Origin: Mesostigma viride
Taxonomy: Eukaryota > Streptophyta > Mesostigmatophyceae > Mesostigmatales > Mesostigmataceae
Assembly (NCBI GenBank): GCA_009746045.1
Contig: RPFO01000041.1
Coordinates: 2,462,613-2,526,612 of the forward strand
Reading direction: 5' to 3'
DNA: 64,000 bases
The notes beneath the pieces were generated by a model, which saw only the letters and a list, made by a program, of their open reading frames with translations, did not search any database and had not been told where the DNA came from. A program made the translations under genes and the position numbers. Below, piece after piece: positions 1 to 64,000 of this stretch. Within the stretch, counting starts at the first letter, position 1; each line of letters opens with the position of its first letter.

Positions 1-902
1 TGCGTCCGCACCGTGCGCGGGCAAAAAGTAGGTGTTGTTCCTCGTCCGATGCTGCAGTGCCTGCTGTCCAGCACAGCAACCCGCTGGGCGAGGTCGACCT
101 TGTGGCCATCCTTGACGAGCTGGCCGACTGATAGAAGTCGGGTGCTCAGCCTGGGAACGAGCAGCGCGTTTTGGAGGTGCACGTCCGCGTCCTGACCCGG
201 CAGCTTCAGTTTGACAGTCCCGATGGCTGTCGCCTTCAGTTGGCCGCCTGAGCCGGCGATTTCCCTGTTGTGAGGGTGCAGGCACACGAAGTCCGACGGG
301 CATGGCGTCATGTGACAGCTCGCTGCGGAATCCAGCACCCAGCTGGTCGGTGCTTTCTTTTCATACTGCGTGAGTGCAGCAGCATCCGACGGCGATGGCG
401 ACTCGGCGATGGTGGCGAAGACGAAGCCGGACCGCTCCGCAGCCTCCTCGGTGATACGCGCCTCGCTGGCACCTGGTGAGTGCTCCTTTCTCGCTTGGTT
501 CCGTCGCGTTGCCTTGTTCTTGCGTTCTTGCTTCAGCTCCGGATGCTTCTCCCAGCACTGGGTGTCCACGTGCCCGGCCTTCTTGCAGTAATTGCACCGC
601 CTCTTTCCTCCACTTTTCTTCGTAGTAGTGTGGAAAACCTGGCCGTTAGGGGAGCCCTCCTTCTTTGCTTGAGCAGAACGCCTTCCGTGCAGTAGCTCCT
701 CCGCCTCCAGCAGCGCAGTCTTGACCTCCTTTAGCGAATCCTCCTCTCCAGTTAGGACCTTGACCAGGTCACAATAGGCCGATGCTAAGGCCTTCAACAC
801 AGCCTTGATTTCTTCCCATTTCCTCAGAGACCGCCCATCAAACGTTGTGATGGACTTGCTTGTTGCCCGGAATTGCTTGTAGCACGCTTCCTTGGTAGCC
901 AT
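1..902 (-). CDS. Ty1/copia Gag-protease, 3' part outside window
   Basis: The reading frame opens with an ATG at 902 and runs without a stop off the left edge of the window (about 300 codons seen). The N-terminal ~105 residues are helical and Lys/Glu-rich. They are followed by a CX2CX4HX4C zinc knuckle (CNYCKKAGHVDTQC, near 580-625) typical of copia Gag nucleocapsid. Downstream is the copia aspartic-protease signature around WVLDSAASCHMT (near 300-340), where most copia elements have DSGAS. Gag binds and packages the element RNA; the protease cuts the polyprotein. The Gag part before the knuckle is shorter than the usual ~200 residues, so the N-terminus may be reduced. Integrase, RT and RNase H should lie outside the window. 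The family call is secure; activity is unknown. Confidence 0.85.
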   Translation of the reverse strand, partial: MATKEACYKQFRATSKSITTFDGRSLRKWEEIKAVLKALASAYCDLVKVLTGEEDSLKEVKTALLEAEELLHGRRSAQAKKEGSPNGQVFHTTTKKSGGKRRCNYCKKAGHVDTQCWEKHPELKQERKNKATRRNQARKEHSPGASEARITEEAAERSGFVFATIAESPSPSDAAALTQYEKKAPTSWVLDSAASCHMTPCPSDFVCLHPHNREIAGSGGQLKATAIGTVKLKLPGQDADVHLQNALLVPRLSTRLLSVGQLVKDGHKVDLAQRVAVLDSRHCSIGRGTTPTFCPRTVRT

Positions 903-974
903 GGTGTCTTCAGTCGCCAATGGAACTGGATGTCTCTGGGTTCACAGTGGTCTTCTTGTTCCTCAGTAACAAAC

Positions 975-985
975 CTCCGATACCA
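975..985 (-). promoter_or_regulatory. Primer-binding site of the copia element
   Basis: The minus strand reads TGGTATCGGAG directly after the LTR end ...AAACA. This resembles the plant copia PBS complementary to the 3' end of initiator tRNA-Met (TGGTATCAGAGC), with differences after position 7. It primes minus-strand DNA synthesis. The same 11-mer follows the 5' LTR of the unrelated chromovirus at 24972. Confidence 0.75.
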
Positions 986-1190
986 TGTTTGGATTGGGAG
1001 AGGAGACTAATGGGTTTTACACAATGCCTTGTGCTTGGCCTTGCTACCCACACACCTTGCAGGTGCTGAAAGAAAGAGAGGTTGAAGACAATTTACGTGG
1101 AAGAATAAATGGCTTTATTAGAATATAATAGTTGGAGAAGAGCTTGAATGGAGGTTGAATGGAGGTACCTGCCCTTAGGGGGCAGTTTCC

Positions 1191-1197
1191 TTTTATA
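1191..1197 (-). promoter_or_regulatory. TATA box of copia LTR
   Basis: The minus strand reads TATAAAA within GGTATAAAAGG. It lies about 75 bp before the AATAAA at 1119-1114 and about 205 bp before the LTR end. This is a normal place for the LTR polymerase II promoter. Confidence 0.5.
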
Positions 1198-1257
1198 CCT
1201 TTTAGGCTAGGAAGGATGACATCAGCAATGACATCATCACAGAAGCTTGTAGAAACA

Positions 1258-1350
1258 TCCTAGCATATTCCTAGCATATTCCCAGCATATTCTCAGTATA
1301 TTCCAGGAATATTCCTGGCATATTCTTAGAACATTCCTAGAACATTCTAG
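1258..1350. repeat. Short tandem repeat in copia LTR U3
   Basis: About eight degenerate 11-12 bp units of the type CTAGCATATTC lie in the U3 part of the LTR, upstream of the TATA box in transcription direction. Repeats of this kind can act as LTR enhancers; that role is inferred. Confidence 0.55.
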
Positions 1351-1794
1351 ACATGATCCAATGAGCTGGCATAATAGCTAGATGCCAAGTGTCTACGTAA
1401 TAATGTGCCACATAACATGATTAATAAAGTGACACATCTCTTCTCCTTGGAGTGACAAGTGTCATACAATGAGTCTACCCACTTGTCATCATGTAAGTCA
1501 TAACATGTGTCATCATGAGCTGCCAACACTTGTCAGCTCATGGACCAAACACTTGTCCAATAGGCCATAGCACCACTTGTCAATCAAATACGTGATGCTA
1601 CTAGGCTGACTCAGGTTACAAGTCATCCATGTCCAAGTATAGGACTATGGCACATGAATATTGATCAGCTCATTGAGCCCAATCCATCTAGCTCATCATA
1701 GCTATCAAATTCCCAGTCCATATGGAATAAATCCAACAAGAAATAAATCAGGCTGGGATACATTGTGGCCAGGTGGATATAATATCCCTAACAA

Positions 1795-1807
1795 CCTGCA
1801 TATATAT
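1795..1807. repeat. Left TSD of the minus-strand LINE
   Basis: CCTGCATATATAT here recurs at 3325-3337, exactly flanking the LINE at 1808-3324. Confidence 0.7.
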
Positions 1808-3324
1808 TTATTAAAAATATAATTACTTACAGCAGAGTGAAATCACTCAAACCAAAGCAAACGCCCAGCTATAAACCTATATACAGAGCCATGTCAAAGC
1901 TCTATACTACGATAAGACCAATGGAAACGCCTAACGGGAGGAACCTAATAGCCCTGCTGCACCGCAAAATCAGCCCGCGTACGGCGGAGCATGATGTCAG
2001 CCATGGCCCGAGTCAGCGCCACCGACAAGCGCTGACGCCAATATGACGTCCAGGTCCGCGCCGACCATGGGGCCCGCTGGCCCTCCAGGTCCAGCCGGTC
2101 CTCCCGGAGCCGGCAACACTCCTTGAAGAAGGCGGAGGTCAGGGGCCCCATGGCCCCAAACTCCTCCAGGACAAAGGGCACCACACGATGGTGCCCGACG
2201 TCGCCGTAGGCCAGGAGCTTGGCCCGCTCCGCCCGGTCCGCCGTGTAACCTGCCGTGAGGGAGGCCCCAGCCACGTGGCTAAGAGCCAAGGGCCGCGCCA
2301 CCGAAACGTCAATAAGCAGATGCCGGCCACCCCCCTCAAAGTCCAGCACCACGATGTCAGGCCGGTGGTTGGGGGAATAGAAGGCAGCGCCATCCGCATC
2401 CTCGGACCGGATGTTCGCGTGGGGGAAAACCGACCGAATCATGGCGAGCACCACCGTCAGGAGGACAGTGTGCAAATACAAATACCAATTCTGATTCTGT
2501 TGGCCCCCCATGCAGGCAAGGTAGTGAGTCCCCGTGGGATCCAGCGGCTGCCCACAGCTACCACAAGGCCGCCCGGCCGGAACAAGAGGCTGCGGGGCAA
2601 ATAGCTGGTGCCGGAGCGCCACCGAGTAGTGGCTGGGAGCCAAGGCGAATGGGGGGGCCATGGGAAGAGCACGAAGGTACGCCGAGCCCACACTCCGCAA
2701 GGAAAGCGAGAACAGCCACGCACGTCCCTGGGCGTTGAGGTCCGCGAAAAGAGCAATCCAATCAGCCGTGTGCAGAATACCCGCGTAGGTTTTCTGGTGT
2801 TTATCGATGACGCGAGCAGGGAATGCGGCGGGAGATTGAACGGAGGCGACCGAGGGAGTGCCGCGAGGGAGGTGGCGCTGTACCGCCTGAGCGGCACGGA
2901 CGGGAGAACAGGCCTGCTGGATCTCAGCATAGGCCTCCTGGATGGCGGTGACGAAGGGCAAAGGGCTGCTGGGGTCCAGGAGGTCAGGCGCTGCCGTTGC
3001 CAAAAGGGGCAGGAGCCGGCAGCTTTCCGCCCACGACTGAGCGACGGAGCCCAAAAAGGCTGCTGGGGCCAGCCGGGCGGCACGAGTCAGACCGCAGCCA
3101 CCCATCCGTGCAGGCAGGGAGGCAATGCGAATAGCATGTGGCGGGAGGTCGGGGCCCGGGACCAGCTGCGCCAAGGCCGACTGGATGCGTTCGTCGTGGC
3201 CCTCGGCGGCCAGCCGGACCTGAGACGGAAGAGCGCCCCGGAGCCAGTGAACGACGCGAGGGTGAGCGCAAAACCACAGAAGCAGACCCTTGGTCTGCGA
3301 ATCATGAAGGCGCGCAATCAAGGG
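1808..3324 (-). mobile_element. 5'-truncated RLE-type LINE (family of 50958-56497)
   Basis: This is the 3' 1.5 kb of a non-LTR retrotransposon, flanked by 13-bp direct repeats (1795-1807, 3325-3337). It holds the post-RT and endonuclease part of ORF2, a 3' UTR and an AT-rich terminal motif (TTTTTAATAAATATATAT-like on the minus strand). RT motifs are absent, so it is a dead 5'-truncated copy. Confidence 0.8.
1945..3321 (-). pseudogene. LINE ORF2 C-terminal part: connector, CCHC and restriction-like endonuclease
   Basis: The frame is open for 458 codons but starts inside the element, so no true initiator is expected. Residues align throughout with the C-terminal half of the longer LINE protein at 51164-53527. 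Visible features, in order: a conserved post-RT region; a CX2CX8HX3C zinc motif (CGSCGQPLDPTGTHYLAC); then a restriction-like endonuclease core with RPD, a second Asp in LLIDVSV about 16 residues later, and downstream Lys. In the R2-like clades this domain nicks the target DNA and starts target-primed reverse transcription. The RT is missing because of the 5' truncation, so this copy cannot mobilise itself. The uninterrupted frame suggests recent insertion. Confidence 0.8.
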
Positions 3325-3340
3325 CCTGCATATATATGGA
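3325..3340. repeat. Overlapping TSDs of two LINE insertions
   Basis: CCTGCATATATAT (3325-3337) is the right TSD of the minus LINE. TATATATGGA (3331-3340) is the left TSD of the plus LINE and recurs at 3671-3680. The two TSDs share TATATAT, so both copies entered the same target. Confidence 0.75.
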
Positions 3341-3670
3341 CCTCCGCCTTCTTCAAGGAGTGTTGCCGGCTCCGGGAGGACCGGCTGGACCTGGAGGGCC
3401 AGCGGGCCCCATGGTCGGCGCGGACCTGGACGTCATATTGGCGTCAGCGCTTGTCGGTGGCGCTGACTCGGGCCATGGCGGACATCATGCTCCGCCGTAC
3501 GCGGGCTGATTTTGCGGTGCAGCAGGGCTATTAGGTTCCTCCCGTTAGGCGTTTCCATTGGTCTTATCGTAGTATAGAGCTTTGACATGGCTCTGTATAT
3601 AGGTTTATAGCTGGGCGTTTGCTTTGGTTTGAGTGATTTCACTCTGCTGTAAGTATAATTATATTTTTAA
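3341..3670 (+). mobile_element. Second 5'-truncated copy of the same LINE, plus strand
   Basis: These 330 bp are the near-perfect inverse complement of about 1810-2140. They encode the last ~60 residues of the LINE ORF2 in frame (stop near 3532), then the 3' UTR and the AT-rich tail. The copy is flanked by TATATATGGA on both sides (3331-3340, 3671-3680). With the minus copy it forms an inverted repeat of about 330 bp around a ~1.2-kb spacer. Confidence 0.8.
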
Positions 3671-3680
3671 TATATATGGA

Positions 3681-4148
3681 TACTGTATTTGGATACTGGG
3701 TTGTTTATCAATTCTGGTTTTAATTTATTTAGTGTACCTGGTGTTGGCATGCCAACTCAGTGCTAAACTACTTTATGCACAATGATGCAACTTGATGCTA
3801 TAGTGACGTGCCACGATGTAACTTTATTAACTTCACCATTAGTCATGGGGTCAATAGGATTGCTCATTATGCCATGTTAACATGAACCATGGGTTACGTA
3901 ATAGTGAAAACAGTAATCATGATGCTCCACTTGAAGTCTCCAACATGGTCATGTTTGGAATTTTATTGATCATATTTACAATATATGAAAAGAGACAACA
4001 AACGTGGAAGCATGGCACGCCGAGGCCGATAATATATGTGTGAAATATGAAAAGAGACAACATCTTTGGCAAGCATGATCATATCATGCTTGCCAAACAT
4101 ATGAATGATATCGACCATGTCCAGAAACCATGTTTGCCAGTGGTGCAT
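3681..4148. other. AT-rich intergenic stretch without a recognised gene
   Basis: No credible coding region. A 19-bp motif containing ATATGAAAAGAGACAAC occurs twice (about 3984 and 4048), and a short palindrome GCATGAT-CAT-ATCATGC lies near 4072-4090. I could not match the stretch to the LTR near 9732. Confidence 0.4.
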
Positions 4149-4184
4149 TTAGGATACATTTGAAGCTGTGCAAATGTATCCTAA
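4149..4184. repeat. Perfect 14-bp inverted repeat at the broken gypsy end
   Basis: TTAGGATACATTTG (4149-4162) and CAAATGTATCCTAA (4171-4184) are exact inverse complements around 8 bases. They sit where homology of the gypsy pol ends, so they may mark a rearrangement breakpoint or the end of a small foldback sequence. Confidence 0.7.
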
Positions 4185-4189
4185 TCCGG

Positions 4190-4638
4190 TAAAACCACCC
4201 CGTGTGGGATCCCTCCCCTTCCCCGGGGGACCGCGCGTCCACGCGCTGGTCGTCGTCGCCATCGGGGGGCGACAAGGCATCCGGAGTGGTATGACTCATG
4301 TGGAACAGGTAGCGCGCCCGCGGCGACCGTGGGGGGTCATCGTAGAGCGGGGCGCCAGGCGCCTCCTCGCATGTGGTATGGAGCACCCCCATGTCCTCAT
4401 AGAACCAGTAGTCAGCACGACGGGAGAGGGCGTCGGGCACAACATTGTCCGCACCCTTCACGTACTGGATCTTAAAAGGGGCGAACTGGGAAAGGTACTC
4501 CATCCATCTGGCCTGACGGGGCGTCAGGTTTGGCTGCGTCAGGAGGTGAGTCAGGGGCCTATGGTCCGTGTGAATAATCAAACGGGCGGGGTCGAGGTCT
4601 CCTGTCTCGCTGACCGCAACATCAAACTGCGCGCCCAA
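4190..4638 (-). pseudogene. gypsy pol: end of RNase H, then truncation
   Basis: This frame continues pol after a frameshift near 4640-4700. It contains HTDHRPL and then RWMEYLSQF and DNVVPDALSRR, the conserved end of the gypsy RNase H and tether region. About 60 further residues follow (Asp/Pro-rich). The next domain should be the HHCC zinc finger of integrase, which is absent; the frame instead runs into the inverted-repeat region. The element is therefore integrase-less. Confidence 0.75.
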
Positions 4639-6779
4639 CAGGTGGTGGCGCCATGTGTGGCAACAGTTACTAGACCACAGCCAACAGCTCCTGCTGGTGG
4701 ACCGGATAGTTCCGCTCGGCGGGGATCATTGTGAACCGGTTGCAAGCCCTTGCCTTGGTCCTGCAGGAGGACCCCGCCGATAGCCACCTTGCTGGCATCC
4801 GTCGCGACCACAAAAGGAAGGGACGGGTCTGGGAGCACGAGCACTGGGGCCGCAGTCAAACTGGCCTTGAGGGCCTCAAAGGCCTGCTGGCACTGTGCCG
4901 ACCAGACGAAGGACACGCCCTTCTTGAGGAGAGCGTTGATGGGCGACGCGATCGTGGCAAACCTGGGGATGAAGCGTCGGTAGTATGACGCAATGCCCAG
5001 GAAGCTACGCACGCCCTTCACGTCGGTCGGAGCTGGCCACTGTTGGACAGAGGCGATCTTCTCGGGGTCCGTGGCCACGCCTGCTGCAGAAAGCGTGTGG
5101 CCCAGGAACGGGAGGCTGCGCCCCGCGCGAACCTTAGCCCTGCGGGCCGAGAGATGCTCGTCTTCCATGATGCGCAGGACCGTATCGACGTCCTCCAGGT
5201 GCTCCTCGAAGGTCTTGGAGTACACCAGGATGTCATCTAGATAGGCCAGCGCGCAAGTGCGTTTCCAGGACCAGGGCGGCTTGTCCCCCTTGCGAGGGTC
5301 GCGCAGGTCACTGGACACCTGTGGCAGGTGTGCGGTCCCCATGACGGGCCGCAAGATGTCGTTCATGAGCATCTGGAAGCTGGCTGGTGAGTTGCAGAGC
5401 CCCATCGCCGCCACGCGGAACTGGTAGTGTCCGTATGGCGTATTGAAGGCCGTCTTGTGACAGTCCTCTTCAGCGATGCGGAGCTGCCAAAACCCATCGG
5501 CGCAGTCGATCACCGTGAAGCAGGTGGCACCCTGCACCCGATTGAAGATGTCATCAATGCGCGGGAGCGGGTACTTGGACTTGACAGTGATCGCGTTGAG
5601 CTTCCTGTAGTCGGTGACGAGCCGCCACTTGCCCCCAGGCTTGGGCACAAGGAGTACCCCAGCGGAGAAGGGGCTGTTACTGGGCTCAATCAGACCACGC
5701 TCAAGGAGGGCCATCAGGATCTTCTTGAGCTCCATCAGCTCGACGGGCCCCATCCGGTACATCGGGGACGTGGTGGGCCCGTAGCCTTCCTTGAGGCGGA
5801 TATGGTGCAACACAGAACGGGGCGGGGGAAACTGCGGTGTAGACTCGTCGAACAGCTTCTCCCGCTTGGCCAGGACGGCGTTGTAGCGCGCGATCTCATC
5901 CTCAGTAAAGTCTGTGCCGATCTCCAGCAGCTCCTGAATCAGGGGCACCGAGTCAAGGCGGTACATGTAGTACTCCTTACCCTTCTGCAGGTTGCGCGCG
6001 AGCGTCTTGCTGCTCATCAGCATCTGAGAAGCATGGCGTCGTGGCTTCTCGGGCCCCGCGTCGTGCTGAACGTTGTGCACCTCGGTGCCATGCGCCAGGT
6101 ATTCGTGCCGCGGGCACCAGAAGGAGCCATCAGGAAACCAAACCACCCGGCGCTTGACACTGATCGTCACGTCCTGGGCATCCTGCCAATCCACGCCCAA
6201 GATGATGTCGGCTGCGCCCAGCGGCGCCACTGTGGCTGTTACCTCTACCGGGATGCCCTGGACAACCGCCTTGAGATCCACGAGACCCGGGGACGGGTGC
6301 TTGTTACCATCGGCGTACCGGACGTTGATGGGCGTCGGGTGTGGGCGAATGGTGTAGCCAGCGCGTCGCACCAGGGCCTCATGGATAAAAGATGTGGTTG
6401 CTCCCGTATCCACCATCAACTTAACATCCAGGATCGTCTTCTCCTTCAGAAACGGGTCAAGTGTGGTGGTGGGGAGCGCCAGTCCACCGCTAAAGACTAG
6501 CAGTGTTCTGGTGCTTGGTGCACAGGGCAGGGAGGCCTTTGGGGCCTGTCCGCCAGACCTATCTACATGATTGGCTGAAGCTGGGTCCACCTCGGTCGCC
6601 GACACGTCTGCACCTGAAGAGGGCGGGGAGACCTCTGGGGCCTGCCCGCCAGTCCTATCTACATTATTGCCTGATGCTACATCGGCTTCAAGAGTGGCCG
6701 CGCCCACATTTGGTGCAGGCGTCTTTTCTACCTGGTTGACTAACTCTACTCCTACTTCTACCCCTGTGGGAAGGGGCAC
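4578..6779 (-). pseudogene. gypsy pol: aspartic protease, reverse transcriptase, RNase H N-part
   Basis: 733 codons follow gag in the -1 frame; gag stops with TAG at 6781-6779 and no ATG opens pol, so expression probably needs a frameshift. In order: aspartic protease with VDTGATTSF (near residue 135) and ILGVDW; RT with VPKPGGKWRLVTDYRKLN, DCADGFWQL, and YLDDILVYS in motif C; then RNase H with VATDAS. Between the MLMNDIL helix and YLDD there are roughly 20 more residues than in standard Ty3 RT. The frame degenerates near 4700. These domains copy RNA into cDNA in the virus-like particle. The catalytic Asp pair is intact, but the lost integrase makes the copy defective. Confidence 0.85.
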
Positions 6780-7978
6780 TATGCACGAGGATCGCGGGGC
6801 CGGGAGGCCGCCTCGTCCGACCGCCCGGTCTCCCCTTCCCCCTCATCCGAGTCGTCGTCGTCGCCGGGATTGAGCGCCTCATACTCGTCACCCTCAGCCT
6901 GCTGCTGCGCCAGGATCTCATTGAGCTCGCGCACCGTCCGAGAGAACGACGCTGGGAAGCGGGGTGTCTGGAACTGGTTGGGCTGCGTGCGCGCGTCGCG
7001 CAGCTTGGCAGCCCGCGCGCCTGCGTTGCGCGGGCGAGCATCCCGCGCTGCCGGCGCTGGGCGCTTCTCAAAGGCGGGACCAGAAAACTTGGGGGCCTCC
7101 TTGGTGGCCTCCGTCGCCGTGCTGGTGCGCGCCTTGAGGCGCGGGCAGTCCTTCTTGAGGTGCCCGACCTCGTGACACATGAAACAGCGGGCCTTGGACG
7201 CATCGATGGCGTGCAGTTGGGTGGCCGGCTGCTCGTCGTCATTGGACTCCTCCCCCTCCGACGGGTCGGGTTCCACTTCAGTGAAGTGGACACGGCGTGT
7301 CATCGTGGATGAGGCGAACCGGCGGGTGCTGGTGTAGCGCGGCTGCTTGATGACGTCGGCCACCTGTAGAAGGTACTGCTGGACAGCGTGGATGTCAAGC
7401 TTGTCCCAGGGTACCTCTGCATAGTGCTTCTTAACCTCAGCGAGGAGGTCAGGATGGATGGCCTCCAGAAACCGAATCTTGTACTCGGTCCACGTCAGGT
7501 CCCCGGTCAGCCGCGCCGCAAAGGAGTCAAAAGTGGTGAGGAACTCCGCCAAGTCAGTGTTGCCCTGACGTAGGCGGCCGAACTCAAACCGCTCGGTCAG
7601 TCGATAGCCGGGAGGGATGAGCTTGCGCCGGATGCGCTCGTGCAGTTCCTCGACCGTCTGCGGGTATGACTGGGCCGCCACACTCTCAACGTTAAGCATC
7701 CCGACCACTGATGGGTCCATACACTTCACCACCACGTAGGGGATCAAAACCTTGGTGGCCAGCTGCCACTCATGGTGTTCACACCAGACGGTGTACAACT
7801 GTTGCCACATACGGGCCCACTCGTCGATCTCACGGGGAGTCATGCCCGCATGGAGCTTGGGCACCGCCTTAAAATCTGGCATAGGCGGGGCCTTGACAGG
7901 GTCAGGACGCAAGGGGCCGCCCTTGCTGCAGTACGCGGGGCTGGAAAAGGTGAGGGGCTCGTGACGCCGCGCCCGCAT
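6779..7978 (-). CDS. gypsy Gag, capsid and nucleocapsid part
   Basis: 399 codons; the first visible ATG is at 7978, but the protein probably continues from the N-terminal frame that ends at 7840 through a frameshift near 7990. The central region (residues ~45-190) has the all-helical retrotransposon Gag fold, including FLTTFDSFAARL. A zinc knuckle CFMCHEVGHLKKDC lies near residue 270, followed by a basic and then acidic C-terminus. Gag forms the particle and binds the RNA. The stop at 6779 abuts pol. Confidence 0.8.
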   Translation of the reverse strand: MRARRHEPLTFSSPAYCSKGGPLRPDPVKAPPMPDFKAVPKLHAGMTPREIDEWARMWQQLYTVWCEHHEWQLATKVLIPYVVVKCMDPSVVGMLNVESVAAQSYPQTVEELHERIRRKLIPPGYRLTERFEFGRLRQGNTDLAEFLTTFDSFAARLTGDLTWTEYKIRFLEAIHPDLLAEVKKHYAEVPWDKLDIHAVQQYLLQVADVIKQPRYTSTRRFASSTMTRRVHFTEVEPDPSEGEESNDDEQPATQLHAIDASKARCFMCHEVGHLKKDCPRLKARTSTATEATKEAPKFSGPAFEKRPAPAARDARPRNAGARAAKLRDARTQPNQFQTPRFPASFSRTVRELNEILAQQQAEGDEYEALNPGDDDDSDEGEGETGRSDEAASRPRDPRA

Positions 7979-8638
7979 CTCCTGTTGAGAGCCCCGTCCT
8001 GTAGCCTGGTCATGCCCACGTGGGACACAAAGGTGTCCTCCTCGCGCTCGGGATCAAGGTCGCCGGACTCTCGGCGGGGCGCGTAGTCCACGGACACCCG
8101 CTGTGACGCAAAGGGGGCTGACTCACGCCGAACGCGAACGGAGGTGGGATGCTCATAACCGGGGTCGTCCAGGGGCAGCCGACTGAAGTTGGCGTTAGTG
8201 GGCGCGCTCCTTGCTGGGAGGGAGGTGGGGACCGTGGGAAAGGGACCCGGGGGATCGTGGTCCTCCTCCTCAGGATCGGTCTGCACGTGAGCCGACCCTG
8301 ACGCCTGTAGCGGGGGCCTAGGCCAGCCCTCATTTGCTCCAAAGGAGACCCGACGGGGATCCCTTCCAGGACCCAGCCCCGACCCGCCGCGGCCACGCCC
8401 TGCCCAAGGGTGGGTCAGGCGCGGGCGGCCACGTGCGTATGCCCCCAATTGGGAGGACTGCACGAACTCAGGCGGAGGGGCAAACGGCGAGCTAGCTACC
8501 GAGCTATCCGCGGCCTCTATCTCCTCATCCTCCTCCTGCACGACTTCCACAGATGGTGGTCGCTGCGTAGGAGGTACCCTGTCCCAGTTGCCCATATGCT
8601 GGGTCAATAGCGGTCGCGGCTGCTGCTGCGGCTGCTGC

Positions 8639-8683
<45 letters not shown>

Positions 8684-9024
8684 GGCCGCGTCTGTCGCGA
8701 CAACGTCGATTGCTGAGACTGAGGCTGTCGCTGCGGCGACTGATGAGGCACATGCTGTCGCTGCGGCGGCTGCGGTTGCTGATCAAACCCTAGGGCAGCT
8801 TGCTCTAGCTGCGACTCCAGGGTCGCCTGCCGTTCTGCGGTAACCCTAGCGGCTGCATCGGATCGCCGGGAGCCTCGGGAGCCCCTACTGGACTTGCTAG
8901 ATCTGCTGGAACCCTGGCTGGACTTGCTCGCCACTTCCTGCTGTTCTTCCCTAACGTCCTTTGGGGACAGCCTAGGGTCCTTTGGGGACCGTGTGCCACC
9001 TGTACCTCTCTTCTTATGGGGCAT
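7840..9024 (-). CDS. gypsy Gag, disordered Q/S/P-rich N-terminal part
   Basis: It starts with an ATG at 9024. The protein is Ser/Arg-rich, then has a glutamine tract (12 consecutive Gln within a Q-rich stretch, encoded at about 8620-8690), then Pro/Gly/Asp-rich sequence. No folded domain is seen. Its last ~45 codons overlap the next gag frame and look out of frame, so the true Gag probably shifts frame near 7990. Low-complexity N-termini are common in large Gag proteins; function is inferred. Confidence 0.6.
8640..8684. repeat. (CTG)n trinucleotide run in gag
   Basis: An almost pure CTG run (CAG on the coding strand) encodes the polyglutamine tract of Gag. It is prone to length change by slippage. 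Confidence 0.85.
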
Positions 9025-9222
9025 TTGGGCCCACGTACCTCACCAGCACCGTACTAGGTACACAATACACAGTACCTCCCCAAACACAAGCAAGCACGAG
9101 AGAAAAGAGGCAGCCACAACTAATGCTTCTAACTAATGGTACTAAATTAATTAATGGTACTAATATTATCTACTAACTCTTGTATCTAGGCTAATAGGCA
9201 GTATCACTATTTACTGTGGTGC

Positions 9223-9576
9223 TTATGCCCTCGAGGATGGGCCCAGGTGAAGCTGCTCCAGTGCACGCAACACATCCTGTGTAGGTAACTGGGTGCCACG
9301 CCTAGTCTCGTGCAGCCCTTCTGGGAGGGGCATATTATCCCTAATAAACTGATCTGCCTCAGCTAATGTATCAAATCCCTGCCATCTAGCTAACGACGTT
9401 GGGTGTAAGACTTTATCCTTAATATGATTGCTACACGCAGCCCAACTATAAAAAATGCCTGGTTGGCCTGTGGCCCCGTCGTGTGCTACTGCATAGTATA
9501 GGTATTGGGATCTACCTCCTTGATTAATACGTCTATATCCTCCTTCATTATTACGTCTGCTGCGGGAGGTTCCCAT
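9223..9576 (-). CDS. Small protein with RNase H1 N-terminal / Cauli_VI-type domain
   Basis: 117 codons from an ATG at 9576. Residues ~25-82 fit the RNase HI N-terminal (hybrid-binding, caulimovirus viroplasmin-like) pattern: YYAVAHDG, then GIFYSWAAC, then a basic stretch, then FDTLAEADQFI. In cellular RNase H1 this domain binds RNA:DNA hybrid or dsRNA; in caulimovirus P6 it is part of the transactivator. Here it stands alone with a ~20-residue basic N-terminus (SRSRRNN) and a ~35-residue tail. It lies between the putative PBS (9721) and gag (9024) on the same strand, so it would be in the leader of the gypsy RNA. It could instead be a gene fragment that the element picked up or inserted beside. 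The domain call is fair; the role is unknown. Confidence 0.6.
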   Translation of the reverse strand: MGTSRSRRNNEGGYRRINQGGRSQYLYYAVAHDGATGQPGIFYSWAACSNHIKDKVLHPTSLARWQGFDTLAEADQFIRDNMPLPEGLHETRRGTQLPTQDVLRALEQLHLGPSSRA

Positions 9577-9687
9577 GAACTACCGATTAGGTATAAAGCA
9601 ATATCACACGGTAATCAAGCATGCAATGCAGGAAGGGGAAAGAAAGGGAGGAAAGCCCACCCAGGATACCTCTTGTCTAATCACCAA

Positions 9688-9715
9688 GAAAATGTCCTCA
9701 AATGAGGACATTTTC
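9688..9715. repeat. 28-bp near-perfect palindrome
   Basis: GAAAATGTCCTCA-AA-TGAGGACATTTTC has 13-bp arms. The core ATGTCCTCAAATGAGGACAT recurs at 12971-12990. It lies just inside the PBS of the gypsy element, so in that RNA it could form a leader hairpin. Confidence 0.75.
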
Positions 9716-9720
9716 TAGCA

Positions 9721-9729
9721 TGGATACCA
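9721..9729 (-). promoter_or_regulatory. Putative PBS of the truncated gypsy element
   Basis: The minus strand reads TGGTATCCA two bases after ...TTATTACA, which looks like an LTR end. The first seven bases match the PBS of the two other LTR elements in this window. Beyond that the match is lost, so this is tentative. Confidence 0.4.
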
Positions 9730-9731
9730 TT

Positions 9732-9867
9732 TGTAATAACTAACACATGTCAACACATCCATGGGTACGGCATGGAACCATGTTCATTTATGATATGTTC
9801 AAGAGTTGCAATGCTTAACATCCATGAAATATGCTCATCGTATTATTGTTTACGATTTATGAATGCA
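9732..9867 (-). repeat. Possible remnant of the gypsy 5' LTR
   Basis: The plus strand begins TGTAATAACTAAC next to the putative PBS, and a CA lies at 9866-9867. No partner LTR was found, so the extent is a guess. The LINE that follows may have cut it. Confidence 0.3.
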
Positions 9868-9929
9868 GGGGGGTCGCTACGCGAGTGACCAAATAGCACT
9901 CAAGTCAACAATATGCCAAGAAAGAAGGC

Positions 9930-11087
9930 ATGGCCAGGTCATGGCTGGAACTGACCAAAGACGAATGCGCCGAAATAGTGCGTTTCTTATCACAGGAACG
10001 CAAGCTCCATGGGGCCGTAGGGCCCATCCCCGCCGACGACCTGGAGAGGTTCCTTGCCATGCCAGAGCTCAACCACCGCATCGCCATCATGTGCAGCTAC
10101 TTCCAGCTACCTACGCGCAGAATTGTCGCCAGGATCCGCACCCCAGCCCAGCCTGCGCGGCCGACCGACACATCGGCTTCCTCCCTCTGCAAGGATGACA
10201 TCCGAGCAGTGCTGGAGGAGCACGTGACCTGGCCGTTGGCCGAGAAGCTGACTTCGCTGAACACGACGCTCAACACGGTGGAAGCCCGGGTCTCCAACGT
10301 GGAAACCAAGGTCGTCCACAAGCTACAACCCCAGTTCACGGCGCTACACACCGCGGCGCAGGCTTCGGAAACGCATGCTGCACTTGTCTCTCGCCTTAAC
10401 CAGGTGGAGGGCAAGTGTGGCGTGCTCCTGAAGAAGCTTGAGGCCATCACCGCCCACACCGAGGCCCTGGCCACACAGGTCCCCAAGATAGCGGAGCAGA
10501 CGGCCACCATTGCATCCCAGCCACCCCGGCAGGATGCTGGCGACCTCCCGCCGCTCTCCTACGCGGACCTGCTGCGGTCAGCGACCGCCTCCACCACCGA
10601 CGCCATCGCCACAAAGCTCCAGGAGCTGGAGGACCACCGCCAGGCCCAGCAACGGGAGGTCACCGACCGCGCTCGCCGCGAGTGCCGAGTGGTGCTACGT
10701 CGCTTCCCCCAGAAGCCAGGTGAGACGTCAACCTCTCTTGCTGACGAGCTCAAGAACCAGCTTCTTACCCTCATGGGCCTGGTAGGTGAGGTAGAACTGC
10801 GTGGGTGCCACCGCCTTCCCCACTCACGGGACAAGGCGGCTCCCCCACCAGTCCTACTCACCTTCCCCTCCCCTGAGGATAAGCAGCGGTTCCTCTCTCG
10901 TCGCAAGCGGTTGCACGACCTCACCTGGACGCTGGATGACGACCTCACCCCCGCTCAGCAACAGCAGCGACGCGACCTGTGGCCGGAATACCTCCGCCAT
11001 AAGCAGGACCCCCAGAAGCCCAAGGTGTACTGGAGGGGCGGGGACCTGATGATCAACCACAAGATGTGGACGCCCGCAGCGGGCTAG
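9930..11087 (+). CDS. LINE ORF1 protein (coiled coil, RRM-like and C-terminal domain)
   Basis: 385 codons from ATG 9930 to TAG 11087; an upstream ATG at 9913 is out of frame. Residues ~85-205 show heptad-like Leu/Val/Ala spacing, suggesting a trimeric coiled coil. Residues ~245-320 (RECRVVLRRFP ... VLLTFPSPEDKQRFL) resemble the RNA-recognition motif of L1/Tx1-type ORF1 proteins. The end (LTPAQQQQRRDLWPEY ... VYWRGGDLMI) resembles their C-terminal nucleic-acid-binding domain. Such proteins coat the element RNA and act as chaperones. The frame is uninterrupted, unlike most frames here. No ORF2 follows, which suggests an internally deleted element that would depend on enzymes from elsewhere. Confidence 0.75.
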   Translation: MARSWLELTKDECAEIVRFLSQERKLHGAVGPIPADDLERFLAMPELNHRIAIMCSYFQLPTRRIVARIRTPAQPARPTDTSASSLCKDDIRAVLEEHVTWPLAEKLTSLNTTLNTVEARVSNVETKVVHKLQPQFTALHTAAQASETHAALVSRLNQVEGKCGVLLKKLEAITAHTEALATQVPKIAEQTATIASQPPRQDAGDLPPLSYADLLRSATASTTDAIATKLQELEDHRQAQQREVTDRARRECRVVLRRFPQKPGETSTSLADELKNQLLTLMGLVGEVELRGCHRLPHSRDKAAPPPVLLTFPSPEDKQRFLSRRKRLHDLTWTLDDDLTPAQQQQRRDLWPEYLRHKQDPQKPKVYWRGGDLMINHKMWTPAAG

Positions 11088-11458
11088 AATAGCAATAGCC
11101 CTAGCTTGTAACCATTGGCGTCACTGCCGCTAAGGCAGCCATGCCTAGAATGTTGCCTAGCTGTGCCAACACACCTAGTAGTCACGTGCCGCCAACGCAC
11201 GGTACACAACCAGCCATAGCCTTAGCCTAGTCCTAGTACAGCCATGCTACGCCCTGGCTATGTTCAGATTACTTGCCCACGCTCCCTGCTATGATATGCT
11301 CACATGGGTCTTATTGCACCCACAGTTTGCCGGATCGTTAGCCTGTCCTTTTAGCTAGCCGCGCCCGATTGCAGCTGTGGCATGCCTTTGGCATGAAGGA
11401 GACTGGGGGTCTCTGCCCTTTTTCCTGTAGTGCACACACAGGGATTAAAAGCACTTCG

Positions 11459-11515
11459 GTGCTCCGTGACTCCCCAACGGGAGCACGAGTTTAATTAATT
11501 AATTAATTAATTAAT
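11459..11515 (+). repeat. LINE-A 3' stem-loop and (TTAA)n tail
   Basis: GTGCTCC (11459-11465) pairs with GGAGCAC (11480-11486). The tail TTAATTAATT... fills 11491-11515. The same stem-loop and tail occur in inverse orientation at 43133-43190. Some LINE reverse transcriptases recognise a 3' stem-loop of this kind. Confidence 0.7.
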
Positions 11516-14212
11516 GGCTGGTCCTGAAAATGCACCCAGGGTGCCCACAACATGTCTATGTTACACCCTCGCAGTCCTAGACCCTGCAGCCTGCCAGGGG
11601 GGGGGCACAAAATGTAACTGGCAGCCAGGGACCATGGTGCAGGCCAAACAGCGGGTGTAAAGCTAGCTCAGTCCAAAGAGTGAAATATGATGCAAATACT
11701 TGCCAAGGTTAGGTCCATGATCGTTAGTAGAGGCTCGGCTGCCACCACGGTGCTAAACCATCATGTTGAACCCTTACGTTATACATGAAACATATACTGC
11801 AAAGAGGCACAAGTTGTAACACAAGCACAATGTAAACATGACAAGCTCAAGTTTCTGAGCCAGTCTTGATCACTTGGACATGAGTTGAAGCATTAGAAAC
11901 ATATGGGCAACATACCAGCAAGCCTTGAAAAACTTCTCAGCAACAAGGCAGTATATGTGTTGAATCAAACTAGCACATCGCAATTAAGCACAGCGACTTC
12001 TACTCGCTGCTGTTTTGATAACGCAAGGCCGTTTACCTTTTCAGTGACGCAACGGGAAAAGAAAGTACCGCCCAGCAAACTTCCGTTATCCCCGGACATA
12101 AACGTAATCAAAACCACGAAGTTGGGCATTGAAAGCAACCGGAATTATCACGTCTGCGGGAGTTATAGGTTACAATCCGCTTAACACGCTTACTTAGAAC
12201 GATGCGGTTGAGAATGACAGTCGGATCCTTGTTCTTTACGTGCGCCCAGGCCGCCAGCTGCGCGGGCCAGCTCAAGAAATATATATTAAAGGACGGTGAC
12301 GCGTGGGAAGCACCAAGCCTTGCGGCAAAAGAAAAATATGGCTCGCGCTCGCCCTGGTTTTCGCCAGGCGCGACTGCGACATCACGACGAAAAAATAGAG
12401 ACTCTTTGACGCATGCAACTGCCCAGGTCCCTCTTCTCCCCATGTCGCCCATAAGCCCAGAAGCGTACCATAACCCATACTCGCGATATCCGCAGCGCCT
12501 GGGCGGAAAAAGAAATTGTAAAACCGAACTGCGAACTGACCTATCATGCGATCTACGTAGCTCTCAGATTTTCTTCAACAATGCCAAAATCCGTTCATGA
12601 ACAAAATTTTCGACATATACAAAACACCTGCACGTGAAGAATAGCATCTTCGAAATCACTAGATGACGATCTAAAATGCTGTCTTCGTCCGGGGCAAAAT
12701 GATGCCCTATAACATTCAGGCAAGCCTCGGAACTGGCACGACCCCATAGCCGCCACTCGACAAAACACTCGATTGCATTGCGATGTTCTTGCTATTGTAG
12801 GTACTTTTCGTCGCCTCATATTTTCCAGGTACGGTCGACCCCTGTCGACCCCAGGGGCTTGGCGCGCTCAGTACCTATCCCAGTTTCGCGCCAAAACCCA
12901 CCAAGTGACCCTAGGACCAAATTTGGCGCCAAAACCGCGCCCCTGACCCCCCCCGTCTCAAACGAGGACTATGTCCTCAAATGAGGACATTTGGTTTTTG
13001 GACACTCTACGTGCAGGTGACGTGCTCACAGCGAGAGAGAAACACAAGGCAGAAACGAAACGTTCACAAACAGTACGAAAGACGTTGAGGTCCAGCCACC
13101 GGCAACACAGTTAGGCAACGGCCAGCCGGTGACTACCCTCGAGCCGTAGGCAGCGTTGCCCTTTGGGGGTCCACCCACGGCTCACGAGGGCTGTCTTTGG
13201 GACAACCCGCTCACAAACGTTTACAGACATGAAAACGGATTACGACAAAGAACAAAAACCCCGTTTCTACGCGCGTGGGTAAGACAGGGGGGGGGGCAAG
13301 AAGAAAATCAGGGAAATCTTACCACTTGCATGGACGTCTAGCGTCCTATGACACCCCTCAAAGGGTTAAGAGGTCTTGGATGGCGTGCCGGCTGTGGCTG
13401 TAGCTGTCCTGAGCGTCCCCGGGATCTGGCAACCGCCGATGCTGGGCGGGATGATGCCGGTCGGCTCTGGGCCTGCGCTAAGCTAAACACGGCTTTGGGC
13501 CGCCCTGTAAAACCACCCTAACCTAACCTCCGATAACCAGTGTAACGAACCCATCCGGGTCGTGCGAAAGATCCTATTATTAAGGTAGGTTATCTCCGGT
13601 TTCTTGGCTAACCACGACCACTCTTTGGGAGTGGGATTAACGGAACACGCGTGGCTTTAGGCCTGTTACGGCTCGCGGTGATTAATATTGCATTAATCTA
13701 CACAATCCACATTTAGGATGGAGCTACCAAATGCAGTTGGAATTTATGCCCCAGGTTCAGACAGGTGATAACACACACTTTATTCCGAACCAAGAGGACG
13801 AGACTCTCGTCCTCGGACCAATTTCACCTAGGTCTGCCACCAAGCTGGCAAGAGGCGCCGACATGGCGCCGACCTTCCAGAGAACTCCGAAACATGCAGT
13901 CCACACAAGATCCTCGGGTCGACATCGACCCTTACCTACAGAATCCACGCATGAATACAAGATCTTAACCGGCTGTAAAGTACGCAGCGCGGCGCGACTG
14001 CGCCGGCCCCTAGAAGATCTCATACATCAACCTAGGCCCAAAATAACTAGTCCGAATCACACAAACTATCGTAGTTCCATACAAAAGTCCTGACCAATGG
14101 ACAGTTCCCAAATTACGTCCCGAAATGAGTCCCAAAGTCCTACGGACTATGACAACAAGCCAAAATACATCATTTATTCCATTGTTGCGCCCGTTCCAAG
14201 GGTCGGGCACGC
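11516..14212. other. No recognised gene
   Basis: I find no convincing coding region or known repeat. The ATGTCCTCAAATGAGGACAT palindrome lies at 12971-12990, and a G-run at 13287-13297. The stretch at about 13330-13730 is GC-rich with ACCACCCTAACCTAACC and could be a retroelement 3' end, but I could not support that. Short frames (for example 13731-14093) have no family signal. Confidence 0.4.
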
Positions 14213-14511
14213 AACACACAACCAGGAACACATCCCACAACCACGAACGTGCATCCCACAACCAGGAACACATCCCACAAACAGGAACGACTATCTCACA
14301 ACCAGGAACTGCGATACCACAACCAGGAACATGTATCCCACAACTCAACCAGGAACACATCCCACAACTAGGAACGTGTATCCCACAACCACGAACGTAT
14401 TTCCCACAACCAGCAGCGACTATCCCACAACTAGGAAGGTGTATCCCACAACCACGAACGTGCTTCCCACAACCAGGAACACATCCCACAACCAGGAATG
14501 ACTATCCCACA
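14213..14511 (+). repeat. Minisatellite, left block (CCCACAACCAGGAAC type)
   Basis: About 16 degenerate 18-20 bp units of ATCCCACAACCAGGAAC plus a variable 2-5 bp linker. The same array, same orientation, resumes at 22098 on the other side of the CACTA element, so the two blocks were once continuous. Confidence 0.85.
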
Positions 14512-14524
14512 CACTAGGAAGGGG

Positions 14525-14820
14525 TCTGTGACATTTTGTGATATTTTTTTATCACAAAATGTCACTTTTGTGACATTTTGTGATAAAAAAATGATAAAAC
14601 GTGACAAAACGTGACAAAATGTGATAAAACTGTGACAAATTGTGATCGAGACATGTCATGATTGTGACAAAACGTGACAAACGTGATGAAACCAGCATAT
14701 TTTGTGATAACGTCATTATCACAAAATGTCAAAGTGTCACAAAATGTCACAAACCCACAGAAAAACAAAATGTGATAAGGTGATAAATCACGACCACTCA
14801 GGGGAAGTGATATATCACAA
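14525..14820. repeat. CACTA left subterminal repeats
   Basis: More than a dozen copies of GTGACA/AAATGTGATA-type motifs occur in both orientations. In En/Spm such arrays bind the TNPA protein. That role is inferred here. Confidence 0.7.
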
Positions 14821-17800
14821 AGCACGCATAATGCACATCCGCAGCAAGGAAGTGCGTGCATGCCGCAGCAGAGATGGAGAAGGAAAAGGCCAAGGTGGGA
14901 CACGGCAAGGTGGCAATGCCAGGCCAGGAGAGACAACACGTGCAGCGGTACGGGGCAAGCTTTCAAAGGATGACACCAAGAACTCGCCACTGAGAAAGTT
15001 CTTAATTGCAGGTGACAACTTGAAAAACCAGAGGGGGGTACTGAAAGGAACTGACAAAACAAGCTGGAAACACTCTCAGGTGCATGATAAAATGCACCAC
15101 AATGTCATGAGCCGTGGGAGACATGGTTTATTGCAAAAATATCGACTGGGATGTTAAGAAAAACACCAATATTGAACATTCAGGGCAATCGTCATCACGG
15201 TCATCAAGTGTCAACCTCCGACCCATCGCTGGCCAAGCATCCATCATGCTGATCAAAGGTGGCATCGTCAATATCTACACTAAATCACAACACTGCATCA
15301 TGCATCCATTGCTCTGAGCTCACAACACTGGTATGATAAAATGGCAACGGGGAGTGAACATGTTCAGATGGCATGCAACAACCCGATGAAATGGCACAAC
15401 TGATCAAATACGAACACCAACTGTATTGATACACACACAAGGAACGGTGCACTCAAGCATGGCTGTGGGTGGTGTGCAAAATGGACACCCACAATCATCT
15501 CACAAATGCAATATAAAATCTGTTGACCGACAAGCACAACGGGGCTCAACAGTCCTCGTCATCAAAGTCATCATCCTCATCATCACTGAAACCATTACGA
15601 GGGCTGTCCCAGCCACCATTGCTGAAATATCTGGATGACTCTCTAGAAACAATCACAGGACACTGTCGAGTGCTACGGCAATGTGACCAAGGCTCAGAGC
15701 CTACAAAATCTGCATCCGCATGTGGCCTCTCGCCGTGTTGGACTGACGGATGTGCCCAGCCCGACTGTGTTAGGTATATTGCCTGCATGCAAGACAAAAA
15801 TACATCATCCGGCAAAGCACGCATCGGTACACACAAAAATTTGTTAGTGAGATGAAACCACGCGCTGGACGCGCCAACAACTGTCAACTTTGCATGACTT
15901 CAGTTCACTTGTATGTAAGGATGCGGGGGAGATCGCAGCAGTTGCGTGGCTATCTATGAGTACCGGCCTAGTTTTAGGACAAAGAAGGTGAGATACTGGG
16001 CCAAGAGAGAGACAGGGGTGCTCGAGAAAAAAATTGGCCATGGATGTTCACCTAAATTGTATCTACATGCCTCACAAGTTGTAGGGAACTGCACACCCAG
16101 GAATCCTGGAGTCGCAAAGGTTCCCTAACATGCCAAGAGGCCTCACAATCTACTTCATTGCAATCTCTGTATGGTTAATACGGCAATAAGAAAGAAACGC
16201 CTGATTAGTGCCAAGAAAAAGCAAGGCCAATCAACCAACAATATGCCCCGTTACAGGTAGGATGAACTCTAACGAGGCTGAAGGCTCTACGTCTGCAATT
16301 GACACTAGCAGGAGTCGTTCAGGGTGGGGTGTGGGGGGGAGGGAATGACAAAAAGCTGTGATCTGAGCAAAAAGGATAAATATGCAAAGATGCTACCCAT
16401 GCAAGGAAGCGAGACATAGTCCAGCAATGCCACGAATGTCAGCCGAGGCTACTGGATTGCAAAGAAGGTTCTACCGACAGCGAAGGAATTGGTACGAATA
16501 ATGCCAACTATTTGTAGCTGAGAGCATCACCAGCGGGCTACAAAAAAATCATGCACGGAAGCTGGAAGAACAAGGCCAATGGTGGCTGACGCGCACAGCA
16601 CGTTGATAATTTGAGGAATGAGCACTACATAAAGAATGATCACCGTTGCTCACCATCAAGAATTCGCCGCGCTGGACAGGCGACCAAGAGCTTGTCGCTG
16701 CCACATGCGATGGGGCCGCGTGCAAGCCCAACGGTATTAGGCATCACAAGTACACGCGCAAAATTGACACCACAATGGCAACACAGATGCACACATACGA
16801 ATGTATAACGACCGAAAGCATAAACAGAGAATCAGTTGGTTAAGACAAGGAAAGTGGCGCAAGAGCAGCCCATGTCATGCAACTCTCAATCTGAACAAGG
16901 TTATGCCCTTCATGAAAACTAAATCAGATGTCGTTTGCATAGTCTATTGACCTTGTACGAATGAGATAGTGAAACTGCTGCAGCATTCATGGCAAGCACG
17001 GCTAACTTGGCATGAAACCGAGCGGCCCATAGCAGCCTTGGCCCTAGGGCGATACGTGAGAATGCCACGTGCGTACGGCATGCATGTTAAAGTCGATGCA
17101 AACTTATTAGTATTTCAGGCGAGGAATTCCTTGCTCACCTCAACTGGTAAAGAGTGGGCAGCTTCTGGATGTCCGAATGTGCTGTGCGTACCACTGAGCG
17201 AACAGATCGATTAAAGCTTTATTCTAGACCATGCCTATGTTTCTCCCCCGATGGCTGCTTGTAGCCTTGTCCGAGCTCGCTCCTGAATTCATTTGAGACG
17301 ACGCCCTAATGGCTACATAAATCACGACGGTCATCAGTGAGCCTATGCTCCTATTCCAACCACCACGTGCGTTCATACAGAAGCGACATTGCTGGAAATC
17401 AAAAGGCACATAATCCCGCCTTGGCTGCGAGCCGATCGCAGCTCCCTTCCACCTTTCCCACCTGTGCAGCGTGGATAGATGTGCAACTCTAAGGTCTTTT
17501 TTTTTTCGCGTCGTCTTAACTTCAACTTCAACGGTAACACCCGCGCAACCACTGGAATTAGGGCTCGCAATTCGCCAAGTCCCATCAACGTCGCAAAGTC
17601 TGGTGTCGTCGCTCTTCCTGTCATCAATCATTAGTGCCAAATACTATCGTCATTACTGTCGTCATTAGAGGCCCTTTAGGCCTTTACTATCGTCAGTCAC
17701 TCGCTTTGTGACGATAATAACGTACGGTAGATGGCATCAGTCGTACTTCCCGCCCCCCCCCCTGCCCACGTCCCCTTCCGATTTCGCCGCTACTACATCT

Positions 17801-19590
17801 CGCCCCAAGTAGAAGTTTGCATTTTGCCATACATTAGGAATAACTGACTGACGAAACTAGTAAAAAGACGACTGACATGACTCTCTAGTATCGCTTGGTT
17901 GGGACCGCTGGCCTGGCATCGTAACTGTTAGCCGTACCGTTCAGACTACAGTCCACAGCAGCCCCTAGCTTGGGAGTCTGGAATGAATGGACAAAAATCT
18001 TTCGCAACATGCGCAAGTCTGGAATCAACCCGTCAGGATCCTTGCGCAAAATTCAAATATTACGCCGAAACCGATGGCAAACGACTAGGTGCACGCAATG
18101 GCTAAGGCAGTGAGGGGCTGAGGGTACGCTCGAGCGAAGGGGCCACCTAGTTTTATGTAACCACAGAGTGTGCAATAACAAACGGGGCTGCAGGTCCACG
18201 AAACGACGTGATTTCTCTAGCAATTGCGGCGTAGCAGTTTGGATCATGATGTAGGTGCACTTAGGATGTATGTCGAGTTTAATTAAGCATGGAGGTAGCA
18301 ATGAGGGACTGAGACACATCATATCCAGTTCTGAATCAAGCCGTTCTTTACGCTGAAACACAGCGCAAGCAAGATCTCCGGAACCTGCCGCCAAGCTCCT
18401 TAGCCGCTAAGGTTAGCAAAATTCTGCCAGCTTCTTTTACAGCGGTTAGCATGCCGTGCTCATGTGTATGAGGCCATTTCATGGCGGCCGGGTAAAGCTG
18501 GCCATGTCTTTGAGAGCTTTGAATATGTATTCTCTGAAGGCTTTCAATACCATGGTGCTTTCTGCGCTCGGCATCTTATGTGTGCCTTCGAATTGCCGTT
18601 TTCCTCTTCAATTGCGCGTGTACCTGCGGGTGACTGATACCGTTGGGCTGGCCTCACCTGCGGCCTACCCGCGAATGGCAGGCTAGCTCCTGGTCGAGAC
18701 TTGTGGTGAGTAGTGGGTACCATCGCATACCTGGAGTCTGTACTTTGTTATCGACGTGCTGTATGTGGCATTGCTAGAATGCATCCAGTTCTTCCTGTTT
18801 CTAACTCCAATTACTTGGCATTTTTGCAATCATGCTCCGCCTACATTTAAACACACATGCGTTGCATTTTTTCATAAGGCTTCTTTGTTGTTGAAAGCCG
18901 TAAACTGTCTTTCTGCTATTTACATCCCGTCTGCTGCGACTTTCTCCGGTTTTCCCCCATTGACCCCGTCTCTGCTGCACTTTCCATCAGCTCCTTTTTG
19001 TTGACAATCAGCGCTTTTAACCTTGTTAGCAAATTGTAAAAATGACACTGTCTAATATATATGAGAAAAATCCTTGTGCCTATTTTTATTAGGAGTTCAG
19101 TCATTGGGCTCTAGGAGACATGTGTGATCAACTTTGAGGCTCGTCCTTTGGGATAAAACCTCCAAAGAGTCACACCACTGGACGAGTTATCTTGAACCAG
19201 AACTTTTTGTTGGAACACTGACTGAGAGCAGCACGCTTAAGGTTTTGTAAGAAAATCATTTTTTCTCTGAAACGCCATAGCTCCTTTCTAATCATTGTGA
19301 TTGTGTTGCGTATTCCTTGTCAGTCAGTTAGTTATGTATTCCTTATCATGGGACAGGCGGAGGGGGGCTAATAATTCCTCATGGGGGCAGCAAGGGAGTT
19401 GGTAGCACACGCAGTTATGAGCTTTGCTTCTTTCAACATGTTGCTCATAATATCCAATTTCGTGGTTTCTTGGTCTTTGGCATCTTCATAGTAGTAGTGC
19501 TAGGGTCTCACTTGGTCACCCTTACAATGTTAGTGCCCTTCAGCAATCTCATTTTTAGTCCAATTAGGCTTCAATGGTCATCGATTTGAA
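14821..19590. other. CACTA interior, mostly unassigned
   Basis: No frame with a transposase motif was recognised. A candidate terminal exon on the minus strand is listed separately at 15546-15887. Other short frames (17224-17640, 18053-18394, both minus) are compatible with exons but show no family signature. A palindromic TATCGTCA...TGACGATA pair lies near 17690-17715. Confidence 0.35.
15546..15887 (-). CDS. Candidate terminal exon with acidic C-terminus
   Basis: An open frame of 113 codons ends in an Asp/Glu tail (DDEDDDFDDEDC). A possible splice acceptor TTGCATGCAG precedes the codons starting near 15788. Sequence before the tail (Ser/Arg/Asp-rich) looks protein-like but matches no family I know. 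If real, it is the last exon of a minus-strand CACTA gene, divergent from the gene ending at 21161. Confidence is low because no upstream exons were confirmed. Confidence 0.25.
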   Translation of the reverse strand: MTVVGASSAWFHLTNKFLCVPMRALPDDVFLSCMQAIYLTQSGWAHPSVQHGERPHADADFVGSEPWSHCRSTRQCPVIVSRESSRYFSNGGWDSPRNGFSDDEDDDFDDEDC

Positions 19591-21161
19591 ATGGGAAGCG
19601 TAGTGAAGGCCGGTTCACGCCGAGAGAAACGCAGCGCTGCCGATCCAAGAGTGCAGCCGTGCACGAAGCTCGCAAAGCTGCCTGCAGCAGCACCACCACC
19701 GCCGGCAGCGCCGACAATCCTGCCCCCGACAGCACTCCCTTCAACAACCGCCACAGCATCGGTGCCATCATCCATGTTGCCTGCGCAAAGAGCAGATGAA
19801 GACATGGCCTCGGTAGAGGCGGCGCTGGCCGCGCTCCTTGCCAAGAAGGAGGCAATGATTGCAGCCAGAAAGGCGGCCGATGTCTCCCATGCAACCCCTG
19901 AAGTAAGTCTCAGGAGTGGGTGGGGTTGTAAACCTGGACATGGTTATGAGTGGTGTGATTTGGGGGGTTGCAAACAGGGGTAGTTCATGAGTGGGCAGAG
20001 TGGGGGCTGTGGGAAATTGGGGTTATTTATGAGTGGAGGGGCTGTAAACTGGGTTGTTTTTTAGTGGGCTGAGCGGGGGCTGTTGGGGGGTTGTCAACCG
20101 CGTTATTTATGTGGGCTGGGCGGGGGCTGTCGGAAACTGGGATTATTTATGAGTGGGCAGTGTGTGAAACTGTTTTTTTTTTTTTTTTAACAACTGATTG
20201 AGGAGGTTGTAAACACTTGGGATTATTTATGAGGGGGGGGGGACTGTAAACTCGGTGGCATTTGAGGTGGCTGAGTGGCGCACTCGTTTTTCATAGCCCC
20301 CGGGGGCTGTGGAGAACTGGGGTTAATATGAGGGGGAGGTTGTAAACTGCATGGGTGGTTTATGAGTGGGCTGAGTGGGGGGCTGTAGGAACCTGGGGTT
20401 ATTTATGAGAGGGGGGGTCTAAACTGGTGTGGTTTATGTCAGAGTGGGCTGAGTGGGGCTGTAGGAAACTGGGATAATGTGTGGGTGGGGGGTTGTATTT
20501 AACTGGATTGTTTATGAGTGGGCTGAGCAGGGGCTGTCATAAACTGGGATTATTTATGAGTAGGCAGTGTGTGAAAAGTGGGATTTTTTTGTTTTTGATT
20601 ACTGATTGAGGGGGTTGTAAACCATTGGGATTATTTATGAGGGGGGGCGGGTTGGAAACTGGGTGGTTTATGGGTGGCTGAGTGGTGACTGTGGGAAACT
20701 GGGGTTATTTATGAGAGGGGGGTCTAAACTGGGGTGGTTTAAGTCAGAGTGGGCTGAGTGGGGGCTGTGGGAAACTGGGATAGTGTATGAGTGGGGGGGT
20801 CTAAACTGGGTTGTTCATGAGTGGGCTGAGCGGGGGCTGTCAGAACCTGGGATTATTTATGAGTGGGCAGTGTGTGAAACTGGGATTTTTTTTTTTTTTT
20901 TTAATGAGTGATTGCAATTTTACAACCCCCTCATGAGGGGGTTGTAAACACTGGGATTATGAGTTTGCGGGCGGGGGAGGCCGCCTTGCTGTTCTTGAAA
21001 CCCATTCAAGGATGTTCTAGGCAACACGTTGATTTTGATGTGCAACATTTCTATTGATCGAGGCTGTGAAAGGCTATGACACATCTTGAGTGTTTCAACT
21101 TGCCTTTTTTTTCTGCTCACAGGGAGACAAGGTGCCGGCCTCCTCGTCGTCGTCCACTTGA
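19591..21161 (+). CDS. Two-exon gene 3' end inside the CACTA element, function unknown
   Basis: Exon 19591-19902 begins with ATG and encodes 104 residues: a basic start (SRREKR), a Pro/Ala/Thr-rich middle, and an Ala/Glu/Lys helix (EAALAALLAKKEAMIAARK). It ends at a consensus donor GAA|GTAAGT (19903). The acceptor is TTTTTTTTCTGCTCACAG (ends 21122), followed in frame by GDKVPASSSSST and TGA at 21159-21161. The 1220-bp intron is filled by a G-rich minisatellite. TGTAA, the usual poly(A) signal in green algae, occurs near 21470. Upstream exons may exist. The Ala/Lys helix could be a coiled coil. No family is recognised; a CACTA accessory protein or captured gene piece are both possible. Confidence 0.5.
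19903..20960 (+). repeat. G-rich minisatellite filling an intron
   Basis: About 15 degenerate units of roughly 60-75 bp on the theme GTGGGCTGAGTGGGGGCTGT-GGAAACTGGGATTATTTATGA. It starts within a few dozen bases of the GTAAGT donor and ends before the acceptor at 21122, so it lies wholly in the predicted intron. G-runs of 4-9 are frequent. Confidence 0.75.
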
Positions 21162-21539
21162 CATCGTCATCTAGGCACTACGGCTGCGCATGTTTGTTTT
21201 TGTTTTCTTGATCTATACCGAGCGCTTTCTTGTTCATGAATTGGTTACTAGGGTGCGGTGGCAGATGAGACAATTGACACCAACCATCCGTTCATGTTTC
21301 TTGCGCATGTGCATTTTTTAATGCATTCCAGGAACATTCCGAGATTTCTGTCACGCAACCACAAGCGCCAAGCCGGCGTTTGCAAATTGTCACTGATCGA
21401 TAATCACAGTTGAAGAATGAAGAATCAAGACTGAAGAATGAAGATCTGTTACATTTATCTTTATATTTGTAATAAAGAAATCGCGAGGCGTGCTTTTCAT
21501 CCGTTTTGCTTTGGAATGAATTCTGATATATCTGTGTGA

Positions 21540-22085
21540 CATGTCACGATATATCTGTGTGATATGTCATGATCGCCCGTGGTTTTATGTCACTGTTTTC
21601 TCCCTAGATTTATCAGTGACAATGTCACGGATTTTGTCGCCCTTTTTTCCTGATATATCAGTGACAATGTCACGGATTTTGTCACCCTTTTTTTCGTGAT
21701 ATATCAGTGATAATGTCACGGATTTGTCACCCTTTTTTCGTGATATATCAGTGATAATGTCACGGATTTGTCACCCTTTTTTTCGTGATATATCAGTGAT
21801 AATGTCACGGATTTGTCACCCTTTTTTTCGTGATATATCAGTGATAATGTCACGGATTTTGTCAGTGCGTTTTGTCAAGTCGTGACATTGATATTTTGTG
21901 ATAATTTCCTTGTTTTTGTCACAAAGATAATCACAGAATATGCTGGTTTTATCACATGATTTGTCACGAAATGTCACAGAATATCACAGTTTTGTCACAA
22001 AAAATCACAAAGTGTCACATTTTGTCACATCCACATCACAAAATGTCACGTGACATGTCACAAAATATCACAAAATGTCACACCC
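21540..22085. repeat. CACTA right subterminal repeats with 57-bp tandem units
   Basis: At 21605-21860 about five units of ~57 bp share TGATATATCAGTGATAATGT and CACGGATTTTGTCACCC. At 21880-22085 the region becomes a dense field of TGTCACAAAATATCAC motifs that inversely matches 14525-14760. Confidence 0.75.
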
Positions 22086-22097
22086 CCCTTCCTAGTG

Positions 22098-23021
22098 CAA
22101 CTAGGAACGTGCATCCCGTAACCAGGAACGTGTATCCCACAACTAGGAACGTGCTTCCCACAACCAGGAACGTGCTTCCCACCACCAGGAGCAAGTCTCC
22201 CACAAACAGGAACGTGTATCCCACAACCAGGAACGTGTTTCCCACCACAAGGAACAAGTATCCCACAACCAGGAACAAGTATCCCACAACCAGGAACTGC
22301 TATTCCACAACCAGGAATGTGCATGCCACAACCAGGAACTGCTATCCCACAACCAGGAACAAGTATCCCACAACCAGGAACAAGTATCCCACAACCAGGA
22401 ACAAGTATCCCACAACCAGGAACTGCTATTCCACAACCAGGAACGTGCATGCCACAACCAGGAACGACTATCCCACAACCAGGAACAAGTATCCCACAAC
22501 CAGAAACAAGTACCTCACAACCACAAACAAGTATCCCACAACTAGAATCACATCTCACAACCAGTCCTGAACACATCTCACAACCAGGAACAAGTATCCC
22601 ACAACCAGGAACAAGTATCCCACAACCTGGAACAAGTATCCAACAACCAGGAACAAGTATCCCACAACCTGGAACAAGTATCCCACAGCCACGAACACAT
22701 TCCACAACCAGGAACAAGTATCCCACAGCCACGAGCACATTCCACAACTAGGAACTGCTATCCCACAACTAGGAACACATCCCACAATCAAGAACTGCTA
22801 TCCGACAACCAGGAACGTGTATCCCACAACCGTGAACAAGTATCCCACAACCGTGAACAAGTATCCCACAACCAGGAACAAGTATCCCACAACCAGCAAC
22901 ACATCTCACAACCAGGAACAAGTATCCCACAACCAGGAACTGCTACCCCACAACCAGGAACAAGTATCCCACAACAAGGAACACATCCCACAACCAGGAA
23001 CGTGTATCCCACAACCAGTCG
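22098..23021 (+). repeat. Minisatellite, right block
   Basis: About 48 units of 18-20 bp, consensus CCCACAACCAGGAACAAGTAT, with variants GTGTATC, TGCTAT and ACATC. Same strand sense as 14213-14511. Confidence 0.9.
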
Positions 23022-23811
23022 CGCAGTCGGTCTGAATGACTGGCATTATAACGAGCGTCATATTCGTCTCCGGCTTGGCAGTGCCGTCATCCTGCATACA
23101 AAAAGCACATTGGAGCCAGCACTTTCCCGCGGGTTGTAGTAGCCGATATTCCTCCATGCAGCGATATTCACCAATGCGCTATCAATAGACAAGTCGACAC
23201 CATCCGGGTATGTAAAGAAGCACGCTGCTGGCCACGACGGTCACGGCGATGATGAACGACAATAACAAGAACCCCTAATAGCAGGCGTCATACAAACTAG
23301 AACAGACTGGAACAAATACTTACCCGGTCGTCTGTGATCTTGACACAGAGCCCAGTTTACAAGGAAGCGAGGGAAACCGGCCACTATGAGCACCCCTACT
23401 TAACCCACATAATGAAGGTTAGGAATCCTCCCCATCATGCTAACCGTAGACTCGGTGAAACGCCCCATGCTACAAATACGATAGCCCAGCAACGACTACT
23501 TGCGGCCATCACCTTGTCCAGTTCTGGCTGGCTGTGCGGCGGTAATTTTACCAAGTTTAAAAATGTTACGCCGCACCAGTCTGTGCTTTTCACGTACCAG
23601 TGTAGTGTAGAAATCTGCTCGGCCATTGTGCCAAAAGAGCCAAACGCCCAAAGCCAACTTCCAAGACGCCCAAAGCCAAATTCCACGACGCCCAAAGCCC
23701 AAAGCGGGCGAGTCTGGCGCGGCGCGACTGTCCTGGAGGCCATTGGGCCCCTGAATAAGAAATCCCCTTTTACCCCCCCCAAGTTTCCGTGTAGAGCGGG
23801 CCTGCCCGACG
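23022..23811. other. No firm gene; possible minus-strand transmembrane exon
   Basis: On the minus strand GGTAAGT (about 23326-23320) and CTATTAG (about 23278-23284) could bound a short intron. The following frame encodes a hydrophobic stretch FLLLSFIIAVTVVASSVLLY and stops near 23194. This could be a terminal membrane anchor, but the exon before the donor soon meets a stop. The rest has no signal. Confidence 0.2.
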
Positions 23812-24197
23812 CCGATTTTACCCATACTAGGTTGTCGCCGGTTCTCGAATTGTCAAATTGTCAAAATTGTCACTTCATTCACGCCGGCAGACTACCTACG
23901 GACTAGGTACCTGCGGACTGCTTGACGCGGAGTCGCCGGGCTTCAAGTTCTGTAACAGTCTTACCAAACTCGCCGCGAGGTGCCGCCGCGCTATTTTCTA
24001 CTTCTTTTGGTACATGGCTTGCGTTGGGTTCATCGACGAGCATCGACGGTGCAATCCGACAGCGGAGAATAAGTTCGCCACAGCACAGCGCGACGCAATG
24101 GCTCTTTTCCATGTACAACGTGAGATGCAAAGTCCGCAACGCTGACCGGAAATTCCATCCAACACCATCGTACAGTACATACTACCAGTCAACCTCT
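23812..24197. repeat. Dispersed repeat R, copy 1 (uninterrupted)
   Basis: About 385 bp nearly identical to 33575-33911 plus 38507-38536. Contains ...CCAACACCATCGTACAG... without interruption, so it is the empty-site counterpart of the insertion at 33912-38506. No coding function recognised. Confidence 0.8.
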
Positions 24198-24262
24198 TCT
24201 CTGCATTTTAGCCGTCAAATCAGGGTCGAATGCGCAATTGATCTTGAAACGTCTCCGTTCGT
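24198..24262. other. Spacer before the chromovirus
   Basis: Short unique sequence ending in the insertion target of the LTR element. Confidence 0.5.
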
Positions 24263-24267
24263 CTCCG
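24263..24267. repeat. Left TSD of chromovirus (CTCCG)
   Basis: CTCCG is repeated at 33350-33354 after the 3' LTR. A 5-bp duplication is normal for Ty3/gypsy integrase. Confidence 0.85.
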
Positions 24268-24970
24268 TGTAACAACCAAATGTTACATCCAAAGTTTTCC
24301 TACTGTTGAATCTTATTATGAGTTCTTTAGGACAATTATTTGAGAAGTTAGGAGGCTTCGACGTCTGATAGATATTGGGCCTGTTGAGATCTGTCGAATC
24401 TATTGTTCTACCCTCATTGGTCGTGGCCTGATCCACGTAGGGTACTTTGCATGGTGTTGTTTAGTCAGTCAAAGATTCTCTGCAGTACCGTTGTACCTGG
24501 TGGATTTGGTTCCAGGTCCTTGAGATTTCGTATGTGCTGGCTTTGTGTTGTGTGGAGGATTCGGAGGCTAAGATCTTATCTTGAGTGATCCTCACTTTTG
24601 ATTGGTCCTTCCGGGTTAGGGTTGGATGGATGCTGCGTGCACGATGACTTTTATCCTGTTTGGGGCGGCCGTGCATGTGTGCGTACGTGAGAGCTAAAGC
24701 TATGGTGTAATTCAAGGGTTTCCTTGTTTCATCAATCAAACAACCCTTGCCAAAAGTCAACTATAACTTCAACAGATAGTCGACTTGGATATAACTTGTC
24801 TGTTGTGTCTAACAAGGGTGGGGACTCATTCCCTTAACTGTTGAAGATCCATCTTCATTGCTTCTCTGGACGTGAAGTTATCTGTCGCGACTCCAACCCA
24901 GGTATAAAGATCTTTTCACGCTAATGTTGATACTGAGGCTGTTGCAAACACAACATTTTTAGTCGTTACA
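24268..24970 (+). repeat. 5' LTR of chromovirus (703 bp)
   Basis: Starts TGTAACAACC and ends GTCGTTACA. A TATAAAG (24903-24909) lies near the 3' end. It contains about 338 bp (24282-24619) that the 3' LTR lacks. Confidence 0.9.
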
Positions 24971-24971
24971 T

Positions 24972-24982
24972 TGGTATCGGAG
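24972..24982 (+). promoter_or_regulatory. PBS of chromovirus
   Basis: TGGTATCGGAG lies one base after the 5' LTR. It is identical to the copia PBS at 985-975 and is probably complementary to a tRNA-Met 3' end. Confidence 0.75.
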
Positions 24983-25192
24983 GTTTCTACCTAGGTGTTG
25001 GTTGTCTTGACAGTATTAGTTCACGATTAACAATGGAATTCTTGCCAGACCCAGAGAGGGTACGTTATGCTGTGTATTCGGACAGTTCTTAAGAGTGTGA
25101 CTCATCCTTATGTGACAGTCTTGCTCTGAGAACTGCCTTGAGCCCATAAGTCTCTAACGTTCCCCAGTCCGGCATGCGCGACCCATGGAGTG

Positions 25193-26977
25193 ATGAGTAA
25201 CCCGGAGACACAACCACCGTTATCAAGTAAGAGAGTTGAAGATGCAACCACATCTTTAGCAGCTCAACGGACGACCGGTGATGAAAGGGTTTCATCATCT
25301 ACTCCCAGACGTCAACTATTTGGAGATACCACCTTAATGTCTGCTTCCCGCAGATATTCGCTGTCGGTCGGCCCAAAGTTCTCCATCTTGCCCCTCGGTG
25401 TGCAACCAGGCGAGCCCTCCCTGCGTGGCATTGGTAGAGGTGTACCACGGTTCTCCAACGTGGGGACACGCGTTCGCCAGCACCCGAATACGGTTCGGCT
25501 ATTCGTTTTGGCTACAACACGGTGCCGGGGCGAGACGGCACTCGGCTAGCGGCTGACGAGCTGACAGCGGAGAAAATTCGATTACAACATGAACGTGAGG
25601 AAGCTGCGAGAGCTAGAAGTGTGGCGGAAGCGCTGGAGAAGAGTGTGGGTAGGACTATTGCGCGTGTGCAGCAACTTGAGTCGCAAGGGCAGGCGGGCGA
25701 TGGAGAGTCTGTTTTCGTGGATCAACCGTCTCCAACACTGGGTATACGAGGGTATATGCGGTTGACGCTCCTTTTGTTGATGAAGGGACAGATGCACAGG
25801 GGCATGAGCCTCCACGGCTCTCGGTGGCTGCGACATTGTCGGAGAATCAGAATGCACCACACGCCCCAGTGATGGAGCTCACGTCTTTGTATCCTCGTAC
25901 TGTTCCTTTTCCTAAGGTGGAGTCGGTAGACAAGCTATCGCTGACCAACCTTACCCATCGCAGCTTCGACCATTTCTCCACCAAGTTTCAGGATGTCTTC
26001 GCTATCCACTTCGCCAACTATGGGCCCAAGGCAGAGGAACGTCTCACGATGGACATCCAGAAGAGAATGGTTAGGCAGCGGATGAGCGACAGTGCCAGCG
26101 ACCGTTTTGATGAGTTTTTGCGTTCTGTGGCTGGACGTGCGTGTACCGACCTCCCCTCTCTCCTATTGGGCTTTCGCCGGTTTCTGTTACCCCAGGATCA
26201 GCTTCGCATGGATCGGGACGCACTGGCTAACTGTACGCAGGCTGGTTTGACGCTGCCACAGTTCGTGGAGCAATTCACCAACCTTAGAGCCAAGATTCCC
26301 AATGCTCTGACGCAGAGGCGCTTCACAGACTACTGCATGGCATGGCTCCACACGTGCGACTGGATGTGGACAAGCACTTCTCCCAGTTCGACTACGTGGA
26401 TTGGCAATGGGACAAGGTGTTGTCTTATGTGCTTACCCTTTGTCGTGTGCCTGCTTTTTCTGTCAAGTGGGAACCTGTGGCCACGCCAGTGCCACCCATC
26501 AAGAAGTCCCTGAACCAGCTGGATGACCTCCTGGGGGAACTCAATGCATTGGATCCCACCCAGGGTAACTGTTTTATCTGCAACCAGCCAGGTCACTTTG
26601 CACGGGACTGCCCTAGACGGGACCAGTTTCCCCCTGCCACGAGAGGACCTTTTGGCGCCCTGCCATCTCCCAGGCCACCCAACCTTCCTCCTGGCGTTCC
26701 TGCTGGCGATCACCGGATACAGCCAGGGTTCCAGCCCAACTTCCAGCCCTCTGGGAGGTTCCAGTCCCGCGCTAGGCCCTTCAGCAGACAGGATAAGCGT
26801 AGGATGGTGAACGCTCTCATGCAGCTGCTGGCAGATGAGGAGGATGGGGGGACGAGGATGAGCCTCCAGCACCACCTGAGCAGCTTCCACCATCGGGCAG
26901 TGGAGCATCCCCAGACCCACCTGAGTCAAAAAACTAGTTGGGTCCCCAGGTCATCCTTCTGTCATGGCCAGGTCTGA
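25193..26977 (+). pseudogene. Chromovirus Gag with frameshifts
   Basis: Gag starts with ATG 25193 and is spread over frames breaking near 25540, 25800 and 26345. The N-terminal ~110 residues are Ser/Thr/Arg-rich. A charged helix follows (AEKIRLQHEREEAARARSVA, about 25570-25690), probably a coiled coil. The helical capsid-like region lies at about 25880-26450 (FDHFSTKFQDVFAIHF ... LTLPQFVEQFTNLRAKIP). A zinc knuckle CFICNQPGHFARDC is encoded at about 26571-26612, then a Pro/Arg-rich tail. Gag assembles the particle and binds RNA. The protein sense continues smoothly across each break, so single-base indels explain them. Confidence 0.8.
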
Positions 26978-29900
26978 CCTGCCTGCTGTTGACGTTAGGC
27001 CAGTGAACACTGTGGGTGCTTCTGACCCTGCTGTCCCTGTGGGTCCTCCTGTACCAGGTCACTTACTCAAGTTTCAGGCTAGGCTCCTCAACGTGCCAGT
27101 CCCCTTGGCTCAGCCAGCTTGCTTGTTTATGATTGATTCTGGTGCTGGCAGTAATTATATTGCTGCATCCTTGGTGCAGGAGCTGAAGTTGCCTGTGTTG
27201 GCCCACCCCACACCTGTCATGGTGCAGTATTCTGATGGCAGGAGAAGCTGCTCACCTGGCTATGTGCAGCTCATCTTCCAAGTTTGTTCATCCCAGACTT
27301 TGGAAGTGACAGCAGATGTCATTCCCCTCACGGCAGCAGATGTGATTTTGGGGATCCCATGGTTGTCTGACACCAATCCTGCTATTTCTTGGCCTGACAG
27401 GGTGGTCCAGTTCAAGGATGGGACAGTGTGGGATGCTACCTGTGTGTTGCCAGGGGGGAGAAGAACAGCCACTGAGTGCTGTTCCACACAGACAGCTGTC
27501 AATGATGGCAAGGGAGGGGAAGCAGGTGCGAAAGGGGTGGATCAAGAGCCGACTTTGGAGGAGAAACGGGCTGCCCTACTGAAGCATGTGTGGTCTGCCA
27601 AGCATACTCTGTCTTATTTGGCCACCTATCCAGTGGAACACATCTTTTTCCTGCATTTGGTGCCTAATGAACCTGAGTCTGCTAGTGGTCATTCTGTCAA
27701 TGCTGTCAGTTCTACTGTCACCACTGAGCAACAACAGCAGCATGATGCCTTGTTGGACAGGTATGGAGCCATCTTTGAGGACAAGATGCCCCAGTATCCT
27801 CCTGAGGGACCCATCACACATGTCATCAAGTTGGTAGAGGGTGCTCGTCCTCCTTTGTGCCTATGTACAGGATGGGCCCTGCAGAGATGGCAGAGCTGAA
27901 GACCATACTTATTGGCCTGTTGGAGGCTGGTCTGATCCTCCCAGCTAACAGTCCTTTCAGTTCTGGGTGTTTGCTTGTACCCAAGCATGATGGGGGGTGG
28001 AGGTTGTGCATTGACCTGAGGGGACTGAACAAGGTGACTGTCAAGTCCAGGTACCCTCTGCCCAGAATTGATGAGTTGCTGGAGAGGACTGCAGGAGCTG
28101 CCTTCTTTACCAAGTTTGACCTCAGGCATGCTTTCTGGCAGATCAGGGTGGCTACTGAGGACATCCCCAAGACGGCCTTTTCTACCCCATGGGGACAGTT
28201 CCAGTGGACAGTAATGCCCATGGGTGCCTCTAACAGTCCTGCCACTATGCAGATGTTTGTCAATGCCATCTTTGGCCACCTGACTGGAAATGCCCTGCCC
28301 CAGATCTCACCTGACCTTCGCAACCCCAGGTTCAAGGACATTGCCCACTTGTGTGACACTACCAGGGTGGTCTTCAGGACTTGTGTGGTCGTCTACCTGG
28401 ACGACATTCTGGTACACTCTCGTACCTTCAGGGAGCACCTGGAGAACGTGGAGGAGGTCCTTAAGGTGATCCATCAGTATCATCTGTCGGTGAAGAGGTC
28501 CAAGGTGGAGTGGGGCCAAGAGGTGAAGTTTCTGGGCTACCAGCTGAGCGCTGCAGGTATGACTCCTGAGGCCAGCAAGGTCTCTGCTGTTTTGGAGTGG
28601 CCTGTGTTGAAGTCAGCTCAGGATGTCAGATCCTTTCTGGGCCTGGTGGGCTGGTACCGACGGTTCATTCCCTGACATGGCGGCCATCTCTGGTCCCCTG
28701 TTAGCCCTGCTCAAGAAGGATGTCCCTTTGAATGGACTGCAGCATGCCAGCAAGCTTTTGATGTGTTGAAGCAGAAGCTTACCACTGCTCCCTTGTTGGT
28801 GGGCCCCAACCCAGACTTGCCATACCAGGTTAGGTCTGACGCCTCACAGGGTGCTATTGGTGCAGTACTAATGCAAGATCATGGTAAGGGCCCTCAACCA
28901 GTGGAATACATGTCCAGGAGTATGACGTCTGCAGAACGTAACTACCCTGTTCATGAGCAAGAGCTGTTGGGATTGGTGGTGGCCTGTCACAAGTGGGAAC
29001 ACCTACTGAAGGGGGCCCAGTTTTCTGTGGCCAGCAGCGCCAGGATGGGCAGGGCAACGAGTCTATTACCCTGATGACTGACCACAGGCCCTTGGTACAT
29101 GTGTTGGAACAGACCCGGATGAGTAAGAGGATGGCTGGATGGATGGAGTTCCTGGGGGGGTTTGGACCTTTCTCTGTGAGGTACATTCCTGGTACGCAGA
29201 ATGTGGTGCCTGACGCCCTGTCCAGGAGGAGGGATTTGATGGGAAGTTTTCATGAGGACTTGGACATCTGTGCTGCCCTGATTTCTGTGGTAGAGTGTGG
29301 AGCCTTGACTAGAGCTCAGGCCAACAACCAGAAGGTTTCTCAACTGTTGACACCACCTGTAGGGAATAACGGTGGTCCCGTGATGCTCATCGACCAGGGC
29401 TCTGTCCCAGAGTTGACAGGCGTCCAGGAGGGTGTCCAGTCACTGTCTGACAGTCTTAGGAGAAGTCCTGAAGGTGTGGTGCCCACTCCCACAGAGCAGC
29501 CAGGTGAGGGAGGCCCTGCTAGGCGCAGCAGAGGTAGGCCCAGGAAGTGGGTCATGGACCCTGTGTTGGTAGGCCGGTCCAAGGTGTTGGCCTCTCAGGT
29601 GATGGCAAGGTCAAAAGGGCCTATAGCTACTACTGTCTCATCCAAGCAGTTGGTGGCTAGCCCTGGGCAGGAAGAGGAGATGCAGATGCAGCCCCTGGGA
29701 CCTGACAAGGACCTGGTGTTGCCTAACCCTTTAAATATTTCCCTGCTGGACGTCATCAAGGCCTTCACCAAGACGGAGGACATGGCTACTGCAGCTATCC
29801 AGAGGGGCAACTTTGGCAATAGACCTGTAGAATACTGGGAGGGCGTTCTGTATGTTCACACTCATGATGCAGAGCACACGGTGACTAGAAAAGTGTATGT

Positions 29901-31298
29901 GCCTGAGATGGCCATTCCCACAGTGTTACATTGTTTCCATGACGATGTGACTGCGTGTCATCCTGGTTATGCTAAGCTACTTCATGAGGTGCAGCAGAGG
30001 TTTTGGTGGCCTGGCCTTTATCAGGATGTTAAGGCCTATGTGGATTCCTGTGACTCCTGCCAGAGAAATAAGGTCAGGAACCAAGCCACGCCCATTTTCC
30101 CATGGCTATGCCCATTCCCCTGCGCCCTTGGATCAGTGTGACTATGGATTTTATCTGTGGTCTTCCCATGTCAGATGGTGGCAATGACAGGATCCTTGTG
30201 GTCATGGACAGGCTGTCCAGGATGTGCCATCTGATTCCTTGCAATACTCATCTCACCGCTGCACAGTGTGTGGATTTGTTTATGAAGGAGATCTACCGTC
30301 TGCACGGCATGCCTAGAGTGATCATCACTGATCAGGACCCCCTTTGGCTGTCAGGGTTTTGGAAGTCATTCTTTGACATCCTAGACACTAAGCTGGCATT
30401 CGGTGTGGCATACAGGTGTGCCAGTACTGGGGCGGTGGAGAGGATGAACAGAATTGTCAGGGAGTGTCAAAAGCACTATTGTACACACGACAACAAGGAC
30501 TGGGACAAGAAGATACCTTTCATAGAGTTCGCAATCAACAACTCTCCTCTGGCTCCTCACCAGATGTCCCCCTTCGTGATCTGCAATGGCCAGTGTCCCT
30601 TGACACCATTCGACTTGGAACTGCCTGACAGAGACGCTGAAGGCCCTTTCCAGCGACGTCTTGGTTCAGTCCAGCAGTTGTTGGCTTCCTTCCAGGAGGC
30701 TCACAGCATTGTGGCTACCCAGCTGTTGAGGACACAGGACAAGTACCTGACTAACGCCTGGCAGCAAACGGTGGCCAGTCATTCCTTTGTAGCTCCTGGG
30801 GACTTGGTGTTGCTGGAAGCCAACAGAGTGCTGCCTGAGAAGGAGCAATGCAGGAAACTGCAACCACTCTGGTTGGGTCCTTACCCAGTGTTGGCAACCT
30901 TCCACTATGGTACAGTGGTCCAGGTCCAAGTGCCTTCTCACTGGAAGCTCAGGAATAATATTTTTCACCTAGCCCAGCTGAAGCTGTACAGGCGCAACAC
31001 CTTACCAGGCAGATTGTCTGCCCCTTTGCCTTATGAATTGGATTCTGAGGGGGAGAAGATCTATGAAGTGGAGCGGTTGTTGGCTCACAGGGTGAAGGGG
31101 AAAGGTCGTACCAAACAGTTGCAGTTTAAGGTACACTGGAAGGGAGAGCTAGAGGTGACTGCTACGTGGCTGTGGTTGTCTGATCTCACCAACAGTCACT
31201 CTGCTGTACTAGAGTATTGTCAGCGTCATGGTATCACCTTGCCTGAGTGGTATGTCATGGGCTCTGAGCGGTGTGCTCCCCTTCATAGCTCCCAGTGA
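26964..31298 (+). pseudogene. Chromovirus Pol: PR-RT-RNase H-INT-chromodomain, frameshifted
   Basis: Protease: FMIDSGAGSNY near 27128 and ILGIPW. RT: VPKHDGGWRLCIDLRGLN (27976), FDLRHAFWQIR, MPMGASNSPA, YLDDILVHS (28396), with ~20 extra residues before YLDD. RNase H: RSDASQGAIG, then MTDHRPL and DALSRR. Integrase: HHCC finger with HPGYAKLL and CDSCQRNK (29950-30080), DDE core Asp in TMDFICGLP, Asp in ITDQDP, Glu in GAVERMNR. The end (IYEVERLLAHR ... LQFKVHWKG ... YCQRHG, 31057-31240) is a chromodomain, which in chromoviruses guides integration to marked chromatin. Frame breaks lie near 27862, 28670-28735, 29035 and 30105, each at a short homopolymer. All catalytic residues are present. It makes and inserts the cDNA. 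Confidence 0.9.
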
Positions 31299-31346
31299 GC
31301 ACTGCTAACACCTCTTTTTGGTGTTTTGTGTCTGTGGTTGCCAGCC

Positions 31347-32195
31347 ATGGCCGACTCCCATCCTGAGGGGACACCCAGGCCACCTGCACGAACCCAAGAG
31401 GACGTGAGGGCTACGTATGTCTTTCAGCACGACTACGCTGGCCCCAGAGCCCCGGGCCCTTCGATCCAGGAAGACGCTGGGTTTGTGGAAGCCCATTTTC
31501 TCAATCTGTTCCAGCGTATGGTACATGATCAGCAACGGCACGAGCAGCGTCACGGGGCCTTGATAACCAGGTTGATTAATGTGGAGGGTCTGGTTACTCA
31601 GATGGCAGAACACTTGAGGGCTGGGCACATTCCAACTGTGGGTTCTGCTGTGCCTGCAGTTTCTGAGGCTCCAGTAGCTCAGGAGGCTATCCCCACCCCG
31701 GTGGTCTCAGTCCCCTCTCCTACGGAGGCTCCTCCACCCCCTAAGGTGGTGGTACACTTGCCCAGGTCAGCTGTTCCAACAAAACAGGTGGAGCAGTTCT
31801 TGGACCACCGTAATTGTGCTCCTGGACAGTGCGAGTGGTGTAAATCCTTGTACACAGCCATGCAGGCATTGGATCAGACAGTGGTGGAGGAGGGTGAACT
31901 AGTACCTGAGGGTATGGTAGAGTTGGCCCTTGACTGTCTGCCCCCCAGTCTCTGTGAGATTGGGTCACCTATGGTGGCTTACATTATGCACACCGTCTTT
32001 GCAGTGTACCCGTGGCCTTCGTTTGACATGAGGCCGGTGGAGGGCCAGGACTTGATGGAGGCTCTGCCCAGTGACCTGAGACTCGCCTTTGCAGGGCTCA
32101 AGCCAGTTGGATATTCCCAGACCTACACTGAGCTACTTGAGCAGGCTGTCAAGCAGGGAGAGTTTGACCTTACCCGTCGTCCAACTGCTCTGTGA
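31347..32195 (+). CDS. Chromovirus accessory ORF 3a, unknown function
   Basis: 282 codons from ATG 31347, 49 bp after the pol stop and inside the same LTR element. The N-terminal ~85 residues are charged with a likely helix (LNLFQRMVHDQQRHEQRHGALI), then a Pro/Val-rich linker, then a Cys-containing segment (NCAPGQCEWC) and a helical C-terminal ~110 residues. No signal peptide or membrane segment is visible, so it is not an obvious envelope protein. It matches none of the standard retroelement domains I know. The uninterrupted frame in an element with many pol frameshifts is notable. Confidence 0.6.
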   Translation: MADSHPEGTPRPPARTQEDVRATYVFQHDYAGPRAPGPSIQEDAGFVEAHFLNLFQRMVHDQQRHEQRHGALITRLINVEGLVTQMAEHLRAGHIPTVGSAVPAVSEAPVAQEAIPTPVVSVPSPTEAPPPPKVVVHLPRSAVPTKQVEQFLDHRNCAPGQCEWCKSLYTAMQALDQTVVEEGELVPEGMVELALDCLPPSLCEIGSPMVAYIMHTVFAVYPWPSFDMRPVEGQDLMEALPSDLRLAFAGLKPVGYSQTYTELLEQAVKQGEFDLTRRPTAL

Positions 32196-32581
32196 TGTCT
32201 TGTTTTCCACGCAAGGACAGCACAGTCTTTGTGGGGCTGCAGTTACCAAAGTTCCCTAACGAGCTGAGGGCCAGGCTCACACCTTTGAGGGTGCTGGTAC
32301 CCATCTTGGGCGCCAGGTGGGGGCCTATCAAGGCCTTTCTACAGCTGTGGTGGGCCTATAGCAGCTGGCTATGTCGCCATAAGACTGCCAGTGGCTGGGT
32401 CTTCGATCCCCTCCGACAGGCTGTGGTCACTCTGTCCTACCCTGCCCAGTGCAGTAGGTTTTCAGCTGAGTTGGGCAAGGCTGCTGAGACCTGCTTGGAT
32501 ATTCAGGTCAGCAGGAACTGGCCAGATCTGGTGTCCATGGTGGAGCATTTCCCAGTGTTTGGAACGAGGGGAAGGATATGA
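32195..32581 (+). CDS. Chromovirus accessory ORF 3b, unknown function
   Basis: 128 codons. Its ATG overlaps the TGA of ORF 3a as TGATG (32193-32197), so it could be read by termination-reinitiation or be the shifted continuation of 3a. Composition: hydrophobic/aromatic middle (IKAFLQLWWAYSSWL), then a helical end. The hydrophobic stretch is short for a membrane helix. No family recognised. Confidence 0.45.
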   Translation: MSCFPRKDSTVFVGLQLPKFPNELRARLTPLRVLVPILGARWGPIKAFLQLWWAYSSWLCRHKTASGWVFDPLRQAVVTLSYPAQCSRFSAELGKAAETCLDIQVSRNWPDLVSMVEHFPVFGTRGRI

Positions 32582-32972
32582 AGAAGGGGGATTGGTTCAC
32601 TCTGTGAAGGGTTCCAGGATGGTTGGAGATGGGCTGTGGAGTGAGGTGGGGATCCAGAATGGAGGCGACCAGTTCTGATGTCCAGTCCAGATTTCCAGCA
32701 ATGACAGTTCTGAGTTCATGGTAGCTTTGCAGTTGTATTATCAGGCATGGTTGCCTGTGTGTTAGTCACTTGATGACATTTCATCTGTGGGTGAATTTGT
32801 CTTATTCAGGGTTGACATGATCAGATGGTACTGAGATAGGAGGCCCTTTGGGGATGTAAAAACCCACTTGCTTGTCCCAAGAGGTGGTGGACTTCCTGTT
32901 TAATGTTGTGTTGTTTTGTGGAGGTTGTCGTTTTATTCTTCTTGGCCTCTAGGAACTGGGAGTTCCTGTCTT
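32582..32972 (+). other. Chromovirus 3' untranslated region
   Basis: GC-moderate non-coding sequence between ORF 3b and the polypurine tract. No feature recognised. Confidence 0.5.
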
Positions 32973-32984
32973 GAGGGGGAGATA
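32973..32984 (+). promoter_or_regulatory. Polypurine tract
   Basis: GAGGGGGAGATA ends directly at the 3' LTR start. It primes plus-strand DNA synthesis. Confidence 0.75.
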
Positions 32985-33349
32985 TGTAACAACCAAATAG
33001 TTGGATGGATGCTGCGTGCACGATGACTTTTATCCTGTTTGGGGCGGCCGTGCATGTGTGCGTACGTGAGAGCTAAAGCTATGGTGTAATTCAAGGGTTT
33101 CCTTGTTTCATCAATCAAACAACCCTTGCCAAAAGTCAACTATAACTTCAACAGATAGTTGACTTGGATATAACTTGTCTGTTGTGTCTAACAAGGGTGG
33201 GGACTCATTCCCTTAACTGTTGAAGATCCATCTTCATTGCTTCTCTGGACGTGAAGTTATCTGTCGCGACTCCAACCCAGGTATAAAGATCTTTTCACGC
33301 TAATGTTGATACTGAGGCTGTTGCAAACACAACATTTTTAGTCGTTACA
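32985..33349 (+). repeat. 3' LTR of chromovirus (365 bp, internally deleted)
   Basis: Same ends as the 5' LTR, but about 338 bp after the first 13 bases are missing. The remaining ~350 bp match the 5' LTR with about one substitution. Confidence 0.85.
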
Positions 33350-33354
33350 CTCCG
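33350..33354. repeat. Right TSD of chromovirus (CTCCG)
   Basis: Matches 24263-24267. Confidence 0.85.
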
Positions 33355-33526
33355 GGACACTTCCGCGACTTATAGGTACTCAGTTCCGTCACCCTTGACA
33401 TGTTGTCGTACAATAATACGACTTCACGCCAATAGAAATTCGCGTCCGAACATATATCTCAGATCAGAATATATCTCGATCAGAATATATCTCGATACAG
33501 TCATGCCTCTTATTTAATTTCAAGGT

Positions 33527-33911
33527 ACCTCAGCCCCCGCCCTCAGAGAATTTGAGAATTGAGAAATCAGGAGCCAATTTTACCCCGACTAGGTTGTCGC
33601 CGGTTCTCAAATTGTTAAATTGTCAAAATTGTCACTTCATTCACGCCGGCGGACTACCTGCGGACTGCTTGACGCGGAGTCGCCGGGCTTCAAGTTTTGT
33701 AACTTACCAAACTCGCCGCGAGGTGCCGCCGCGCTTTTTTGTACTTATTTTGGTACATGGCTTGCGTTGGGTTCATCGACGAGCATCGACGGAGCCATCC
33801 GACGGAGGAGAATAAGTTCGCCACAGCACAGCGCGACGCAATGGCTCTTTTCCATGTACAACGTGAGATGCAAAGTCCGCAACGCTGACCGGAAATTCCG
33901 TCCAACACCAT
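33527..33911. repeat. Dispersed repeat R, copy 2, left part
   Basis: Starts CCTCAGCCCCCGCCCTC and continues to CCAACACCAT, where the TIR element at 33912 interrupts it; it resumes at 38507. Nearly identical to copy 1. Confidence 0.8.
33904..33911. repeat. 8-bp TSD, left (AACACCAT)
   Basis: Repeated at 38507-38514. Present once in the uninterrupted repeat R copy near 24160. Confidence 0.85.
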
Positions 33912-33924
33912 CACAGGTCGGACA

Positions 33925-34740
33925 AATAATATTTAAATAACATTTAAATACTTCTGGCAGGTACCAAAACAAGGTCAAATAACATTTAAATATTTTCACA
34001 CATAATGGGGAGCAAGGCAAATATATTTAGATATTTTTCCGGCGAACGAGACTTCAGGACAAATATATTTTAAATATTTTCCAGCGCAACTGCCTTTCGT
34101 GACAAATACATTTAAATAAATTCTGCCAAAGGGCCCTTCGAGGCAAATAAATTTAAATATATAAATATATATCAAGCAAACCAAATATATTTATACTAAT
34201 ATATTTAGTTTACTTGATATTTAAATACCCTTTAATTAGTAAATCAATTTAAATAGTTGTCTCACTTAATAAATACTCCAACGGAGGCTGGTCATGAAGC
34301 TTCGAGAGCAAACTGACTGACTCACTGACCGTCTGACTGTTATAGGAGGGGCCGCTTCGGCCTGCGGGTGACAGACGGCGGGAAAGGGGGGAGGGCGCTC
34401 CGGATAGTAGGGCGCAACTAGGACAGTGAGGCATGTATTTAAATGTTTAAATATATACTGATGCATTTAAATACATTCATAAATACCTGATATTTAAATA
34501 GTATTTAACCATACATTTAAATAATTAGCCCCAACGGCCAATCCACTGCAAATATATTTAAATATTTTACCGGCGAACGAGACTTCTGGACAAATATATT
34601 TAAATATTTTCCCGCCTAAGGCACTTCCGTCATAAATATATTTTAATATTTCCCCCCAAGTTAGGCGAACGAAGCCAATAATATTGGTCTGACTAAATAT
34701 CCAATATTTATAAATAAAATATGGGTAAATATATCAAGTA
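33925..34740. repeat. AT-rich degenerate tandem repeats (ATTTAAAT units)
   Basis: Units of roughly 50 bp built on CAAATATATTTAAATATTTT plus a short GC-rich linker such as CCGGCGAACGAGACTTC. At least eight units. Confidence 0.6.
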
Positions 34741-34764
34741 TTATATCAAGTAATATATCAAGTA

Positions 34765-34836
34765 TATCAGGTTTATAGCTGGGCGTTTGCTTTGGTTTGA
34801 GTGATTTCACTCTGTTGTAAGTAATTATATTTTTAA
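34765..34836 (+). mobile_element. 72-bp 3' tail of the RLE-LINE
   Basis: It holds only the last ~70 bp of the LINE seen at 1808-3324 (TTTATAGCTGGGCGTTTGC ... TTTTTAA). It is flanked by 13-bp TSDs AATATATCAAGTA (34752-34764; 34837-34849). An extreme 5' truncation. Confidence 0.8.
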
Positions 34837-34885
34837 AATATATCAAGTAACGTGCGTGTTTGCAACTTGCCCGTTGAAACTCTAC

Positions 34886-35086
34886 GGCGGAGCCAATTTT
34901 CGGAAGAACCTCACCCTTATGCTTGCAAATTCGGGACAAATTCGGTGGATGGATGGATGGATGTATGTATGGATGGATGGATTGACGGATTTTCATCCCC
35001 TATTCCTATGTTTTCTCACGTGTACGGCCTTATAAGCTTCGCCAATTCTGGCGAACCTAACGGTTCTTCCGAAAATTGGCTCCGCC
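34886..35086. mobile_element. 201-bp MITE with 25-bp perfect TIRs
   Basis: GGCGGAGCCAATTTTCGGAA... at 34886-34910 is the exact inverse complement of 35062-35086. The interior has a (GGAT)n run (34940-34985) and a TTCGCCA-ATTC-TGGCGAA hairpin. No TSD found. Confidence 0.7.
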
Positions 35087-35095
35087 TGATAAATA

Positions 35096-35104
35096 TTTAT
35101 TTTA
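35096..35104. repeat. 9-bp TSD, left (TTTATTTTA)
   Basis: Repeated exactly at 38483-38491 after the Mutator-like element. Confidence 0.8.
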
Positions 35105-35229
35105 GGGCTTTTGACAGATCTGTAAAGTTAGGGCCCGAAAAATACAGATGGCTAGGCGTATATGCAGATCTGTTTTTTAATGACAGATCTGTACGTAAAC
35201 TCCGACGTAATGCCTTTACGTCTTCGGGG

Positions 35230-36240
35230 GTCGAGGTGCAGGCCGTGTTCACTTGTTCAGTACCTGGAAGCAAAATTCAGCCATGGCTACTGTACGAAAG
35301 CTAGAGGAATGTCAGCCGTATGACCTGCACACGAGGGTAATTAAGAAATCAAGCCGAAGTTAATCCTGCATCTGAGCGAGCAGAATAATTGCAAACACAA
35401 CAGCAATTGTGCGACAGACCAAACAATATTGCCGCGTGCACTAGGCTCTGTATTCTGGTCACACCCATGTGCATTTGCTGCATTGGATTAGGCGCCATTA
35501 CGAACTGAGTCGAGGGAAAACGCGAGGAGCGCCATCTAAGCAGTTGCTTGTCATGTCTATACGCCCGGGCATCTTATTATCTGTCTACCATGCACGCATT
35601 TTCCTTGGACGAATCAAACAGCTTTTGACATTTTAATGGCGACATTGAAGTCCGGCCACGACAATATAGCGCTGCTCAGAGCTTCGTTGCCGAGAAAGGT
35701 TTAAGATGTGCTTTGTCCGGGCCGATAATGTAACTCTGCATAGACCCCGGTAGCTTTCAGCATGCGCATATTGCTTGAGGTAAGCGAGCCACGACGCCTG
35801 CAGGTGCTCCTGCCGAGGTGGAGACCTCCGAGAGCACGTGGATTAGGCTCATGCGTCAAAGCAGCATCGACCTTCATTCTCCTGGTGTGGAAGGTCACTT
35901 TTCAGGATTAACATATCTGAATGTTGATGGCCTGTGCATTTTCTGTCAATTGAGCAGCGATTGAAACCATGAGCCATGCAAGTGTAAGGTGCAGAATTCA
36001 GTTGATGAACCCAAGCCGGTAATGTGCAGAATTGATGAACCCAAGTTATATGTGCAGATGTTTCGTCCCACTGGCTGTGTGCTAGTGCATGAACCGTCTA
36101 GGCCCTTGGCGTGTACTCACTTGCTGCAACCGTGCCCACAGCTGCTTGTCAATACACGCGGCAGGCACAATGACTTTTGCCGCGAGGTGAAACATTGAAC
36201 TCCCCCACACCTTGCATTTTTCACTCTTTGTTTTCCCTAT
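35230..36240. other. MULE interior, no gene recognised
   Basis: Mixed-composition DNA without a convincing frame. Captured host fragments are possible, since MULEs often carry them, but none was identified. Confidence 0.35.
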
Positions 36241-36257
36241 CCATCCTACCCCCCAGC

Positions 36258-36990
36258 ACACACACATGCACACACACACACACGCCCACATACTGCACAT
36301 GCACACAAATGTTCACACACACACGCCCACACGCCCACGTACTACACATGCACACAAATGTTCACACACACATGCACACACGCACACACATACACACATG
36401 CACACATGCACACATGCACACATGCACACATGCACACATGCACACATGCACACATGCACACATGCACGCATGCACACACGCACACACGCACACACGCACA
36501 CACGCCCACGTACTACACATGCACACAAATGTTCACACACACATGCACACACGCACACACATGCACACATGCACACACGCACACACGCACACACGCACAC
36601 ATGCACACACGCACACACGCACACACGCACACATGCACACACACACGCACACACGCACACACGCACACACGCACACACGCACACACGCACACACGCACAC
36701 ACGCACACATGCACACATGCACACATGCACACACGCACACACGCACACATGCACACACGCACACACGCACACACGCACACATGCACACATGCACACACGC
36801 ACACACGCACACACGCACACACGCACACACGCACACATGCACACATGCACACATGCACACACCCACGTGCGCACATGCACGCTAACACATGCGCACACAC
36901 TAACACACACATCGTCGTCAGAACACACATGCACACAAATGTGCACACACCCACGAGCACACGTGCACATGCATACAATCCCACACAAAC
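36258..36990. repeat. Octamer satellite (GCACACAY)n
   Basis: About 75 tandem units of GCACACAT or GCACACAC, with a few longer spacers that include GTACTACACATGCACACAAATGT. It gives long spurious Thr/His frames on the plus strand and Cys/Val frames on the minus strand. Confidence 0.9.
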
Positions 36991-38357
36991 ACAGGCAGAC
37001 TTGCACACATGCGCCACATACATTAATCCATCACCAATAAACTGGTTGCTTGGACCCAACGACCTTCTTACTCGCCTGTCCACCCAACGTTCTGCCCATC
37101 CTCCCGCCTGCCCGCCTGCAAGTCTGCCACCCGCCTACTGCCCACCCATCTGTCAGCCTGCCTGCCTGCTTGTGTGCATGCCTGCGGGCCTGCATGTGCA
37201 CCTGCGCCCATGCACCTGTTATGCCCCCATGGCACGTATATGCAGCCTAGCTAGTTGAGTGTCTCTTCGCACGCGCACATGGGTGGCTACATGGGCATTT
37301 GCCTGTGTCTTGGGCTGGGGGGTTGGGCTGATTAGTTCAAGAGTGGGCGGGAAGACGGTGGTATAATTGGGTGGGTAGGGACGGAGTGGATGGATGATTG
37401 GGGGGGCTGGATGCGGGTGGGACTCAAGTTCGTGTAAAGTCCAAAGTTGCCTGTAGCATCAGCAAAAATAAGCGAGAAAGCAGCCTTAATTCAAGGAGCC
37501 TTCTTGTTGTAACATGTGCCAAACTGCAATTAATGGTTGCAGGCTCACAAGCTGCCAGCTTCATAACGCAAATGGAATGAATTGCATGGTTACAGGACAA
37601 GCGTGTGGTTGGAAATCTTACAATGCCTGGCAACGTCTCTGTCATGTGCCCACTGAGAACCGCTCTTCAACACAGGAAGGCTTTGGCAAGCAACGAGCTT
37701 CGGCCAGGGCCTTCATTGCAAGGAAGCGTGTGTGAAGCAATAACGTCAGGATTTACAAGCAGAAACTAAACCTAACTTTGCGACCTTCATGCAGTATGTC
37801 ATGTGCATGGCTGTGTAGTATGTGCCAACAATCACAACGAAAAAGTGCGAAATTGCAAACATTGCCATGGAAGGGCAGGAGCCACGCACGCAGAAAATTA
37901 AAACGGTTCGTGAACCAATCTGTCGGGCATAAAGGCAGCAAAGTCTGGCCAGCAATAATGCAGTGCGATGCGAGAAAAACTCGGTAACTATGAGCAGGCA
38001 GGCGCAGCTCGTCCTCAGCAGTGCTATCTAACGTGACGGCGCCTTATTTCCGCGTGCACGGTGCCGAACATGGCACTGGCCTGATTCCAGTTGCAGCAAC
38101 GCCAGATGCCTTCCCGTCATAGAGCAGAGGCTTCACGTACCAATCGTAATGCTTCCCGTGATAATGCACTCGCGTCCGAACAAAATGTCGAGAAAGCAAA
38201 CAGTCTACACGCGATAAAACTGGGCTGCTAGCTTTTCAGGACTGGTTTTACCATGCCTTAAAATTCCATTAGCTTACTTTTAAAACCATGGCTGACTAAT
38301 TTTGGCTAATTTGCAGGTATTTGTGCCGCACCGCCCGCATGCATGGCCCGGGACGAG
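36991..38357. other. MULE interior, right part
   Basis: A C-rich stretch (CCTGCCTGC-type, 37070-37210) and mixed sequence. Short frames lack family signals. Confidence 0.35.
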
Positions 38358-38506
38358 TCTCGAAGACGTAAGGGCATTACGTCGGAGTTTACGTACAGAT
38401 CTGGAATAAAAAAACAGATCTGCATATACGCCTAGCCATCTGTATTTTTCGGGCCCTAACTTTTCAGATCTGTCAAAAGCCCTTTATTTTATTTGTCCGA
38501 CCTGTG

Positions 38507-38594
38507 AACACCATCGTACAGTACTACCAGTCAACCTCAGCCCCCGCCCTCTGAGAATTTGAGAATTGAGAATTCTGGAGCCAATTACCCCGAC
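38507..38594. repeat. Dispersed repeat R: end of copy 2 and start of copy 3
   Basis: Copy 2 resumes with AACACCATCGTACAG and ends near 38535; a new unit starts CCTCAGCCCCCGCCCTC. This shows R units were in tandem. Confidence 0.7.
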
Positions 38595-38736
38595 TCGACA
38601 AGGCTAACTGATTGACAAGGCTCGACAAGGCTCGACAAGGCTCGACGGACGACGAGGCTCGACGAGGCTCAACAAGGCCTGTCAACAAAGCTCGACAAGG
38701 GTCGACAAGGCTCGACAAGGCTCGACAAGGTTGACT
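38595..38736. repeat. 10-bp tandem repeat (CTCGACAAGG)n
   Basis: About 13 units with few variants (CTCGACGAGG). Confidence 0.85.
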
Positions 38737-39212
38737 GCTGCAGGAAAACGCGTCTCCCGCAGGGGCGCTGTCAATCTGTGTAATGGAACCGGTTATTCGT
38801 ATTACTCCCCCCTAACAATTTGCGGATCAGTCGCGTAGGCTCATGGCTCATGAGCCGCTCGAGTCCCTGATTTAGATTCTGCCAGGTGATGCTAGCATTC
38901 TCGCTTCCGCGCCGACGTCACGTGGTCAGTCATCATAACCGCATATCACCACGCGCCTGCCCCGGCTGCAGCTGCCTCGTGAACAAGACGACGTGGCTCG
39001 ACCGCGCCCTCGCTGCCCCTGGGAGCCACCCTGTAACTCGCACGGCCGCAGGTGCTGCGACGTGAGCCAGCTGGCGGACACAAGACATCGAGAGAGGCCT
39101 ACACGTACACAATATATCGAGAGAGAACCGGCTGCTGGCCTACTCGAGAAGGCTCATGGCAGTTTCCGTGTGATCGGCGTTGAGCATCCTACTTTTGTCC
39201 ACGGCGGCGAGC
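38737..39212. other. Upstream region of the glycosyltransferase gene
   Basis: No repeat or gene recognised. It should include the promoter and 5' UTR of the gene starting at 39213; no clear TATA box was seen. Confidence 0.4.
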
Positions 39213-42188
39213 ATGCTCCACCGCCGCCCTCAAACCAGTACGCCATGTGTGAGCTGGCGGCTCCTTGCTTCCTGCCTCCTAATACAGCTGCTCCTCTCCA
39301 CAGCACTACTTGCGGCCGCCCCCTACACTCATGGTGATGACCCTTCCACGGCAGATCTTTCCACGGCTGGTACCGCTGCGGCCCACGATGACCCCTTTAC
39401 TACTGGCGCCGTCACCGCCGCTCCGGCGCATATCACCGCTTCTCCTGTCACGGAGGATGCTTCCGCCTTCGGTTCCACTGCTGCCGCCGCTAGCGCCGAC
39501 GGTGCCGCCGCCACCACTGGTGCTGCCGTTAGTGCCGGTGCTGCTGCTAGTGCGTATGGTGCTGCTGCTAGTGCCGGCGGTGCTGCTGCTGGTGCTGCTA
39601 GTGATGGTGCCACCTCTAGTGCCGGCGCGCTGCTGCTGACGGACCTGTTCCACCAGGGCCCCGCTGTTCGGGGCCCCGCTAAGCAGCGCTGGCACGACGC
39701 GATTCTGGCGAACCAGTTCCCCTCGGACTGCTCCTCGCGCCCCCTGTGCGCGTGTGTGCTGCGCGCCCACGGCCAGCTCTTCTCCAAGCTGCGGGGCGAG
39801 GCCTCGTGCCTCCTCCATGCGGTGCTGTCCAACTGCACGCTCGTCGAGGTGCGTTTCGACAAGGACCTCACCGACACGCGCCCCTTGGACCACACGAGTT
39901 GCCTGTACCCGACCGACAACCTTGCATTCGCGCCCTTGTGCCCGACCCGCCGCCTGCACGATTGCTACTTTGCGCCGCTGTCCAACTGCTCCTGCGACAG
40001 CGCGGGTCCTTCTACAACCACCCGCCCAGTTGGGACGACCAGCAGCACCACCCCCCATCAGGGGGCGCATACCCCTCCCCCAGGAGTTTTGCCCCGATGG
40101 GGCCGGGAAGAACCGCCGCTTCGCAATGGAACGCCGGAAGGGGATCCCGCGGTTGAAGCACCACCGGATGGGACACTCCCCCACCCCCCCCTTACCCCCA
40201 CCCCCACCCCCACGGGCGGCCCCGCCACAACCACCACAACCACCACCACGACCTTCACCGCCCCACCCACCCCCACCCTCAGCGGCCTGGTTGTGTTCGA
40301 GGTCATGCGCCCGGGGCTGTCGGGAGAGATGGCCGCTGAGGTGGCCGCGCGGTGGGGCCTGAGGGGCACCCTGGCGGTGTTCAGTGAGGCCACGTCGTTC
40401 CTCCTGCGGCCGGGGCCGGTGCTGCGCGACTACATTCCCCGCGTCGCGGGCTGGCTGGGGCTGGCGGTGGGGTTAGTCAGCCCGCCTGGCCCCCACGACC
40501 CCAGCCGTCGCAACCTTAGGCCCCAACATCCGGGTCGTCATGAGCACGGCCCTCATCCAGGCACTGATTCTCCCGCCCGTCACCCTGGCTCTAATAATTC
40601 TCCCGGCAGTCACCCCGGACGAGGCACTTGGCAACGAGCGGGCCGGCTGCGTGGTGGTGGCGATGGTGGTGATGATGGTGGTGGTGGTGATGATGGTTTA
40701 GATGATGGCGTAGCGGGGTTGCTTCCGCACAGCCTAGGAGGCGGCGGTGGGGGTGCTCGTGGTGGTAATAGGGACATTGACGGCGGTGGTAGCCATCTCG
40801 GTGTTCTTGGTGGTGGTGATCATGGTGTGGCCGCATCGGGGCCGGTTCCACCCTGGATGGCAGGGCCACCGGGCGGCCGGCACTTTAATAATGATGTTAT
40901 TGCTGCCAGCGACAGGCGAGCCGACCGGCGGCGACAGTACGCACGCGGCGCCCTGCCGCGTTCACCCCACCCTGGAGGTGGACCCGGCAACATCAACAAC
41001 GGGAACAGCGGCAGTGCGAACAGCAACGGGACGGCTCCTTGGCCGGGCTCTGATGCGGCGGCAGCTCAACATTGGGCCCAAGATCAGGGCAGTCGGGGGC
41101 GCCGAGAGTTGAGGGAAGTTCATCGAGCCTCAAGTAAACAAGTGGAAGCTCTTTCACGGCGGTCGAGGGAAGAGGGGGCGGCGGGGTCGGCTGATGGAAG
41201 AAGGGTCCCATCGCCTCATGGGCCAATCACAGGGGCCGGTCTCATGGGCCGGTCGCAGAGGAATGATGCAAACATCTTCCGGTTTACATCATTCCCCTCT
41301 TTCGGTGCAGGGCGGGGCCGTCGCTCGCGAGAGCTCAAGTGGGGGGGAAGTGGGTCGATGGCCCATTTTTCGTTGCCAAGGCGGCACAACAACGGCAAGT
41401 CTTCTATTCGTGCAGGGGCAGCTGGTAGCATGCACAGCCGCGGTGATGTGGGTGTGGGGGAGACGATCGCGGTCCACATTCGTCACGGGGATGAGCGTAA
41501 TGCAGGGCGGGGCGCCGGTGACACGTACCGGTTCGCAGAATATGCCAATGCGGTGGGCGGCATGCTCGGGCTGGACGTGGCGCACGTCATGTCGGACGAC
41601 GTGCACGCGGCAAGGGACTTTGCGCACGTTTTCTTTGGGCGGGTGGTGGCACTAGGGGAGGACAAGGTTGCGTATGCCAGAGTAGGAGGCGAGATGGGGT
41701 CCCAGGCGATAAGAAAGTACTACCGCAAGAACAACGTCTTGATGAATAAGCAGCAGACGAATGAGACGAGGAGAGGGAGGAGGAATGGCAGTTTCTCTAG
41801 TCTGGACAGTCTTAATTTCACTGGTAGTATCGAGAATGGTCATTCCATTAGCACTAGGGCGGCTGATCGGTCAATTACGGGTGGGGAGGTGGAAGGTCCC
41901 ATTGTTGACCCGACCGTGGACCAGGTGGCGCTATTATTAGCCGAGGTGGTCCTCATGGCGCAGGCGGGCGCGATCATCGGCGCAGCGCTCAGCAACGTCT
42001 ATTCGACGGTGGTTGAGCTGGCGGCGATGGTCACGTGGCCCCCGCCCGTGTACGAGATCTTCAACGATGTGATGTCGTTTGATGGGATCGCGACCGGCTT
42101 TCGGCCGCACAACGATTGGACGCTCCCGGGTGGGAAACGGACTGGGTGCCTGCCGGGAGACATGGATTGGCACCCGTGTTTCCCGTGA
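39213..42188 (+). CDS. Fucosyltransferase-like (GT23/NodZ-FUT8-type) type II membrane protein
   Basis: 991 codons from ATG 39213 to TGA 42188. Residues ~15-36 are a hydrophobic signal anchor (LLASCLLIQLLLSTALLAA) after a short basic tail, as in Golgi glycosyltransferases. An Ala/Thr/Ser linker follows. Residues ~165-270 hold paired cysteines ending FAPLSNCSC. Near residue 755 is AVHIRHGDE, like the HxRxx(D) donor-binding motif of GT23 enzymes (NodZ HVRHG, FUT8 HVRR). Then VMSDD and, near the end, AIIGAALSNVYSTVVEL, where these enzymes have a conserved Ser/Glu segment. Between ~430 and ~740 is Gly/His/Asn low-complexity sequence, which may be an expansion or retained intron. It would transfer fucose to glycans in the Golgi. 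This is the only host-type gene here. The family is probable; the exact acceptor is unknown. Confidence 0.55.
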   Translation: MLHRRPQTSTPCVSWRLLASCLLIQLLLSTALLAAAPYTHGDDPSTADLSTAGTAAAHDDPFTTGAVTAAPAHITASPVTEDASAFGSTAAAASADGAAATTGAAVSAGAAASAYGAAASAGGAAAGAASDGATSSAGALLLTDLFHQGPAVRGPAKQRWHDAILANQFPSDCSSRPLCACVLRAHGQLFSKLRGEASCLLHAVLSNCTLVEVRFDKDLTDTRPLDHTSCLYPTDNLAFAPLCPTRRLHDCYFAPLSNCSCDSAGPSTTTRPVGTTSSTTPHQGAHTPPPGVLPRWGREEPPLRNGTPEGDPAVEAPPDGTLPHPPLTPTPTPTGGPATTTTTTTTTFTAPPTPTLSGLVVFEVMRPGLSGEMAAEVAARWGLRGTLAVFSEATSFLLRPGPVLRDYIPRVAGWLGLAVGLVSPPGPHDPSRRNLRPQHPGRHEHGPHPGTDSPARHPGSNNSPGSHPGRGTWQRAGRLRGGGDGGDDGGGGDDGLDDGVAGLLPHSLGGGGGGARGGNRDIDGGGSHLGVLGGGDHGVAASGPVPPWMAGPPGGRHFNNDVIAASDRRADRRRQYARGALPRSPHPGGGPGNINNGNSGSANSNGTAPWPGSDAAAAQHWAQDQGSRGRRELREVHRASSKQVEALSRRSREEGAAGSADGRRVPSPHGPITGAGLMGRSQRNDANIFRFTSFPSFGAGRGRRSRELKWGGSGSMAHFSLPRRHNNGKSSIRAGAAGSMHSRGDVGVGETIAVHIRHGDERNAGRGAGDTYRFAEYANAVGGMLGLDVAHVMSDDVHAARDFAHVFFGRVVALGEDKVAYARVGGEMGSQAIRKYYRKNNVLMNKQQTNETRRGRRNGSFSSLDSLNFTGSIENGHSISTRAADRSITGGEVEGPIVDPTVDQVALLLAEVVLMAQAGAIIGAALSNVYSTVVELAAMVTWPPPVYEIFNDVMSFDGIATGFRPHNDWTLPGGKRTGCLPGDMDWHPCFP

Positions 42189-42433
42189 GGTGGCAAGTAC
42201 TTGCTCGCGCTTCCAGTGACAAGCTATCCAGTGTTTCCCATGACTGCCATGCATGAGCACTGCGAAGTTTGGAAGTGTTTGGCCTTGGGTGGGGCCAGTG
42301 TCCATGCATGACGGGCATAAGTAAGTACTTGCGTGTCATGCGCATGGGCATGTCACGGAGTACTACGCTAATCTCATTAGAAAATAATTAATGCAAAAGT
42401 TACAAATATCGTCTGCATCATTAGTTCATTAAT
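42189..42433. other. Downstream region of the glycosyltransferase gene
   Basis: Likely 3' UTR and spacer; no poly(A) signal could be fixed. Confidence 0.35.
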
Positions 42434-42640
42434 AATCAATAGACACGTGACTGCGTCACGTGAGCATAAGTCCTCAGTGGGAGGGGAACATGGGATGGAA
42501 TGGATGGTGTAAGCTATCTAGGTCCTAGTTACAGGGTTGTGGGCACCACGGCCCGAATCGCTAAGAATGTCATACGCGGTCACACGCGGAGCCCCCACAG
42601 ACTTGGGGGTGGTCTCCTTCATCACTACTTGCCGTGCCCC
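42434..42640 (-). mobile_element. 3' fragment of LINE-B, minus strand
   Basis: Encodes on the minus strand the end of LINE-B ORF2 (RQVVMKETTPKSVGAPRV) and the 3' UTR with a terminal stem-loop (42444-42462). It is inverse to 43800-44018 and lies head to head with the plus LINE-B. Confidence 0.7.
42444..42462 (-). repeat. LINE-B 3' stem-loop, variant 1
   Basis: CACGTGAC and GTCACGTG, 8-bp perfect stem around three bases. Compare 43995-44013. Confidence 0.7.
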
Positions 42641-43121
42641 TGGCCAAGCGATCACGAACGAGCTTGGGGAAGGGGGGCCGACTAACAAGCAGAATTTACT
42701 AGCTGACCTCATTTATGCCGACGACATCACGCTCATCGAGAAGCCGGAGTCTGCCCAACTTTGGCTGGACTGCCTGGCGCTCAAGGCTCGGACGGTTGGT
42801 CTAGAAATCAGCCCCAAAACGGAGGCCCTGGCCCTCGGCATGGCAGGGCCCCCACCCACACTCCGCCTCTTAGACGACACCGAGGTCAACTACCCTACTT
42901 CAGGCCGCTTCAAGCTGCTCGGCAGTTGGCTTCCCGACTGCGAGGACAACCTGACGACGCAGATCGGCATGGCGTGGGCGCAACTCCACGACCACCGCCG
43001 CTGGTGGAGCAACCCCGCCCTACCCCGGATCGTCAAGCGTGACCTCTTCAAGGTCGTCATTCTGACCTACGGCGCCGAGACCTGGACTTTGACGCAGGAG
43101 CTGGAGCAACGACTCGACGGC

Positions 43122-43132
43122 AACGTCACCAA
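43122..43132. repeat. 11-bp TSD, left (AACGTCACCAA)
   Basis: Identical to 43448-43458. Confidence 0.85.
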
Positions 43133-43447
43133 TTAATTAATTAATTAGACTCGTGCTCCCGTTGGGGAGTCACGGAGCATTAACCCCGATGAATGGATGG
43201 AGGGGTGCACACATTCCTACCGGTCTAATCTATCTACATTGGCTACATACTACATCTATCTAACAACATTCTATCTACATCATCTATCTAGGCAGCCGCA
43301 CGCTGCCCTAGGGGGAGCTATCTAGCGTGCCTCCCGCGGGATTGCACACGCGGGCGCTTCCCCACTGGGGGGGGCTCGTTGTCCTCTATGACCTGGGCCC
43401 ACTTGGCCTTGTCCATCATCTTCTTCCAAATCACGGAGAGGCCTAAT
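43133..43447 (-). mobile_element. LINE-A fragment nested in LINE-B
   Basis: 315 bp, minus strand. Tail (AATT)n at 43133-43147, stem-loop GTGCTCC-type at about 43152-43180, then 3' UTR, then the last ~40 codons of an ORF2 (LSVIWKKMMDKAKWAQVIE ... ending at TAG 43318). Flanked by an exact 11-bp TSD. Shares its terminal ~35 bp with 11455-11515. Confidence 0.8.
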
Positions 43448-43994
43448 AACGTCACCAAGATGCTGCGCAAGGCCCTTAACAGCCCCTTTGGTTTGCACAT
43501 TAGTAATGAGGATTTGTACGCTGATTTGCCCTATGTTTCCCACATTATTAGGCACAGGCGCCTGGGCCTAGCCGGGCACCTGGCCCGCACAGATATCAGG
43601 TAGACACATCAGATAGACTAGCGGGCACTAAGCCCGCCCAGCCTGGGCGATATGTCCTCACCTGGCGTGCCCCAGGCCGCGCGCGGCAGGGCCGCCACCC
43701 GTGGACTTTTCGTGATAGACTCGGCATGGACATGGGCTACACTAGACGTGACGGGCTCACACCCGGGCAGCCTCCTGGTTTGTCTGTAATATGAAGGCAG
43801 ATGGTACGCAAGGATAGATGGCGAGTAGTGATGAAGGAGACCACCCCCCAGTCTGTAGGGGCTCCGCGTGTGACCGCGTAATAATGGCATCCAGAGCGAT
43901 TCGGGCCGTGGTGCCCGCAACCCTGTAACTAGGACCTAGATAGCTTACACCATCCATTCCATCCCATGTTCCCCTCCCACTGAGAACTTACGCT

Positions 43995-44013
43995 CAGGTG
44001 ACGGAGTCACCTG
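43995..44013 (+). repeat. LINE-B 3' stem-loop, variant 2
   Basis: CAGGTGAC and GTCACCTG pair perfectly. Versus 42444-42462 one stem pair is swapped (G:C to C:G), keeping pairing. Confidence 0.7.
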
Positions 44014-44296
44014 TCTATTAACCCAAGGGGAGGGGACACCCCTAAAGGGCACTTTTCTGGAAACCATACCTATGCATGTGCTAAAAATCCAATTATGATT
44101 GGGGACCATAAATATGATTAAAAAAAAATTTTCCAGCCACTTGGGGGGGGTACTAGCCCCCACCATACACCGGTAACGCGCTTAAAATAGAAAAAGACGC
44201 TATTTTAGTCAGATTTTTTCTAGGACAATGGGCAAACATATTGGGACCAAATCATATATTCCCATATAGTTCCCTGACTTTTGAGAAATGCTACCT

Positions 44297-44420
44297 TCAT
44301 ACACCCGTTTGCTCACCATAGTCACCAGCATCTTTGTTAAAACAATAAGTAGATGCATACAGACAGGTAGCGGTTACAGAACCGCTATTAAGAACTCCTT
44401 AGGCATGGCTCGCGATTACC
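44297..44420. repeat. Duplicated block A, copy 1
   Basis: 124 bp repeated at 44873-44998 with almost no change. Contains a perfect hairpin TAGCGGTT-ACAG-AACCGCTA. No RNA family recognised. Confidence 0.85.
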
Positions 44421-44459
44421 CGCGCAGACCAGGCCACCAAAGAGGGTGGGTGGGTGGGA

Positions 44460-44872
44460 CAAGAAAAAAGACCACAACAATGTCACTACGCCGCCAAAGT
44501 AGTCAAACTGCCCTAGCACGGGGCTGACATCAGCAACCGAGCTTAACTTAACACGCCAACCTGAGAATGTAGCGACACCTACCGTACCACAAAAACAACA
44601 ACCAATCAAATACCCTTTCCGAAAGGTTCTAATTATCATTCAACAAACCGGTTCAACAAACCCGGCCCTGTCAAACTTTAAGCATAAGATTGTTTCGAGA
44701 TTGTAGCACAATAGGGCCACTGCCCCTACTAACAATTCCAGGTCGCCAGCCACTAGCCAAATCCGGTTACATCTGCCAAACCCGCCCGGTTCAGCCGACC
44801 ATCCAGGCGGCTCCCGTGAGCGGCCTTATTCCCCGCCTCACTTCGAGAAACTCTTTTCAAAGAAATCCGATT
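44460..44872. repeat. Duplicated block B, copy 1
   Basis: 413 bp repeated at 45883-46291 with about one change. Block A copy 2 follows directly at 44873, so the order is A-B-A'-C-B'. Confidence 0.85.
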
Positions 44873-44998
44873 CATACACCCGTTTGCTCACCATAGTCAC
44901 CAGCATCTTTGTTAAAACAATAAGTAGATGCATACAGACAGGTAGCGGTTACAGAACCGCTATTAAGAACTCCTTAGGCATGGCTCGCGATTACCCAA
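44873..44998. repeat. Duplicated block A, copy 2
   Basis: Matches 44297-44420. Confidence 0.85.
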
Positions 44999-45882
44999 CC
45001 TCCCCTTCCTGGCCCTCCGGTCCGCTAAAGAAGCACCATTTCCTTTCCCGTCAAAAGCTGTCCTGTCGCGATGGGCGCTCTCCGTTGCCAGAAAACAGAT
45101 TTAATTCCCAGCGACTGTGAATGCACAAAAATTCATGCACTGTCAATCGACACAGCTCGCATTTTTGACCCCACTCGGGGGCCCCCGCTGACCTCGTTGC
45201 CGACCTCTTCTCTGGTCCGCTAAGGGGTGCTGTCGCGGAACACAAAGTCAAAGCAAAAGCTGCTGACTGGCGCCGCTGATTCCAGCCGACGCCCAGTTTA
45301 CAACTTTTTTGAAGAGCAACCAACCTAGTGCCGAGCACATAAACACTCCTTCCGTACAAAAAAGTGGAAATACCACTGATTACGAAATCAAGTTGGCTTT
45401 CAGCCCTTGCCTCCTGCGCCGAGGCTCCGTGTCCCACAACGGTGACTTAAATTTTTTACCCCCCGAGCCGCGGCGGCCCTCAAGCCAAGCCCAACCCGGA
45501 ATGCAAGCATTTCCAGGTACGAGACAACTCAAAGGCAGGCCAGCCTGCCGACAGCCCAACCCGAGGCGCAAGCATCCCCAGGTACGGAACCATCAAGCAA
45601 GCTAGCCCTTGCCCAACCCGGCCAGCTGGCCGTTTCTTTCAAACAAACCAGCCATTAAATAATGCATCAGCCCCCGCTTCGCATTTAAACCCCGATCACC
45701 CGGACATTAATTCCGGGCCAGTGGCAGCCATGAATCCCAACCGCCTTAAGCAGCCAGGGATCATGGATGCCGGAAATTTGGTTAACAAATTTTAGCCCCG
45801 CACCCATGCTGAGCGCAAGGCTGGTGAGGCACTTCTTGTACCGCCATAGCCTCAGCCGTCGGCGCTCAGCCAACGTTTACAA
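44999..45882. other. Block C between A' and B'
   Basis: 884 bp present only in the second duplication unit; the first has ~39 bp there. Short frames show no family signal. Captured DNA or ancestral sequence deleted from copy 1 are both possible. Confidence 0.4.
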
Positions 45883-46291
45883 GAAAAAAGACCACAACAA
45901 TGTCACTACGCCGCCAAAGTAGTCAAACTGCCCTAGCACGGGGCTGACATCAGCAACCGAGCTTAACTTAACACGCCAACCTGAGAATGTAGCGACACCT
46001 ACCGTACCACAAAAACAACAACCAATCAAATACCCTTTCCGAAAGGTTCTAATTATCATTCAACAAACCGGTTCAACAAACCCGGCCCTGTCAAACTTTA
46101 AGCATAAGATTGTTTCGAGATTGTAGCACAATAGGGCCACTGCCCCTACTAACAACTCCAGGTCGCCAGCCACTAGCCAAATCCGGTTACATCTGCCAAA
46201 CCCGCCCGGTTCAGCCGACCATCCAGGCGGCTCCCGTGAGCGGCCTTATTCCCCGCCTCACTTCGAGAAACTCTTTTCAAAGAAATCCGAT
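45883..46291. repeat. Duplicated block B, copy 2
   Basis: Matches 44460-44872. Confidence 0.85.
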
Positions 46292-46536
46292 AATTTTGAG
46301 CACAGAATAACCATGTTTAGACACATTGATGGATTTCCCCGCAAAAAGGGTACTTTTTTTAACCAAAAAAAAAATCAAATCATAAACACATGCAATAGTG
46401 CCAAATCATATATTCCCAAATATTACACGTTGGGAGACATGCAGCCCCAAATTTTCAGGTCATTCTGACAAGCGCAGCCCTATTTGATGGATATTCCTAG
46501 ATCGCCACCTGACAGCGCCAGACACTAGCAAAATGC

Positions 46537-47460
46537 TCATTCATCATCACTATAGGCGCCCCCAGGCTCGCAGTCTTGGCAGTACCACTCCCCCTTTGGC
46601 ACAGTTTCGAGGGTGAGTCCCGTGCACAGCATGTGGGCCCCCTGCACGCAATCGGTGCCACCACAGATGAGAAAGGGGTTGTGAGTTGTGTGTGGGGGGC
46701 CACCGCAGAACATGCACAGTCTAGCATCAACATCCATGTCATCCCCATCCTCATCCCCTGCCCCCCCTTCCTCATAGTGCACCCCCTTGCTGTATGTGCA
46801 GCGGTCCTGCTTGCCCTCCTTCCAGTGCCTTTTCTTCTTCTCTAACTTCCTTTTCATCTTGCGCCGCTTCCAGTCATGCTGCCCCTTGAGCTGCTGCTGC
46901 CACTCCCTCTTGGTGATGATGGTCCCCAGCTGCGCCTCGACAGCGGGGGTCACTGTCACACCCAGTTCCTCTGCATCCTCTAGCCACCACTGTTCACCGT
47001 GCTGCACGTGCAGTATGCCCACCGCGCATGCACCTGGGTACAGCCCTGCCCCAAACCCGCCCTTCCCACCGGGGACAGCCCTGATCTGCTGGGAGTGCAG
47101 GAACTCATTCCTGTTGCTGCTGGCATCGTGGGTACAAGCCTCCAGAATGTCCATCGTGGTGTACTTGTCCCAGACAGCCTTGACCAGCCCCAGCACATCC
47201 ACGGTCACCCCCTGCGGCGTGCTCGCCGCGACGGGCAGCCACGTGGTCCCACCCCACCCGGGCGTTGTGTCCCCCACCACAGAGCCACACCACTGCTGCT
47301 CAACATGCGGCTGGCTTGGATCCGCTTGCCGCACATAGTTAGGCCACTGCTCACACTTGTCGTGCTTGTTAAAGTAGTGCAGCAGTGCGTTGCCTAGTGC
47401 CCCCTTGAGGTGGACTGCCCCCATGTGCCCGTTGGCATGGACGCATGTGCGGAAGGAATC
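46537..47460 (-). pseudogene. Mutator-like transposase C-terminal part with PHD finger
   Basis: An open frame with an in-frame stop just beyond 47460; the visible ATG is 47424, but codons before it (DDSFRTCVHANGH) also fit. The start (ALLHYFNKHDKCEQWPN) and DILEACTHDASSNRNEFLH fit the C-terminal half of the PF20700-type Mutator transposase, where the Glu supplies the third DDE acidic residue. A Lys/Arg-rich linker (WKRRKMKRKLEKKKRHWKE) follows. The last ~55 residues are a PHD finger (CMFCGG ... CGGTDC ... HMLC ... WYCQDC). PHD fingers read histone tails, so the transposase may be directed to chromatin; that is inference. It is separated from the N-terminal part by the MITE at 47464-48234. Confidence 0.7.
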
Positions 47461-47463
47461 ATC

Positions 47464-48234
47464 AAGTTTCGTTTAAGTGGCCAGCCGGAGCGGCTGCTTA
47501 GGTTTTAGCGGACAAGTGTTCGAAGCGCGTCATTGGTGAATTACTAGGGAACTTGGGTTTCCCCGCGAAACTCCAACCGCACGTTCAGATTTCCAAATCT
47601 CAAGTTAAGTTCGGCGCAACTTTCTGAACGGGGGCAGTTGACGAGCAGCATTCCTCCGGACGAATGAATTGCGTTCCATACTTGCGCAAAATTTTGAAAG
47701 GTAGCTTGCGTGCAGCCCTACTAAAATTTGCGCGCACGTTCAGATTTCCAAATCTCAAGTAAATTTCGGCGGAACATTCTGAACGGGGGTAGTTGGCGGG
47801 CAGCGTTCCTCCAGACGAATGAAATGCGTTCCATACTAGCGCAAAATTTTGAAAGGTAGCTTGCGTGCAGCCCTACTAAAATTTGCGCGAAGTGTGGGAC
47901 TGAAAATTCGTAACGGAAACTGTTTGGTAGTTGCCGTCACTTCCTCTTGTGCAAACGTGTGGGAGTGAAAATTCGTAACGGAAACTTTTTGGTAGTTGCC
48001 GTCACTTCATTTTGCGCGAGTGTTGGGCTGAAAATTCGTAACGGAAACTTTTTGGTAGTTGGCGTCACTTCCTTTGGTTCGACTGAAAATTCGCTGAAAT
48101 TCGCTGAATTCGTACCGTAGCCTAATTTTTAGTACCTCGAAGTGACGGGGCACCTAAAAATTTGCCCACAAGTACACTTGGCAGCGCGCTCACTGGGAAA
48201 AATTGTACAGCCGCTCCGGCGGGCCACTTGAACG
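47464..48234. mobile_element. MITE-like insertion in the transposase gene
   Basis: Ends TTCGTTTAAGTGGCC-AGCC.. and the inverse of ..GGCCACTTGAACGAA, with TIRs of ~32 bp and a few differences. Inside: a 155-bp unit twice (47581-47735, 47736-47890), then a 63-65 bp unit three times (47892, 47957, 48020). It interrupts the transposase between LQF and LDDSFRTC. No clear TSD was found. Confidence 0.65.
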
Positions 48235-50160
48235 AATTGTAATGAACACATGGAGTTCACTGTGGGGCCATCTAGCACCCCCCTGAGCTTGCCCAGGTGC
48301 TCCTTCTTGAGCTTGGTCAGTGCATTGTACAAACGACCCCCCAAGTGATTGATGTCTTCCTTCTTCTCGGGGATGAGGCCTGCCTCTGCGAGGAAGTTGG
48401 CCTCTTTGACCCGTGCAAACCAGGTGGTGCCACCATCGCTAACCACCTCAACGGCGTACAAGCGTTGGGCTATTGGCTTTGGCAGCACCTCCTTCTCCCC
48501 TCCTGCCCCCTCCTCCCCTGCTGCCCCCTCCTCCCCTACTGCCCCCTCCTCCCCGTGCACCACCTGCCCCGTGCTGATGCCCGCAACCGTGGATGCCAGG
48601 TCACGCAGCAAGAAGACAGCCCCCTCCCCTTCCATGCTTCTACTACTGCCTGTGTGGTTGAGATAGCACGCATGGGGCCCAAGCTCCTTGCCTGCCTTGC
48701 TAGCCACCTCGCACGCCTGACACCACTTGCCAGAGACATGGTGCCCCACACACAGCCCAGTGCCATCGTGAATTATCGACTGCTGGCCAAAGGGGGATGC
48801 AAAACCCCCGGCGGTTGGGCCATGACCCATCCAGCGTCAGGCGGCAGCCCTGCCTCCCCTCCCCATCTACCCCAAAGCGCTTGTGCTCCTGCTCCCATGC
48901 CCGCACCGTCTCCCTATTCTCCATTAGCTGATCGTGCAGGTGCTCCTTGACAATAGACGTGGCAGCTGCGACATCCTTACGCCACGTGCTATGCCCAGTG
49001 GTGCACCTCAGCCCTAGGAGCGTGGCTAGCCGCACAAGCACGGGCTGGCTGATACCAAACAACACCCCAGCCACTGCCATGAGGCTGTTGAGCATGTTGC
49101 GATCCACACCTGGCCGCAGGTCCGAGTTAGGGGAGAGATGTCTTTGGTATACACCACCATGGCCCGCCATCCACCCCCGTGCAGCTGCTAATAGTGCACC
49201 ACAGCACCACAGAAGATGGGCTGCCACGATCAGACCCCGCATGCATGCATCTCAGGTTCTCCTATCTTGACAGTGCACATCTTGCATGACGGGCATGCCA
49301 TGGCACCAACAATGGCCTCAAGATTGTGTGCATCTACCAGCAAACGAGGCATCTCAAACGGCATGCCACGAGTAGGGCCAGGCGCAGTCTGACGCGAGGC
49401 CTGTACCTTGATGTGATTTCCTCGCGAGTCAATCTTCTTCGGCGATGGCCCACCATACAGCTCCGGTGCCTTTCTCTTGCGCCCAGTGCTTGACGGAGTT
49501 GAATGCGCACCACCCTCGCTGCCAGGGGTCGATCCAGTTGCTGGTGTTGCTGGGCTGCTTGTAATTGATGCCTTGCTTTTCTTTTTATTCGACTGTGTGC
49601 GCCGCCGACCTGGCCCTTTCTCTTTCGTCGAGCCGCGAGGGCGCCCCCTGCCCCTGCGTTGCGGCGTTGCTTCTGCCTCAAAATCGGTGCCTAACCACGC
49701 AGCGGATGTCTCCTTAACTAAGTCGCCGTGACCGCTGCGCCCCTGATCGTTTGCCGGGATTCGGCATTTCTTCTTTTTGCGGGCTAGTCTATACTGCACG
49801 AAAAAAATTCTATCTGTCCCCAGTCGGAATAAAACCTACGTAGATCCCCTGCTCATCGGGAAAACGTTTGCGGATAGCCTTGGTCATCTCTTCCGGAAGG
49901 GGCTTGGCACTTCCATCATCATTAATCCAGCCCAGCATGGCGGAAAACCAACGATAAGCAGCGTTCCTGAAAATGTTATTGGCATCATCGATGGCGGTTG
50001 GGGGTACGCGGTTGCAGCCAGCTGAACCGAGAGCAATAAGACTTTCCCGACTGCAAATACTTTCCAACGGGATTTCGCTATATCCGTTCGACATTTTCCA
50101 CGCTGAAACGGCCAACATGGCATCGATTTCACGCTGCATATCCACGCCCTGATCCGCCAT
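48235..50160 (-). pseudogene. Mutator-like transposase N-terminal and catalytic part
   Basis: Starts at ATG 50160 (MADQGVDMQREID). A 46-bp GT-AG intron (49794-49839) is likely. Exon 2 has a basic AT-hook-like segment (RRGRGRPRGS), then a zinc-binding start (CPSCKMCTVKIGE) seen before PF20700-type domains. The catalytic part includes VDRNMLNSLMAVAGVLFG, LTLDGSWPNRRG (first Asp), CQACE ... CYLNHTGSSRSMEGEGAV and VVSDGGTTWFARV (second Asp position). Low-complexity GEEGA repeats lie near 48495-48555. Frames break near 49240, where ATGC occurs three times, and near 48805 at a C-run; both look like small indels. These motifs fit a DDE cut-and-paste transposase. Likely inactive in this copy because of the MITE. 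Confidence 0.7.
49794..49839 (-). other. Predicted 46-bp intron in transposase
   Basis: Minus strand: donor TAC|GTAGGT (49839) and acceptor TTTTTTTCGTGCAG|TAT (49794). Removing it joins EQGIY to YRLARKKKK in phase and avoids the TAG at 49812. Confidence 0.5.
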
Positions 50161-50264
50161 CGCACCCCAGCCCTCACCCGAATTTCGCCTCACACGTGAA
50201 TTTCTGGTCCGGTTCCGGCGCAAATTTTTTGGCGCCAAAAAATTCGGGGGTGTCCCGTCCCCTT

Positions 50265-50550
50265 AATTAATTAATTCATCTATAGGTCCTTGTTTATACA
50301 GGGTTGTGGGCACCACGGCCCGAATCCGGCGCTATGAATGCCATACGCGGTCACATGCGAAGCCCCGGCACAGACTTGCGGGTGGTCTCCTTCATCACTA
50401 CTTGCCATCTATCCTTGCGTACCATCTGCCTCCATATTACAGACAAACCAGGAGGCTGCCCGGGTGTGAGCCCGTCACGTCTAGTGTAGCACCTCTCAGT
50501 GCATCCTACCCCAACAATATAGTCACTAGAGGGGGATATAATCCTCATCT
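50265..50550 (-). mobile_element. LINE-B 3' fragment, minus strand, third copy
   Basis: Encodes ...RRDGLTPGQPPGLSVIWRQMVRKDRWQVVMKETT and a short 3' UTR ending in an (AATT)n tail (50264-50276). Homologous to 43750-43930 in inverse sense. Confidence 0.75.
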
Positions 50551-50574
50551 GAGCTGTCCTCTACTGTAATCAGA

Positions 50575-50685
50575 GTGAGATCGTACGTTATACGCGTTAT
50601 ACGGTCACGGTGGAGTATAATGTATAATACGGTATGATACGGTATAATACGATATTATACGTTATCGTACGGACACACTCAGAAT
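50575..50685. repeat. AT-rich degenerate repeat (TATAATACGG type)
   Basis: Repeated GGTATAATACG/GTTATACG words; CGTACGTTATACG near 50582 is roughly inverse to CGTTATCGTACGG near 50660, so it can fold. Confidence 0.55.
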
Positions 50686-50957
50686 ACTCTGATTTTACAC
50701 ATTTTAAGACACCCACCATCAATCCACATGTTTTTAACACTGTTTTGGACATAATCCAAGGTTGCCCTACCCTCGGCTATACTCTATACGGTGGACATTG
50801 TGGACACGATCGATGTATTGCATGTAATACTGAGAATGTAAACGTGCGCATGCATAATTGTGTGTATGTGTGTATATATGTGGCTGTATATTGGTTATGT
50901 TTACTTGGGTGCCTTCACTTTGATGCAAGTAATTATATATTTTAATATATATATTCA
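50686..50957 (+). mobile_element. Probable LINE 3' UTR and AT tail, plus strand
   Basis: The end TTCACTTTGATGCAAGTAAT.. followed by TATATTTTAATATATAT resembles the terminal motif of the RLE-LINE at 3341-3670. The 5' limit is not clear. Confidence 0.4.
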
Positions 50958-51163
50958 TTGAGAATGATAGATTACGGAGGTGAGATAGGCATGCAACATA
51001 AGGAAAAACCCGATAACTGGGAGAATAACCCTGAAGAAATTAATAGTAATCTGACACAGACATCCAAGGATCACGCCAGCGGCACAAGGTACAACTAACT
51101 ATACATCACAAAACTACACGCAGCAACAGCGCTGCCGGCCCACCATGCAGGCCTGGAAGGGAT

Positions 51164-53580
51164 CTAGACCGCATGGGTCGCGACAAAGTCGGCCCGGGTG
51201 CGGCGGAATAACACATCAGCCACGGTGCGAGTGAGGGCGAGTGACAGACGCTGCCGCCAATACGAGGACCACGTGCGGGCCGACCACGGGGCGGTCTGAC
51301 CCTCGAGGTCGAGGCGGTCTTCACGGCGCTGGCAGCACTCGTGGAAAAACTCCGCTGTCTTGGGGCCCATGGCCCCGAACTCCTCAAGGACAAAGGGGAT
51401 GACCCGGTGGGGCCCCACATTGCCGTAGGAGGCAAACTTGTCGCGCTCAGCCACAGCGGCAGCAGCGCCGGCATCCACAGCCGCCCGGAGGATGTGGCGA
51501 CCGGAAAGCGGCCGAGCCACGGAGACATCGATGAGCAGGTGGCAACCCTGCCCGTCGTAGTCAAGCACGGTAATGTCGGGGCGATGGTTGGGTGAGTAGA
51601 GGGCGGCCCCATCCGCGTCCTCGCACTTGATGGTGGAGTGGGGAAAGACCGACCGAACCATGGCACACACCACCCGGAGGAGAGCGGTATGGAGATAGAG
51701 GAACCAGTTCTGGTTCTGCTGGCCACCCATGCACGCGATGTAGTGCGTCCCAGTAGTATCCAGAGCAAGCCCGCAGCTGCCGCAGGACGCACCCGCCGTG
51801 ATGAGAGGTTGCGGGGCAAAGAGCTGGTGGCGGAGAGCGATGGCGTAAAGGGCCGGAACCAGTGTGAACAAAGGGCTCATGGGGAGGGCGCGCAGGAATG
51901 CGGACCCCACGCTCCCCTCAAGGGAAACGGAGTGAAGCCAAGCCTTCCCCTGATCGTTCAAGCTCGCATGCAGACCCATCCAGTCGGCACAGTGTAGTAT
52001 ACCCGCGTAGGTCTTTTGTTGTTTTTCATGAACGCAGGCAGGGAAGACACTAGGACTGACGACAGTGGACACGCCGGGCGTGCCCCGGGGCAGGCGACGG
52101 TGGACGGCCTGAGCGGGGCGGACGAGGTCGCAAGCCTGCTGGATCCCGAGGTAAGAATCCTGCACAGCCTGCACAAAGGGGAAGGGGGATGGGGTGACCA
52201 AGTCGGGAATGGCGCTGACGGCGCTGGGGACCAACCGGCGGATCTCCGCCCAGGCCTGAGCAACAGAGCCAAGGAAGGCGGCGGGGGCGAGGCGGGCGGC
52301 GCGGGTGAGCCCACACCCGCCCATGCGGCAGGGGAGGGTGGCCAAGCGCATGGAGTGAGCTGGCAGGCTAGGGCCGGGGAGGAGCACCTGCAAGGCGGCC
52401 TGAATGCGCTCGTCATGGCCTTCCGCGGCAAGCCGCACCAAGTGGGGGGGAGCGCCACGGAGCCAGTGAACCACCCGCGGGTGGGCGCAAAACCACAGGA
52501 GGAGCCCTTTGGTCTGGGGGTCCTTGAGGCGCGCCCAAGTCTCGAGGACATGGGTGCGCTGTTCCACGGTGGCCCGGAGCTCCTCTTCGACGTAGTCAGG
52601 GTCACCCACAGGGACGCCCAGGCACGAGAAACCACGCGCCCGCGCCAATGCCCCCGGGATAGCCGCGGGGAAGCCAGAGCAGTCCCCCTGGGGCGAAAAG
52701 ACTGCACACTTGGGGAGGGTGAGCCGAAGGTTGATGGCCGCCATGGCCACTTCAAGGGCAGCCAGGGCGGCAACCACAGCGTCGGCCGGGCCAAGGGCAT
52801 GGATATCGTCCATATAGGCGAGGAGCACGACATCCGGGTGCGCAGCGTGGACACCTTGGAGAGCCTTGTGCAGCGGGGCAGACAGGTAAAAGGGGCCGAG
52901 GGGGTCACCTTGCTGGGTTCCCGTGCGGGAAGCGATGTCGGCGAACGTCCCATCCTCCATGAGGAAGGAGAGTTGAGTGGGTTCGCCGTAGCAGGCTGCT
53001 GTCCACGCAAGAAGGTCAGGGAACGCCTCGCCGACGGCCTCAAAGATGCTAGCCTTGGTGACAGCATTGAACGCATTGTGGCAATCCACCTTCAGCGCCA
53101 CATGGGTCGGATGCGTCTCGAGGTAGGCCTGAACTGTGTGCACGATGATGTCGCTGCCCCCTTTGGTGGCGACGCCAAGCTGGGCCGCGACGGACTCCTC
53201 AGTATCACTCCGGTTGGGGCAGAAGTAGGCGCGAAACTCGGGGGCCTTTTGGCGACAAATGACCTTACTCACCAGCTTGCGTAGGACCTCGCCGCAAGCA
53301 ATGGGACGAACGCGGCCAGCAGGCGGGGGGACGTCGTCTTTCAGGAGGGCAATGAGGCGTGCCCCAGCCAGCCAAGGGCGCGCCGCGGGGGCCAGGGACC
53401 CCGCGGCCAAGTCGGCGGCAGCCTCAAAGAGTGCGGTCGCCCCGCCATGGCCCGCCATCACGGAGAGGTGCTCGTAGCGCCAGCCTGAGGGGCCGGTGGA
53501 GGAGGCGTTCGGCAGATCCTTCAGCACAGCCGTGAAGATGTCCAGGTCCAGGACAATAGGCGGGGGCGGGGGGTGGCCGG
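51164..53580 (-). CDS. LINE polyprotein part 3: reverse transcriptase, CCHC, restriction-like endonuclease
   Basis: The frame carries on from the zinc-finger part after a shift near 53575; the first codons seen (IVLDLDIFTAVLKDLPNASS) have no ATG. Counting from 53527: RT motif 1 RPIACGEVLRKL (~74-85), motif A VDCHNAFNA (Asp ~148), motif B GTQQGDPLGP (~203-212), motif C AYMDDIHAL (YMDD ~238-241). Connector region to ~570. Zinc motif CGSCGLALDTTGTHYIAC (~582-599). Endonuclease RPD (~649-651) and Asp in LLIDVSV (~667). This is the R2/CRE/NeSL-like architecture: the endonuclease nicks DNA and RT copies element RNA on the free 3' end. All core residues are present. Confidence 0.85.
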
Positions 53581-55110
53581 GGCGGGCACCGCAAAGGCCG
53601 GTTCGTCGGGGTGAAGGTCGCGCAAAGCCTGCAGGGTCGGGGGAGTGGAGGGAGCCAACGCGGTCAGTTCAAGCTTTTGCATGGCCCGGCTCAATTCACC
53701 TACCTTCACCAACCGCATGACGTCAGCTTCCACCCGGGCAAAGGAGGCGGCCCCCGACACCCGGGTGGAGGCCGGAGGCTGCAGCGCCCACAGCCCTTCC
53801 CAATCCCCGAGGAGGAACCGCCGGCAGCGAGCGATGACCGCACCCTGTACGCCACGCACGCCCCGCTCCAACGGCGCTAAGAGGAGCCGGGGGGTGACGA
53901 GAAACAGCTTGTGGCCGAGTTCGTCGAGAGGGTGACTATGCATCCGGGCCAGGGAAAGCAGGGCGCAGCGCGTAAACAAGCTCCGGGCGCGGTGAGGGAC
54001 GTCCGGGAGCGTCATGCAAGGGTTGCGCGCACAGGCGGCAAAAGGGAGCGTGGCCAGGAATGCCCAGCCTGCCGAGAGGTCCCCCGGATCGCTCGTACCC
54101 TGCGATGCCGGTGGAGGGGCAGGGGCCGACCGAGGGGCCGCCCCGGACCGGGAGGCCGGTGCGGCCGCCGGGCCGCCGGGCAGGCCGTTCTGGGGGGTTT
54201 GGCGGCGGCACTGCCGCTCATGCTGGTACCGCCCGTGGATCGAAAAAATCCGCTGGCAATGGGCTGCCGGGCAGCGGTAGCAGTCCATGGCGCGCATGGC
54301 GGCCTCCGTGATGTGGGGGTGGGAAGCCCGAATGTGCACCAGCAACGAATTCCGGTTGGGCAGGCGCGCGCCACACGGGTCACCAAGGGGACCATCGACT
54401 TGGCAATAATGGAAGCCATCTGAGGGGGTGCGCCCACCCGGTTGGGCCGGCCCGGGTCGAGAGGGGGAGGGGTCGGGAGCACCCTCAGCCAGAGGAACTA
54501 CAGCTGCAGCGGAACCCAGGGCGGGGCCGGCCGCCGGGCGGTCAGCAGGGCTCGTGGCAGCCGAGGACAAGACCGGCGCGGGGACGGCCCCCACGGCCGG
54601 GAGGGGGGCGCTGGAGGAGGCAGCCAAGCCGGCGCGCGACCCACGACCACGCACAGGGGAGGCAGGTGTCGGGGCAGGCGCGTGGGACTGGCGGCGCACG
54701 GACACGGGCGAGGGCCCCAGCGGGAGAACGCCAGGAGGCAAGGGGGAAAGGACCGCGGCCCGGCAAAGGGGGCAGGTGGCGGAGGTCGCGTGCAAGCTCG
54801 TGGCGATGCAAGCTTGATGGAAGACGTGGCCGCAAGCAGGGAGGCGGCAGAGACCGTCACCAGGGCGAGGCAGGTCCAAGCAGATGGGGCAGGAGGGGCC
54901 GCTGGCAGTGACATCCACCAAGTGGGCCGGCCCGTAGTGGGCGGGCGCCGCGTCCCACCCCAGCTCCCAGCTCGGCAGTCGGGCGATCTCATCGGCGGAG
55001 AGAAGACGGCGGCGCGGACCAGCAGGGTGCCAGACATGGGGGATGCCCGCAAGCTCGAGCACATCGTGCAAGATGGCGGGCACGGCCGCACCCGCGCTCA
55101 GCTCAAGAAC
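53521..55110 (-). CDS. LINE polyprotein part 2: RING-H2 and C2H2 zinc fingers
   Basis: Follows part 1 by a shift at the 9-C run near 55115 and overlaps part 3. Counting from 55083, residues 65-107 form a RING-H2 finger (C65, C68, C84, H86, H89, C92, C104, C107; CPICLD ... CGHVFHQAC ... CPLC). A Pro/Ala-rich stretch follows, then C2H2-like fingers (HYCQVDGPLGDPCG ... HIRASH; YRCPAAHC ... HGRYQHERQC, ~225-300), then a helical region leading to RT. C2H2 fingers before RT bind target DNA in R2. A RING-H2 usually marks E3 ubiquitin ligases; inside a LINE this is unusual, and its activity is only inferred. Confidence 0.8.
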   Translation of the reverse strand, partial: VLELSAGAAVPAILHDVLELAGIPHVWHPAGPRRRLLSADEIARLPSWELGWDAAPAHYGPAHLVDVTASGPSCPICLDLPRPGDGLCRLPACGHVFHQACIATSLHATSATCPLCRAAVLSPLPPGVLPLGPSPVSVRRQSHAPAPTPASPVRGRGSRAGLAASSSAPLPAVGAVPAPVLSSAATSPADRPAAGPALGSAAAVVPLAEGAPDPSPSRPGPAQPGGRTPSDGFHYCQVDGPLGDPCGARLPNRNSLLVHIRASHPHITEAAMRAMDCYRCPAAHCQRIFSIHGRYQHERQCRRQTPQNGLPGGPAAAPASRSGAAPRSAPAPPPASQGTSDPGDLSAGWAFLATLPFAACARNPCMTLPDVPHRARSLFTRCALLSLARMHSHPLDELGHKLFLVTPRLLLAPLERGVRGVQGAVIARCRRFLLGDWEGLWALQPPASTRVSGAASFARVEADVMRLVKVGELSRAMQKLELTALAPSTPPTLQALRDLHPDEPAFAVPAPATPRPRLLSWTWTSSRLC

Positions 55111-56369
55111 ACGCCCCCCCCCGCATCGTACAGAACCAGGTCGCCGGCGTGCACGGTGACAGGAGCCCCGAAGTCAACGCGCAGGCGGGCGGCTTGCGCT
55201 GGGGTGACCGCCGTAGTCAAGCGCCCGTGGGCCTGCGCAACAAGGCCGGCCGAGCCGGGCCCGGCAGAGGCAAGAAACGTGTGCAGCTGAGGGCGATCGA
55301 GCAAGGCGTGGTCGGTGGCCCCCCCAGCGAGATATGTCGCACGGGCGGCCTGCTGGGCCTGCACGGCAAGCCCTGTAGCAAAGAGCACCACCGCCTGCGC
55401 CACTTGAGCGTCCAGATTCAGGAGCCATTCTTGGCGCACCGCGGGCAGGTGCCAAGGCAGGCGGCCGCCGGCATGGTAGTCCTCGAGGACAAACCCCCAA
55501 AGCGTGGAGGCAAGGACAGGGGGGGAGGCTGCCTGCAGCATGTGCCGGACACGAACCACAAGGGCACTAAATTCAGGGGGCCGTGGGAGCGTAGGAAACG
55601 CCGCGTGCAAGCCGACAGCGTCCAACAGCAAGGGGCAATACAGCCAAGAGAACGTGGCGTGCCGGAGCGCGCTGACGCCCGCAATGTTGGTGGGGGGCCA
55701 AACGGAGAAGTCGTGGGACCCAAGCGCGGCCGACCAGGGGCCCACCACAGGAGTCGCCGCAGGGTGTCCCACAGCCTCAGGGAGGAGAGCCGCCAGGGAC
55801 CCCTCAAGCACAGGAGGACGCAGGTCAGTGGCCACCGCCGTGCTGGCCGGAGGTGGATCCCCAGAGCTAGGCGGGGCAGGGCCAGGGGACCCCGCGGAGG
55901 GGCCGGACGTGACGGCGCGGGGAGAGCGGGAGCACGGTGTGGAACCCTCCACGAGGTCCGCAAGGCCCAGGAGAGGGTCCAGCGAGGGGCTGCGGGAGGG
56001 GGCGCGGGCCGAATGGGATCCCGGGGTCGACACGGCCGCGCGTCGGGAGCCTAGGGACGGCCGAGGCGGGGCCACGCAATGAGGGCACGCCCAAGGACCC
56101 GGGGGAGGCAGCCGGAAGAGGGGCGGGACCAAGCAGCGCGTGTGCCAGCCGCATTGGCACGAATCACACACAAGGAGACGGGGGGCATCCTCACCACTGT
56201 GGCAGACCTCGCACACAAGCGAGAGTGGCACAGGGGCGCCACGACCGCCGTCGTCCAGGTCGCCCATCTCCTGCAGGTGCGCCGCGATGCGTAAGGACCG
56301 ACGCGGCGCAGGGGCGCCACTAGGCAGCGCATCCCGCGCCCGGGAGGTGCGGCGTCGTGAAGGAGGCAT
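55098..56369 (-). CDS. LINE polyprotein part 1: PHD finger
   Basis: ATG at 56369 (MPPSRRRTSRARDAL); the open frame extends upstream, but only into the G-rich 5' UTR. Residues ~53-98 form a PHD finger (CEVCHSGED ... CDSCQCGWHTRCL ... WACPHC, C4HC3). A Ser/Pro/Arg-rich linker and then an alpha-helical ~220-residue region (HATFSWLYCPLLLDAVGLHA ...) follow. The frame ends at a stop just after the 9-C run, where part 2 takes over in another frame. PHD fingers bind histone H3 tails; a chromatin-targeting role is inference. The second copy at 61750-62922 keeps the same start. Confidence 0.8.
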   Translation of the reverse strand: MPPSRRRTSRARDALPSGAPAPRRSLRIAAHLQEMGDLDDGGRGAPVPLSLVCEVCHSGEDAPRLLVCDSCQCGWHTRCLVPPLFRLPPPGPWACPHCVAPPRPSLGSRRAAVSTPGSHSARAPSRSPSLDPLLGLADLVEGSTPCSRSPRAVTSGPSAGSPGPAPPSSGDPPPASTAVATDLRPPVLEGSLAALLPEAVGHPAATPVVGPWSAALGSHDFSVWPPTNIAGVSALRHATFSWLYCPLLLDAVGLHAAFPTLPRPPEFSALVVRVRHMLQAASPPVLASTLWGFVLEDYHAGGRLPWHLPAVRQEWLLNLDAQVAQAVVLFATGLAVQAQQAARATYLAGGATDHALLDRPQLHTFLASAGPGSAGLVAQAHGRLTTAVTPAQAARLRVDFGAPVTVHAGDLVLYDAGGGVFLS

Positions 56370-56424
56370 GGGGGAGGTGCGTAAAACAACGGAACCGGAA
56401 GCGCGGGGGGAGAGCGAGATGCGG

Positions 56425-56495
56425 ACGCGGGGGGTTTGGGGGGCGTGCCCCCCAAGCGGGGGGTTTGGGGGGCGGCAGCCCCCCAACGCGGGGCG
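56425..56495 (-). promoter_or_regulatory. G-run/C-run region at LINE 5' end (possible G-quadruplex)
   Basis: The plus strand has four runs of 5-6 G (GGGGTTTGGGGGG ... CGGGGGGTTTGGGGGG) interleaved with CCCCCC runs. It can form a G-quadruplex or strong stems just before the LINE start. Repeated in the second copy near 62980-63030. Confidence 0.5.
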
Positions 56496-56497
56496 GC

Positions 56498-59400
56498 CGC
56501 GGTGCCGCACCTCGGCGCAGGTTTTTTCAGCTGTGCATGGAGAAAAAAACGTGTCTCAATCCAGGAACCCCCGTCGGTTCATCATGTCAGCCTAGAAAAC
56601 TGGAGCGGTGGAGCCACAACTAACGGGAAAGCCGCATTCAAATTCGCCTAGCCCACGGGTCACAATTGGCCGACAGGTAGATGCAGCCAGCCCCGGGCGT
56701 GTCGCAGACAGTAATCACTACCGTAGGCCGCGGTGCCGCACCTCGGCGCAGGTTTTTTCAGCTGTGCATGGAGAAAAAAACGTGTCTCAATCCAGGAACC
56801 CCCGTCGGTTCATCATGTCAGCCTAGAAAACTGGAGCGGTGGAGCCACAACTAACGGGAAAGCCGCATTCAAATTCGCCTAGCCCACGGGTCACAATTGG
56901 CCGACAGGTAGATGCAGCCAGCCCCGGGCGTGTCGCAGACAGTAATCACTACCGTAGGCCGCGGTGCCGCACCTCGGCGCAGGTTTTTTCAGCTGTGCAT
57001 GGAGAAAAAAACGTGTCTCAATCCAGGAACCCCCGTCGGTTCATCATGTCAGCCTAGAAAACTGGAGCGGTGGAGCCACAACTAACGGGAAAGCCGCATT
57101 CAAATTCGCCTAGCCCACGGGTCACAATTGGCCGACAGGTAGATGCAGCCAGCCCCGGGCGTGTCGCAGACAGTAATCACTACCGTAGGCCGCGGTGCCG
57201 CACCTCGGCGCAGGTTTTTTCAGCTGTGCATGGAGAAAAAAACGTGTCTCAATCCAGGAACCCCCGTCGGTTCATCATGTCAGCCTAGAAAACTGGAGCG
57301 GTGGAGCCACAACTAACGGGAAAGCCGCATTCAAATTCGCCTAGCCCACGGGTCACAATTGGCCGACAGGTAGATGCAGCCAGCCCCGGGCGTGTCGCAG
57401 ACAGTAATCACTACCGTAGGCCGCGGTGCCGCACCTCGGCGCAGGTTTTTTCAGCTGTGCATGGAGAAAAAAACGTGTCTCAATCCAGGAACCCCCGTCG
57501 GTTCATCATGTCAGCCTAGAAAACTGGAGCGGTGGAGCCACAACTAACGGGAAAGCCGCATTCAAATTCGCCTAGCCCACGGGTCACAATTGGCCGACAG
57601 GTAGATGCAGCCAGCCCCGGGCGTGTCGCAGACAGTAATCACTACCGTAGGCCGCGGTGCCGCACCTCGGCGCAGGTTTTTTCAGCTGTGCATGGAGAAA
57701 AAAACGTGTCTCAATCCAGGAACCCCCGTCGGTTCATCATGTCAGCCTAGAAAACTGGAGCGGTGGAGCCACAACTAACGGGAAAGCCGCATTCAAATTC
57801 GCCTAGCCCACGGGTCACAATTGGCCGACAGGTAGATGCAGCCAGCCCCGGGCGTGTCGCAGACAGTAATCACTACCGTAGGCCGCGGTGCCGCACCTCG
57901 GCGCAGGTTTTTTCAGCTGTGCATGGAGAAAAAAACGTGTCTCAATCCAGGAACCCCCGTCGGTTCATCATGTCAGCCTAGAAAACTGGAGCGGTGGAGC
58001 CACAACTAACGGGAAAGCCGCATTCAAATTCGCCTAGCCCACGGGTCACAATTGGCCGACAGGTAGATGCAGCCAGCCCCGGGCGTGTCGCAGACAGTAA
58101 TCACTACCGTAGGCCGCGGTGCCGCACCTCGGCGCAGGTTTTTTCAGCTGTGCATGGAGAAAAAAACGTGTCTCAATCCAGGAACCCCCGTCGGTTCATC
58201 ATGTCAGCCTAGAAAACTGGAGCGGTGGAGCCACAACTAACGGGAAAGCCGCATTCAAATTCGCCTAGCCCACGGGTCACAATTGGCCGACAGGTAGATG
58301 CAGCCAGCCCCGGGCGTGTCGCAGACAGTAATCACTACCGTAGGCCGCGGTGCCGCACCTCGGCGCAGGTTTTTTCAGCTGTGCATGGAGAAAAAAACGT
58401 GTCTCAATCCAGGAACCCCCGTCGGTTCATCATGTCAGCCTAGAAAACTGGAGCGGTGGAGCCACAACTAACGGGAAAGCCGCATTCAAATTCGCCTAGC
58501 CCACGGGTCACAATTGGCCGACAGGTAGATGCAGCCAGCCCCGGGCGTGTCGCAGACAGTAATCACTACCGTAGGCCGCGGTGCCGCACCTCGGCGCAGG
58601 TTTTTTCAGCTGTGCATGGAGAAAAAAACGTGTCTCAATCCAGGAACCCCCGTCGGTTCATCATGTCAGCCTAGAAAACTGGAGCGGTGGAGCCACAACT
58701 AACGGGAAAGCCGCATTCAAATTCGCCTAGCCCACGGGTCACAATTGGCCGACAGGTAGATGCAGCCAGCCCCGGGCGTGTCGCAGACAGTAATCACTAC
58801 CGTAGGCCGCGGTGCCGCACCTCGGCGCAGGTTTTTTCAGCTGTGCATGGAGAAAAAAACGTGTCTCAATCCAGGAACCCCCGTCGGTTCATCATGTCAG
58901 CCTAGAAAACTGGAGCGGTGGAGCCACAACTAACGGGAAAGCCGCATTCAAATTCGCCTAGCCCACGGGTCACAATTGGCCGACAGGTAGATGCAGCCAG
59001 CCCCGGGCGTGTCGCAGACAGTAATCACTACCGTAGGCCGCGGTGCCGCACCTCGGCGCAGGTTTTTTCAGCTGTGCATGGAGAAAAAAACGTGTCTCAA
59101 TCCAGGAACCCCCGTCGGTTCATCATGTCAGCCTAGAAAACTGGAGCGGTGGAGCCACAACTAACGGGAAAGCCGCATTCAAATTCGCCTAGCCCACGGG
59201 TCACAATTGGCCGACAGGTAGATGCAGCCAGCCCCGGCGTGTCGCAGACAGTAATCACTACCGTAGGCCGCGGTGCCGCACCTCGGCGCAGGTTTTTTCA
59301 GCTGTGCATGGAGAAAAAAACGTGTCTCAATCCAGGAACCCCCGTCGGTTCATCATGTCAGCCTAGAAAACTGGAGCGGTGGAGCCACAACTAACGGGAA

Positions 59401-61416
59401 AGCCGCATTCAAATTCGCCTAGCCCACGGGTCACAATTGGCCGACAGGTAGATGCAGCCAGCCCCGGGCGTGTCGCAGACAGTAATCACTACCGTAGGCC
59501 GCGGTGCCGCACCTCGGCGCAGGTTTTTTCAGCTGTGCATGGAGAAAAAAACGTGTCTCAATCCAGGAACCCCCGTCGGTTCATCATGTCAGCCTAGAAA
59601 ACTGGAGCGGTGGAGCCACAACTAACGGGAAAGCCGCATTCAAATTCGCCTAGCCCACGGGTCACAATTGGCCGACAGGTAGATGCAGCCAGCCCCGGCG
59701 TGTCGCAGACAGTAATCACTACCGTAGGCCGCGGTGCCGCACCTCGGCGCAGGTTTTTTCAGCTGTGCATGGAGAAAAAAACGTGTCTCAATCCAGGAAC
59801 CCCCGTCGGTTCATCATGTCAGCCTAGAAAACTGGAGCGGTGGAGCCACAACTAACGGGAAAGCCGCATTCAAATTCGCCTAGCCCACGGGTCACAATTG
59901 GCCGACAGGTAGATGCAGCCAGCCCCGGGCGTGTCGCAGACAGTAATCACTACCGTAGGCCGCGGTGCCGCACCTCGGCGCAGGTTTTTTCAGCTGTGCA
60001 TGGAGAAAAAAACGTGTCTCAATCCAGGAACCCCCGTCGGTTCATCATGTCAGCCTAGAAAACTGGAGCGGTGGAGCCACAACTAACGGGAAAGCCGCAT
60101 TCAAATTCGCCTAGCCCACGGGTCACAATTGGCCGACAGGTAGATGCAGCCAGCCCCGGCGTGTCGCAGACAGTAATCACTACGTAGGCCGCGGTGCCGC
60201 ACCTCGGCGCAGGTTTTTTCAGCTGTGCATGGAGAAAAAAACGTGTCTCAATCCAGGAACCCCCGTCGGTTCATCATGTCAGCCTAGAAAACTGGAGCGG
60301 TGGAGCCACAACTAACGGGAAAGCCGCATTCAAATTCGCCTAGCCCACGGGTCACAATTGGCCGACAGGTAGATGCAGCCAGCCCCGGGCGTGTCGCAGA
60401 CAGTAATCACTACGTAGGCCGCGGTGCCGCACCTCGGCGCAGGTTTTTTCAGCTGTGCATGGAGAAAAAAACGTGTCTCAATCCAGGAACCCCCGTCGGT
60501 TCATCATGTCAGCCTAGAAAACTGGAGCGGTGGAGCCACAACTAACGGGAAAGCCGCATTCAAATTCGCCTAGCCCACGGGTCACAATTGGCCGACAGGT
60601 AGATGCAGCCAGCCCCGGGCGTGTCGCAGACAGTAATCACTACGTAGGCCGCGGTGCCGCACCTCGGCGCAGGTTTTTTCAGCTGTGCATGGAGAAAAAA
60701 ACGTGTCTCAATCCAGGAACCCCCGTCGGTTCATCATGTCAGCCTAGAAAACTGGAGCGGTGGAGCCACAACTAACGGGAAAGCCGCATTCAAATTCGCC
60801 TAGCCCACGGGTCACAATTGGCCGACAGGTAGATGCAGCCAGCCCCGGGCGTGTCGCAGACAGTAATCACTACCGTAGGCCGCGGTGCCGCACCTCGGCG
60901 CAGGTTTTTTCAGCTGTGCATGGAGAAAAAAACGTGTCTCAATCCAGGAACCCCCGTCGGTTCATCATGTCAGCCTAGAAAACTGGAGCGGTGGAGCCAC
61001 AACTAACGGGAAAGCCGCATTCAAATTCGCCTAGCCCACGGGTCACAATTGGCCGACAGGTAGATGCAGCCAGCCCCGGCGTGTCGCAGACAGTAATCAC
61101 TACCGTAGGCCGCGGTGCCGCACCTCGGCGCAGGTTTTTTCAGCTGTGCATGGAGAAAAAAACGTGTCTCAATCCAGGAACCCCCGTCGGTTCATCATGT
61201 CAGCCTAGAAAACTGGAGCGGTGGAGCCACAACTAACGGGAAAGCCGCATTCAAATTCGCCTAGCCCACGGGTCACAATTGGCCGACAGGTAGATGCAGC
61301 CAGCCCCGGGCGTGTCGCAGACAGTAATCACTACCGTAGGCCGCGGTGCCGCACCTCGGCGCAGGTTTTTTCAGCTGTGCATGGAGAAAAAAACGTGTCT
61401 CAATCCAGGAACCCCC
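56498..61416. repeat. 231-bp tandem repeat, about 21 copies
   Basis: Units start GGCCGCGGTGCCGCACC and include CAGCTGTGCATGGAG and GGCCGACAGGTAGATGCAG. The first eleven are exactly 231 bp and appear identical. Later units alternate with 229-230 bp variants (loss of a G in CCCGGG or a C in ACCGTA). The array begins exactly at the LINE 5' end and stops at 61416 within a unit, where LINE sequence begins. Each unit gives a spurious 72-codon frame because 231 is divisible by 3. Confidence 0.95.
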
Positions 61417-63046
61417 AAGCAGGGGGCGGCAGAGACCGTCACCAGGGCGAGGCAGGTCCAAGCAGATGGGGGCAGGAGGGGCCGCTGGCAGTGACATCCA
61501 CCAATGGGCCGGCCCGTAGTGGCGGGCGCCGGTCCCACCCAGCTCCCGCTCGGCAGTCGGGCGATCTCATCGGCGGAGAGAAAGACGGCGGCGCGGACCA
61601 GCAGGGTGCCAAGCATGGGGGATGCCCGCAAGCTCGAGCACATCGTGCAAGATGGCGGGCACGGCCGCACCCGCGCTCAGCTCAAGAACACGCCCCCCCC
61701 CGCATCGTACAGAACAGGTCGCGGCGTGCACGGTGAAGGAGCCCCGAAGTCAACGCGCAGGCGGGGCTTGCGCTGGGGTGACCGCCGTAGTCAAGCGCCC
61801 GTGGGCCTGCGCAACAAGGCCGGCCGAGCCGGGCCCGGCAGAGGCAAGAAACGTGTGCAGCTGAGGGCGATCGAGCAAGGCGTGGTCGGTGGCCCCCAGC
61901 GGATATTCGCACGGCGGCCTGCTGGGCTGCACGGCAAGCCCTGTAGCAAAGAGCACCACCGTGCGCCACTTGAGCGCAGATTCAGGAGCCATTCTTGGCG
62001 CACGCGGGCAGGTGCAAGGCAGGCGGCCGCCGGCATGGTAGTCCTCGAGGACAAACCCCAAAGCGTGGAGGCAAGGAACAGGGGGGGAGGCTGCCTGCAG
62101 CATGTGCCGGACACGAACCACAAAGGGCACTAAATTCAGGGGGCCGTGGGAGCGTAGGAAACCCGCGTGCAAGCCGACAGCGTCCAACAGCAAGGGGCAG
62201 TAACAGCCAAGAGAACGTGGCGTGCCGGAGCGCGCTGACGCCCGCAATGTTGGTGGGGGCCAAAAACGGAGAAGTCGTGGGACCAAGCGCGCCGACAGGG
62301 GCCCACCACAGGAGTCGCCGCAGGGTGTCCCACAGCTCAGGAGGGAGCCGCCAGGGACCCTCAAGCACAGGAGGACGCAGGTCAGTGGCCACCGCCGTGC
62401 TGGCCGGAGGTGGATCCCCAGGCTAGGCGGGGCAGGGCCAGGGGACCCCGCGGAGGGGCCGGACGTGACGGCGGCGGGGAGAGCGGAGCACGGTGTGGAA
62501 CCTCCACGAGGTCCGCAAGGCCCAGGAGAGGGTCCAGCGGGGGCTGCGGGAAGGGGCGCGGGCCGAATGGGATCCCGGGTCGACACGGCCGCGCGTCGGG
62601 AGCCTAGGACCGGCCGAGGCGGGGCCACGCAATGAGGGCACGCCCAAGGACCCGGGGGAGGCAGCCGGAAGAGGGGCGGGACCAAGCAGCGCGTGTGCCA
62701 GCCGCATTGGCACGAATCACACACAAGGAGACGGGGGGCATCCTCACCACTGTGGCAGACCTCGCACACAAGCGAGAGTGGCACAGGGGCGCCACGACCG
62801 CCGTCGTCCAGGTCGCCCATCTCCTGCAGGTGCGCGCGATGCGTAAGGACCGAACGCGGCGCAGGGGCGCCACTAGGCAGCGGCACCCGCGCCCGGGAGG
62901 TGCGGCGTCGTGAAGGAGGCATGGGGAGGTGCGTAAAAACAACGGAACCGAAGCGCGGGGGGGAGAGCGAGATGCGAGCGGGGTTTTGGGGGCGTGCCCC
63001 CCAAGCGGGGGGTTTGGGGGGGCGGCAGCCCCACGGGGGCGGCCGC
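61417..63046 (-). mobile_element. Second 5' portion of the PHD-RING LINE
   Basis: Corresponds to about 54832-56497 (5' UTR, PHD part and the start of the RING part), then ends abruptly at 61417 inside a 231-bp unit. Differences from the first copy are mainly single-base deletions and insertions. Confidence 0.8.
61750..62922 (-). pseudogene. LINE PHD-finger ORF, second copy with indels
   Basis: ATG at 62922 as in the first copy. The PHD finger (CEVCHSGED ... WACPHC) is intact at residues ~53-98. Further on the frame wanders because of many indels, while the DNA still aligns with 55150-56369. Either a degenerating copy or poorly polished sequence; the excess of indels over substitutions favours the latter. 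Confidence 0.65.
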
Positions 63047-64000
63047 GGTGCCGCACCTCGGCGCAGGTTTTTTCAGCTGTGCATGGAGAAAAAAAACGTG
63101 TCTCAATCCAGGAACCCCGTCGGTTATCATGTCAGCCTAGAAAACTGGAGCGGTGGAGCACAACTAACGGGAAAGCCGCATTCAAATTCGCCTAGCCCAC
63201 GGGTCACAATTGGCCGACAGGTAGATGCAGCCAGCCCCGGGCGTGTCGCAGACAGTAATCACTACCGTAGGCCGCGGTGCCGCACCTCGGCGCAGTGTTT
63301 TTTCAGCTGTGCATGGAGAAAAAAACGTGTCTCAATCCAGGAACCCCGTCGGTTCATCATGTCAGCCTAGAAAACTGGAGCGGTGGAGCCACAACTAACG
63401 GGAAAGCCGCATTCAAAATTCGCCTAGCCCACCGGGTCACAATTGGCGACAGGTAGATGCAGCCAGCCCGGGCGTGTCGCAGACAGTAATCACTACCGTA
63501 GGCCGCGGTGCCGCACCCTCGGCGCAGGTTTTTTCAGCTGTGCATGGAGAAAAAAACGTGTCTCAATCCAGGAACCCCCGTCGGTTCATCATGTCAGCCT
63601 AGAAAACTGGAGCGGTGGAGCCACAACTAACGGGAAAGCCGCATTCAAATTCGCCTAGCCCACGGGTCACAATTGGCCGACAGGTAGATGCAGCCAGCCC
63701 GGGCGTGTCGCAGACAGTTACATACCCGTAGGCCCGGTGCCGCACCTCGGCAGGGTTTTTTCAGCTGTGCATGGAGAAAAAAACGTGTCTCAATCCAGGA
63801 ACCCCCGTCGGTTCATCATGTCAGCCTAGAAAACTGGAGCGGTGGAGCCACAACTAACGGGAAAGCCGCATTCAAATTCGCCTAGCCACGGGTCACAATT
63901 GGCCGACAGGTAGATGCAGCCAGCCCCGGGCGTGTCGCAGACAGTAATCACTACCGTAGCCGCGGTGCCCGCACCTCGGCGCAGGTTTTTTCAGCTGTGC
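63047..64000. repeat. 231-bp tandem repeat, second array, runs off the window
   Basis: About four units begin again exactly at the 5' end of the LINE copy (CGGCCGCGGTGCCGC). Single-base indels are frequent, unlike the clean first array. Confidence 0.9.

Follow-up and report, generated by a model that had tools for sequence, protein, structure and literature searches.

Does a LINE in Mesostigma viride encode, in one protein, a chromatin reader and a potential ubiquitin ligase together with its copying machinery, or do these parts belong to a separate gene? The question is raised by a locus in a 64,000-nucleotide stretch of contig RPFO01000041.1 (the window), where an initial annotation had described a LINE polyprotein with PHD, RING-H2 and C2H2 fingers, a reverse transcriptase (RT) and a restriction-like endonuclease (RLE), linked across two homopolymer frameshifts. 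The element is a young, high-copy LINE, and we put at about 0.88 the probability that it is a recently active RLE-type non-LTR retrotransposon with one large protein. It is larger than first described, extending over ~50954-56494 with tandem 231-bp 5' units up to 61416, and comprises, together with neighbouring related sequence in the window:

61413-63040, minus: second partial copy, 3'-truncated and indel-rich (95.8% identity, 55 gap positions)
56495-61416, minus: 5' UTR tandem units, 231 bp x 21.3, 5' of the element (TRF, 99% matches)
56370-56494, minus: unique 5' UTR, with a G-rich repeat at 56425-56493 (period 29, 2.2 copies)
55098-56369, minus: first frame of the window copy, ATG at 56369, with the PHD and the first part of the middle region (stop-to-stop 55098-56555)
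56076-56213, minus: PHD finger, C4HC3 (PF00628, E 2.9e-7, above curated cut-off; Pfam, raw frame)
53521-55173, minus: second frame of the window copy, with remaining middle region, RING-H2, finger pair and pre-RT region
54760-54894, minus: RING-H2 finger (PF13639 zf-RING_2, E 5.1e-10, above curated cut-off; Pfam, raw frame)
54184-54402, minus, limits approximate: zinc-finger pair, C2H2 + C2HC (PF00096, E 0.0039, below cut-off; 56% identity to sister family)
51164-53668, minus: third frame of the window copy, with RT, linker, CCHC and RLE
52613-53320, minus: RT domain, YMDD at 52805-52816 (PF00078 RVT_1, E 7.2e-13, above curated cut-off; Pfam, raw frame)
51731-51784, minus: CCHC knuckle, C-x2-C-x9-H-x3-C (from sequence, aligned to the R2 knuckle)
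51425-51583, minus: RLE core, RPD-x15-D ... K-x3-Y (from sequence, aligned to the R2 RLE)
50954-51163, minus: 3' UTR, terminal sequence ...CATTCTCAATGAA, then target TATAT
1945-3432, minus: linker/RLE piece of a sister family (linker+RLE 70% amino-acid identity)

The window locus is locally messy, with the second partial copy lying at the outer end of the tandem units.

Domains of the element protein

As annotated, the domains lie on one strand and in one order: PHD, RING-H2, a weak zinc-finger pair, RT, CCHC knuckle and RLE follow one another on the minus strand (51164-56555), the middle region between PHD and RING-H2 being without a Pfam match. The PHD finger, the RING-H2 finger and the RT were each recovered above the Pfam cut-offs, and the RLE was recognised by alignment with R2. 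For this alignment we used a profile running from the RT to the C terminus (A1, the element and 19 relatives), which matched the solved R2 protein 9nl3 across RT, CCHC knuckle and RLE (E 1.9e-30), bearing out the YMDD RT, CCHC motif and RPD...D endonuclease; L1 ORF2p was aligned over the RT alone (E 3.3e-12). The knuckle, with x9/x3 spacing, is close but not identical to the x7-8/x4 form C-x2-3-C-x7-8-H-x4-C given in PMC5678591, and the K-x3-Y of the RLE resembles K-x2-K-Y as published, except that the second K is substituted. The element therefore has an RT of LINE type, a CCHC knuckle of variant spacing before the RLE, and a PD...D with distant K and Y, seen in the sequence and in the R2 alignment, for which catalysis is predicted. 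In a search of the element protein (P0030) for an APE endonuclease, no endonuclease family appeared at E up to 5.

The C2H2 fingers fared less uniformly: a pair is present, and both fingers are retained in the sister family, but the zf-C2H2 match falls below the cut-off, and while one finger has the spacing C-x9-C-x12-H-x4-H, the second ends in Cys (C2HC).

Linkage of the PHD and RING fingers to the reverse transcriptase

Genome-wide, an exact tag of the 3' end, which includes ATATAT, matched 925 times in 440 Mb, and PHD-region tags matched 111 times, with 0 matches for the reversed-pattern control in either case. In at least 34 of 54 listed RT copies, a PHD-region tag of matching orientation lay 2-4 kb upstream, 32 of these at 2.5-2.6 kb; the count is a lower bound because 100 of the 111 PHD tags were used. 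The tag was not in place for the other 20 copies, 8 of which are visibly 5'-truncated. Across 31 loci, the loci read being the best-scoring copies and not a random sample, the mean pairwise difference was 0.36%.

Five 5'-complete copies were read (window, L031, L029+L032, L021+L033 and L022+L034). One of them, L031, runs from PHD to RLE in a single frame of 1718 codons; the frame is broken in the window and the three further copies. The ATG equivalent to window position 56369 is out of frame in L031, and translation would therefore begin no earlier than codon 18 of the open frame.

Additionally, the domain order recurs in a sister family whose segments are 56-71% identical to those of the element; this family keeps 8/8 PHD and 8/8 RING zinc ligands, with Pfam matches in copy L041 at 2.3e-10 (PHD) and 4.9e-11 (RING). 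Further sister copies were less complete, L042 breaking off past the RING and L043 having part of the PHD only; L038 and L039, which had been picked for frame length, were set aside, one being 5'-truncated and the other rearranged. NG86 dN/dS between the families was 0.10 for the PHD, 0.18 for the middle region, 0.14 for the RING, 0.20 for the fingers, 0.21 for the RT and 0.14 for linker and RLE, values that are rough, given saturation at synonymous sites (dS 1.4-3.0) and the use of a single sequence per segment; both the PHD and the RING are under constraint, within an architecture common to the two families. An RT tree built from 23 cores places the two families together as sisters (99/100) and apart from two R2 sequences, which are the tree's sole named members; the midpoint root serves for drawing only, and a long-branch warning applies to P0028/P0029 with R2.

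These observations bear on whether the PHD and RING stem from a host gene that an insertion or the assembly joined to a LINE. The messiness of the window locus would suit such a fusion; the equal spacing and orientation at many loci, repeated in the diverged sister family, and the open frame shared in L031 argue so strongly the other way that we exclude it and give it next to no credence. The PHD and RING are, we are nearly certain, integral to the element, and the annotated RLE-type LINE with both fingers in its protein is upheld by linkage, frame and sister family.

The two homopolymer frameshifts are real in the window copy, where they are located in G/C runs at which the frames overlap, but they are absent from some other copies, including L031. 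We read junction 2 in 31 copies and junction 1 in 14 distinct copies, dropping rows with unmatched anchors. The window form was found at junction 1 in 10/14 distinct copies (11/15 with the window's partial second copy), a frequency that, like the position of the breaks at frame overlaps, would accord with programmed frameshifts yielding separate proteins. However, the breaks are one-base run-length differences that are mixed across haplotypes and even within SNP haplotypes; L007 and L022 have 1287 bp of identical 3' flank in common, yet differ in run length; in 34 of 54 copies the alignment starts no earlier than residue 26, and junction 2 is unbroken in all 12 of these read for it; and the breaks of the sister family lie at other places. 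We accordingly regard functional frame breaks as improbable and retain the reading of one large protein.

Insertion sites and tandem 5' units

Insertion sites begin with TATAT and have varied flanks. TATAT came next in 29 of the 30 3' ends read in fetched loci, a table without L015 and L018 (anchor unmatched), and all 7 truncated copies tested have target-site duplications beginning TATAT, exact over 5-11 bp; L018, a copy without the usual 3' end, was omitted from this second table for that reason, and the 11-base match of L001 overlaps the element's first bases. Copies thus combine 5' truncation, a shared 3' end and target-site duplications, as in target-primed insertion, and we consider insertion by RLE and target-primed reverse transcription very probable.

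Among the matches listed, contigs C1-C95 have 11 PHD-tag copies, and in 9 of these 1-21 exact unit tags lie ~324-394 nt upstream. The tandem 5' units are inside the element: in the full copy L034/L022, units of the 231-bp type lie between the two copies of a 16-bp target-site duplication, no unit was found upstream of eight 5'-truncated copies in the stretch fetched, and the sister family has, in the corresponding position, a different unit of 170 bp. Were the array an independent satellite or a gene array targeted by the LINE, arrays apart from the element would be explained, and among those listed no exact PHD tag lies beside the arrays at C2:3113866-3120604, C1:279254-279513, C169:395406-395679 and on C177. 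Set against the three observations above, this leaves that origin very unlikely, and for the element's own units we reject it. A known RNA gene array was likewise dropped, as the window, including the 231-bp array, has no Rfam match at gathering score, whether to rRNA, U2 or otherwise.

Possible roles of the fingers and comparison with known LINEs

The best solved relative of the PHD finger is the KDM5B PHD 2mny (E 1.1e-13), and those of the RING-H2 include the E3 ligases Arkadia and RNF165. The RING motif CxIC...CPLCR is kept in both families, at positions that we take to be the E2-contacting residues and the linchpin Arg. Judging from these similarities, we lean slightly towards a PHD that binds a histone tail and, to the same degree, towards a RING that is an active ligase; that both are put to use at the insertion site is a more doubtful proposition. 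The 231-bp units may act as promoter; the RLE would nick TA-rich DNA, with the RT priming from the nick in target-primed reverse transcription; and the finger pair could help to bind RNA or target. The PHD, closest to KDM5-type fingers, might dock the complex on histone H3 tails, and the RING might recruit an E2 and ubiquitinate nearby chromatin or host proteins, or else the polypeptide of which it is part. Tentatively, and at less than even odds, the element may carry its own chromatin reader and ubiquitin ligase in one polypeptide with its copying machinery, and might dock on H3 tails where the DNA is TA-rich and ubiquitinate histones or silencing factors there, which would enable insertion or expression.

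Zinc fingers often have no reader or enzyme function, and the PHD and RING could instead be modules that bind zinc and serve structure or the binding of nucleic acid or protein. The authors of PMC4120745 were aware of no work on the function of a PHD in a LINE, and we consider such modules a serious minority possibility; the best scores of both fingers, against chromatin PHDs and E3 RINGs, and the retention of CxIC...CPLCR in both families favour reader and ligase. If these roles hold, nature would here offer a testable example of a selfish element that employs chromatin-reading and ubiquitin chemistry in target-primed insertion, by way of a PHD-RING in cis with RT and RLE that is under constraint in two high-copy families within a single genome.

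R2 likeness holds for the catalytic half, by the R2 alignment, but not for the sites, which are TATAT instead of 28S rRNA genes (no rRNA match within the window), nor for a Myb domain, which had no match in the element protein (Pfam, P0030). Insertion into U2 snRNA genes, as in Utopia, was not seen either, the sites being TATAT and the window having no Rfam match. Among relatives outside the genome, RT proteins of Cymbomonas tetramitiformis (P0002, P0005-P0009) are 36-43% identical in the RT/RLE part over 60-94% of the query. No PHD or RING was matched in 5/5 of these (P0002, P0005, P0006, P0008, P0009; Pfam), or in any of the 15 outside relatives scanned of 29, some being cut gene models; in Cymbomonas relatives, inspection by eye had suggested a Tudor-like reader where the element has its PHD, and Pfam gave this no support. 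Homologues of the N-terminal part were absent among the best 8000 and 7997 candidates by shared words that were scored. The literature searched gave no report of PHD and RING in an RLE LINE, and none of a restriction-like endonuclease in Chlamydomonas.

The annotation's view of a reader plus ligase as unusual stands, within the papers searched, for the union of PHD and RING with RT and RLE; the PHD in LINEs was already known. LINEs have picked up various accessory domains, among them PHD and esterase in CR1/L2 and, in certain RLE LINEs, Ulp1 protease and RNase H. R2, R4, CRE, NeSL, HERO and Utopia likewise have RT, linker, CCHC and RLE in one protein with zinc fingers before the RT, and RLE LINEs such as R2 prefer particular, often repetitive sites; to this plan the element adds a PHD, a middle region and a RING-H2 before the fingers, the 231-bp tandem 5' units and TATAT sites. 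CR1/L2 LINEs similarly have a PHD, in ORF1 (PMC4120745), but are APE-type, whereas the element has an RLE and a RING and no APE match. NeSL and Utopia have likewise acquired a domain from ubiquitin/SUMO biology, theirs being a Ulp1-like protease (PMC4640811) and the element's a RING finger. In mouse L1 the 5' units are ~200 bp long and have turned over between families. As in that monomeric promoter (PMC10620060), the element's tandem units vary in number by copy and differ by family; these family-specific units, a putative promoter, thus parallel the mouse L1 arrangement in a distant LINE class and another host.

Domain order and membership of the PHD and RING fingers

Three overlapping open frames in the window, which covers positions 2462613-2526612 of contig C1579, encode the element's domains:

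51164-53668, minus strand, RT-bearing open frame, overlapping the neighbouring frame
53521-55173, minus strand, RING-bearing open frame, overlapping both neighbouring frames
55098-56555, minus strand, PHD-bearing open frame, overlapping the neighbouring frame

The profile search proposed in the initial annotation recovered the PHD, RING and restriction-like endonuclease (RLE) described there. Pfam placed a PHD finger (PF00628, 2.9e-7), a RING-H2 finger (PF13639, 5.1e-10) and a reverse transcriptase (RT; PF00078, 7.2e-13) above their curated cut-offs, in the 5' to 3' order PHD, RING, RT on the minus strand. The RT is followed by a CCHC knuckle and an endonuclease core, RPD...D...K-x3-Y, for which the RLE features described in part of PMC5678591 served as reference. 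A profile of the RT-to-C-terminus part with 19 of its 29 homologues aligned to the solved R2 protein 9nl3 through the knuckle and RLE (1.9e-30), and to L1 ORF2p within the RT only (3.3e-12). The domain set annotated on one strand and in one order was therefore confirmed by Pfam or by the R2 alignment, except for the C2H2 fingers, a pair between RING and RT whose Pfam signal is weak and below cut-off (zf-C2H2, 0.0039). Between PHD and RING, the protein's middle region had no Pfam or NCBIfam match, and none among the best 60 of 159 PDB hits.

Searching the window's own genome (440 Mb, 2243 contigs) with tblastn, we found 54 RT-frame copies at 99–100% identity among the matches listed. At least 34 of these have an exact PHD-region tag 2–4 kb upstream in the same orientation, a lower bound because the pairing drew on 100 of the 111 genome tags; in 32 of the 34, the distance is 2526–2629 nt. 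Eight of the 20 copies lacking a tag are visibly 5'-truncated. One copy, L031, holds PHD, RING, fingers, RT, CCHC and RLE in a single 1718-codon frame (first Met at codon 18), and is the one uninterrupted copy, as sought by the initial annotation, among five 5'-complete copies read; the frame is broken somewhere in the other four (window, L029+L032, L021+L033, L022+L034). Together with a sister family described below, tag spacing and orientation and the L031 frame uphold the annotation: both fingers are integral parts of the LINE.

Frame breaks and element ends

The two annotated frameshifts are present in the window copy as one-base differences in run length, but other copies carry the alternative length. 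Of 31 loci read across junction 2 (near 53570), 19 match the window copy and 12 carry the alternative; for junction 1 (near 55115), the split is 10 to 4 among 14 distinct copies, and a partial second copy in the window sides with the 10. Alignments of the 54 listed RT copies start at residue 1 in 19, residue 26 in 34 and residue 29 in one. Junction 2 run lengths are mixed inside SNP haplotypes. Furthermore, loci L007 and L022 differ at junction 2, yet 1287 bp of their 3' flanks is identical; they look like one insertion assembled twice, and L021 and L030 may be another such pair. This mixing and the L007/L022 difference favour run-length error or fast slippage over a lineage trait or programmed frameshifting.

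The element's limits had been annotated as 51164..56369; the domains lie inside, but the element extends further, to a 3' end, a 5' UTR and 231-bp tandem units upstream of it. Thirty 3' ends reading ...CATTCTCAATGAA occur in the fetched loci, and TATAT follows 29 of them, against a background frequency of 0.0012 per position (window 1-50900). In all seven 5'-truncated copies tested, the 5' flank ends with a repeat of the 3' flank's first 5–11 bases, which start with TATAT; this indicates that TATAT comes from the target and is duplicated when the element inserts. Genome-wide, 925 exact 3'-end tags versus 111 PHD tags match the expectation from frequent 5' truncation. Judged by their 3' or 5' flanks, several insertions (L002, L013, L021, L030; L003, L004, L007, L022) adjoin a common repeat entered at an identical TATAT, which suggests insertion hot spots within other repeats. 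Fragments of the sister family or of another copy also flank L002, L003, L007, L013, L019, L021, L022, L023, L025, L028 and L030; nested insertion into TA-rich tails might explain this clustering.

The 231-bp units number 21.3 copies in the window and 2.6 in L034. In L034/L022 they are part of the element, since a 16-bp duplication, TATATGTAAGGTTGTG, encloses them on both sides. On contigs C1–C95, exact unit tags, between 1 and 21 of them, sit about 324–394 nt upstream of 9 of the 11 PHD tags. Unit tags total 1457, and some arrays (for example C2:3113866-3120604) lack an adjoining exact PHD tag. The sister family's unit differs, at 170 bp, and L041 has 2.5 copies of it. By analogy with the monomeric promoter of mouse L1, as portrayed in part of PMC10620060, we infer that the 231-bp units may act as a promoter. 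Past the window copy's array, a partial copy at 61413-63032 (95.8%, 55 gaps) is truncated on its 3' side and rich in indels; noisy 231-bp units run on to 64546 in the extended window (L044), and a third copy, truncated on its 3' side, follows at 64547-68704 (99.9%); the noise in 61413-64546 suggests an unpolished or misjoined stretch.

Elsewhere in the window, an ORF at 46537-47472 (minus) terminates with another PHD finger (PF00628, 4.9e-6), and a Mutator-like transposase ORF lies nearby at 48129-48836 (PF20700, 1.1e-13); perhaps the two make up a PHD-bearing DNA transposon. Two elements read as Ty3/gypsy type, one with protease, RT and RNase H (4578-6842, minus), the other with integrase, Tf2-type SH3 and chromodomain (28957-31298, plus). 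Given this chromodomain and the PHDs, domains of chromatin-reader type occur in more than one of the mobile elements in the window. Long simple arrays comprise 77 copies of the 8-mer CACACATG (36261-36880) and 44 of the 21-bp CAACCAGGAACGTGTATCCCA (22098-23018).

Age, relatives and constraint

Pairwise difference among 31 loci is low (mean 0.36%, median 0.23%), indicating recent activity. Among 29 RT-frame homologues, the best has 50% identity over 95% of the query and the best named, from Cymbomonas tetramitiformis, 43% over 94%; further Cymbomonas proteins reach 48–50% over short stretches. The host is therefore probably a green alga. No PHD or RING was found in the 15 homologues scanned, some of which are partial models. 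The RT phylogeny suggested in the initial annotation (23 cores) grouped the window and sister families (99/100) apart from two R2 sequences, its only named LINE members; most of its deep forks are poorly resolved, and the tree was flagged for long branches.

The sister family's linker/RLE piece gave 86 listed matches, the window's own included. Among the loci read (L038–L043), L040 and L041 have both PHD and RING, L043 has RING and part of the PHD, and L042 is cut off downstream of RING; L041, the sole sister copy put through Pfam, scored 2.3e-10 for PHD and 4.9e-11 for RING. We compared L031 with sister segments from L041 (PHD, middle, RING, fingers), L038 (RT) and the window's sister piece (linker and RLE), at 56–71% identity, with 8/8 zinc ligands retained in each of PHD and RING. 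NG86 dN/dS was 0.10 for PHD, 0.18 for the middle, 0.14 for RING, 0.20 for the finger pair, 0.21 for RT and 0.14 for linker and RLE; PHD and RING thus look about as constrained as the catalytic parts, although these values are rough because synonymous change is saturated and each segment is one sequence.

Proposed mechanism and comparison with known LINEs

Drawing on these results and on known RLE LINE biology, we propose that transcription would start from the 5' tandem units, that the RNA would be translated as one protein able to bind it, and that the RLE would nick the TA-rich target before target-primed reverse transcription. The closest PHD relatives are those of KDM5B and KDM5A, then CHD4, KDM5-type, BAZ2B and others. 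PHD fingers of the KDM5B/KDM5A, CHD4 and BAZ2B type read the H3 N-terminus, making docking on the H3 tail our leading guess. Both families retain the RING motif CxIC...CPLCR, features we take to be E2-contacting, which makes it plausible that the RING acts as a ubiquitin ligase, perhaps on histones, host silencing factors or the element's own protein.

The initial annotation had called a chromatin reader plus potential ligase ahead of RT unusual; open-licence PubMed Central papers yielded no report of RING, or PHD plus RING, in a LINE. The 'ring finger' in the relevant part of PMC5678591 belongs to the RT fold. Other accessory domains, according to excerpts of PMC4640811, are a Ulp1-like protease in nematode NeSL and one Utopia, and RNase H in oomycete Utopia. 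In the excerpted text of PMC4120745, whose authors knew of no functional work on a LINE PHD, CR1 and L2 LINEs carry PHD fingers in ORF1, with a proposed targeting role.
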